Origin: Paracyclopina nana
Lineage: Eukaryota > Arthropoda > Copepoda > Cyclopoida > Cyclopettidae
DNA length: 64,000 nucleotides
NCBI GenBank assembly: GCA_019096065.1
Contig: JAGUCH010000007.1
Span: forward strand, 6,036,501 to 6,100,500
Direction: 5' to 3'
This document shows positions 1 through 64,000 of the stretch, piece by piece. Within the stretch, counting starts at the first letter, position 1. Every line of letters starts with the position of its first letter. The translations under genes were made by a program, and so were the position numbers. The notes beneath the pieces are model-generated. The model saw only the letters and a program-made list of their open reading frames with translations, was not told the DNA's origin and made no database searches.

Positions 1-878
1 AAAAGGTGTATATTTGCTTTTGCAAGAAACTAAATATTTATTGAGTTACATACTACTTTTTCTTGTGAAAAGCTGTTAGTCATACAAAATTGGATGATCA
101 TAAATGATGCCCAAAATAACAAATGGGGCATTGTTCCAATAGAAATTGAGTGTGCAAAAATTGCTTGCCTCTTGCTTATTTGGTAAGATGAGGGTAGTTC
201 AAAGTTTTTGCTATCCTCACTGTAAAAGGAGTGAACACTTTCATTCATATTATCTACTGCTGTTTTTGCAAGCTGTTTTCTTTGATAAAGTGCTTTTAAA
301 AAGTGGTCTCTGCTGGGTGCCCAAAAAGAAGCAGTGTTATTAATATTGACATTTTCTCACAAACACTGAATGTATTTCAGAAATGATGGGGTGTTCAAAT
401 GTTCAGAGAGAGTGGATGTGTGTGTGGAATAAAATACATTATGGCATCTTAATGGGGCAAGTGTCATGTTTGCTATCCACCTGGAATCTATCTCAAGTTG
501 TCACCTTCAATTCAGAGAGTGTCCCACAGAAATTGTCCCCACTTTTGGGCATCATGATAGCCATCAAAATAACTAAAGGATTTTCACCTGTGTAATTTTG
601 CCCTGATGTGAAACACCCCTCTGTGCACACAGCAATTTTCAAGCAAAGTAATAAATTGTGGCATAAAAAGAAGAGCTCATTTTTCTCCAGTGTTTTATGG
701 GTAAGTCTTTTTTATTATTTCTTATTAATGATAATCATTGTCAATTTCAGATTGACACCAATTCCTCTGAGGTACTATGCGTAGGAGTCTTTTAAAATTG
801 TGTAGTCAGCCTTGCTGATGAAATGAAAGGAACTGTTGTTGTCTGCTGCAAGATTCTTGACTAAATGTGAAACATTTA
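1..878. other. No gene recognised; 3' flank
   Basis: I see no recognisable coding exon here. Short open frames on both strands lack family signatures. A minus-strand AATAAA lies at 37-42 and another TTTATT (minus AATAAA) at about 875-880, right at the end of the TMEM254-like gene, so much of this stretch may be 3' untranslated or intergenic sequence. Confidence 0.4.
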
Positions 879-1307
879 TTATTGCACTGAAATGTAAAAT
901 AGATGTTTCAGGCTGAGCCATCCAAACAGAAATGTGCTGAGAGTCCATTTTGCTGTTGCAACCAGATTCAACTGCCTTTAAAAGGCTGCCATGACAAATC
1001 CAATAATTCCTTCCACAGAATGAATTATCATGCAAATCTTGTAAAACTGCCAAACTGCATTTGGGTAGGAGAGGGCAAAATCATGCAATAAATGTCCAAA
1101 TGGGCCCAAATACAGCAACCAGTCAGGCTTTAGTGCCATGAGTTGAATAAAGCCAAATAAGCCAATGATTACTATGAATGAAACGAGTGGATTCACTGCG
1201 ACAAAATAGTCCTTTTTCACCACCACTGACATTTTGCTTGCCAAAACAGCTACTGCTGATAATAATGCACTTGACACAAGTGTAGCTCTTTGCCCAGAGA
1301 ACCTCAT
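879..1307 (-). pseudogene. TMEM254-like (DUF4499) small membrane protein with an in-frame stop
   Basis: The minus-strand frame from the ATG at 1307 encodes a small multi-pass membrane protein. The core reads ...LLYLGPFGHLL, then a helix with HSVEGIIGFVM, resembling vertebrate TMEM254 (LGPLGPF... HVGESLYAIV...). The open frame stops at TAA 978-980. The same frame continues immediately to a second stop at 879-881 and encodes a further hydrophobic stretch, KWTLSTFLFGWLSL, which lines up without a gap with the last TMEM254 helix (WFLQTFFFGIASL, human sequence from memory). So the stop falls inside a segment that still looks coding: nonsense mutation, base error, or stop-codon readthrough. A minus-strand AATAAA overlaps the second stop. 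The function of this family is unknown; an endomembrane location is an inference from hydrophobicity. It lies about 250 bp downstream of the DadA-like gene on the same strand. Confidence 0.6.
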
Positions 1308-1554
1308 TAATCATGATATCAAGAGAAAACTACTGATAATAATTTTGTTCTAATCATTGTAATTGTTTGCACGAAAGAATACTTGCCCATCACACTTTTC
1401 AAGTTTAAGGTTTAAAAATTGATGTTGTGGCCTGTCTCTACATTTTGTGACATCTAGTTTCTAATGGGAAGATCAGTTTACATCCTACTACTTTTGGGTG
1501 TTGTATTTCTTCAGGCCAAGCTGAATGACATAGCTTTTTCCATTCAATTCTGTG

Positions 1555-3076
1555 TTACAAGCCCCAACTATAATTTGCAAATAGTCTTCTTATGGGATGA
1601 AATCTCAGTGGAGAGTAGGGCTTGCAATCAATTTTTGTTGACTTGCCATCAATGATGTCAGCTAGTAGCTCCACAGATCCAAAGCTCAATGTCCAGCCTT
1701 TGGAGCCATGCCCAGTGATGGCAAACAAGTTTGGAATCAAAGTCTGGCCTATGATTGGGATGTCATCAGCACACACTGGTCTGCAAGCAGCAAAGAATTC
1801 AGCCTTGGTCTCCTCCAGAAAGCCTGGCTTGAAAGTTTTGATGGTATTCTCCAAGATTTTGGGGCACCCACTTGTGTCAAACCTAAAAGCAACAGCTAGA
1901 TTTTCCATTTGATCAAGGCAATAAATTGAAATCATTTACTTCCAATTGTACCCAACAGCTTCAACTCCACCAGAGATTCTTCCAATATTTGGCCTGAGAG
2001 GGCAAATCAAGGAGCCATGATCAGGACTGTAAACATTCATGCCTAAGCTCTCTGTGACTTGAGCAGTGATGACATTTCCTTTGAGAGGATAAATTGGCAG
2101 ATTGATGCCAATGGATCTACCAATTGGGTTGGACATGATGCCTGTTGCCAGCACATAAATATCTCCTTTTTCTACAGAGTTGTCTTCACAGAGAAATCCA
2201 CTCACTGTCTTTTTGCCACTTGGAGCAGCATCAATCAGAATTTCCTTTACACCACAATTGGTCTTGATCTTGACTCCATTGTCCAGGCAAAGTTTTAGCA
2301 GATTTCGGCAAAACATGTGAATATCTCCACTGCTGTCAATGCCTGGGTCATTGATGACTCCACCAACAAGTTCTTTGTTGCTTGGATGCTCAAAACCTAA
2401 ACATGGAAGCTCTTTCCTTACCTTTTCAGGTTTGATGACCTTAAAGGGTCTTCCATGATCTTGCCAGAATTTGGCTTGAGAGCTTTGCATGAAATCTCTC
2501 AAGTCTTCCTCTGAATAGTAAAGTCTAAAGAGACTTACTGATCATTGCTGATTTTAGAATCAATTTCAAGCTTTAGGCACCTTAAAGTGTTAGTAGCTGT
2601 TTTGTTAAACTCTAACTTTGATCCAAACTTTGCTTCTAGAGCTTCCATGCACTGAAGGCTGTAGAGCCCCAACTCTCTTTGAGCTGTGTGATTTCTTTCC
2701 ACTTTTCCTGGCCAAAAACAGTTGAAGGTGAACCACATTCCCCATCTCCAGAATTTATGGTCCAGAAGGGCATCCATGGTGAGCCCAATGCGTCTCAGCT
2801 CTGCTTTGTTTTTGCCAGCAATTTGAAGGAAGCCCAAGTTGCACACATTGATGGGCAAAGCATTGAACCATTTATGTAAGAGGCCTCTTTTGCAACCTCT
2901 GGGCCTTTCTCAAGCACTGTGATGTTGGCATAGCCCCTTTGTGACAAGTGAAAAGCTGTGCCCAAACCCATGATCCCACCACCTAAAATCACTACTTTCC
3001 TTGATTTATTGCCATCCTCCATCTTGGCCAATGTTCTCTTTATCACTGGGCTAGCTGAGTAATTATTTGTGAGCAT
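1555..3076 (-). CDS. DadA-like FAD-dependent D-amino-acid dehydrogenase/oxidase family protein
   Basis: Exons (complement): 2581-3076, 1940-2524, 1555-1882; introns of 56 and 57 nt. The product is about 469 residues. The N-terminal Rossmann motif VVILGGGIMGLG (GGGxxG at residues 32-37) binds FAD. EASYINGSMLCPS and FWRWG are typical of the DadA/DAO family, and the C-terminal signature is DIPIIGQTLIPNLFAITGHG...GWTLSFGS. Family members oxidise D-amino acids or N-methyl amino acids with FAD; the substrate here is unknown. I chose the ATG at 3076; residues before the Rossmann fold could be a mitochondrial presequence (inference). One frame change sits in the first exon around 2815-2822: the frame ending LAKTKQS must shift to continue as NKAELRRIGL, consistent with one base missing from a run of A (minus strand). 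The exon lengths plus one base give exactly 470 codons. No intron of plausible size explains it. The fold is otherwise complete. Confidence 0.75.
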
Positions 3077-3472
3077 TGAGAATCTGCTTGACAGAAGACT
3101 TGTTATGAGGAGAGTCACAATAATCTACTATAAACATCTGATGTGGCAACAGAATGAAAAATGTTTAAAATATGAATTGAAAAATGTTTAAAATATTAAT
3201 TGAAAAATGCCAGTTCATCATATCATTTCTCAGCCTTTTTGTGGCCAACTTTAAGTACAGCCACTTTTATTCTAATCAAATTCCACTCATGTACAACATA
3301 ATTTTCAAACCGATATGTTTATAAGCAGCTGAACTCAGCCCTGAAGTTTATTTTGGCACAGAATGGAGGAATGTCAATACTTTGTGGTATTTTCAGTACT
3401 GTAAGTGCAAGCTAAAGATTTTTTAATTGGTATCAGGATCAATATAATAGGTAATTTTGCTCATTGTTAGCC

Positions 3473-4186
3473 ATGATGGTTGAGGAAGTGGAGGCCTCTT
3501 CACCAAAATGTGGCTCTTCATGCACAAAAATTGCTGGCTTGGTCAGCCTCATAATTTTCTGGATACTTATTGGCATCATTGTCATTTTGACCACTGAATC
3601 CGAGAATTTCTTTCAGCCAGGAAGCCATTCAGGTAATTTGATGCAACATTATTCCTACCCCAATCTAAAATCAATATATCTCCAAGATTTGGAAAGTTGT
3701 GCTGAGCCCAATAAAATTGGTGATGGTTATTGTGATGACGAGAGCAACATTTATCAGTGCCAATTTGATGGCGGTGATTGCTGTGGGAATCAAATCAATG
3801 TTGAGCGTTGTTTCAAATGCGACTGCTATAACAAATCGACCACTGAAAATTACAACTCTGCAGCAGAAACGACTCCAACCTCTGGAATGACCTCAACTTT
3901 AACTGAGTCTACCACCACAGGAATTCCTCAGCAATGTACGCAAACAGTTGACCCATTTGATAGCCCAATTTGTTGGGCCAAGTGCGCTAAATGCATTGGG
4001 GACTTGATTGCAGCCTACTTGGAAGCCTCAAGTGAAGATTGCAGGTATAAGTGTCAAGCAACAGATGGATGTGAATATTTCAATGTCCACTACGTAACTC
4101 ATGAATGTTACTTGCTGAAAAATTGCCCTGGATATGAAGTGGATCATGATTTTCAGTCGGGTGAAAAGTTTTGCATGATTTGGTGA
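3473..4186 (+). CDS. Single-pass membrane protein with a Lin-12/Notch repeat and a PAN/apple-like domain
   Basis: Single-exon frame of 237 residues from ATG 3473 (a second ATG follows at once). Layout: a short N-terminal tail with CGSSC; one hydrophobic segment at about residues 20-40; an LNR at about 75-104, with spaced cysteines, GDGYCDDE and FDGGDCCG, the Ca2+-binding pattern of Notch LNRs; a Thr/Ser-rich, probably O-glycosylated linker at about 121-152; then a Cys-rich C-terminal module at about 165-235 (DCRYKCQATDGCEYFNV...) resembling PAN/apple domains. The absence of a cleavable N-terminal signal and the membrane segment near the N-terminus suggest type II topology with both domains outside the cell (inference). 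I know no named family with this order. It could be a member of an expanded arthropod LNR-protein family. It is convergent with the thaumatin-like gene; the stop codons are 16 bp apart. Confidence 0.7.
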   Translation: MMVEEVEASSPKCGSSCTKIAGLVSLIIFWILIGIIVILTTESENFFQPGSHSGNLMQHYSYPNLKSIYLQDLESCAEPNKIGDGYCDDESNIYQCQFDGGDCCGNQINVERCFKCDCYNKSTTENYNSAAETTPTSGMTSTLTESTTTGIPQQCTQTVDPFDSPICWAKCAKCIGDLIAAYLEASSEDCRYKCQATDGCEYFNVHYVTHECYLLKNCPGYEVDHDFQSGEKFCMIW

Positions 4187-4201
4187 ATTTATTATTCCCT
4201 G

Positions 4202-5718
4202 CTATGGGCAAATTGTCACATCAAAGCTGGTTTCTCCTGCAAATGAAAAATATGTATCAGCTAGATAGATGTCCAAGTCGGGAAGCTGTACTGTAGAGTC
4301 TCGGATAATTTGAGCGGGCGAGTTAAATTCATTAATTTCAAATATTTTGCATGTCTTAATGTATCCATTATTATGAAAGCGGCCTGGGTTCATTTCCAAA
4401 GGTTAAATTATTGCAAACATGCTTCAGTCAAAAAGTGCATATGTACCTGGGCAATTATGGAGGCCTGCAGCATCGTCATAGGCATAGCTGTAAGCAGTTG
4501 GGCAGTTGTCATGCACAGTTTGGACGTAGTTCGTTTGGATCACCGGTCCATTGCTGCATTCCCCAGGCTGAACTGGGGAGTTGGACAGCACATGAACATT
4601 CCAGGATCCTGAGTCTCAGGCAAGCCCAGTCCGTAGGGAGGTGGGTAATTCCACTTTTGCATGGGGACAAGCAAGCCACGACTTTGCCGTTGCTGTAAAC
4701 TCTCAAATCGCCAATACCACTGATTTCATTCTGTGGACATTGCTCCAATGCCATGGCACAATTCGTGGGAATGCATGCGCCCTTTTAAAAGAGGTTTTAA
4801 AACAAAGTCAATCATAGAGTTTTAGGGAGTAGATTAGCTTATAGGTCTAAATAGAACAAGTGCTCTGTATTTATTAGTGCATCAAGCAAAAGTTTGCCAT
4901 TTCTTATCCGATTTTCCTTTGAATTAAAATATCAAAACTGGTATTTCACTTATAATATTGAATTGTTAGAAAGGTAGAAAAACAGAAAAAATGCTCGCTA
5001 TCTCTTACAACTTTTAAACTGCAAGTCTTAATTTCGCAAATCAGAAAGTCGCGATTTTTTAAAAAGCCATGAATATAACAAATTGGAAAGGCTTTTAAAT
5101 TCGGCTTCATTGACCTAAAAATTATTTAAAGTTTTAAAAGTAGGCTTGCAGAGCCTCAATTTTTGCGTTACAGCATTAGTGACCTTACTGACCTATTTAA
5201 CTCCTCTATTTTCGTTACGCAATATTTGTTTACTTGATCTACTCCACGTGGCACAATTCTCATGGGAAGGCTGTAACCGTCCACCAGACTGATGTCATAC
5301 CAGGAATCTTGATTTGGCGGCTGAGAGGGAAATAGAATTCCACCTTGGTATCAGCTGGTGGTTGGCATCCATTGGCAGGGCACGGAGGTGAAGATTGTCC
5401 GAATTCGCACTCCTCGCCAGCTCCATTGCAATTGATTTTGGGCCAAAATCGACCAGCCCAACCGCCATTGGGAATCTGGGAAGCATTGCTGTGCTCTGCA
5501 TTTTGGCCTGTTTTATTTTGTTTGCTTTTTTACCTGGTAAGAGTGTTTTGCCCTTGGTCCACTCTCACGCTTCCGCCAGGGAGAGGTTCAACCCCGAAAT
5601 TAGGAGTTGTGGCCAGCCAAATGGGAAATGGACAAGAATTGACCACGCTCAATTCAATGGAATTCACGCGGTGGGATATGGCCAAGATGAGCAGCAAGAA
5701 TTTCATAGTGTTCTCCAT
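4202..5718 (-). pseudogene. Thaumatin-like protein (GH64/TLP fold), frame interrupted
   Basis: Exons (complement): 5534-5718, 5234-5488, 4447-4781, 4202-4236. The predicted product begins with a signal peptide (MKFLLLILAISHRVNS) and then shows the thaumatin pattern: NSCPFPIW, GGWAGRFWP, a Cys-rich stretch, WYDISLVDGYSLPM (the conserved YDVSLVDGYNLPM block), a central CPTAYSYAYDD block (the family's YSYAFDD) and C-terminal FDVTICP (family TFCP). Length, about 270 residues, is normal. Introns are 45, 452 and 210 nt. The frame carries about three single-base breaks, all next to short homopolymers; total length is consistent with three missing bases. So this is either a decayed copy or a victim of sequencing undercalls. 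TLPs are secreted disulfide-rich proteins, known as antifungal/PR-5 proteins in plants and as induced immune proteins in arthropods. Confidence 0.7.
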
Positions 5719-5936
5719 CTTCCCCTGATTTTGACCTTTTGCAAGAAGTGATTAAAAAGAGACGCAGATAAGATAACATAGTACTTAAAATATAGATAGC
5801 AAGGCTTGAATTTAAAAGTTCTGGATTAATCCGGGATGCAGCATTTTATCACAGTTTCTTAGCTGTTTCCTCTTGATTTTATTAATCGCATAGTGCTTTT
5901 CTAATTAGCCTTATTATTGAATCATGATGTCAATTA

Positions 5937-7237
5937 CTATTTCACTTTTGTTAGTTCTGCTGACAAGTTCCATAATTGCTCAGAGTCACCAAGCAGCTGA
6001 TCCACTTTCTTGTTTTCCTTCTCTGCCAATTTGAAATCCCTGTAAAAATATCCACTCTGAAAATGAAAAGATTTTATTGATAATTTCACACTTTTGAGTT
6101 AAATTAATTGATTAAGCAATTCACCTGGATGAGCTGAGAGTCTTCTAGGACAGCATGGATTATATTTTGGGCTCCTTCAGTTGCACTCCTCATGAAAAGG
6201 AAAGCAATGGGGGCAAAGAGTATCTTTTTCAACCATGAAAAATGGACATTTCTGGCTAGCTCCGTTTTACACCAACCAGGTCCAACACAGAGAACTTCCA
6301 CACCCTGCAGCAAAAACATGTTCATGACAAATCAAAATAAGGCTGTAGATCATACCTGATGTCTTGAAGCCAAATCTCTCGAGAAAATGGCATTCATCAG
6401 CTTGGAATCGCAATATCCTATGGGAGCATGCTTTGGGACAGGTTCACCTTCAAGGATTTTTCTGCCCTCATAAAACTGCCGCGACTCATCCAGATCTAAT
6501 TTTCCTGATAGCATGAGACCAGAAGAGACAACAACGACTCTTTTGACTCTATCCAGGAGCAAGTTGGTGAGGAGGAAGTGACCCAAGTGGTTGATGCCCA
6601 CATGAGCTTCAAATCCATCTTCAGTCTTTGCCTTCTTCTCCATTGGCACCCAAACTCCAGCATTGCACACCAAGAAGTCAACAGCAGGAAATTTCTCCTT
6701 GATTTCTTGTGCAAAGTCATGAACACTTTGGAGGCAGCCTAAATCCAGCTGGACGACTTGGACCACATTTGTTGATCCAGTGGACTTTTGGATTTGAGCT
6801 GCAGCAGCTTCGCCTCTTGAAACGCTCCTGCAAGCCAAAATGACTGAAGAAGCTCCACGACGGGTTAATTCTTCTGCTGTATGGTAGCCAAGGCCAGTAT
6901 TGCCTCCAGTGATGATGACAACCTTAAAACGAATTTTACTCAAAATCTTGCTGACGGCTCATTATTTACTTTTTGATTGAATTTCAGTAATGGAATTAAA
7001 TCATTAAATCGATAATTGACTTGAAATATCTAGTTGCTTTTTTAAGAAACTACATGTTCATAAAAGCATTTTTTGAATAAGATTTTTAAAAGTATTCACT
7101 TTTCCTTCGAGGGTTTTGTCCCTTAGGTGTGGAATTCTGGCAATTGATCCCCAACTCCTGGCTCTTAAGGTCCTAAGCAAGCAAAGGCCAACGACAGAAA
7201 CACTCAAACCACTCAAAGTTGCCGTCAAAAAGTCCAT
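5937..7237 (-). CDS. Retinol-dehydrogenase-like short-chain dehydrogenase (RDH11-14 type)
   Basis: Exons (complement): 7100-7237, 6356-6922, 6125-6304, 5937-6056; 334 residues, frame intact. The N-terminus has a hydrophobic membrane anchor (ATLSGLSVSVVGLCLL). The NAD(P)-binding motif TGGNTGLG lies at about 51-58, NAG at 133-135, catalytic Ser at 179/180 (VVVVSSG) and the YxxxK motif YCDSK at 216-220. The C-terminal SGYFYRD matches the end segment of RDH proteins (SGKYF). These enzymes reduce or oxidise retinoids and other lipophilic carbonyls at endoplasmic reticulum or mitochondrial membranes using NADP(H). Clean phases and splice signals make this the best-preserved enzyme of the 0-7 kb cluster. 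The substrate cannot be told from sequence. Confidence 0.88.
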
Positions 7238-9590
7238 TTTGAAGTTTGTGTAACTCTGTGACTTTCTAAAGTTGCTTTGTTATTGTTTAGGCCTTTTAGC
7301 GGAATATTTTAATGCGCCTCGCGCAACCTCAAATACTTTTAATGCAAACAAATCCTAACATAAAAATCAATATTTTACATATAAAAAACCATGAAAAAAA
7401 TTCTCAGTTTAAATGTCCAAAATGTTAGAGTGTATTTTTGATTTTTAAAATCTTCCGTAATAAAAGCACACGAGGCTGGAAAATTGAGGCGTAATAATAG
7501 AGCGATTATCTCTAGCTCTATGATTATTTTGAGCTCATAACTGTCATATAATGCAGTTTTTACATCTGCACTTTCATAGTCGTGATCTGGTCAAAGCAGA
7601 ACTTTATTTTTGTGGATTATTTGCTGTTGTTGGGTCTAGTTGGGTGGTTTTTGGGGCTCCCCATTATATGCAGCTGCTTTTCGCGTACTTTTGCACTCTA
7701 ATTTGTGGCAATTCACCGAAAATGGTGACCAATTCATCATCACTTTTGGGCACTGGGACACATTATTATCAGTTGGTGTTAATTAACACCTCTGCTCGAT
7801 TCATTTCCTCTGCAGCGAAATGACCCAAAAATTCCTCAGAGATCGTTGCTTTTTTTTAGCTTACATAAAAGTTATATAGTAATTTAAAATTAAAGTAGAG
7901 CATATTTCATGAAAAGCTAGACTGCTTTTTTCATCTGGAAATCATAATGTCACTATGTAAGTTATTTTGGCATGAATCAAAGCTGAAAAATATTTCATGA
8001 TTTCAGTGGAGTTTGTTTCACTAAAAACCACCTGAAATTGGCAAATGTCATCAAAATTAAATTTCGGTCTGATACTCACAATTATCAACAGAACTTGATT
8101 TTTTAGTACTTTGTGCTCAAAGTGGATGAATATTCCAGCGAGTTTTTGCCCCCAAAATTCACACCTACAAGTGTGAAAACTGTGATTGTATCCGGTTTGA
8201 TTGTGTGCAAATTTCTCCTGTTGGGAAAAAAGTTGAGTTCATTTTTAGCTGCTGCTGCTGCAGACCTCAATCAACCGAAAATAATTGGAACAAAAAGGGA
8301 CATAATAAAAGCTGCTGCTGCCCATGACAATGGTTGACCATTGTGCGCGCATTTCCATGACATAAATCATAATGAAGTGTCAGTTTTGCCACCCACCCCC
8401 GCCGCTAAGTTGACCGTAGTCATTTCTGTCACCCTTTTTCCGCCAAAGCACAACACTACACAATATACTACGGCTCACAATAGGACCAATAAAATGGAAA
8501 AACAATGCGATCTTTTGTGGTTAATCAAGAATTCTTGCCGCGCAAAGGGATTATGGAGACAAAAATGAGCAAACATGAAAATTACACCGATTTCTCCATG
8601 CCCAAACTTGCTTTTTGTATTTTAGCGGAGCGGAGCGGAGCGGAGCCAGAAGCGGAGGGCCGACGGCGCAGAGTAGCGTAAACCAAAAAAAAATTGAAAA
8701 AAATTGGTTTTTTACACACATTTTGTTTATTTTCCTCTTTTAGGTGAATAATAGCGAATTATTCCATCTAATAGGATTCAGTTATCAAAAGTTAGAAAAT
8801 ATGAAATCTGTTTTTAAATTATGCTAACATCCACGAGTAGTAGCGTACAGTCAAAATATTCGCTTTTTAAATATTTTTATGGCCTTGAACGGATATTTGG
8901 ATCCTGGGAAAATTATTGGAATTCTATGATGCTGCTGCTGAATCATGGGCACTTTCCCACACTTTTGGGCTGCTGTAGTGGCGTGAATTAAAAGATGCGC
9001 CCGAGGAGCAATTAAAAGCGGCGTTATTGAGCTGTGTACGTAAATTGCATACTTTTGCTGCTACCACTATTTGTTTAGTCATCTTGTAATTATTGATGAT
9101 ATCGCGTCATCATCATTTCATGGCAGATAACGAACCTGATTCACATCCTGTTAAGGCAAGCAAAAAGACAACAAGAAGCAAATTAAAGATGAGGTCCAAA
9201 AATAATGATAATTCCATTCATTTTTGGTTCCGGACATTTCGCACCTAGCCGCGGGGATTAACGTAGATTAAACCGTTTTCTTCGCACTTATGGAAAATGC
9301 GATTAATTCATTTGATTTCCAGCGGAAGTTGTAATGAATTTGCATCCACATCTGGATTAACTTTATCCATTTTCCTTCATTTCTTCATTTTTCGCTATTG
9401 AAAAAAAGGTTTTTGGCTGTATTCACATTTTCAGATTTAGCTGAAAATAGAAAAAAACTGATTGATTTCAGGCTCCTTAAATCAGCAAAAATCCAATTAT
9501 TCAGGCAAACTAGAACTAGATGCTCCTAAAAATTGGAAAAAAAGTTGAAAATGCATTATGTGCACTTTAAAAAAAGATTCCCCTCATTTA
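7238..9590. other. Intergenic region between the SDR gene and the Wnt4 side
   Basis: No coding exon recognised in about 2.3 kb. It contains poly-A/T tracts, GCTGCTGCTG microsatellites near 8251-8264 and 8311-8323, and a short GCGGA pentamer array. The open frames present have no family resemblance. Confidence 0.4.
8624..8646 (+). repeat. GCGGA pentanucleotide array
   Basis: About four and a half perfect copies of the pentamer GCGGA, followed by degenerate copies to about 8660. A simple tandem repeat in otherwise AT-rich intergenic DNA. Confidence 0.8.
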
Positions 9591-10076
9591 TGCCCTGTTC
9601 ATCTACTCTACTTTTTCGTAACTTTCTTGACTTACCCTACGAAAAAAGCTGTCGTAACTCCACGAATTTCTGTTAGCTGTCGTAACTTGTAAGAACTGTT
9701 GTTATTTTAGCGATCCCTCTAGGGTTGACTAAACTAATGCAACTTTGGAAAGAATCCCCACTTGTGATAGACCTAGCAGAATGTTTTAGTCGGCCCTAGC
9801 AGGCCAGCTTTACTTGCTGTAAGACTCATTCTTACGTTAGGACACACTAAACCATAGGAAGGTTTAAAGTAAGCGCCAAAACAAAGGCAAATAAAAACTG
9901 ATTTAGTCAGCCCTAGCTTGCATGCGCTTAACTTGGTCAACGCGCTTACCCAATTCGTACGTTAACGACAGGTCTTATGCTGACTTAAGGCATTTTTTGT
10001 CGTTATAGAATAACGACAAATTTTTTTAAGACTCCTGGAGTTACGACAGAAACTGTCGTTGTAGATGAACAGGGCA
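9591..10076. mobile_element. PIF/Harbinger-type MITE with TTA target duplication
   Basis: A 486-bp element with 16-bp perfect terminal inverted repeats (TGCCCTGTTCATCTAC at the left, its complement at the right), flanked on both sides by TTA (9588-9590 and 10077-10079). A TTA duplication is the hallmark of PIF/Harbinger insertions. Inside are several copies of a GTCGTAAC/GTTACGAC word near both ends, giving a partly palindromic structure. There is no transposase frame, so it would depend on a full-length relative elsewhere. The superfamily is inferred from the target duplication alone. Confidence 0.8.
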
Positions 10077-10239
10077 TTAAAGATTTAAAGTTGAGTTTCT
10101 AGCATTTCCTTACAAGTAAGAAATGGTCAGCGTTATTTTCAATAAAACTGCATTATTTGCCAAAAAAGGCCTAGCTTTTTTGGCTGTGCTCAAAAGCACT
10201 CTAATGAAGCCATTGGAATAATTGCGCTATGTAAATTCA

Positions 10240-10505
10240 TTGAAGGGGCTCCTGGTTTTGAAGCGCGCGGCTCTTTATCATCTATCCCTTCTTTGTAGCG
10301 GCCGCCGTTTGCGTTGTCGCCTCTCGCTGTTTGTGAAAGCGCCGAACGGCGTTTCGCGCCGCGACTCCCCGTTCGCCATTTGTCGGCTCGGGATTCCGGT
10401 CAAAGGAGCTCGTGTACAACTACACCGCGGCCACTTGAAACTTCAGTTGTGAAAACCCGATCGGAGGATAATGAACTAACGTGATTCCGCACTACAAAAA
10501 ACTAC
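10240..10505 (+). promoter_or_regulatory. CpG-rich 5' leader/promoter region of Wnt4
   Basis: Composition jumps from AT-rich to GC/CpG-rich at about 10260-10460 (GCGCGCGG, GCGGCCGCC, GCGCCGCG words), immediately upstream of the ATG in Wnt4 exon 1. This fits a 5' untranslated exon or CpG-rich promoter. An open frame at 10222-10452 crosses it but lacks family features and ends before the Wnt4 ATG. The transcription start cannot be placed from sequence. Confidence 0.45.
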
Positions 10506-13500
10506 ATGCAAGTGATGGCGAGAGAGATGTGCTGCAAATCATTCGTGGCCTTTTTCTGGATCATCCACCTTTCCGAGGGCATCCAATGGCTGTAAGTTCT
10601 TTTTGAAATTATTTTTGCAAGTATTTTTTAAAGTGCGAAATTTAAGGTCTTTGTTGATTTCAAGCTGAATTTTGGGATGTTTGGATCTAATTGCTAATTT
10701 GACGAATTTCGCTTGTCATTCCGGATTTTCAGCTGTTTGTTATGTTTTAATATTATATGCGAAATTTGGCCAAAAACATATCATGAATCATGTGAGCAGG
10801 GCCTAAAATAGCAGATGATCTGGGCCTGCCAGAATGTATTGTTTTTTTGACTGACATGACATGACGAATCACCTTTCGATACGTCAATCAGTACACACAT
10901 ATTCTGGTATAGACAATAGCTTACAGAAATTCTAATCCTCTTTATATCGTGTAGAAGTTTATCCCATACTTGCAGTTCACCAAGACAAAAGAGGCTGCTA
11001 TTAAATTTAGCCAAGCCTATACAACTCAAACTCAGTAGTTGCATGTTCAGCCAAATTATCACGTAATTCTGCAAGGCAAAATCAAGAGAATGCCTTTTTT
11101 TCTGGCCTCGGCCAAAACGATTGCAACCTGATCCAGACCTTGTCCGAAATTTCAATCAATCCCATTGTGTGAGTGCCAGCATTATTATTTTGGTATGCAA
11201 TAATTGGGTGCTTCATTGTTGCCAATGCTTTTTTTTTAATTCTTCATTTCGGCCCAGTGTGCAGCAAATTGGCCTCCTTCTTTTGGCGGTCAAGTAAAAT
11301 TCGAGGGGTCACACTAAAACGCGCACACACTGTGAAAAATGCGCACATTCGGCTCACGGTGACATTCTCATCTTTTCTCATCTAATTGAATTGAAAAATT
11401 CCATCTTGTCTTCAGTCCCCCTTTTTGCTGTGTCAACTCCTTGGAATTTGGAAAAATGGCATGTTTGGACTTTTTGCTGAAAGCAGCTTTCAAGCACGAT
11501 TTTCTCCAGTTGGAAAACTGCTGGAGAAAAACACAAGTTGGTAATTTTCTCACATGAAAGTGGAATAATCATCATATTGGTGGCCCGCCGGAAATTTCTG
11601 TCAAATTAACAAGGTGTTTTCCAGGTTGGCTGATATTAACCATCTCCTCCCATTTCGGCTATAATTATGTAACGTTGGTAGCTTTTAATTAAAGCCGTAA
11701 GCTTTCAAAAGACTCTCTAGCCCAAGTCTGCATAGTGTAGTAAATACTTTCTAGCTTCCTCGCGTAGTAGTACTATCGCAAGCAAATATTGGGCCAAATG
11801 TCTGATTTACAGCTAGACAAATGCGTTTTACTACAAGTTCAGCTGGTTTTTGTGGGGCCTCTCCATCTACTCAAAAAACCTATTTTTTTCCATTTTTGGA
11901 AAATTTATCAGGCATTCAAGCCATTTGACCAAACAGTTGAATTTTGATGATTGAATTGCCTCCGTTTTCCATTTTTCGAAAATGTATGACGTAGATGACC
12001 AGCATTTGTTTACTTCGGGTTTTTTTCCGCGAAAGACTTGAGTCATTGATGAGTGGGAGATTTATGGGCTGGCAATTGATTTGTGCTTGCCTGCTGCTGT
12101 TTATTTCTACAAATCTCAGCATGCCTGCGATCAGCAAACAAATACTCGCCAACTTTTATTGCAAATACAGCTGCTGTTGAACAGGTCCGCTCGCAAAACA
12201 AAACCATTGTCATGTCCTCGGCTCTGGGTAATGGGAGTTGACAGTATCTCTGCCACTCATCTCCATATTATTTTCTAAAGCCTTTAGTCCACCTGCACAC
12301 TGGGGCAAACGTCCAGAAAAACCCCATTCCACGATTTAGCTAATTACAACGTCCAATTGTTAATTATGCTTTGTTTTTTTTTATTCAATTTTGAAAGATG
12401 AGGGCGCTTTGGAGCCAGTTTGCCCCAGTGTGCTTTGGTTAGTGTCTGTCGGCAATTTCGACTATTGCTGATCGGAAATGCAATTCTCAGCCCACTTCCT
12501 TTCACAAAAGCACGCGAATAATAATAATTATGACGGCTAGAAAATGATGGCATTCTTAGTTTTAAAACGTCCGCCATCTTGGTTTTTTCTTTATACTTGC
12601 ATAGCTTCGTCGTTGGTTTAGGATTTCCGATTCGCTTCGCATTCTGCCAACCAACAAAACGTTCAAGTTTATTAATGCTTATCAGGGTTGACAGCTTGTC
12701 CAGCACACTGTGGAAGCCGGGCAAAAATCCCCCCGCCCCGCATGGGCAACCAGTGACCCTACGGGGTGTTTCCGAATTTCAAAAGAAGAAGAATACCCAT
12801 CAGAATTAATGTGGGTGTGCAATGTGTTCAATTTAGGCGTGTGTGGGTGTCTTTTAAAAGATGCTGCTGCTGCTCTTTTAAGGCTCCAAAACTATTGATT
12901 TTTCATCAATGGCACAAAGTAAACAAGGTCCTTTTTTCCATCTATTTTCCATCAGGGCTCAAAAATATATGAAATTGCTATTAAAAAAGAGTTTTTTAAC
13001 CAAAGGGCTTCTTTTATGAGATGGCAAAAAATCGAGATGCTCTGCATGTGGTAAAGTAGTAAATCTTGTGATGCTACCACACACGTGGAAATCGAGCTGA
13101 AGGAACTCAATTTAGAAGGTCATCTTTGAAAATTCATGGTGCATGTCTAAATTAAATATGAGAGCTTATAGTAATGTGTGGTGGGCATCATTTTTTGAAA
13201 CGGCTCTCAAGCCATGGCTAAAAGGGCTCGTTGCGTGACCCTTTCTAAAAAAAACTAACAACAAAACAAATTTGAATGGACCTCGTCCATCATTCATTAT
13301 GAGCGAACCCCCCCAGTAATAAACACCTTAAATTAGGCATGTGCTATTATCTACGCTGCACGTGAAAAAGGCTCCCATTGAAATGAGTTTTGGCCTCATA
13401 AAAGTCCAATCGGTGAAAAAAGGCTTTAATCGTCAGCTTTTGCATTATAAATTATGTGAGATTTGGTAGCGCTGCAGCAGGTTAGCTCAAATCAAAACAA

Positions 13501-16500
13501 ATAGTGAAAAAGCGCGTAAAATAAGGCTAAAGCCACCAATTGAATTCAAGCAATTATTTTTCCGGGTGAAATGTCAATAAAAACCAACATTAAAAACTCT
13601 GTAGGGAGAAAATTGGCCTTAATCTTTAATTTTTGCTTGTAAAAGTAGCAATTGGCTTTTATCTTTAATTTTTGCCAGTAAAATTAGCAAAAGATCTGGC
13701 AGCGCTGCAGCAAGTTATTTCAAAATCAAAACAAAAAGCAAGAAACGCGTGAATCAACGCAAAAAACCTTATTTAAAGTGTTTTGCGCCGTTTTGTGTTT
13801 CTGAATTTGGGATTTGGGACTTGGAAGGTAAGACATTTGAGCTTTTTGTGGGTGCGTGAAAAGGCAGCAAAAACGACCTCGAAAAATGGCGATGACAAGC
13901 CCGAATTTGTCAAGCTCGGCGCGGAAATGTTCATTTGTGAGAGAAACATTTTTTTTCAAAGCTTGTCGTTGAAATCTCTGATGTAATGGACAAGCCGAGA
14001 ATTAGCTCAATGAAGCGGCGAAAAACTGGGTGGCAAGCAGCCCCATGCACAGTGGGCAAAAAAGTGCAAAAAAGCCCTTATTGGGAGTCGGGCGCGCGAA
14101 GCCCCTCCACCACCTCAACAACAAAAAAGGGGTGTAAAAAAATGTTCTCACACTGGATCAAGCTGATTTTGATGTTGATTTGCACCTTGAATTTTGTATA
14201 GTTTCCCACAGTGTGCAGCTATACTCCATAATTAAGGACTTATTGGCTTAAAAGTTGTTTACCATGTGTTTTCCCTACACATACTTTATCATGGGCGCGT
14301 AACTAATTGATGTGACATTTTTGATCGATTACCAGCTCAAAACAGGATGAAGCTGTTGTTGAACACAAAAATCTATGACTTTTTTTCCCGTCTCATCTTG
14401 TGTGTGTGTGCGTGTGGTCCAAACTGTCAAAAAACAAAAGAATTTGCAATTCAATACTGGCAATTTTCACTTCAAACTTCATTAAGACTCGGAGCTTTCA
14501 AAAAGTCCCACCCACCCACCTTTTTTTCTAGGCCTTTGTTCACCCCTAAAATAGCCATTAGCAGGGTAAAAAAGAGTGGAAAAAGTGAAAATTATTTTTG
14601 CTTCCAAGTTGTTTTGAGAGGTGTGTGCATGCACTTTTATTGGCATTTCAAGGCTAGTTTGAGTGTTGCAAATTGGCATGTCAAAGATGGCTCTTAATGA
14701 GTAGTTACCACCAATGTAAGGGGTCCAAAATTGGCCTGGAAATGCAGCAGCAGCAGCAGTAATTCTATTGTGCGAAAGAAATTTATTTTCCTCGCACACA
14801 AAATGGACTCATTGTCCTGTTCAAGCCGAGTGAGCTATAAGGGTGGTCCAGAAAAAGGGTCCCCCAAAAAGTCCACAATTTTGCATGCACTCCATGGGAT
14901 CAAAAACAAATTCCAAGAAATCAAACCTTTATTCAACTTGGGTTATTGAACTCATTGCCATGAGTGCATATCAAATTTTGACGACAGTTTTGAACCTTTT
15001 TTATTTTGGAAAAACATAAATAAAATTACTGAGTGATTACTTAATTTTGCTTTCAGTTCCCAAAAGTGAAATTGAACCTTGAAGGAGAACTTATGATTGT
15101 CAGTATAAAAATATAAATCTTATAAGAAGTTGTAGAAAAGAGTACAAAAACATTCCTGGTAGGAGCAGCAAAAAAAAGCCCCAAAAGACAATTACTGAGT
15201 ACAAGCTCAACTGCTTCCTTTGCCAATGGGCAAAGCCAACTTTCTGTTGGTCTTTTGTATTTGATGAATGCATTAGCAGCAGTCGCAGAAGCTTTTTTCC
15301 CCAATAGAAGCATAGTGTATATGGGGCAAAGTCAATGGTCTACTCCTGGCAGCTGTCATCAAAAAATCCCAGTACAAGACCACCCCGTATTTTTGTAGCA
15401 CTCAACCGAGTGGCACACAAATGGTTATTTGGTAAATTGAATGGCTCAGCGGGAGATTGAAAGTTGTCGCCTGAATGATCATCATCTTACTGTGTGTTAT
15501 ATAGATAGACTCGTGGACATTATCCCCCTTTCATCACCTGCTCAGCAGCCACACTAATGAAAATGTCTCTTTTCGGCCACAAATTCCAGCCAAATTAATT
15601 TTCTGCAAGACTTACAAATTGGAAATTTGCATTCTGCCGGGGGAAATCCTTCAAAAATGCAATTTGTTTACATTTATGTCAGCTGATGCCAGTATGCAGG
15701 TCACCAGCTTGGTCTAGACTTTGATTGAATAGGGAGACATTTTCAACTGAATTTGTCATCTTAATTAAAGTTTCTGCACAAAAATGGGAGCTGATGCCAG
15801 CAGTATGCTGGTCACCAGCTAATTGTTGACCTGAGCTGCAAATTGAGGTATTTTAAGCTGAATTTTGGGCAAACACAATTAAAAATGTCAGCTGATATGC
15901 AGGTCACCTGCCTGGTCTGGATATGAGCTGAAGTTGTGCTCAAGGAAATAATTTAAACCTTCACTTAGCCTTATCAGGGGATGTCAGCTGTAATACACAG
16001 CTGACTTTGGAACTTTTAGCTGCAAATTGAGACATTTTGGGAAGAACTCTAGGGAAACTCAGAGATTTATAGGCAAACTGTAGTGTTTAGGAAGATTGTT
16101 TTGTCATTTTCTATGTAATGCCATTGTCTTTCAGCAGGTTTTTTAGCAGAGGTGGCTCAGACACAGATAATAGTGTCTGAAGCTTGGTTGACCTGGTGAT
16201 AGATATATGGGTCATAAATAAAGGTAGAGCTTGTACCATACCTTGTAAAAGGTCTCTAAGGAAGACAAAACCCAAATTGAAAATTGATTTTTCAACCATG
16301 GAAGTAGTAGTAGTAGTAGTTCTTTTTTAAGGCCAATTAGCAGCTTTTAGCCTAAACCAAAGTGGAATTTCAAAAGCTTTTTTATGGCTCCTATCTTCCT
16401 TTTTGTGGCATTTTTGCATTTTTGTTGTTGAAAATGAATAGCAGTGCAAGAAGAGCCACTGTGGGCTTTAAATGTGTGCCAAAATAAAAAGTTTCAATTA

Positions 16501-19500
16501 GCAGGTTGAAGAAGATGTTTTCCCCTTGATCAAATCTGATATCAGAGGAGTTGTCGAAATGGTCACTCAAAACTGACGTGGGAATCGAAGTCTGAACAAT
16601 GAAGAGACACAAAAACATTTGGCTTAGGAATCTCCACTATGCCAAGTGCCTTTTGAGCTTCCAATATCACTTCTCAGCATCGAAATGGGGAAAAAGATTT
16701 TGATCACAGATATCTGCTACAAGTACTAGATCCGATGCACAGTCGCACACTGGGACTAGCCCAGTAAAAGTACTAATGTGTAGAAACATTTTCCACAAGC
16801 AGTAAAATCAAAAGTCGCAAACTTAATCGAGGATTCATTGCTTGGAAATATGATTTGAGCCCCCGAAGTTTGTGGTGGAAAAAATTGGAAGTTTTCTTGC
16901 AGATCCGATGCACAGTTGCACACTGGGGCTTGGTAGGCGCTTAATTTTTAAAAATATTGAAGCACATAAACATTTTTCTTGTTAGTAAACTTTAAGTAAA
17001 AGCAAAATGCAGGCTTTATTGAGGATTCGTTGCTTGGAAATTTCTATTTCAGCTTAAAAGTTTGCCAAAAACCAAAGTGGAAATTTTTTACAGATCCGAT
17101 GCACAAATGCACACTGGGGCCTATTTTGAAAATTCTTGTTAGGAAAGTTTGCGTTCGCTATTTCAATATTTTAGACTTTTAGTGACTCATTATTTGGAAA
17201 CTTCATTTTTGCTCTAAAGTATGGCAAAAAATCGCATCTTAGGCAAAATTAGGTATGTCAATTTTCGTAAGAAATTGATAAGGATGTGCAGCAGCAATAT
17301 GAAATAGATCAAAGAAATCAGAAAATTGGGGAACTTTTTCCCCAGTGTGCACAGTGCTGTTGACAGCCGTGAAATTGCCCAAAAGCAAAGTGACAGTTTC
17401 GGCCCTCCTAATATCACGAAATATGACGCACATTTCACAGGAATACACAAAAGAAGAAGGAGGAAGCTAGAAATTCCTGGTAGAAAAGTGATCACGTTTA
17501 TGGCTTGGAAGAAGAACAAAAAACTTCCACTGTGACCAAGATTAACCTGAAACTTTTAAGGGATTACCCCAGTTTTTTCGTAGTAACACACTCTGGGGAA
17601 ATAATATGCATATATGGTGGGTTTTTTTTATTCTGTGAAACTCAATTTGTTGATTGCAAGGTGTGAACATGAAGCCCTCAATCTTGGAAGATTGCAGGTC
17701 GTAAAAATGGTGTGAACTGGAAAATATTTTGAGTCACCTAGGAGCAGAGTGTGTTTGGAGCACAAAAAAGAGGCAGTCGAAGCAATAAAGTTGTAAAAGT
17801 GCCAAAATCCAAAGTCAAAACTTAATGGAAAACGTGATTCCTGCAAGATTGAAGTTCTTCTGTAAGCAACAAATTCACTCGAGGCAAATCACACAAATCA
17901 GATTATTATTGCCTGTGGCAACTGATTTTCCAAATATCTTAGGCCTGTGAATATTCAATTGCGGTTGAGTCTCCTTTGTCGGCAAATTTTGAATTTTCAT
18001 TGTATTTTGGGGTCAACTCTCCTCGAGTGGAGTAATTTGGTCACGTAGAGGTCATTTGAAGATGAGACGACAAAAAAGTAGCCAAAGATCCATTCATCTT
18101 GGTGGTTTTTTTTACGGGGAAAAATGTGCTGAATCACCATTCGATCATTGAACACACTCAGAAAGAAAGTGACTTTTTGCCTTACATTAGCTTATAAGTA
18201 CTCAGGCCCCATTGGAATTTTAATTCAGTTTTGGGAACTGAAAACAACATGGCAAGAAAGCAATCAATTCTCATAAGTGAACAAAGTGGGAGTTTTCTCA
18301 AAAAATTTCAAAATATTGTAAATAAATTGTCAGAATATTTAAAAGTAAAAAATATTGATGATGTTATTAATATGATATAAAAGAATATTTTCACATTTTG
18401 CTGAATACGTCCACTTTGTACCAAAGTGTGATTTTAACTCTGTTTTCCCCTCAGTGGAGCTATTGATGCTAACTTACAATGGCACACATTAGTCTGGGCC
18501 ATTAAGGTGTCAGATCGATTTGAAGTTGGCACTCAAGGCCCATTTTTTCTTGACCATATTGGGCTTTAAGTAGAATCCATCCAGGTGTATTGATTACACC
18601 CCAAAAAGCTAATTGGCCATGAGGAGGAGCAGAGCTTTTAACAAAAATAAACAAAAGCTGGGATATTTTGAAAACAAGGTTTAATTGAGTTATGGAATAT
18701 TCCTCGCAGGCAGGGAGAGGAGATTGTAATAGAGATAGTGATCAGTAGTGAGTTGAGCTACTTTAAAGCTTCCATGTCGCGTTTTTGACATAATAGCACT
18801 TTTGATGACATCTAATCTGGTCACGAGATCCACTTTTTGCTGCTCCTACTTCTACTCAAATGATGACAACAGAGTTGTAAAACGATTGATCCCATCCACA
18901 ATAACAACATGTTTCTGATCCCTATCATGCATGCATGACAATAAACATCAATTTACAATGTCATTCAAATTTTCTCAATTATTATTGCTTGCAATGCCAG
19001 GCTTCTTTTAATTGACTTCAGCTGTCGCGAGAGCGCTCAGAGTTGCTGTTATCAGCTGTCGCGCGCGCGAACGCCACTTTCTATAAACAAAACTGCTTAA
19101 TGGCTTGCAAGCGTTTGAGGAGTGCAATTTGAGCTAATAGCAACATGATGTACTACACTGAAAGGTTTTCCAAACAAATTGAATTGAGCAATGTTTGGTT
19201 GCTGCATGTAGTGGTAGTGTATATCGATTTCAAAGTTGGATGGATTTTTGTTTGCCGGGAAGTGTGCCCAGAACAAATAAAGTTTGAGCAGGCAGAAAAG
19301 CGCCAATGCGACACATTTCGGCGCAAAAGTTTCCTGTGTTTGGCTGCCTTCATCCAAAAACACAGCAAATGCAATTTGGCAGAAATCCTTTCAATTTGCT
19401 AAACTTTGCTTTGTTCTCTAACATTTTTGAGCCCAGTTTCACCACGCAATCAGCTGTGGCGAGCGCTATTTTGTTATTCATAGTCAGCTGTTGCGAGCGC

Positions 19501-22500
19501 TATTATGTTATTGAAAGTCAGCTGTTGCGAGCGCGCGGCAAACTTTTCACAACAAAAGCTGCCCAGCACTCATTTTCTTGGAAAATGAATTAAATTCTCT
19601 CCGCTGCAATAATTTGCTCTTTGATCTCGCCCATTTCATGGGAAATTATTTTTTGCAGCTCTTTTTCATCAGCATCATGATCTGGTAGTAGTAGCCAAAG
19701 TTGAGCGGCCTGTGATTACTTTAAAAGATTCAAAGCGTTGAAAACCGACAAAGAAGCCATGATGCGTTTTGGCGAAAAAAAACCCCTTCTCTGACCTCTT
19801 GATGTTTGCTAGATGAGTTGGAGTCACGAGAAACAGAAGCTGGTTCAAAACCACAAATCTAATATATTTTCTATGGTTTTCAAAAAGCTGCTGAGTTGCT
19901 GCTCTGTGCATGCAAAAATGGTCGTAAAAACTGGGAAAGGGAAAAAGAGGGAAGGGGGTCTTCTTCTTCTACTTATTTCGAAGGAAATTAATGAATTGTA
20001 AAAGTTACTGCAGTCACAACATGGGCACAAAAGTTTCTTCAAAAGTATCAGCTTAAGCAGTTGAGTAAGAAGATTATTTTTTAAGCCTGTTTTCCCCCAC
20101 TGTGCCAAGTAGTGAGCTGGTGGCTTTCCAACAAAAAATGAGACAAATGGAGAAAGACAATGAAAAAACGTAAACCTCAAGCAACCTAATTGACCCTAAT
20201 GTACAATCCATCTTTTCTTCCAGTTGCTGTACTTCTGACGATACTTTACTTTATAAAAGTTTCGCTTTTTTATGTTGTCACCCGTTCAAAACAAATAGCC
20301 AAGAATTGAGATTCAATTGTTGACGCTTGAATTTAGTTTCAGTCTTGCAGAACTGAAATTGAAACAAACTGAGAAAAATCTATTTACATCGACATTTTTG
20401 TTTTTATGTATCACAGTTTTTTATAGATCTTTTAGGCTGAGAAAAAGAGGTAGTAGTGGGTGGTCAAAGCTCGGTTATGTTTGTCTGCAATTTTAGGCGT
20501 GTGAAATGAACAGCCAAGACCATCTCTATTATCTAATGAACATTTCGCCTTCGGGTGAAAATCTGCTGGCAAAGTTTGGCCCCAAAACACTAGACTCCGG
20601 TGGCCCACCACCAATGATAATTACCCATTATGACACGAAAACTCAATTATGAGCAGAGTAATTTAAGGAGGCGCCTGCGTTGTAAACTTCCAAATTGTTT
20701 TTTAAACTTGTGACTCTTCGAAATGACTTGGAGATCATGTAGCACTCACGTTTTTCTGACTTATGAGGGTCATGAAGAGGCTTGTGAGGCAATCACATAA
20801 ATTTGGGGACACCCAACCTTTTTCTTATACCATTGTAAAGTGCTTTAGTAAATCAGATAGTCGTTCATCTCGAAATTCTAAAATAATCTTGGCGTAAAGC
20901 AACGCTTAGCTATTAAATTAAATTTCAGTTTTGTTGACTGACGCAAAATTCAAGCGATGACAATCGAGTCTCATTATTTGGGCATTTGTTTCAAATGAGT
21001 CACAACATCCAAAAAGCGACTCGCTCATCCCAAAAAGTTAAACATCGTCAAACGCAAAAAATGCAATTTTAAATGTCCAAGAAGAAGGACTGGAGTTTTC
21101 GCAGAAAATCCGGGCTGGAAAGAGAACCTTGTGTCACATTTGGAATTAGAAAAGCGTCATAAAATCAAGCATGTCCAATGCGCGTTTATCACCTCGCATA
21201 AATTCCCTTTCGGATTTGTCACAGCCAAATTCGCATTTAGCAGTTTCTTTTCTCTTTTGCAGGGCACTGTCCAAATTTTCTGCTGTGGGAGGAGGACCAG
21301 GAGGTTCACCTATGGAGACCTTGTCACCAGAGCAAATGTGCAACTCGATGAAAGGGTCGCTCATCAAAAAGCAGGTAAAATACGAAAACTAATTTGGCAG
21401 GAGCATTGTTTGGCTCATGCTATGTTGTCAGCTGTCAATCCTGGATTATTGCAATGGCAGCAATTTTGCGACAGCTAAAAGGAGATGCTATCATCTCGCT
21501 ACACTGAGCAAATTCAATAGTTTTTCTTCTTCATAGCCTTGCTGCTCCAGAAAACACCATTGCGCTCTCTCTATGTGTGTGTCTCCCATATTTGTGACGT
21601 TGGAGAAAATGGGCTGAAAGCATCTGTCAGGATATTATGCGAGTCACTTTGATAAACAAACAGCTGACTCGGCGCAACATAAACAAACAGCTGATGATGA
21701 AGACACCCCAATTGTTTATTAGCTCAAGCCCTATAAAATGTCTATTTACAGGTGAATTTCTGCAAGGAGAATCCCTCATTCATGGACTCGGTCAAAATTG
21801 GAGCTGCGAGAGCCATTGATGAGTGCCAGTTCCAGTTCAGGTCGAGAAGGTGGAACTGCTCCACTCTGGATGAGACCATGAACAAAAACATGGCTCTCAT
21901 CACTGCCAGCCTCAACAGCTTCACCTCTGGGCCCAGCAAAGGCTTGGACTTGCACCATTTGCCCACCAGCAGCCATGGGGGCTACATGAGCAACGGGCTG
22001 AACCCGCTGCAGTTTGACACCAACAACAACATCTACAACAACATTTATGGTATTGGGGCCCAGATGCCAAATGGCAACAGCAATGACAGGTCTTCCAGAC
22101 AAGTGCAGCAAAGTCTCAACAGGAAAAGGAATGTGAGAAGAGGCAGAAGACTCAGCCGCAGAGGTAAGCAGTTTTGTCAACAAACAGCTGATGTTTGTCA
22201 ACAAACAGCTGAATTACGAAATGTAAACAAACAGCTGACTTGAATTTTCTCCTTGTTATTATTTCGCAAGCTGGCAACTATTTTGATGGATACTATGAAG
22301 GTAAAAAAAACCGTGTTTCCCTTTGCTCATTTTTTAATAATGCCATTTTATTCAAAAAGCTGACAGCTACTTTGAATTAGAAGGCTTTGATCTTGATGAA
22401 GGAGAAGAAGAAGAGGAAAATGAGGAGGAAGGTAAAAGGAGTGAAGTCGCAAAAAATGCATGCTTGAGTCTTTGTTTTGCTTATTCATTGGGGGAAATCA

Positions 22501-25500
22501 TGAAAGACATATCCGACAGTTAAAGCTGGGTTTTGAATAGTAGCATAAGGGAAGCAGAAGGATTTGTTGGCAAAAACGACCAAATAAGATGACAGCCTTT
22601 TGTTGGCATTAGCTAAAGCTTTCTTTCTACTGCCATTGCTGATATGTGAGATGATGACAGTGCTCATGGTTGAGATTGCAGCCACAGTGACCCGCCAGGA
22701 ATTTCCCATTTTCACTAGCATAACTTCAGCTTCAGCCATTATCTGCATCCATAATAATATCACTTGCTATCAAGTGATTTTATTTTTTAAATGAGATGTT
22801 GGCACTTTTGATTTGGAGATTCATTGCGGCTTCCCAAGCTTTTAGTTCTGCCAAGTCTGGAGTCATAAGATGTCTGATTTTGACAGTCATGAGCACTGAA
22901 GGCACAACCCCCTTCCATTACCAATGAGTACCGAAGAAAATCATTGTGAGCGCGGAGCCTCTTGTTTTCAAAAGCGTAAAGGAGTAGAGTAGGTAAGTAA
23001 CGCAGATGCTGAGTTGAGCTGAGCACCAAAAATTCCAACGAAGCTAAAGTTTCACACAGTAAAATTAAAATGCGTGCAAAGTCTTTAGTTTTTTTTCTAA
23101 CAATTCAAGCCTTAATTTAGATAACTAATATACATTGAGTTGGATTTAAGTTGAGAGGAAATGACAAACTTTTGCATTAAGCATGAAAAAAATTAGATCA
23201 GAAAGTAAAAGTGGGCTTGCAGTGTCTCAGCATTTGTGCTACTTGCCTTCTCTACTCCTTTACTCAATAGCGTTATAATAGTCAACAAAAGTAAGCTTTT
23301 GCTGAGAAGTGCTGAGAGTGCTCTGAGGGTATGCACATTCCACAGCAGTGAAGTGGGCAGGTCAGAAAGGAGGTCATCATCATGTCGAAGCTCAGAGCAA
23401 TGAATCAAGGCTTGGAATGATCAGGCCAAGTCATTAATTCAAAACGCCTGGCTCAAAGTGTCCAAAAATTTTCGTAGGTGGTCATTACCAAGCCTCAGCA
23501 TAGCCTACAGCTGCTCAAGCCAAGAACCGTGAAATTGAGTCTTTATCTATCTTCATCCCTTTTCTGGCATTGACACTCTTATCACCGTTCTGAAATTTTA
23601 ACTGGTTTTGGGCTCGGTCACAAACAACAGTATATAAAATCTAGTGAGATTTTGTAAATAATCAGCTGATGTGATGTTGACCCGTATGCCGGTGATGAAG
23701 TAAACAAATAGCTGATTCACTCTTATTTATTTTTCATTTCAATGTTTTTTAAATTAAGCTTTGTTTTTTTTTGCTGGTAAACAATCAGCTGTTGTTGACC
23801 AGTATGCTCAATTTAGGTAAACAAACAGCTGACTTTTCTTTAGTAGTAGTTTGAGTCTTTTTAAAGGTACAACTGATCAACAACAGCTAAATGTTGCAGC
23901 AGACGAGGGCAGGGTTTTGCGGTTTCGCTGTGTGACTAGCAGCAGAATGTGTAACCGAAAATAAAAGTCGACAGGTGACGGGCAAAGAGGGTCTGATTAT
24001 CGTCGTGTGGTTTCCTTTTTCGCATCTTATCCCCTTTCATTTGCTGTAGTAGACATCCTGTGTTCCAAATTAGAGTGGATTATGAGCATACCCTGTCATT
24101 TGAACAACACCTTTTTCCCGAAGGAATGTTTCCAAGCGAGATCTGTTTTTTCATCAAATCGTCGTAACCCAGTAACAGTTTGTATGCTAATCAGAGCTGA
24201 GCTGTGAAATTGAGCATACCGTGCATTCTGCAAAATAAGGCATTTTTCGAGCTTTTTAACAAAAGCCTGCAACCCCTGAACCTAAAAGCTTTTATTAATT
24301 AATTTTCTTACTTTAAAGTAGTCATTTTTCGATAGTACTTTTCAGCAATGGTGAAATATCAAAGAAAACTCTGCTAAAATATGGACCATAATAATCAGCT
24401 GAGCGCTAAATATTTTTGAATGATTCAAAACCCAATTGAAAGTTGTCTTGAATTGGGGCGCGCACGGTATATGGGAAGAAATGGAGGAATATTGGAGATG
24501 ATGATATGAGCCCCATTTTCTGCTGCTGCCAATCTTCCACCAACAAACCTTTTTCTGGCCAGGTTTTATCCAAAATGGAGCCATTATAGCTCTTATTCTA
24601 AGGGGTCTCGACTATAGCTCTCTTTCAAGAGAAGAATCAATTAAGATAAAGCTCGCTCGGTTGAGCATTTACATTCCACGAGCAGCAGCAGCAGCAAAGG
24701 CTCCATTTTGAGACAGAACTTCCACTCAGATAATAGGAGGAAGTTTTTATGCCTGCAAATCAAATTATTTCTGGAATGCAAATAATCTCGCCCATTTGTT
24801 TTTCCCGGCCCCAAATTGGAAAATTAATTCTATATCCCTTTTCTCATAAGAAAACGTAGCAGCAGTGCCCGACCAGAAATACAACAGATAACAACGCTCA
24901 GCAAATATTGTCCAAAAATTGTGTTTGAACTCTGATCATGTTTTTCAGTTTTTCTCAAGTGTGTGATCTTTGCAAAATTGAAAATAAACACAGAATAAGA
25001 ACTAAGAAGAAGGGGTTAGAGCCACCGAGGGGATCATGAAGATGATGATGTAGTGTAGCCATTAATTTTGCCCAATCCAGATTTTAAGCTTCAAAATGAA
25101 GCAATTCTGGAGCCCCCCGTGAGCCCGCACAGTGGGACAACAGTTGAGAAACAAAACCGGAAAGCAAACAAAGTTCACAGGGGAGCAGCCGAAATTCTCG
25201 ATTTTTAAAAAGATATTTGACTTGGCACTCTGATGTGAAGAGCAGCGTCAAAAATGCGCGTGTCAACATCCACACCCTGCCAAAAAGAAGAAGTGAAGGG
25301 TTTTCGGCCTTAAAAATGGTGGGAAGAGGTTGCAATAATAATGCTTTTGCCGACAGAGGGTGGGAGGAAGCTGTCGACACTTTACTCAGCTTTGGCGCCA
25401 TGCTTTGCTTTTTCCCTCACTTGACCTTTTGTGCAAATCAAAAGGCCTCGTTTTGCATGATTGCACCGGGTAATAATAAGCCAGGCGTGCCAACGAAATT

Positions 25501-28500
25501 GCCAAGGCATGCACACAACTCAATGAAAAAAAGCCTGCAGCGAAAGCTGAGTCATCGCCCAAATGTAAACAACGTTATCAGACGGCCCGCTTTGTTGACG
25601 CGCTTTTGTTGCTCAAAACAGCCACTCCAATGGCTTTTTGCGCGGTTTGGTGTACGCTCTGTTACGGCACGTTTTACCCGAATGCCGACCATCATTATCT
25701 TTGCATGCCTCAAATTGATCATTGCAAATTGGGCATTTTAAATTCACAATCTGTAATTTCAGCTCGGCACGGATTGAATGGCACCAATGGCAATAATAAT
25801 AATGTCCAGCAGCAAGACAATGCTGAGGAGGAGTTGAACAACAATGACACCAGAGTGGTGGCTGCCAATGCTGGACAAGTGCAACAGGCTTCTCCTGCCG
25901 TTCCTGCCATTGCTCCTGCATCTGGGATCTTGCAGCCAGCAGTTGGCAGTGGAAGTAGTGCATGGTCTTCATCAAAAAATGTGTCAATTTTGAGCCCTGG
26001 AATACCACTGGATGACAGCATAATGGGCAATGACAAGAAGAAGAGGAAAAACAAGAAGAACCGAAGGAAGGGCAAAAAGGACAAGGAAGGCAAAGTTCCT
26101 CTGGGTCCTTATCCAATTGTTTCTCCAGGTAAATAACGAATCCCACACGTGAAGAATTCCTTTTTTGCTCAATTTTCTTATCAAGCAGAACAAACTGATG
26201 AAGGGTGGAGTTCACACTTGTGGAACTGCTCTTTGTTATATATGCTAGCCTATTTTGGGTGACATACTCACACACGCACACGTGGGCTGAATGCTTTTCA
26301 GACCCACAAAAATTAGATTTGTTCACGTTTTTAAAGATGAACCTCCGGAAACGAAAATCCAATCCGGACAAAGCCAGCTATCAAAAACAAACATAAAACG
26401 CCAGAAACCTTTCATTTTTATTTTTGTTTTGATCTCATCTGGGAACTCTTTTTAACCCACGTGACACAACAGCGCCATCCTTAAAGTCAGCGGCCAAAAC
26501 TTGAACCACACTTAATTGAATTATTGAAGCCCAATGAATAATTGACCTAAATTCAATTGTTGCACAAATGGAGGCGAGACTTGATGATCATATCCATTTC
26601 AATAACACTTAACATTAATTTTTAGGAACTCGCGAGTCCGCCTTTGTGCACGCCATTTCGAGCGCGGGGGTTGCTCATGCACTCACCCGAGCTTGCTCAA
26701 GCGGAGACCTGGAAAATTGCGGCTGCGATCGATCATTAAGGGGCATGTCTCCAGACGGCTTCCAGGTAATTACAAACATAACAGTAACAATTCAGATTCG
26801 GATTTCATGCCACTAAATTCCAATTGCAGTGGTCGGGTTGCAGCGACAATGTGGACTTTGGCATCACTCTATCGCGCCGATTTGTGGACGCGCGCGACCG
26901 CCAGAAAAGCAAGAAAAATCCGCGAAATGCCCAACCATTGATGAACTTGCACAATAATGAAGCTGGACGAAAGGTATGTGTAATGCCGTATAATACCCTC
27001 TCATTATCTGTCACCCGCCAAACGCACTCCTCAGTTCCCGACCAACATTTTATTTTAATTAAAACCTGACTTGCTGGCATAAAACTCTTGTAGTATGCTC
27101 AAAAAGGAATCCAGAGCATTTTGATGATTTTTCTGCTGTCAACTCGGTAGTCATTTCAAGTATGCCTTCAAAGTTATGCAAAGACTGCTTAGCGTCCGGT
27201 GGGGATCTTTTGTGCGCTGCAGATTATAGCATTACCATTATTTCCCTATTCTTAAGCCAGCCTAAGGGCAAAAAGCTCTATCTTGGGCGACCACACAAGT
27301 GCCTTTTTGTGGCCATTGCGCCGCTATTAATTGACCCCTTTTCATGAGTTATGAGGCGAGAATGACTGTTGAGAATCCAAACAGCCCCATTATAATTAAT
27401 ATTTCCATTTTGCTGCCGCAGCTTTTGGAGCGAAACATGAAAGTGGAATGCAAATGCCATGGTGTATCAGGCTCGTGTGAACTCAAGACCTGCTGGAGAT
27501 CCGTGGCCTCCTTCAGAATGGTGAGGTTTCCTTCTAAATTAGTCTTGTCATCAAAGCAATTTCTTACTTGATTATTCACAGATTGGAGAGATCTTGAAGA
27601 AGAAATTCGACCAAGCCCAAGAAGTGCGTCAAAGGAAGCGCAGAGGTCGTCGCATGCTCGAGCCTCGCTTCCAAAGGTTCAAGCCGCACACCGACACAGA
27701 TTTGGTCTTCTTGAAGAACTCCCCCTCCTACTGCGACTTCAATGTCAACGAGGGCTCTTTGGGAACCCATGGGAGAGAATGCAACCCTGTAAGTTGTCAA
27801 GAATTTGCAAACGTTTGCTAGTTGTAGATTGGTTTTGGAAATGGTGCTTACGCCTACTCTACAGCTTTGTGTGTACCATGAATACACTCAAGTATATCAA
27901 GGATACACAAAGAATACACCAAAGAGCATACAAAGAATACACTGAGAGTTAACCTTTAGATACTCTTAGAGTATATCAAGGATACACTTAGATTGTATCA
28001 AGGATACACTTAGATTGTATCAAGGATACACTTAGATTGTATCAAGGATACACTTAGAGTATATCTAGGATACACTTAGATTGTATCAATGATACACTTA
28101 GAGTATATCTAGGATACACTTAGATTGTATCAAGGATACACTTAGATTGTATCAAGGATACACGTAGAGTATATCTAGGATACACTTTGAGTACATATCT
28201 AGGATACACTAAGATTGTATCAAGGATACACATAGATTGTATCAAGGATACACGTAGAGTATATCTAGGATACACTTTGAGTACATATCTAGGATACACT
28301 TTTGAGTACATATCTAGGATACACTTGTACATATCTAGGATACACTTTGAGTACATATCTAGGATACACTTTGAGTACATATCTAAGATACACTTTGAGT
28401 ACATTTCAAAGATACACTTTGAGTACATATCTAGGATACACTTTGAGTACATATCTAGGATGCACTTTGAGTACATATCTAGGATACACTTAGAGTACAT

Positions 28501-29018
28501 CAAGGATACACTTAGAGTATAAAAACGATGCACTTAGTGTGTAAAAAGGATGCACTTAGTGTATAAAAAGGATTCACTTGGATTACATATCTAGGATATA
28601 CTTAGAGTACATATCTAGGATACACTTTGTATACATATCTAGGATACACTTTGAGTACATATCTAGGATGCCGACTTTAATAATAATGCACTTTGTTACA
28701 CTTTTTAAAAATATAATTTCAGAGATGGCTTACATTTAGTTTATTTTAGTACCCTTTTAGAAAGGGACTACTACTGATGATACTGTATGCAAATTGACAC
28801 TATGATTGAAATTCTGCAGTGCATTACATTCAAATCCGGATCTTTTGTTCTTTCAGAATGGAGACGGCCCCGAGAGCTGCGATGCCATGTGCTGCAACCG
28901 AGGCCACGTGACCCGCACAGAGCGAAGGGTCGAACGCTGCAAATGCAAATTTCACTGGTGCTGCTTTGTGCAGTGCGAAGAATGCTACCGGGAAGTGGAA
29001 GTGAGCACCTGCAAGTGA
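10506..29018 (+). CDS. Wnt4: Wnt4 ortholog with a large insertion
   Basis: Coding exons: 10506-10591, 21263-21374, 21752-22163, 22271-22300, 22360-22431, 25763-26128, 26626-26765, 26830-26973, 27422-27520, 27582-27788, 28857-29018; 609 residues, all phases consistent. The signal peptide is at the N-terminus ([17 protein letters not shown]). [30 protein letters not shown] and [10 protein letters not shown] match Wnt4. The frame resumes at residue 360 with [20 protein letters not shown], then [28 protein letters not shown] (lipid-acceptor Ser at about 470, where Porcupine attaches palmitoleate) and the C-terminal [12 protein letters not shown]. It is a secreted ligand for Frizzled receptors. 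Vertebrate WNT4 is about 351 residues; here residues 108-359 are an extra 252-residue low-complexity, charge-rich segment split over four exons. Intron 1 is 10.7 kb; others range from 59 bp to 3.3 kb. Wnt4 rather than another class is supported by NWL-like/SxVG, MDSV and [12 protein letters not shown]. Confidence 0.93.
12295..12433. repeat. 16-bp perfect inverted repeat around GCACACTGGGGCAAAC
   Basis: GCACACTGGGGCAAAC at 12295-12310 is exactly complementary to 12418-12433, with 107 bp between. The same CACACTGGGG core recurs elsewhere in Wnt4 intron 1, including all three units of the ~180-bp repeat. It could be a tiny fold-back element or a recurrent regulatory word. Confidence 0.6.
13460..13750 (+). 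repeat. Degenerate direct duplication, spacing about 230 bp
   Basis: A segment starting near 13462 (TAGCGCTGCAGCAGGTTA, then CAAATCAAAACAAA...GCGCGT) recurs in diverged form near 13692 (CAGCGCTGCAGCAAGTTA, then the same trailing words). Between them is a shorter duplicate of an ATCTTTAATTTTTGC stretch. It looks like an old tandem duplication in Wnt4 intron 1. Confidence 0.55.
15679..15920 (+). repeat. Three diverged copies of a CAGCTGATG...CAGTATGC..GGTCACC module
   Basis: Copies begin near 15679, 15788 and 15888, about 100-110 bp apart. Each has (C/G)AGCTGAT, a TATGC core and GGTCACC. Fragments of the same module (TCAGCTG plus GTTGACC.GTATGC) recur 8 kb downstream at about 23661-23690 and 23785-23810, inside a later Wnt4 intron. 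Confidence 0.55.
16729..17260 (+). repeat. Three tandem degenerate ~182-bp units in Wnt4 intron 1
   Basis: Units start at 16729, 16912 and 17093 (lengths 183 and 181 bp; the third fades out by about 17260). Each opens with GATCCGATGCACA, followed after a few bases by GCACACTGGG, and carries a second conserved block about 110 bp in (AGGATTCATTGCTTGGAAAT or a variant). This is a degenerate tandem repeat, not an open frame. Confidence 0.75.
19019..19535 (+). repeat. CAGCTG...GCGAGCGC repeats, 34-bp period in part
   Basis: TCAGCTGT(C/T/G)GCGAGCGC-like words occur at about 19018, 19053, 19450, 19484 and 19518. The last three are spaced exactly 34 bp and share GCTATT(T/A)TGTTATT spacers, so they form a short tandem array. 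All lie in Wnt4 intron 1. Confidence 0.65.
21653..22238 (+). promoter_or_regulatory. Cluster of composite TAAACAAACAGCTGA elements
   Basis: Copies at 21653-21667 and 21680-21694 (intron 2), and TCAACAAACAGCTGA at 22177-22191 and 22198-22212 plus TAAACAAACAGCTGA at 22224-22238 (intron 3). Each joins a forkhead-type core (T(A/C)AACA) to a CAGCTG E-box at fixed spacing. The sequence is observed; transcription-factor binding is inference. Confidence 0.55.
23655..23832 (+). promoter_or_regulatory. Second cluster of composite forkhead/E-box-like elements
   Basis: Variants at 23655-23669 (TAAATAATCAGCTGA), 23701-23715 (TAAACAAATAGCTGA), 23778-23792 (TAAACAATCAGCTGT) and 23818-23832 (TAAACAAACAGCTGA), all on the plus strand in the 3.3-kb Wnt4 intron. 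Same composite as the cluster around 21.7-22.2 kb. Confidence 0.5.
27880..28672 (+). repeat. Minisatellite with two interleaved unit types in the last Wnt4 intron
   Basis: About 0.8 kb of tandem repeats. The 5' part uses a 22-bp unit (GGATACACTTAGATTGTATC plus AA) and the 3' part a 24-bp unit (GGATACACTTTGAGTACATA plus TCTA), with hybrid and diverged copies at both edges. Open frames through it merely translate the repeat. It lies between the exons ending at 27788 and starting at 28857. Confidence 0.92.
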
Positions 29019-29861
29019 ACGAAGGAGGATCCCCATTCATACACTATTTGCATAATAGTAGAAAGCCCAAAGATTTCCAGCATCATTCATACAGACAAGA
29101 AATCTTGACAATTTTCAAAGTATTGAAGCAAAGCAAAAAATACTGATTGTGTCAGTAGATCAACTCATCATTATTACAATTATACGGAAAAAAAAGAATA
29201 CTGAATCAATAATGCTGCTTCTTTTAGCGTTGCCAGCATATTATGAAATGTACATATATGACTATTATTATTGTAGGATATCCTGAATCCTCCCAATGCT
29301 ACTACTACTTTTTGTCATCGTTTTCTCGTCTACAACACATTTAAAAAAACTACTATGTAACATTAACTATGATGATCACTCTCTGTAAAGCATGAAAATA
29401 ATTATTAGTGGAATAAAAATGATTTTTCTTCTTTTATTCAATGTGAATCTTTGCCTCGTGAGGTGGCAACAAAAAAGGTGTCTCTTATTCTTCATGAAAT
29501 AATGATTCAACACACTCGAATACACAACATTGAAATATTCATTTCTAAAGTAGTAGCAATAAATGTTGCATCATAGATGCATCTTTTACTAATGAATTTC
29601 CTCTTCTTTTAATTTCGACGACCAGCCAAAAGTAATGATCTCGATTCCTTCTGAAATGAATTTTTAACTCAAAAACACAAAAATAAGCATGTATACTAAA
29701 TAGGTCTAATGTTTCCTCTTCTTCTTCTTATTAGCGGATTTCGTTTTGTCTGCTACAAACACTCGAATGTTCTTAAGTTTCCATCATGATTCTTCTTCAA
29801 TTTGCAGTAATAAGTAGGTAGGAGTCGTTTTCATGAACTTTAAGGAAGAAATCTTCAAGCC

Positions 29862-31655
29862 TCAGTCTTCTCTATATACTTGGTAAATGTTTAACGATTC
29901 CTGAAAACGAAAACGAATTGAACGCAAAATTGATTGATTAATTAAATAGTTATACCAAAGCCTTTGTGCCTCCCTGTTTCGCGACAAAACCGATCTGACA
30001 TCCGACACAAATCGTAATGCATCCAAAACGGGCAACAAATTGAGCAAAGCCGTGTCATTGGGATCGTTGAACCATGATTTGATCGGAATTGCATTATCTA
30101 CAGTGGAAAAATGTACCAATAAGCATTAAAAAGCCAGCCGAAATTCGGCCAAGTAGTCAGGTACCTGGATAAGATCTGTAAGCGCCAGGCGAATTGTCCA
30201 GAATGAATACGGAAGCGAGATCAGAGCAAATTGCGCTGAGATCCTTGGTGTAGGATCCAAAATCAAGGGTACAATGCTGGCGATAATATCGACGCTTAAG
30301 AAGACCTTTGTCATTGTCTAGCTTGTCTGCCACGGCGGTCCCGTAGATCTCCATCGAGGCTGTAAACACCACGAGGTCATACCATTGGGATACCTAAAAT
30401 AAAATAGAGAAGTTTTAATTAGCTCGCTCCGCTCAAATAATCCAAGGCGGCAAACAGTCTTGGACACCTAGCTTACATTTGAGCTTTGTTTAGGTATGCG
30501 TCATTCTGGCAAACTGCCCGAGCATGACATTTCGTTGCTAGGAGCTAAAAAGTTTTCCTACTACTAAGGTAATTTTTTGACAGCTTTTTATAACAGGATT
30601 TTTGATCAAATGAAAAAACTTCAAATTAAGCCCATTTTGTTAAGATATGAATAATATTTTCTGTAGGAAATTCCATGGCAATTTTGAATTAAAATGAACA
30701 GGAAAAGTTTCCTTTTTTGACACATACCTTCTTCACCTTTGCCAATGTTCGGCTATTGCTTTATTTAATCAGTTACCTGCAAGGTTAAGAAGTAAATCTA
30801 TGGAGTGTACTTACTATTTTGAGGAAGTAGTCAACATGAGGTCTTTTGTGTACAAAGAATCTGACCGGATGCCGATCAATTGTGACTTTGAGTATGAAAT
30901 CCGGAGGCGTTCCGGGCTTCACTGTCGGCCTCAACACTCCGTCATGGAACGAATGTATCAGGGTCTCGTCCAAATCAAGGACGAGCGTCTTTCTCTTGAC
31001 AATACCTAGATGAGAAATTTCACAAAAATCAGCTCAAGTCATCAAGTTTTTTTTCAAATGCACTCACTAAGTCTGTGTTTTGAAAGTGGAGACAGTGGGT
31101 ACAGATTGTAGGTGATGGCTTTATGTTGGATTATCTGCAAAATAAGATCATTGTTTATTTAGGCCAGCAATACTTTATCTTTCAGCACTCATTGCAAAAA
31201 ATGAGTCATCGAGCGAACGTTTATCTGACATGGATACAAGCTTTCAACTTTGAAACAACCGTTACCTAAATAACTTGGCAAACTTCTAATATTATTCATG
31301 AACATGAATTCTTTGAATAATATTATTTCGCGAATATATTCAAGCTTCTCATTTAAGAATGACTCAAATTCAAAGACTTCAATAATGAAAAAATAAGTAA
31401 GCCTTAACTAAAAGCATAATTCAATCAAATTAATTTAAAGAGCGGCAGATTTGAAGAATGAGTTTGAAATAATGACAACAAGGCAAAAAGCCAAGATGAC
31501 GGGCAAAAATGGCCTTTTTAAGCACTCTCTTATGTAAGGCCAATTCCTATACTTACAGCCCTGGTTTGCTTCCTGAAGACATAGCAGATAAAAGTCCATA
31601 GTTTGGATGTGAAGACCACCAAGGCCCGAAGTCTGGTATGGAGTGATTTCAGCAT
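29862..31655 (-). CDS. CTDNEP1: CTD nuclear envelope phosphatase 1 (Dullard)
   Basis: Exons (complement): 31557-31655, 31068-31134, 30815-31005, 30165-30393, 29862-30097; 273 residues, frame intact. The N-terminal membrane segment is [20 protein letters not shown]. The haloacid-dehalogenase catalytic motif DLDETL (D66, D68, T70) is followed by [50 protein letters not shown] and [23 protein letters not shown], which is near identity to vertebrate CTDNEP1. It is a Ser/Thr phosphatase of the nuclear envelope/ER that dephosphorylates lipin, in complex with CNEP1R1, and affects BMP signalling. Vertebrate proteins end right after RLW; here 30 further residues follow (YNYLINQ... to YREDstop). I took the ATG at 31655; the same frame stays open upstream through a Ser-run but lacks conservation. 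Confidence 0.94.
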
Positions 31656-32782
31656 TGAATCCGGGAAAAGGCCAATGAAAAAGGCTGCTGCTGCTGAGGA
31701 GGAGGAAGAAGAAGATGACTTTGACACCGAGAGAGAGGTCAATGAGGTCATAACCAACACTGAGCAAGTTCCACGCGCAAAAAGGCCAACTACATCGTTC
31801 CAATCAGCCTTGGCCTTTATCTGACCTTTTCTCGCTTTCTGCGTCTCGATCAAACTTAAAACTTGGCCTTGTTTGGGTTTGTGAACGCGAATAAAGACGG
31901 ATCGGAAATTGGGACGCAGCGAAAAAGTTTTACCATTTCCTCACTCGAATTTTGGTATTTTTCTCCTCGTTTTGTAAATCTTACATCAAATAACAAAACA
32001 AACATTATTTCAAATCGATATATGAAAAAACGAAAGCAGAAATACTTGGAGTTTTGTCGTGATGTGTACATTTTTTTATTTTTTAGGCCCGATTTTGGTA
32101 CGCTCGTTTCAGCTGTGTTTTTCGTTATTTTGCGCGAACGGCGTATAAAATGGCTGAATAACTGTCTAGGGTTGGCTAAACTCTTGTCTTCACTGGTGAA
32201 AATCCATGAAATTCCGGCCAATTTTATGCATTGCTCACCAAAGAAAGATTTTTAATCAATCTTTCGTTAGATTTATCTCTGACATTTATTGATTCAGCTT
32301 GAGTTGAACTGAAAAAGCTAGCACTATTCCAGTGAAGGATAAAAGATTTGTCACCCCTATTCAATAACAGGAGAAAGTCCCTTCAATCCCTAGGTTGTGT
32401 GAGTACAATTATGATAAATAGCTTTCTTACACTTGCATTGAATTTTAGGATGGCCAGCCAAAGAAAAGCATGTATGGCCATTTTTCTGTTGCTGAAAACG
32501 AGCCAAAAATTCAAGGCAATGCTACTCTAATGGAAGGTTGAAAATACCAAAAGGATTTTTAGCTGCCATTTACAAAGTGCCAGAAATTAAACATAAGAAA
32601 AGGTGTAGTATGTATATTCAAAAGCACTTTTTTAATGGTTCCCAATTTCTTTGACTATTTCATCAACAGGAAGATTATCAGATGCATTTCCCACAAATGA
32701 GCAAGTAGGACAAACTAAGCTTGAGGGTGTTTTATTGAAGTATTGGAAATATAGTTCTAGTAGCATCAAAAGGTATTTATGC
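31656..32782. other. Intergenic region between CTDNEP1 and the VWA7-like gene
   Basis: About 1.1 kb, AT-rich, no recognised exon. It holds the CTDNEP1 promoter side and the 3' flank of the VWA7-like gene; a minus-strand AATAAA lies near 32731-32738, about 45 bp past that gene's stop. Confidence 0.5.
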
Positions 32783-35700
32783 TCATGAGCATGGATCAGT
32801 AATTACACCAATTTGCGATTTTGCCCCTGACATTCCTGTAGGTGAATAAGCCCATACTGTCAAAGTATATTTAGAATTACACTTGAGCTGTCTCTCTTCA
32901 ACTATTTGGCATCCATCACCAATTTCCTTGAATGGGCTCAGGAACTTGGATACTTCCACCTCACTTGTGGTCCAATCCCATGAATAGGCACATTGAGGAT
33001 CAATAAAAGCTGGACACCAACTTGCTATGAAACCATCAGAAAATGTATTGGTGATTCTAAGATTTGTAGCTGGGCCTGGCATATTGTCATTGGTGTTGAG
33101 TGTTATGTGTTTACTTTCTCCAAAAATATCTTGAGCCCATGCTCTCACACTGATTTCATAAACAGAGCAAGGTTTCAATGGTCCTGACAACAGAATTAAA
33201 ATAGTTTATAAGAAGAACCAATTGTTGCAAAAATGTGTACCTATTTTCATTTTGTTCTCATTCTTGCCAACTTTTGCGCCTCCTACATCATCCTCATTGG
33301 CTTTATTTGTCCAAATCACTTCATACTCATCAATACAGTTGAAATGCTGCTCTGGAGGAAACCAAGTGATGGTAGCTGTGGTGTCAGTAATCTCATGAAC
33401 TGTAACTTGAGTTGGATGATCCATGAATGAGGATAAACCAGTCGAAGCTTCTGCTGATAAAGTGATGCTTGATCCAGCTCCATTAAAGCCATCTGAATAG
33501 ATTGTCAAGTTGTAGTCAGTACAATATTTCAGTCCACTGATTCTTTCAATAAAATCAAAATTAAGAAAAGGATCTTCTGTGGTGAAAGTGGAACTTGACA
33601 TGGTTGAAGTGGAACTTGCCATAGTAGAAGTCACTGGCTCTGCGGTTGATTCTGTTGTTGTATCCTCCATTGTTGTGCCATCAAGTACCTCATCATAATC
33701 AGTAATGACCATGTCCTCATACTCATCTGGAGATCTTTTTGAGATGCTGTGATAGTCTTCAGAAACCGAATAAAAGCTAGTAACATATCTAGAGGTTAAA
33801 AATTGGTTATTTATGGTATGAGCTAGTTAGTTTCTGAAAAAGTTTACCTTTGTACACACCAAGACTTCTTATCAGGCTTATTCCATGCTAGGTAAATAGT
33901 ATTCATGTCAGTTTTGAGGGGTTGAAAATTGGTTGGTTCACCAGGTGCTGCAAATGTTGAAATCTTGTAGTTACTTAGATTTTATTGATATCACACTGTT
34001 AACCTTCCAATTCTGTACGATAGGTGTAAAAGGTATCTTCTCCAACCAATCCATTTTTAGTTACTGCTGCAATCCTAAATCTGTACTTTGCACATGGTTC
34101 AAGACCAGTTAGTTCAATTTCATTGACTTGGTCACTGGAAGATATTGCATCTGTCTCAGTGCAAATCTCATCCATCTTTGTGGAGTCTCTTCCAGAGTAG
34201 GCACTTGGAGGCAAAATCCTGTAGCAAACTTGGTATTTGAAAACACATTCCTTATGCTCAATTGGTGGATACCACTTAAGACCAATAGATGTGGAGGTGC
34301 TGTTTAAGAATGAAACACTTGTTGGCCCAGATGGAGCTGAAATGTGAAATGTAAGCTCTCATAGATAGATTCTTATTTTTCATTGGTATACCACTATCAA
34401 GTGTTGTTGCTTGGATCTGTCTGTATTGCTCAAAAGCTGTGCCTGGTTGAATCTGGTAGGCTGTCAAATTTAAATCATAAGTCATGCAAGACCTCAGCTT
34501 TGTTATTATGTCAGAGTTGTCACATTCTAAGAAATTGTGAAACAATTTAAAAATAACATACAGGGCTGGTTAATAAATCCTCATACCCTTTGTCCTACTG
34601 ATGTGAGTGTAATCAATTTCTCCATCAGACGCAAGAAATTCCATTTCATATCGATCGACTCCTTCCCAATCTGAGCATGGGCAAATCCAATGAGCCATCA
34701 AGGATGAGCTTGAAACATCAGACACACTGAGTCTGCTGCAGTTTCTGAATGGACCCTTGAAAAAATCCTTTCGGTTGGGATTCCCAGCAACATCAATGAT
34801 GCTAAGTGCAGCTTTTCTGATACAACATGAAGCAGCAAAGCTTATAGAGATATTGTCATTTGTACCAATCTCAAACTCATCAATATTAAGCTCAGCATCT
34901 CCCTCAAAGTCCACACCTACATACTTCATGCCTCAAGAAAAAGAAAACTTATCATTTCTGATTGGAGCTATTGGAATTGTAAATTGGTTTACCTGTTTCA
35001 TAATCAGACACAATGGCTGTAAAACTCCAGGAGTACAAATCACAAGTGCTTTCACTGCTTGAAGCATCATCACATTCCTCCTCAATGAGGATGATGTATT
35101 CAGGCTTTGTGGTATCCATGACCTAAAAACATATAGTCATGAGTAAGATACATAAAAAATGGCAAAAAAATCCCTACCCCAGAAGTGATGACTAAGCTTG
35201 ACAAAGCAGAATTCTGAGTGCCATCTAGCAAACTTGTGGCTGTTACTACAATTGTGCTCACATCACCAACCTGTGCATCACTGTCAACCAAGAACTGTGT
35301 TTTAAAGGGGACTGAGTCATCCTCATCAATTTCAAGTCTGGGAAAATTTATCTGATTGAAAATATTATATCATTCAAATGTGTTCCATTACATCATGATT
35401 GGGTCTGATACTAAATATCCCAGATCATCAGAGATCTCAACCTTGACATTGGAAGGTAGGTTACCAAAGTTGTAAATGGTGAATTCTGCTTCAATGGTTT
35501 CTCCAGGCGATGCTTCAATCTTTGCTGAAGAAGCAGTCACTTCCACATAAGTGGTTGCAGGAGAAATAAGGGAAGTTTTCACTCTATGAAAAATGTTCCC
35601 TCCTAAGGCAAAATGGGGACATTGAATAAGTAGTAGAACAACAGGTACATACTATTATCAGTTCCCTCAATCCTTATGTAGAAAGACTCATTGGGCATTC

Positions 35701-38214
35701 TGTAGCCTTCAGTTGAGAAGATAAAATCTTCTTCAAAGCCTGATCTAAAGATTGGCTCATATTTGTGGAGGACATTACCATCAGGAGTGACAAAAGAAAC
35801 AAAATCAACTGAGTTAATTTTTGTTTTATCAATACCAGTCATCCTGATGTTAACATATGGAGTTGAAGCTAAATAATTCACACTTAATTTAGACAGTTTA
35901 CACTCATAAAAATAAGGTTCATACTTGCAATTGGTTGTCCTTGTATAGGCTGCAATGATGGATGGGTTGAATTCAAGTCAAGGATTTCAAAGCTTTCAAC
36001 AAAACTAAAAGAGCACTCAGCCAAGATTTCAATTTTGTATGGCTTCTCATCACTTGGTGTAGTGTCAATTGTCCAAACACCCTCTTGATTAGGCACAAAA
36101 CTTAGGTCAAATAGGCCAGCTCCAATGTAGACAATCTCAAAGGACAATCCTGATGCAATCATGCTGCTATTGTCAAATAAGTTTACAATGGTTTCATCTG
36201 TGGGTGATTTTGTCAATTTTGTTGGGTCTTTATTTAAAAAATGGATAATTTACCATTTGGTGAGTGTAAGAAAGCCTCTGCTATTGAACCACTAATCCTT
36301 ATTCCTATCCTGTATCCTTCTTTATCAATAGAGCTATCTACTAGGATCTCTGTATTTGCTTCAGATGAAATGTCAGAAATGGATGTAATTGTAGCCTGAA
36401 TGAGAAAAAATAGCTAAATTGGCTCTTAGGCTCAGCAAATCAAGTATTATCACCTTAGATGTATCAATTGATTGTGACAGCAACCCTATGATATCTTGGA
36501 CTGTGGTTTTGGATGATTCTATGAATAGCCCTCCTGTCTCTTTGCATGTTCTATCCAATTCTGGTGCATTTGGACTAAAATAATGCTAGTAATCAACTTT
36601 TTAAAATTTCTCAAATTGCTCAGGTGCATACTTGTTTTCTGTCCAGATGACGTTCACTTTGCTTTTTTTAGCTTTCGCAAGAGATATGACAGAGTCCGTC
36701 AGCTCAGGATCTAGACCTCCAAAATCAGTGTAGACAAGAATATCAGTATATTCTGGAGCCTTGGAAAGTATAGACTGAAGCACAAAAAATGTCAGATTTT
36801 TTAAGCATAAAATATGCCATGATATTAAGTACCTGAAGAGCCTTGAAAACAATTTCATTTCCTCCACTTGCATGTAGGCTGTTCAAAACTCTTTTAACTT
36901 CTTCTTGGTCTTGGGTGACAGTCAACTCAACAGTTTGACCTGTTCCATATGGAGCAAAAAGGTATACTGATGGATTGATTCCCCCAGAATTGGCAGCATC
37001 CATGATTTCCTTTACTTGAGCTTTAACTGCTTCAATCTCATTTCCCATTGAACCAGAAGTGTCAATTGCAATGGCCAAAGCTGACCCATATGCCAAATCA
37101 AGGAGGGATAAGAAGGCATTGTTTTGTATGGTTTTTCTAACAATCTCCATGTAATCAAAGGTAGCCTGTGAACATATGACAAAAGATAAAATGAACAGTT
37201 ATTTAATTTTATCTCTTTCCCTTTGATAATTCATAAAGATAACAAAGCATTTTAAATACCATTTTAGCCAGTCTTTCAGCTTCTTTATGGTAGGTGTAAT
37301 GAGGTGAGAAGCATTCAGAGGGTGTGTCCTTGTTGATGCCTCCAATGCTTCCCTCATCCAAAATACTTCCATGGCCACACTTTTGTGCATCACTTGGCTT
37401 GATCTATTTAAGTAGAAATAAAGACCTTGGCAAAAATTTCTCGTTAAATTTTTTTATTACTTACATTGTAATGAAAGTAGCCTGATGTCATTTCATCTGT
37501 TATGAGACTACCATTACTGCATGTGGAAGTTCCATCAGCAGCAATAACCCCAATATCACCAAAAATCAGATCAGCAGGCTCAACATTTCCATTTTCTATC
37601 CAATTGGAGTGAGCATAAAATTTTTGAATGCTATGAAGACTCCTTCCCAACAATACTCTTGCAGTTGCATATTTCCCATCTCCAGCAACAGTGTTGATTT
37701 GATTATTTCTGACCAAAAGCTCCCTTTGTCCAAACAAAAACTCTTCAGCATCAAAATGAAGACTGGGATCCTCTTTCACACCAGGTTGCCCATCGAGAGC
37801 AATGTTTGCCTCAACAATTGAATAAATTGCAGCTAGAAATCTGTCAGGAGAGGCACACTTGCCAAAAAAAGACCTGAAATATTGTAAAGGGCTTCAGACT
37901 ATGAAGAATGCTAACTAAGTATAGGTATAAAAAAAAGCTTACTGAAAAATTTGGGACAGGGAAGCAGATTGCTCGGGTGCAACATATTCTGGCTTTAACT
38001 CTCTGAACAGCTCTATGACAGACATTTTTATTCCATCAACTGTTATGGATTCATGAGTGGCTGTTTCTTTGCTGATGTCATCCAGAGAATCAATAGAGTC
38101 TGAGCAGAATATGGGAAACAGGCGTGGATCACTTGTTTTGAAAATATTAGAACCCAAAAAGGCATGGCAGAATGTGATGCTTGTGACAACTATAAAAATC
38201 CCTGTTCTCGTCAT
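32783..38214 (-). CDS. Secreted VWA7-like protein: von Willebrand A domain plus fibronectin-III tail
   Basis: Eighteen exons (complement), upper to lower: 37943-38214, 37465-37873, 37260-37403, 36833-37165, 36632-36774, 36454-36574, 36254-36395, 35925-36227, 35653-35868, 35392-35602, 35178-35337, 34993-35122, 34587-34931, 34392-34526, 34004-34336, 33848-33947, 33241-33788, 32783-33183. They join to 1481 residues with every phase matching. It has a signal peptide (GIFIVVTSITFCHAF), then a VWA7-type N-terminal region (HFDAEEFLFGQ, LLGRSLHSIQKFYAHSNWIE), then a VWA domain with MIDAS motif DTSGS at about 310-314. The middle has immunoglobulin-like/beta-rich segments, and the last third several fibronectin-III-like domains, with a Thr/Ser-rich, probably glycosylated insert in the 33241-33788 exon. 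No C-terminal membrane helix is visible, so it is probably extracellular, with metal-dependent ligand binding. Most introns are 50-100 nt. Confidence 0.85.
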
Positions 38215-38411
38215 GTTCAAATTTGACAAAACATTGATTGGAAACTCGCATAAGTAAGTGTACTTATATACTTTTTACCCTTATCTGTTTGCATTTGGCA
38301 AGATTCTGACTGCATGTATTGGCCCCTAAAGCAATCATTATCTCAAAAAGAAGAATTTTCCCTTTTTTCTTTGTGTACATTGCAATAGGATAAAATCTTG
38401 TTAATGCATAG

Positions 38412-38700
38412 TGAAAGGAAGAGGCCTGAAGCTACTAAGTCTTCAGGTAATCGTCCTTAACTTGCGGATATAGCCGAAGTCCCGGCAAAGAGAATCTTCG
38501 TACAAAAGCGTCGAAATAAACGAACAACTTGTTGATGTGGAATAACAAAATGAACTGATATATTTAGCGGTAAGCTGTACAGAAGTCGAGTTGAGTTGAC
38601 TGAGTAAACTGTAGAAGATACAGTTGAGCGTTGAGAGGTCTCCAGGGAATAAGCGCGAGTATCGGGTTGTGTGATCGTAGCTACGGAACATTTCTGATCA
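38412..38700 (-). repeat. 3' LTR
   Basis: 289-bp long terminal repeat, the 3' copy in the element's minus orientation; near-identical to 42230-42518. Confidence 0.92.
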
Positions 38701-39684
38701 TTCCCCGCATTCAAGGAATCTTGAATCTTGTTGAAATGTTCCTTGGTAAGCGCCTCAAGGTCTCCATTGTCCAAGTCAGAGTTGGGCTTTGCTGTAGCAT
38801 TGGAATTTGGTCTCCATAGGCTTCATCTTTGAAGTGTGGCTGAGTGAGTCCTCAGACTCATTTGAACTTAGAGCCATTGGGTGATGCTGATATAGCCTTT
38901 GATCTGGAGCTGGTGCGCTTGTTGGAGACTTGGCTTCCCAGGCAGTGACCTCATGTCCAGCTAGCTTCCATTTGTCTTATGATCTGGGTTAGGCTCTACC
39001 TCAGATCTTTGGGAGCAATTTGTAATGCTTCCCTGCAATTACAATCTCATTGTAATTCCTTGTCCATAATTGCGACCAATTCAACTTTTCATTTTCCATT
39101 TACAAGCCTGTTGCATGGGTTTCATTCCCCGCATACAGTGCATACCTCTTTCTACTTTGATCTGTCGCTCACGTCTGAGCTTGAGGAATTGTGGTGCCCG
39201 AACATCTCCAGATTTGCACCCTTTATCATCATTGGGTCCAGTGCATTTTAGATGAAAATCTCAACTTAGGAAACCCTGTTTTAATTCTTACTTTAGTTGA
39301 GAATCCACGTTTGAAAAAACTTCTGATTTGGCCTCTTTTAAGACAAAAGTGAGCGCATTTTTTAAGCTTCCAACTTTTGTATGGTCTTTTGCTTTAGCTG
39401 AAAGACTGGTAAGATGTTTTTTCCATCTTTGGGATCGTGCTTTTCAATACATTTTGATCCTAGGTATCAATACCATAAAGCACTTTCATGCTTAGTTTGG
39501 TCTCTCTTTGGGCCATTCACCATTCAGCTAAATCAGGCCTCTAATTTTGTCAAAGACATTGACCGAAAAAAACCTCTTAATTTTAACTTTAGGTTTTGCC
39601 CCAAAATCCTGAATCCTGAGCCTTCTTTGGGGGCATAGGCTGTCCAGCTGATCCTGCATGGACTTAATGTCTTGAGTCTTACTG

Positions 39685-40986
39685 TCAGACCAGTCTTGAG
39701 GCTGCTCTTTGTCTGCTAAAAATCTCCTGCCGATCTCCGTTTCTTGATGTAAGGTTGCCCTCCAGGAAAGATTCAACCTTTGCGATGCCTTTTTGGCTTA
39801 TTTCATGGGTTCCAAAGTCTTGGATCATGAGTCTTTTTTGGCCACCCATGCCCTTCAGGCTGTCCAAGTGCTTGTCAATCATGACTGCCTTCTCTTTGTC
39901 TTGACCTTGTTCTGTTGTGATAGGTCTCTCTGCTTGGCTTGTTTGCTCAGCGTTTGGCACTGCCAAGTCTTGCTCCAAGTCTGGAGCTAGCAGGGGCTCA
40001 TTTTTCATCACCAGATTCTCTTTCTCAGAGAGATTCTTGGTTGTGACATTGTAGTCTTCTGTCAAAGTCTTGACCATGTAACTGGACTTTGTGGGCAAGA
40101 CAGCCTCTAAGTCCGGACTCTCTTTCAACTTAGCGTTGTAAATTCTCAAGAATTCTCTGTACCAGAAACGCTTTCGGAGTTTCAGTCTTGAAACTCTTTT
40201 CTCGAGGCACATAGCCGCCATTCTTTTTTCCTCATTTTCCTTGATGAGTTCATCTGAGGAGTCCATTTCCTCTGGATCAAGCATGTCAAAGACCTTGCCT
40301 GCTAACTGGTCAAGCCAGTAGACATCTTCCCTTGCCTGCTTTGCAAGCCGCATCAGTTCTAGGATCCTTTTCTTCCATTGGGATTGGTCTAGCTTACGCC
40401 ATCTGACGTACATTTGTTCTAGGCTTTCACATTCAGCATTCACACTGGCTACCACAGCTCTCCAGCTATCTCCAGAGTCTTTTGGAGTGCTTGTTGAGAA
40501 AGCTTGACTAGATCTGGCCATTTTGAGATCACCTTGGATCATTGTCATCGAATCATGACCAGATATCTCTGATTTATCCTGGTGCTCTTTTTCATACTTG
40601 CTTAAGGTCCTGCGGAAATACTTGGACCAGAAATTTCTCCTTAATTGGTGAATTTGTCCACTAAGTCTTATTCCTTCAAATTTTGGGTCATTTGGATTGA
40701 CCTCATCAGCACTCCCATCTGAGATCATGGAATCTATGCTGACATTCACACGGAACATTGCAATGATCTCTCCTGCAAGCCTGTCAATGTCCTCTCTTGC
40801 CCGTGTCACTTCTAGGACAAGTACTTCTATGTTCTCCTCCCAATATCTTGGGGGCTTTTTCATCCACTTTAAATACAACCATTTAAGAGCTCGTATTTTA
40901 GCATCAGCTCTTTTGACAAAATCTTGCCAATTTTCAGGGCTAGAGCTCATAAGTGTGCTTGCAGCTTTGGCTGCCATAATAATCAT
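39685..40986 (-). CDS. Open frame of the LTR element: helical protein with an internally duplicated module
   Basis: A 433-codon frame starting with ATG at 40986. It lacks zinc knuckles or other Gag or Pol signatures I recognise. It consists of two diverged copies of a ~140-residue helical module: each has a W-rich start (ENWQDFVKRA / DSWRAVVASV), then LKWLYLKW / LEQMYVRW, then AREDIDRLAGEI / AREDVYWLDQLAGKV, then a basic FW-containing end (RRNFWSKYFRR / RKRFWYREFLR). A shorter repeat, KRLMIQDFG / RRLRIQDFG, follows near the C-terminus and past it. It may be a divergent Gag-like structural protein or an acquired gene; function unknown. Confidence 0.7.
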   Translation of the reverse strand: MIIMAAKAASTLMSSSPENWQDFVKRADAKIRALKWLYLKWMKKPPRYWEENIEVLVLEVTRAREDIDRLAGEIIAMFRVNVSIDSMISDGSADEVNPNDPKFEGIRLSGQIHQLRRNFWSKYFRRTLSKYEKEHQDKSEISGHDSMTMIQGDLKMARSSQAFSTSTPKDSGDSWRAVVASVNAECESLEQMYVRWRKLDQSQWKKRILELMRLAKQAREDVYWLDQLAGKVFDMLDPEEMDSSDELIKENEEKRMAAMCLEKRVSRLKLRKRFWYREFLRIYNAKLKESPDLEAVLPTKSSYMVKTLTEDYNVTTKNLSEKENLVMKNEPLLAPDLEQDLAVPNAEQTSQAERPITTEQGQDKEKAVMIDKHLDSLKGMGGQKRLMIQDFGTHEISQKGIAKVESFLEGNLTSRNGDRQEIFSRQRAASRLV

Positions 40987-41439
40987 GGAATAGCTTTCAA
41001 AAGTACCAAAGCTTTATTTACTCAAGCATACAATGTTTTATAATTTGAATAATACAATGAGCTCTTCTTTTCCGGGTTGATGTGACCTTGTCAGTGACCA
41101 GTACTTGTTCAAGCCTGGCTAAGATCCCAATCTGGTGAATTCGGGAGGTGTGTATTGATACCATGCCGAACTCGAGAATTTCGGTTATTTCGGCAGGTCG
41201 CCATGAGCACCTTGCCGCCGTTTATCACTATTGCCGCCGTTTCCGCCGTTTCCGGAAAATATTCGATCGGCTGCTGTAGTGGCAATGTCTTGCCACTCGT
41301 CTTTGCCTTGGCTAGATGTTATGCCTGTAATTACAAATGTAGAGTTAGCTTTTTCAAAACCACTTGAGCTGACTTCTCAGCCTTAGAATTTGCGGCTCGG
41401 TGCCTATCAGCTACCGGAAAATTCAAACGTTGGCTGAAC

Positions 41440-42060
41440 TTTTTTGATGGCGTCACCTGACGCGTAGCTTTGATCCAGCTTTCAAGAAGCCAGAGCCCGT
41501 CAAGAAAGTCCCAATTTCGCGCGATTCCTGATGATGTCACCTGACACGCAGCTTTATGTGCAGCTTTTATAATAAGCTACGGCACATACAGGAATCGCAC
41601 TCGACTAGACAAAATGGCGTCCTCTGACGCAACGAACGCTCAGAAAATCAAAGTCTTGATCTCTAAGCGTGGATTAGCTCGCCTAGCGTCTCTCCTCGTA
41701 TTCACGGGGGACTGCTTAAGCGGAAAGGTCGCGTCTGGCGGGGCTATTTACCGGCCAAAATTCAAAAAGTGGCGGGACTTTTTTGATGGCGTCACCTGAT
41801 GCGTAGCTTTGACCCAGCTCTCAAGAAGCCGGAGCCCATCAAAAAAGTCACATAGCCATTCAAGAAGGTGTCACCTGACACGCAGCCTTGTTTGCAGCTC
41901 TATAATAAGCTACAGCCCATGCAGGAATCGCAATCGACAAACTGGCGTCCTTTGGACGCAAACGAATGCTCAGAAGACTACTACTTAGTCTCCAAGCATG
42001 GATGGCTCGCCTAGCGTCTCTCCTCGTATTCACGGGGGACTGCTTAAGCAAAAATCGCGT
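41440..42060 (-). repeat. Tandem duplication in the leader of the LTR element
   Basis: Two diverged copies, offset by about 340 bp, of a block containing GATGGCGTCACCTGA, CAAGAAGCC(A/G)GAGCCC, a TATAATAAGCTAC word and CGCCTAGCGTCTCTCCTCGT. They lie between the primer binding site and the long open frame, i.e. in the 5' leader. Confidence 0.7.
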
Positions 42061-42229
42061 CTGGCGGGCTTATTACTGGCCAAAAGCGGAACGAACGCGT
42101 CTAGCAGTATAATTACCTGCTAAAAGCGTGATAACTGAGTTCAAATCCCAACTATACCTCTGATCCAAGCGTCAGGTGGGCCTTCTCCTCAAGGTCGCGG
42201 TTCCCCGGTCCTGAACACGTTGGGCGCCA

Positions 42230-42518
42230 TGAAAGGAAGAGGCCTGAAGCTACTAAGTCTTCAGGTAATCGTCCTTAACTTGCGGATATAGCCGAAGTCC
42301 CGGCAAAGAGAATCTTCGTACAAAAGCGTCGAAATAAACGAACAACTTGTTGATGTGGAATAACAAAACGAACTGATATATTTAGGGGTAAGCTGTACAG
42401 AAGTCGAGTTGAGTTGACTGAGTAAACTGTAGAAGATACAGTTGAGCGTTGAGAGGTCTCCAGGGAATAAGCGCGAGTATCGGGTTGCGTGATCGTAGCT
42501 ACGGAACATTTCTGATCA
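42230..42518 (-). repeat. 5' LTR
   Basis: 289-bp long terminal repeat, the 5' copy in the element's minus orientation, adjoining the tRNA-Lys-type primer binding site and the right-hand CATAG target duplication. Confidence 0.92.
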
Positions 42519-42523
42519 CATAG

Positions 42524-43345
42524 TTTGCAAAATAGTGTCAGTCTGAGCAACTTACGTCATTAAAAGTGAGATATTCAAAAATAATCTTCTTAAATTCTAA
42601 TTCAAAAAAATCTTTTGAGTCAATTAGAATTTTGTGGAAGTTACTGTTAAGAAAGCTTGGACAAATGTCTCTGCATAGTTACCAAGACTTTTGAGTGGAA
42701 CTTTTGTCAAAGTACCAGCCAATGATAAGATTGGTAAAAATGATATTGTAAGATGACATCTGTGATTTTACATTAAATGAGAGTTTGTCATGAGATTCCT
42801 GAATAAGCAGAAGTTTCCGAATCACAACCAAGCAGCACAGCAAAGGTAATAATCAGCTTAATAACATCATTTGAATGCTCAATCTAATTTATTCAATTCA
42901 ATTTCTGAAAGGCTAATTATTATATTTTTATATTAGTTGCTGGCTGCACTGCAAAATGCAAGTAAAGCAGCATCTGGAATCGAGTTGGTGAACTTCAAAA
43001 TGTTGTTAATGCCAGCAAATTTAGCTTCACTGGTGAAGCATCCAACCACAAAGTATCGCTCAGATCTTGGAGGACTTGAAGGCAATTGTAGCACAGAGCT
43101 ACCGCTTGAATTACCTAAAGTAAAGTAATGAAGTAGAAAAGCCTGCAAATAGAGAGTGTGAGAGCGCTATCCTAGTGTATAGGATTTTTTAATGGCTATT
43201 TGTAGGGATTTTGGTCTTCTTTGTGGTCATGCTACATGTTAAAGAATACATTATTTCATTCTATTTTTTGCCTTAATTTGCAGCTGTGAATTTTTGGCTC
43301 AAATTCAAATATATACTAGTTGTGACATAGGCAAAAAATTGAATA
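42524..43345. other. Intergenic, no gene recognised
   Basis: About 0.8 kb between the LTR element and the candidate inverted-repeat element. A short frame at 42937-43128 has no family features. Confidence 0.4.
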
Positions 43346-45537
43346 CCCCACAAAACAAATCCGCAAACCATACCGATTTGATCCTAATTTAGTACGTATT
43401 TTTGATCGGTATTCTTGCTACAAGAATATACCTAAAAGCATAACGCAACCGTTTCATAAAATTTTTGCAAAATCCTGATCTCTAAAACTTTCAACTTGAT
43501 TTCATTTTTATTTTATCCTATGGTATGCATGTGTGAAAATAATACATGAATTTTTTGTTTCATAAGTTATTATAGATAGTATTTATAATTTAATTTATAA
43601 ATTAATAGTATTGAATCTGTTTTAAAAGTGTTTTCATCTAATAAAAGACTTATTTAAAAATAATTTTTTTTGACAAATTTCGAATCTGCTATGGCGTCTG
43701 TTACGTAGTACAGTCAGCGCACCCTAGCGTGAAAAGCCGTGTAGTATGTTCACTACAGAGGCAGCTAAATAGCAATTCGAAATTTGCCAAAAAATTGGCC
43801 TTCCCATATGATTTCTCAAAAATTCGATAAATAATATTTGATCCCTATTACATTTCATGCTACTTAGTTAAAAATATCAGGCCAATCAGCAGAAAAAAAG
43901 CGGGAAAATGCTAAAATTCTTCAATTGCAATGTAATTTGAAATTTTCCGCCTTTTTTTAGACCAATCAGGGCAGAGTTAAATAATGTTGGCTTTTATGGC
44001 GCTACCAGATAAAAACTTTTTTCATCAGGTAATTCGTGATTTGGGCTGTTTTATCAAAATACTGGCAACTTTTAGCAGCTTTTGAGTGCGTAACCTTAAA
44101 ATATGTATTCACACTTTTCCGTCAAAGCGTCATGCATAAACAGCTGTACTACCTTACAGTGGCGCCATCTAGCATGATAAATTTCAAAATCAGCTCTTAT
44201 GCCTATTTTATAGGTATTTATTGTCAATTTTTCTTGTTTTATAGGTATGTACTATACTTTTTAAAAAATTAACAAGTAAATTAAATCAAATTGAAACAAA
44301 ATAAATCTAGACATAGTTGACATTTCCATGTACTTTTTTAAGGTGTTACATACATTAAAGGGGGATATAAGACCGATTTTAATTCACAACTAAATAACAA
44401 GATACAATTCATACAAATCCTGAAAAACAACTATGTTACAAAATGTATTGAATTTTAATGTGAGCCTGAAATTTGTAGGCTCTCTCCACACTAAAGACCC
44501 ATTTTATATGTAATTCTTAAGACATAGAAAGTTCTGATTTGGAAAAAATAGAGTGGACTAAAGTTATTGTGGTACATGTAAAAAATATTGAAATATTCTA
44601 AAAATCTCAGTTTTTGTATAAAAACTGAGGTTCATGATACTTACTAACTCACTTTTCATGTTGTTCCAAACAACATCTATTAATGAGGATTTTTGAAATC
44701 TTAAAACCATTCAAAGTTATTGATTAGAACAATTTCACAAATTATTGAATTGCAAGCAGAGCCATCTCTGAACAGTTTACTAAGTTCAATTTAAGAAAAC
44801 AGATAAAATACAGACTTATTAAGTCTGAGAAATATACCTTAACACTGGACTTAGTATATGTGCAGATAGCAGTGCCAAATAGCAGCGCATGGTTCTTGGA
44901 GGGTAGTCATAACTGTAGATAGTGTCGATTAAGAAGATGGATTTTTGGAGTAACGAAATGAAGTCAATCTACATTTAGTACTAACCTATTAAATTAGGAG
45001 AGTGGGCATTTAAAAGGGATAAAATATACAAAAAATAATTAATGAAATAATTTTGAAGTTGTCTTTGAATTCATACTTATAAAAGTAAACTATTTGGCAT
45101 TAGTATACATTTCATTTAAACAATTATCATTAGTATGGAAGCATATGAGTTGGGATAAAAATAAGTATAAATTTTGTTACGATTAAATAACTAAAATATG
45201 CAATAAATATACTAAAAATAGGAACATTGATTTTTAGATTTATCAAAATTTTTTTTTGATAAATGACTTCATTATTTGCTATAAAAGTCATATCAATTAG
45301 AAAATTAAAGATTAATGAAAATATGTTTAAGACTTCTAGTTCGTCGATTTGTCGCCATTTCGAATACTTTAAGATTGAATATCTCAAAGACTAATTAAGA
45401 TAGAGTGAAAAAAAAAACTTGTGAGTACTCTATGGACATAGATGAATTGATGTGTGTCAAAATTAATCAGTTTGGACATGGTTGATTTTCAAACTGGCTT
45501 TACTACACACTTACTACATACTTTTTGTTTTGTGGGG
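43346..45537. mobile_element. Candidate TA-flanked inverted-repeat DNA element
   Basis: CCCCACAAAACAAA at 43346-43359 is exactly complementary to 45524-45537, and both ends are flanked by TA (43344-43345 and 45538-45539), as expected for Tc1/mariner-like insertion. The 2.19-kb interior is strongly AT-rich, with no recognised transposase, plus a short internal palindromic pair near 43671 and 43775 (ACAAATTTCGAA / TTCGAAATTTG). The right end overlaps the last codons of the CUB-domain gene. A chance 14-16 bp match over 2 kb is unlikely but not excluded. Confidence 0.4.
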
Positions 45538-47162
45538 TAAAGGCTCTGTACCTTCATAAGGCAAAGTTAAAAAGTATTCAGCTTTTATCAGTTCATAGGC
45601 CACTTCACAGCTTTTCGATTTACCTTGATAGAATGTTACTTGTGCTCCTGAATCAGTGATATTAGCCTCTAATGCACTGAAATTGTCAAGGACAACAACA
45701 TATGTGAAATTTTCTCCAAAATTGTTAATGGTTATTGTTTCTGCACCAGTATCTCCACCCTGCATGCAAAACTTCATCCATTACCCATTATTGCCAATAG
45801 TAGTAATAAAAAGTATACTGTCTCAATATCCGCATCAAGCTGAGCTAGGATGTTATCATTTTCGCTACAAATTCTTCTGCCCCAGAATATGGAGCAGGCT
45901 AGGTTCCCTTGAGAATCAAATTTGAAGAGACGCAAATCCATATCCTTCGGCAATGGGCCCCATTGCATTATAATTCTATGACCTGAAGACTGAATCCCAC
46001 ATTTTCATAAGCTTCAGAAATATTGTTATCATTGAGACATACTATGGGATTCAATGAAATGGCTAAAGTTAGAGGCGCTTCAATTGTAGTAAATGTGAAG
46101 AAAGCATCATCAAATGACTCTTTTGTTATAATAACTTCAAATAGGTTGCCAGTGGCCTCAAATCCAAGAGAAACAAATCCTACAGTATCTGAAATCACTG
46201 TAGTATTAGTATTATGTGGATGTTTGCTGTAGGAAACAAAAGCCTGTGGAACAGGGCTATTGTTGGTGGCATCTCTTATCAGTAAACCAATAGGGAAAGT
46301 TGGAGGAGGCTCCATTGTGGTTGTATCATTCCTTTCAGTAGTCAATTCAGCTGTTACTGTTGTCATTTCAGGAGTTATCTCAGTAGTCATTTCAGAAGTT
46401 AATGTTGTGCTGAGCTCTACATAATTTGAAAACACAAGGACTTTGAAGCCAAATCCAAGCAGGTTATTGCAATTGCTTCTAAAAACAAGCCTGAACCAAG
46501 AGTCATGGTAGGCTTTCTTCAACTTGTACAGCTTTCCCTGGTGGCTTGGGTGGCAAATATTTTCTTTAAATGATGCTGCAGATATAGTGACAAAATCATC
46601 ACACAATCCCAAATCTCTTGTGGCAATGTCAAATGCTTCAAAGTAAATAAATACATCTGACCTGCATGGAATCCATATCCATGATGTGCACCTTTAAAAC
46701 ATGATTAAATATGGCTTTTTGAAAATCAACAACTTAGTCAAAATCTTTGGAAATTAAACTTGATGAATAATTTTGTATGTACTATATTGTAGATAGGGTG
46801 ATTGATCATGCAGTTACTCACAGCTCATGTGGTAAGTATGATGACTGGCCATCAAAGCCTGGGGAATAAATGACAAATGGATCAAATTGATTTGTAAGCT
46901 CAAAACCAGTTCTTCTCATCTGCTCATTGCTGTGTGAGCAATTACAATAATTTTGCTCATTTCCTGTATTGAGTGAAATCCATCTTGGATCAACCTCTTC
47001 AATGCTGCTCAAATCCTGATCAGAATCTATTGTGTTCCCCATAGTTTTCAAATTCATATTTTTTTGATAAAGTTGGTCATGCACATTGGTTCTTCCACAA
47101 CCAACATTTTCAATGATTTGTTGGGAATTCTCAAAAGTCAAACCTTCAGATATAGAGCGAAA
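45514..47162 (-). CDS. CUB-domain protein with a Thr-rich linker and a DLD-type beta domain (5' end uncertain)
   Basis: Exons (complement): 46822-47162, 45819-46691, 45514-45759. The first exon has a likely acceptor at its upstream edge, so an exon with the start and signal peptide should lie further up and is not identified. A CUB-like domain spans the first intron (FDPFVIYSPGF... CTSWIWIPC... FEAFDIATRDLGLCDDF ... FRSNCNNLLGFGFKVLVFS). Then come a Thr/Glu-rich linker (TTEITPEMTTVTAELTTERN), a carboxypeptidase-regulatory-like beta domain (IRDATNNSPVPQAFVSYS...), and a domain with RIIMQWGPLPKDMDLRLF, the pattern of YfaP/DUF2135-like domains (WG..P.DLD.HL). Between the last two, near 45990-46000, the frame must shift by one base (ENVGFS to IQSSGHRII), consistent with one missing base; lengths plus one base fit exactly. 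The final eight codons overlap a candidate transposon end. Confidence 0.6.
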
Positions 47163-49329
47163 CTAGAAGAGCCATATTCCTACTAGCGGATTTTAGTTGA
47201 AGCCATGGTGGGCTGAGAACTGCCTTGTCTAGGTGGGCTCACAATTAAAATTGGCTGGTTCTCTGATTAGAGGTGCCATATCTTTTGGTTCTCCTTGGTT
47301 CTCTAAACTACTTTTAATATAAAAGATATGCTATGCTACAGATACCTATTTTCAAAGCCCCAGATTCAAAGATATTACCAAGTTTTTGAGGAGTATTTCT
47401 AAAAATAAGGGACAGTTCACTACTTTTGGGCTGGCTTTTTCCAATTTTCTTAGCTTTTTCCATGCCAGTACAACAACTATAGCATGGCCATCATGATCAC
47501 CAGAAAATACTTTTTCCTCAATTCGTTGCATGTAATGGCTAATTTGTTAAAAAACTGGCTATTTTTATTGAACCCACACTAGATGAACTTGATTGTTTTG
47601 AACTCACGCAGAGTTGAGCTGCAAAAAGTAAGGTTATTTTGTCTTATTCGATCCATTATGCTCAGGTCTGGATATGATGTGACTCATGATCCAAAATTCC
47701 TTGACTTTCATGAATCTTACTCAAAATGGTACCATTTTGTTCCTTGAATCAATTGTACTGTTACAAGCTCAAAAAGAGAGCTTTCTTTGTCATTTTGTTG
47801 CCTACAATTCTAAAAACGTTTTGTTTACTTTTTGTTAGAAGCGCTATTTTTACCGCAATTGGGCTTTGCTCACGGTGTAGTTACATTTTTCCCAATAAGG
47901 TAAAAAAGATGGCATTAGGAGTAACCTCCGATTCTTTTTCAAAGTCGCTTCAACTAGTTCGTCGCATAATCGTTATCATTTGGCTTTTTGACTTTTAAAA
48001 ACGAAATATTTGGCGTTCTTGTCAAGAAACGAGAGATTTTCTGCCTTTTCCAGAAAGCTCAACCGTGTATCAAGCTTGCTTTTCTTGGGCAAATTGTCCT
48101 GCAAAGCACACAATTATTACTCACTGTGCCTATAAAATGGCAACAAAACTGGATTAAATCTTACTTTTGAAAAGTTAGAAGACTAAAATATTTGTAAATT
48201 AGTTGAAATATACCAAATCTGTTGACTTTAAAAATTGATCAGAGGTTCAATTTTTTTAGATCGGGGCTTGTAGCGGAGCAGGTGCAAACAGAAACAGATC
48301 GAAATTCAATTTTCAGCCTGCTTAGCCTACGCTGCTATTAGCTGGGCTATCATTAGCTCCTCCTAGCGGCAAAAATCATTACTAACAGAGCCTCCGTAAG
48401 CAAAGCCCAATTGCTACGCACGCTTACACGCACTCCAAAGATCCAAAAATTTAGCACCATCTATTGCATTTTGTCTGTCTTTTGCTCCCTATTGCATGCA
48501 AAAACAACTAAGGGACATTGTTATCATAAGATTTTTTGAACAATTTGTTGAGTTACCAAATGCATAATTAAATTTTTATTATGTACTACCATGGTGGCTT
48601 CAGGAAAACAACTGGACCCTGATATCATTGATTGTCCAGTTTGCATAAAATGCCAACTGTGCAATGGCTGATGTCACATACTTTTCATTTGGAAAAATAT
48701 TACCACAGAAAGCTAGAATCCTTACAGTTTTTTCCATTTTCTCATATGTTAAGCGAAGAGATAATGAATGGGCACAAATTATTATTGATTTAGCTCAATT
48801 TCGTCTTTCTTCTCTTGTTTTATGGCATAACTAAGAATATGCTTCCAGAACGCTTTTAATAAATCTGTTTTCTCAGTTCTTTCCTTATAATACGTTCTAA
48901 AGGTTTAAAATATGTACTTTCACCAAATTGCAAATAAGCTGAATAATGACTTAGATGACCTCAGCCAAGTGTGAGGCAAAAATGCGAAAAGATGTCATTA
49001 AATCAGGTTGACAAGTTTTCGTGGCAAATTGAATGCATATCTAAGCAACCACTTCTGCTTTTTACTTTTATAAAAGACTCTTTACAGCAACGCACAATAT
49101 TCAGGCCGGAGATGAAAAGAGAGGCAAAAATGTCAAGTTGTATTTAGGGTATATTTGTAGTTTCATCACTCTCAATAAATTGTGGATTTTTTGCACACGC
49201 ACGAAACATCAACAGCATTAAAAATCACGATACGTTTATGCGATGGTGGTGTTGTTTCGCAGCAATAAAAAGAAGAGGAGAATAATTTTAGTATGATACA
49301 AATACTGAACTTTTAAGGTATGATCCGTG
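47163..49329. other. Intergenic region upstream of the CUB gene and downstream of GFAT
   Basis: About 2.2 kb of AT-rich sequence. It probably contains the missing 5' exon(s) of the CUB-domain gene and the GFAT 3' untranslated region, but I cannot fix either. Plus-strand frames at 47726-48170 show no family resemblance. Confidence 0.4.
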
Positions 49330-52653
<3,324 letters not shown>

Positions 52654-54236
52654 TTTGGTCAATGATCCTGCGAGAATGACGATGGAAGAAGAACTGATGA
52701 ATCGAGAGGCTCACAAGTGTTATAAATGCTCTGGCGCACAGTGGGGCAAGGACGCGCGCCAAACCCCCGAATCGCTCGATAAATGAGGGGTTGGGTTTTA
52801 ATTAAAAACGTGCAAATTGGACGCAGATGCCGGACTTTTGATAGCTGCTATATATTGCGAATTTTCCGCGTCACTCAATTCTTATCAGGGATATTAATTT
52901 CCTTATCAATGGGATTAACACATGACGACCGCATCATTTTAGCATTGCATTGGCGAAAAATCACTGGGATTCCAGTTCAATTTTCACGCGAATTTGCTAA
53001 TGAGAAAAACACTCCGGGTTTATTGACCCTCTGCTAAAATAACCTGAATTCCAAATTTTGAACATTTTGAAGTTCAGAGTTAAAATAAAATTGGATACAC
53101 TTGTATGCTAAATAAATCGCTGCTAAGTGCTCGCAGGAAGAATTATGTCAATAATTATGTGTTACCTTTGAGAGAGATGCGACCTGACTAAAAGACCCTC
53201 AAGACAAGTTTTAAAGATCCTTGGTCAACGCCCGCTGCAGTGCATGCGCGTGGACGGACGCGCTTTAAACAGGCAAAAATGCTACTGCTGTGAAGTCCTT
53301 GTCAATTGCCCAAGCTCAGAGCATAATCCAAGCGCACTATAACTTTTGGATCATAATTTTTATGAGTGCCCATAAATTCCCCGAGTCACTGATAAAACCA
53401 GTTCAGTAATCCATAGTCGAAAGACGCGTTAATTAATGCAAATGATAATTTTGCTAGGGGAAAATCTGTAATTATTGTCTACTTAATAAATTCGCAGAGC
53501 CAAAAGAAGCTAGGCAAGGCTATTTCGGCAAGGATTTACTCACAATGTGAAAAATTGACTTCCTGGACTATTTTTTCAAAACTGCTTGTCCTTGAGGGTT
53601 GTTGCACCGAGGAGTTCACTTTCAGCACACTCAACCGCTCCAAGGCATTTGATCCTATTTGAGTAGCTTTTTCAGCGCGTCGAAAAGAAACCCACCTTGA
53701 GACCGACGCGTCGAGACGCATCAAAGGTGAACCACTTCTACATAAAGCTCGCGATGCAATTCGACGGCAATCGATTTGTTTTCCATGCTCAACGACAAAA
53801 CTTTGCCATCCTTGATTTTTTTGATGAGTGACGCTTTTATTGCCCATATCGTTAACGCGTTCTCGTTTTTGCTCGCTTTGAGATAAACACAACGCATTCA
53901 TCAAAAAGGAGGAAAAAACATCGACACTTCAACTGGAAAAACCAGACCAAGTTGACCTCATCTAATTCTTGCTCTATACAAATAATACATGCATTCTGAT
54001 CCAAATATCCTCAACAGTGACGGATTTCAGATCTGAATGACAAGTGAGACGCTCTGAATTCCTAACATAAATTCGGGGTTGACAATTTATAGTCAAAAAA
54101 GAATCAATACATTTCAAGATCTTCCAGAACATCCTACGCAATGGAGTGAGAGACAACTTTCACGAAAACCGGTTTCACCCATATAACATGCTCTTGCGAG
54201 TGAGACAGTAAGAGGGGGAAAAAAAGGAAAACTTAC
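52654..54236 (-). other. Probable GFAT 5' leader intron
   Basis: Between the GFAT ATG and a GTAAGT donor (minus strand, 54231-54236) I see no conserved coding exon. An acceptor CTCGCAG (52668-52674) lies 14 bp upstream of the ATG. A 122-codon minus frame at 53536-53904 has no family resemblance and I treat it as noncoding. Confidence 0.45.
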
Positions 54237-54482
54237 CTGAGATGTATCACAGTTTTAAAATGGGCCCGAATTTGAGTAATAAAATGCTGCTAAAGGTGCC
54301 GGGATTGATTTTCCGCGAAACCCATTTTGGTGCAACGACACGTCAATGCTGCTGCTGTCATTTGACGGAAAACGAAGAATGTAAACAAACAGATCCCTTC
54401 TGCGCTAACGTTCCACGACTGCGTAGTCAAGCCGCGTCAAAATCAAAACATAAACATCAAAACCTTGAAAAAAGAGTGAAAC
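54237..54482. promoter_or_regulatory. Putative shared divergent promoter of GFAT and ADPGK
   Basis: The probable GFAT leader exon ends at 54237 (minus) and the ADPGK ATG is at 54483 (plus), leaving about 246 bp for both transcription starts. It includes TGTAAACAAACAGAT at about 54371-54385, resembling the forkhead half of the composite element in Wnt4 introns. Shared regulation is inference. Confidence 0.4.
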
Positions 54483-56106
54483 ATGGACGAAAAAGCGGAA
54501 AATGTGAAGAAAAAGCGGTGGATGATTGCAGCAGTGGCCGCTATTTTGGCCGCTGTCCTTTTTTCCCGCTTTCCAAATGATGATGCAGATTCCGTTGACG
54601 TTCCCACCAAAATGGAGGCCATTTTGGCAGCTTTGCTTGAATACGAGAGGCAGCTCGTTGGCAGCGTGACAGCTCGAATAGCAGTCGGGTATGGAGCTTG
54701 CAAGGACATTTTCGTGCAGGGCAACGACATTTTGGGCGGGAAACGGCCCACGGGCGGTGTCATCCGGAATCACAACGAAATTCAAAGCTGGGACCATTTT
54801 CTGGAAATGTACGGCTTCTTCTTCAACCAAGGGGCTGCTGCAGAGTATGTCCATTTTTTGAAGCTGCTTTCTTTAATTGCATTGAGCAATTTGTAATTCA
54901 GGAGGTTTTGCTCAAATGTGGACCTTTTCAATGAGCTCGTTCAAGGTGCAGCGCTAGTCAGCCACCATAGGGAAGCTTTGGGTGGAAACGCTCCTGTCAT
55001 GGCCAACCGATTCGCCATCGAGGGTACTTTGTCATAATTAGCCATAGCTTTTCAGCATAGAGTTTTTGAAGGTGCCAATGTGTTGCTGGCTGCCAAGATG
55101 ACCCCACGCTTCAGGGAACAAATCAATCCCTCCATCAAGGTGACTGGTGAAGACGTCACTGAGGATGACATTCACCTGATTCTCGAGTACACACGAAACG
55201 AGAAATGGGGCGAATTTCAAGCGCCGAGAGCCAACCGATTCATTGTCCATAGTGACAGAAACAATCCAACTCTTAGCTCACTTGAGGGGTTTGACGAACC
55301 GTTGAAGCAGTACAATCCAGACTTACTTGTCATAGGCGGACTCCAGATGATGGACAACTACCCGTTCGCTGACGGTGAGCGGCAAGAGAGGCTGAGAAAA
55401 GTCATGGGTCAAATGGAGAGGCAAGCCTCATCGACAAGAGTTCATTTTGAGATGGCCTCTTTCGTAGATGAGACACTGCTCAAGGACTTGACCGAATTTG
55501 TGATACCCTTTGCAGACTCCTTGGGCATGAACGAGCAAGAATTGCCCAACTTGAGGTCCATGCTCATGCATGGCAACATTAGTGTCCTGTCCGATTCCAA
55601 CCCTAAAATTGCCATCACCCTAGGTAACTTGATTTTCTCACACTTCCAAATATATAGTAAGAGTAGTCATATTTCTTGAAGATCAAATGAGGGATGTATT
55701 CCGCATATTGAGCAATAATAAGGGACGGCCTTTGACAAGGCTGCACCTTCACACCCTCCCCTTTCAAGCCATCATCGTGAGCAAGAAGTCAGCATGGAAG
55801 AACACAGCCATAGCAGCCGCCAAAGCAAGCCTCACTGCCAATCGTCACGTTTGCGCCTCTGCCTCAGTGGACCTCCAAAAAGCGTTGCTATTAATGGATG
55901 ACAGCTTTACGACCTCACGCGATCCAAGATCTGCGGAGCGGAAAATCTTCAATCATGAAAAACCTGTTAATTGTTGGACCGAAGATTTAGGTGAAGACAA
56001 TCTGGTTGAGATTTGCATTTCTCCCAATCTGGTTTGCGGCGAGGCCAAGCAGACTGCAGGTGGAGGTGATAACATTTCGGCTGCTGGCCTCGTCATGCAG
56101 GTTTAA
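54483..56106 (+). CDS. ADPGK: ADP-dependent glucokinase
   Basis: Exons: 54483-54844, 54902-55023, 55072-55623, 55682-56106; 486 residues, frame intact, introns 48-58 nt. It phosphorylates glucose to glucose-6-phosphate using ADP, facing the ER lumen in vertebrates. A hydrophobic N-terminal anchor (WMIAAVAAILAAVLFSRF, residues 13-30) fits ER targeting. Family blocks: ARIAVGYGACKDIF, FFFNQGAAAERF, GGNAPVMANRFA, DIHLILEY..NEKWGEFQAPRANRFI, LLVIGGLQMMD, HFEMASF, LGMNEQELPNL and C-terminal GGGDNISAAG, whose Asp (about 475) is the catalytic base in this ribokinase-like fold. Human ADPGK is 496 residues, so length is normal. It is divergent from GFAT, both acting on hexose phosphates. Confidence 0.94.
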
Positions 56107-56631
56107 CCCGTTCCTTTTAACATGCGTATGATATACTCAATGATGCATTTTCACGATACCTCTTAACTTTTTGACGAAATGCAACTGTGATTCAAGGCGG
56201 AGATGAAAGAGCGCTAAATTCCCCTTTTTATGCTACAAATTCTACCGAACTATGCTGTGATCATCTTCTGAATTTCATTTTTCATTTTTTTGTGGGTGCC
56301 AAAATAAACTTTTTCAAATGGTGATGTTGAAAAACAAGATAAGACTCGTCATTAATCAAGTCTGGAATTTACAAGTTTCCCTAGAGCATTTATGCATTTT
56401 TATCAGCTTTTAGTATTTATTGCAGTCTAAGGATTTTGGCGTTTGAAATCTGAGTGATTTAAGCAGGTAAGTTGTTCTGACCAAGCATTGGGAAGCGCAT
56501 AAAATTAGAAAGCTCAAGATTCTTGCACGTGTCCGGCTTGGCCAGCTTGACTCTATTTCGGATGTAGAATGAGCTGAAGCTTCTCATGCTGCAGCAGGAG
56601 TATAAGCATCAGGAAAGCAAAGAGGAACAAC
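56107..56631 (+). other. Intergenic region between ADPGK and SLMAP
   Basis: About 0.5 kb. A plus-strand AATAAA at about 56302-56307 suits the ADPGK polyadenylation site. The remainder should contain the SLMAP promoter; no specific element is convincing. Confidence 0.45.
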
Positions 56632-59453
56632 ATGACTGCAAGAGCAATTCTGGTGCAAAAGCTCAACTCTCATCCCTTTGATGATCGAGTTTTGCTCCTG
56701 GATGTTCCCTGCAAAATTGGCAGAGCTCACAAGGACGACCAGGTAGGCAAAGATCCTATTGCTAAGCAATCGTCTAAAACTTTTACATCCAAAAAAGGCT
56801 GATTCCGGAAATGGACTGTTCGACTGCAAAGTCTTGTCGAGGCAACATGCCATGATTTTGTTCGAGGACGAGAGGTTCTACATTGTTGACACTGGAAGCA
56901 GCAATGGCACCTTTGTCAACAACATCAGACTCAGTAAGACAGGAGAGGAGTCGAAAATGACTGAAATCTTCAATGGAGACATTATTCGATTCGGCTCTGA
57001 CATTGTAGACAAAGTAACGTATTCAAATAATTTATAGGAAAAAAAGTATTCAAGTGACCATGCTTTTTCAGAGCAGACAGGTTACTCAGAAATGCATTGT
57101 GACGAAGGTCAAGTTGTATGATCCGGATGGCAATTTGGCCCCAAACCGGCCTTCGGAGTCCAGGCTGTTCCGGCCCACAGACTCCTTCGAAGACTTGTCC
57201 ACCATGACATTGTCCTTGCAGGAAGCTCTGGCCCGTGAGAAAATGCTGGAGGACAAGCTGATCCAGGTGAAGAGCATGATCAGCAAGAACATTGGCAAAA
57301 GTCAAACCGACCTTTTGAGGCTGTTTGAGAACATCAAAGAAGAGCTGATGAACTTGTACGAAGCTCGCGAAGCTTTCAACAGCGATGATCAAAGCGGAGC
57401 AGTATTGGAGAAAATGGGCGCTGAAAATCACAGCTTGAAGAAGGAGCTGAACACCTTGCAACAAGAGTTGAATGGCAAAAGCCAGGAAATGGCCATCCTG
57501 CAAAAGAGGTCTCATGCTGATAATGTGGAACTGACCACATTGCGGAAAGCCTGCCAAATGCAAAAGGAGGACATTTACAACCTGGAAAGGAGGCTGGAAA
57601 ATGCCCACAGTGAGGTGCAAAGGACCAAGTTTGAGGTTGAGGCTGTCAAGGCTGAAACCACCAAGGAATGTGATCAGAAAATGCTGGAGAGAGAGAATGA
57701 GATGGAGAAGGAGAAGCAGGAGGTGAAGCAGAGGCTGCAGCATGTGCTCTCCAATGAGTCCAATTTGTTGGACAGGATCAAATCTTTGGAAAATGATGAG
57801 AAATATGCAAGGGCTGAAGTGGACAGAATTCTGGCCAAAGAAAGGGAGATGACTGAGGTGAACCAGCAGTTGCAGTATAAAGTGGAATGCCTTGAGAATG
57901 AGCTCTCTGATGCGCTGCAAATCATCCAGGATCAGGAAGGACAGGTTCAGGTCAAGAGGGATGACCAGGACGTGGCCAAAATTGCTGAACAGGAGGAGAC
58001 CATCAAGAATTTGCAACAAGAGGCTGCCTATGTGAGGAAAGAGCTCATAGAGGCCAGAGCTCACAAATCTGCCTCAGATGATAAGTTGAGCACTGTCCAG
58101 GATAAAATTGAAACCATGCAAAACAACATCAATTCCTTGTCAGATGAAGGTAATGACTACTGAATCTATGTGATCATACTTAAAATTGAATTTCAATCAA
58201 AGGGGCCAGGCTGAAAAAGGTCATTGTTGGGCTGGAGGAGAGTCTGGAGATAAAGACCAAAGAGGCCCAACACTTGACTGAATTGGTGGCCAAAATGGAA
58301 GCCACTCCAGGACAAGATGAGATGAACAAAGTGCAAATTGCTGATCTCAAAGCTGAGCTCGCAAAAGCTGAGGAAACCCTCAAAATTCGCACTGAGGAGT
58401 TGCTGCAAAGCAAGAAAGTACTCCGGACCAAAGATGAGGAGATCCAGCAACGAGAAATTGACATTTCTTGCCTCAGAGGACAGGTAAATAATGATGACAC
58501 TGATGATGATGAGGATGACACTTTAACCCTTGATGCTGGTGAGGAAGAGGACCAAATTCTCCTTGAAGAGCTGGATCAAGATTCGTAAACTGTATACATT
58601 CACATCTTGATTGATAGGTTCAAAATGTTCAAGATGAGCTGGACATACTGAGATCCCAATCAGACAATGTTGGAGCTGTTCAAGAGGAGGCTCAAGAGTT
58701 GAGGCAAAGAATGGTCAATGTTCAAAATGAGATGAACCACACAATGGGTGAAAACGAGAGGCTGCTTGACGAGCTGTCAAGGCAGCAAGCTCTGTATAAT
58801 GAGCTCAAAAAGATGAGAGGTCGTGGAGAAGAGATGGATATGCTCCAGGAATTAGAACAGGTTCAGTTTTACCACAAACTTTGCCTTCTAGCATGAAGCT
58901 TAGGAAAACTAGGCAGTAAAGGAAAATACTTTCTAACACAAAAAACAAATTGCTCAGAAACCACTGATATTTGATTTGAATCAGTCATGATCTAGCCAAA
59001 AAGTAGTGCTAATTTCGGCAAAAATGCAAATTGTCATCTTGTGAAAAGAGTTTTTGGTTGATAAACCAGTTTTTCCACTTTACCACTTTTCAGGAAGCCC
59101 GAGAAGCTCAAAGGCATGCGGTTGACCTCGAAAGGGAATTGGGTCAGCAAGCAATTCAACTCGAGGCTTTGACAGAAGAAAAGATTCGATTGCTGAGAGA
59201 AATTGCTCAGCTCAAAGCATCAGGCTTCAAATCAAACCCAGGAGAAATGGAGCAAAATGCTGCAGGAGGTTACTACTACACCTCAACCCCTGTCTCCACT
59301 AATAATACAGCATCATCTTTGTCAGCCTCAAATAGCTTAGTACCCAAAGTATCAAGTAATGCAGCCATTTCCTCAGTTGGAGCCCTGAGATTGTATGAAT
59401 TTCTCCTTGGAGCATTCTTCATTGCTGCCATGCTTAATTGGATACTTGTGTAA
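56632..59453 (+). CDS. SLMAP: Sarcolemmal membrane-associated protein (SLMAP)
   Basis: Exons: 56632-56742, 56798-57013, 57072-58149, 58203-58483, 58618-58860, 59094-59453; 762 residues, intact. An N-terminal FHA domain shows GR at 30-31, SRQH at 51-54 and SNGTFVNN from 72, the phosphothreonine-binding signature, then VTQKCIVTKVKLYDPDG as in SLMAP. A long coiled coil (about 140-670) and a C-terminal tail anchor (LLGAFFIAAMLNWILV) follow. SLMAP is a STRIPAK-complex adaptor whose FHA domain binds phosphorylated MST/Hippo kinases and restrains Hippo signalling; the tail anchor places it on ER/outer nuclear membranes. The intron after 58483 stays open in frame for 34 residues, very acidic, before a stop, so intron retention would give a tail-less isoform. 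An AATAAA overlaps the stop codon region (59453-59458). Confidence 0.93.
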
Positions 59454-59920
59454 ATAAAGCTTTAACCCTTACACCTCAATTAGGCTAATTAGAAATCTAG
59501 TAGATCATTGTGCAACCATCCAAGCATGATTTTGAATTATGTTTTCTCTAGACACACTGGAGAGTTTTTCCACTTGAAATTAAAAATACCTCTCAAACTT
59601 AAAGTGAGCACCTTAAGAAAAACAAAGCTTTAAAAAGAAGCTTGAAAAAGCATCATTTTAGCTCATTATTTCTGCAAGTAATGAATGAAAAGATAAGAAG
59701 CTAGCATTTGAGTGGGAAACTCATCACAGTGTGATCAGAGTACACATGCACTCACCCTACACACATGCAGCAAAGTCAGCAGCAAATATACACACATACA
59801 GCATATACACACATGCCTGCCTGAAAATTTGAAAACCTGCACTTGCACACTGCTACAAGGACTATTGAAGCTAGCATTGTATACAAGACTCTGGATGGTG
59901 TGGCTCAACACAAAAACATC
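59454..59920. other. Intergenic spacer with a CA-rich tract
   Basis: Spacer between SLMAP and the SLC17 gene, including an imperfect ACACATGCA/CACACATACA-type simple repeat at about 59741-59830. No exon recognised; it should contain the SLC17 promoter and leader. Confidence 0.5.
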
Positions 59921-61598
59921 ATGAACTTTATACCAAGTGCAAGGCAAGTCCTGGCCTTGATGGTCTTCTGGGGCCAAATTCAAAACTACATGATGAGAGT
60001 GAATCTCAGCATCTTAATTGTGGCCATGGTGAAGGATACTCAAACCACTCAGCTCAACTCCACTGCTGCAGAAAACACTAGCTCTTACAATTTGACATGT
60101 ATGGAAAACAGGGCCTACAACATGAGCAATCCTCCTCAAAGGAATCCAGACCACCATGAAGGCTTTGACTGGAATGAGCTGAGACGTGGCCAAGTTTTGG
60201 GAGCCTTTTCCATAGGCTACATCACAACTCAGGTAAAGTTTTCAATTAAAAGTAAGTGTTTTCATTGCACATTCACAAAAATAAAGGTGATTGGGGGCAG
60301 AATGACTGAAAAGTATGGAGTCAGGAGAGTGTTTGGCCTTGGCCTTTTCATCTGTGGCCTCTTCTGCTTTCTCAGCCCAGTGGTGGCCAAATTCAACGTG
60401 TGGACTTTTATGGTACTGAGGATAGTCCAGGGAGCTTGTGAGGGTGTCACTTTTCCTGCCCTGCAAGCCATGACTGCCAGGTGGATCCCCTTGAAAGAGA
60501 GGAGCTCATTCATAGCCAGAACCTATTTTGGCACAGTGTTTGGCCTGGTGATCACATTTCCTTTGTGTGGCTTTCTAATAGATTTGTATGGGTGGGAAGC
60601 AGCCTTCTATGTCATTGGAGGCATCACCTCAATCTGGTTTGTGTTCTGGTGGTTTTTGGTCTTTGACACTCCTGACCAACATCCAAGAATCTCACATGAA
60701 GAATTGACCAGCATCAAGGTAAAAAAATGCCATTAATTTGTTAAGGCAATAGAAGTTTTCCTTTTTTTCTTCTTCCAAGAGGGCAATTGGCAAAACATTG
60801 GATGACAAGCCCAAACCTGTGCCTTGGAGAGCCATCCTAACTTCCATTCCAGTTTGGGGCATGATCATTGGAGATTGTGGAAATTGCTGGGGAATCATCA
60901 CACTTGGCTCCAATGGCCCTGCCTACCTCAAATATGTCCTTGGCGTGGACATCAGAACCAATGGCATCTTGTCAGGACTCCCTATGCTTTGCAGATACAT
61001 TGGAGGAGTCTTGTTTGCCATCTTGGCTGACTTCCTCATTTGCAGGGACTTTTTATCAGTGACCAATGTGAGAAGGGTTTTCAACAGCATTTGCATGTTT
61101 GGGCCAGCTGCTGCAATGCTCATGATCTCTTTTATGCCACCAAGCCATCAATGTGATGTCACCTTTGTCATTGTCCTCCTTTGTGTTGGCATGTTCTTGA
61201 ATGGAGCCTTGTCTTCAGGCCATTTTGCAGCCCCTGGAGATTTGTCCCCCAACTATGCTGGAACCATCATGGGAATCTCCAACACAATTTCAGGATCTGG
61301 ACTTGGATTCTCAGTGCCTGTCTTCATTGGAGCCATCACCAATGATAACCAAACTTTTGAGGCTTGGGCTGTGGTATTTGGAACTGCTGCTGCTTGCTAC
61401 ATTGTGGGCAATATTTTTTATGTTGGCATGATCAAGGGAGAAGTTCAGCCTTGGAACTACCATGTAAGAATTGAAAAAATTTCAAGCCATCTTTTAGAGT
61501 TAATTTATGTTTTGTTACAGGAGGATGGTAAAGAGTTGGAAGAGACCAAAGGATTTGTCAGTGCTCCAAAAGCTGTGCCTGAAGACACAGATATTTAA
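59921..61598 (+). CDS. SLC17-family (sialin/phosphate-like) major facilitator transporter
   Basis: Exons: 59921-60232, 60287-60718, 60780-61463, 61521-61598; 501 residues, intact. About twelve membrane helices. The start MNFIPSARQVLALMVFWG and YMMRVNLSILIVAMVK is the SLC17 signature (MRVNLSVAIVAMV). An N-glycosylated first luminal loop follows (four or more NxS/T sites in the NST...NTSS...NLT stretch), then GGRMTEKYGVRRV, RIVQGACEGVTFPALQAMTARW and, in the second half, CGNCWGIITLGSNGPAYLKYVLGVDI and APGDLSPNYAGTIMGISNTI. SLC17 members move anions (phosphate, sialic acid, glutamate, other organic acids) in lysosomal, vesicular or plasma membranes; the substrate cannot be deduced here. In-frame codons upstream of 59921 lack ATG. 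Confidence 0.92.
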
Positions 61599-61666
61599 CA
61601 AAATCACAGCACAACATCCATTTTTAATACTCTCAGCAGAGCTGCTTTAATCTCTCAGAAACTTTA

Positions 61667-63112
61667 CTACAGAACTATAATGGTTTGCTTTCCTTCAGGC
61701 ATATTTTTAATCATCCAGTTGACAACTTTGTTGCTGTTACCACTTTTACTCATGCTTTTGCTGTTCATCAAATCAGCGAGTGTCAGTCCATCTTGGGTGT
61801 CCTCACCCAAAGAAGAATCTTTGTAAATAGTGTTAGAATCTGATTTATCTTTGGCTTTGTAATAGCTCTTTTGGGCATCCTCTGAATAGGGCTGATTTTG
61901 TTCCCACCTTGGATTGGCTTCATAGGTTAAGTGTTCCAAATTGTGTTCTGATTGTTTGGCATATTTCTGCTGAACTTCCTTAGGTTCTTGAGATTCCTTA
62001 AATGTCTCTTTGGTATTTAAAGGATTTTCATTAAGTTCTTGATTTTCTTCTTTGGGCTCTTTTTGAACTTCATTGGGTTCTTGGGGCTCTTCATTAGGTT
62101 CTTCCTTAGGTGCTCCAGGTTCATTGGGTTGTGGAGGTTCTTCATTGGTTACCTTAGGTTTCTCTTTGAATTGCTTAGGCTCCTCAATGATAACATGATT
62201 TTGAGCTTCTTTCTGCTCTTGCAAATCAGAAAACTTTTCACTCTCAAGCATCTCCTTTTCAAATCTATCCATAGCATCTTCTACAGTAACTCCTGCCTTT
62301 TCTGATGAAGATTCCTGCTCAGGGTTGGCTTCTTCCACAAATAGCTTTTTGATGGTTTTCTTTCCTGAAGGAACAGCAGAAGTGGAATTAGATGAAGAGT
62401 TTAGCATTATTTGCTGCTGTTGTTGCATGATAGTTTCCTCCAATTCTTGCACAATTTTGCCCTCTTCCCTTTCAAACTCTTTGATTTCATCCATCAATTT
62501 CACCTCATTCTCCTTTAGCTGTTTAGATCCTGGCTTGAGCATATTTGGTAGCTCAGTGCTATTCTAATCAGTGCAAAATAGGTTAAGTTCTCACCAAGGA
62601 ATTTTCAGCTTATATATGTAGAGCTTACTACCGTTTTATTGAGGGTCTCTTCCAGAGCTTCAATGGTGTGGTTTTTTGACAGGAGCAATTCCTTGAAAAC
62701 TGCTTTTTCAGGCATCACAGGATGGTCATTTTCTTTAGAGGGAACACAATCTCTGGTCAAGTGTCTGACAATTTCACAATTATTTCCCCCATCAGCCAAA
62801 ATTAGGTGAACCACTTGCTCCTTTTCAACTGGGTCACACACTTCCAAGTACCATACTTTATACCTGCAAGCTAGCATCATAAGCAAGTTAGAATCCTAAG
62901 AGGAAATCAATTTTTTTTAAAAGTTGCTTACCTTCAGTTTCTTGCAAAGGCTTAATGATGGCTTCAGATGACTGATTCTTACTTTCACTATTGTCATCAA
63001 GTGGCCTGATGATGGTTTCTGAAGATGTCTGAGCCAAAGCCAAAGTGGAGGAAAAAAATAATGCCAGCCAAGAAGATAGTATACAATGACAAAGATTCAT
63101 TTTAATAGCCAT
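61667..63112 (-). CDS. Secreted Glu/Pro/Asn-rich protein, unknown function
   Basis: Exons (complement): 62932-63112, 62629-62870, 61667-62563; 439 residues. A signal peptide (LCHCILSSWLALFFSSTLALA) precedes an imperfect internal repeat (SSETIIRPLDDNSESK / SSEAIIKPLQETEG). The second exon encodes a compact segment with cysteines (ACRYKVWYLEVCDPVEKEQV... NNCEIVRHLTRDC). The last exon has a short coiled coil with a Gln run (residues IMQQQQQIM), then a low-complexity stretch of EEP/PNE/QEPNE-type repeats at 62000-62150. I chose the acceptor at 62870/62871 because it alone keeps the phase. Not recognised as any family. It resembles disordered acidic extracellular-matrix or shell/cuticle proteins in composition only. 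Confidence 0.7.
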
Positions 63113-64000
63113 GCATGTAGAATCATGATTTACTGACTTCTATAAAAGAGCTTCAACTTTCAAAACAAACATTTTTCAACTCTGCCACAGCCTGCTGAAA
63201 AAAGCAGCCATTTTAAATATTTCTTTGTCTGCCTCAAAATTGGAAGCCATGTAGCTTAGAGTGGATGATGTCATACAACCACAAAAACTTGAGTTATGGC
63301 ATCCACTTTTTCCCCTGCCAATGCTGTGATGTGAGGAGTTTGCACAGCCACATAATAAATATAATCATGCTGGATATTGAAACATATTGTAAATTCATAA
63401 CTCTGGATGACTTAATATTGCATTAATAGTGGATTAAAAATGGGCGCTGACAACTCAATTCAGATGGTTTGAATGACTCAATGATTGCATTAATAGCGCT
63501 TCATGAAGCTAAAGTAACTTTGATTTGAAAATTCAAATTTTCGCGCGCAATCCAAACAAGAAATGACGTCACTCAACTATTTTGACACCTGAGTCACCAC
63601 ACGCCTCTCTCTTCTTATACAGGGCTTAACAAAGAGAATTGTCTTGATTTATGTTGCCCTATCACAAATGATGATGCATACACACCCATTTCTGACCATA
63701 TTTTGTGCAGACTGTCTTTTTGCAATTTGTGCTCCATAATTGAGCAGTTCCTGGTAGGGAAACGAGAAAAATGCACGAAACTTGATCTTTTCACACATCA
63801 AGTTTTTGACCTTGATCTCTTTTTTCTTGCATGATAAATTAGTAGCAGGGGATAAAATCTACTGGAAAATTTGCACTTTTTCTCAAACAGGGTGAGCCAA
63901 CAGTTTTCAAAATAGGTTCTTGAATGAATGAGTCCATTCAAATGCAGTGTGGAATATAATCTGATTACTTTCAGCCTAGCACAAAGGCCACCATTATTAT
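63113..64000. other. Upstream flank, no gene recognised
   Basis: About 0.9 kb upstream of the secreted Glu/Pro-rich gene. No exon, tRNA or repeat recognised. A duplicated TGACT(T/C)AAT(A/G)(T)TTGCATTAATAG phrase occurs at about 63409 and 63475. Confidence 0.4.

Follow-up and report, generated by a model that had tools for sequence, protein, structure and literature searches.

The window, that is the whole stretch of 64,000 nucleotides analysed here, carries a complete Wnt4-type gene on its forward strand with one loop of the N-terminal domain greatly enlarged (Table 1). Its exons span 10506-29018 and encode 609 residues plus stop from the first ATG, as counted in the spliced frame rebuilt from the window. 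The insert has exactly 252 residues between WNCSTLDE and GTRESAF and extends from 21875 to 26128. It is made of the 3′ portion of exon 21752-22163 and the exons 22271-22300, 22360-22431 and 25763-26128. The initial annotation had claimed a 252-residue insertion in the Wnt4 domain, and its residue count, coordinates and phases all proved exact when the frame was rebuilt. Our preferred reading, to which we give a probability of about 0.4, is an intact Wnt4-class ligand, whose loop from WNCSTLD to GTRE has expanded from some 11 residues to some 252 and may serve as a mostly disordered, charged tether with basic binding patches limiting the spread.

Table 1. Exons of the Wnt4-type gene and features of its insert (window coordinates)
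Feature	Position	Strand	Remarks
Wnt4 exon 1	10506..10591	+	Probable signal peptide; ends in phase 2; less secure than the rest because of its weak donor
Wnt4 exon 2	21263..21374	+	Aligns with the starts of the WNT3 and WNT7A chains
Wnt4 exon 3	21752..22163	+	Conserved VNFCKEN part, then the first 96 insert residues from 21875
Arg-rich run	22127..22162	+	Holds RGRR
Short candidate exon	22271..22300 (30 nt)	+	Phase 1-1; GNYFDGYYE; open; AG/GT borders; weak acceptor
Short acidic candidate exon	22360..22431 (72 nt)	+	Phase 1-1; open; AG/GT borders; weak acceptor
Long insert exon	25763..26128 (366 nt)	+	Phase 1-1; Gln/Asn/Pro/Ala-rich part; Lys-rich run; 3′ end LGPYPIVSP
Conserved Wnt exons	26626-26765, 26830-26973, 27422-27520, 27582-27788, 28857-29018 (stop)	+	Match Pfam wnt and the WNT3 chain

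Outside the insert, the protein is an ordinary Wnt in profile, cysteine framework and hairpin. The Pfam wnt profile PF00110 matches it with an E value of 3.9e-113 in two stretches flanking the insert, and the WNT3 chain matches with 4.8e-95. The core has 24 cysteines, all of them outside the insert, and the acylated-serine hairpin, which we aligned with the Wnt3a acylated peptides 7urd and 7ure. With both the cysteines and the acylation hairpin complete, the insert appears to be tolerated.

From GTRE to the C-terminus the identity with human WNT4 is 59%, against 53% for WNT3, 50% for WNT7A and 49% for WNT5A. On identity with these four Wnts, the gene is closest to WNT4 and would belong to the Wnt4 subfamily. 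Exon 1 was found by searching for a hydrophobic start with a phase-2 donor, and its candidate start codons are at 10506, 10515 and 10527. Joined to exon 2, it gives a WNT4-like N-terminus resembling the WNLYLAKLSSVG-type start, which we liken to the start of human WNT4, taken here to be NWLYLAKLSSVG. Wnt4 has been reported missing in insects but found in Daphnia, spiders, ticks, an amphipod and tardigrades (PMC3003278, PMC5111886, PMC8711157), which would make an insect an improbable source of this gene, provided that the animal is an arthropod. A scan of viral contigs found no relatives of the Wnt core, and a scan of bacterial genomes gave one match of 31 residues (L001, an Elusimicrobia MAG), which has no C.CHG motif in its three forward frames and was put down to chance.

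The insert contains no cysteine and is polar, rich in Asn, Ser and Gly and low in complexity. An Asn/Ser-rich start is followed first by an Arg-rich run, then by an acidic block and further on by a Lys-rich run. By FoldIndex, the charged parts come out negative and the Pro/Ala/Val-rich part positive, but the value for the whole insert (-0.07) is not clearly lower than that for the core (-0.03), so we infer disorder mainly from the composition. Our literature search, with the subscription literature mostly outside its scope, found no paper describing this Wnt4 insert.

In the preferred reading, the insert would be a mostly disordered, mixed-charge tether looping out from an otherwise normal Wnt fold. 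Its basic runs would form exposed patches, with heparan sulfate or another acidic matrix as the simplest partner, and these patches might restrict the ligand spread. Were some transcripts to skip the short acidic exons, the net charge would change. The Lys/Arg runs are plausible candidates for the heparan-sulfate binding and its tuning; a Cardin-Weintraub scan (XBBXBX) matched only once, at GKKDKE. In other Wnts, exposed charged loops are responsible for LRP6 binding (PMC10089208), Reck-dependent signalling (PMC6588345) or coatomer binding (PMC11633749), and by analogy a function of the charged insert loop is plausible. A point against this reading is that the basic and acidic blocks could cancel each other out.

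Neutral or nearly neutral expansion is a possible alternative, in which a tolerant loop has been lengthened by simple repeats and slippage without acquiring any specific function. The insert does have low-complexity AAY, GAR and CAR runs, and searches of Pfam and PDB found neither a domain nor a relative (best E values of 0.28 and 0.36). However, in this one sequence the frame stays open across four exons and the charged residues are clustered in blocks, both of which would speak against this alternative.

The coding character was examined by a codon log-odds score that contrasts non-coding DNA with a training set of 3,538 codons, picked by eye from other open frames in the window. The insert part of exon 21752-22163 (96 codons) reaches 0.106, compared with a maximum of 0.092 in sliding non-coding windows of 96 codons. 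Exon 25763-26128 (121 codons) scores 0.226, compared with a maximum of 0.048 in those of 122 codons. Thus, these two long parts, together about 218 of the 252 residues, score above every non-coding control. Stop-free windows make up only 0.7% and 0.35% of the non-coding ones at 96 and 122 codons, respectively. The test is modest, as some plainly conserved Wnt exons score about zero or below, and the score of 0.58 for exon 22360-22431 comes from 23 codons, too small a length for a firm test. The insert looks genuinely coding, its two short exons being less certain than the long parts.

This difference bears on a partial artefact of the gene model, with one or both short exons unused or another, unseen exon used, which we consider possible though less likely than not. 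The acceptors of exons 22271-22300 and 22360-22431 are indeed weak, having A at -3 and ranking 54 and 84 among 311 AG sites. Moreover, intergenic DNA searched at equal thresholds yields about 1.7 comparable phase-1 exon candidates per 4.4 kb, so one short exon could be false. Against an artefact stand the codon scores of the long parts and the in-frame stop at 22241-22243, 3′ of the donor 22163. A donor is needed before this stop, and the one at 22163, with a score of 6.7, clearly outranks all others of the region. An earlier donor that would yield a loop of normal length was rejected, since among the remaining phase-1 GT sites up to 22163 the top score is -1.5, at 22049.

The 5′ ends of the two short exons are alike at 13 of 16 bases (shuffle P of 0.03), and both exons end in GAAG/GTAAAA across the donor border. 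These likenesses weakly suggest a tandem exon duplication, and the two are perhaps duplicates. The same region holds six copies of AAACAGCTGA within 21658-23832, out of seven in the window, mostly as AAACAAACAGCTGA, where 0.43 would be expected window-wide. Two copies lie upstream of exon 21752 and three inside the 107-nt intron before exon 22271. The intron between 22431 and 25763 contains, at 22976-23263, a MITE-like inverted repeat of 38 nt, 87% complementary, with 212 nt between its arms.

In Wnts of known structure, the equivalent surface loop is short. WNT3 reads TIDD-SLAIFGPVLDK-ATRES with a loop (SLAIFGPVLDK) of 11 residues; for vertebrate WNT4 the initial annotation gave about 10. LGPYPIVSP aligns with the normal loop end, PIVSP being opposite PVLDK in FGPVLDK of WNT3, and is probably the old end of the ancestral loop. 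On this alignment not all 252 residues would be new, and the net gain over WNT3 is about 241. It also suggests expansion inside an ancestral exon, which would now be in four pieces.

The three insert exons had been proposed as a modular set that can be skipped without frame loss. This is right as to the frame, for each is phase 1-1 with AG/GT borders and 8 of 8 include/skip combinations stay open, and a large insert does lie over frame-neutral exons. The modularity is probably curtailed at exon 25763-26128, because its skipping would also remove conserved positions of the loop end. Hence, this exon is unlikely to be a pure cassette, and the two short exons would be better candidates. Alternative splicing of the insert exons is only possible, the phase symmetry alone being no proof.

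Processing by a furin-type protease after the insert RGRR would give a two-chain or trimmed ligand, an outcome we regard as improbable. RGRR and LSRR had been named as minimal furin-type sites; RGRR fits, but LSRR is without the P4 Arg and falls outside RX(K/R)R. The motif scan thus leaves one site in the insert, inside a dense basic run where no fold is predicted. Among shuffles of the insert, 9% contain one or more such motifs, and the ordinary core has three, namely RSRR just before WNC and RKRR and RGRR in the inter-domain linker. The position of RSRR is common to other Wnts, with RGRR in WNT3 and RHRR in WNT5A. As the motif occurs also in the ordinary core, it is by itself weak evidence for cutting, and furin cutting of the insert is weakly supported. 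The linker at 27620-27665 carries RQRKRRGRR with two of these motifs; its counterpart in other Wnts binds LRP6 or coatomer.

A lineage-specific Wnt4 with a long disordered loop could, in principle, switch between charge states through two acidic mini-exons, tandem duplicates of each other, that are used alternatively, so that the isoforms would differ in matrix binding and range, but we hold this to be very improbable. A pseudogene was rejected on the grounds of open frames in all exons and the presence of the core cysteines.

The last Wnt4 intron contains a minisatellite at 27959-28669, in which a unit of 22-24 nt is repeated about 31 times. By Pfam, the neighbours at 1-6958 and 29862-62563 encode an FAD oxidoreductase, an LNR-domain protein, a short-chain dehydrogenase, fn3 and VWA7 N-terminal proteins, a SIS-domain (GFPT-like) protein, an ADP-dependent glucokinase, an MFS transporter and a NIF-type phosphatase, the last being CTDNEP1-like and convergent with Wnt4. 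Beside the GFPT-like exons, ATTCCCGnACCGTCCAATTTTGAACGGTCAGAC occurs within 50150-50570 once in each orientation, at about 50190 (-) and about 50535 (+), an arrangement resembling the two ends of a small inverted-repeat transposon.

Wnt proteins are held tightly by disulfide bonds and vary little in their core, and the cysteine-free insert of this size marks a loop open to new binding modules. Returning to the charged tether, this Wnt4 is a natural case in which to ask whether the spread of Wnts is controlled by charged disordered loops. It also cautions that such exons may be lost from automated gene models.

Compared with vertebrate WNT4, the gene is alike in the block order of the core, in the N-terminus and in the identity from GTRE on, but human WNT4 has about 11 residues in the loop where this gene has 252. 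Among the arthropod Wnts, Drosophila Wnt5 (DWnt3/5) and Wingless have long extra segments, and Drosophila Wnt5 is reportedly processed. They belong to subfamilies different from this Wnt4. The charged segments of other Wnts (PMC10089208, PMC6588345, PMC11633749) are likewise charged, flexible and exposed and have extra binding functions, the binding by the insert being putative. Those segments, of about 10-20 residues, are N-terminal or inter-domain, whereas the insert occupies a different loop and is more than 10 times longer.
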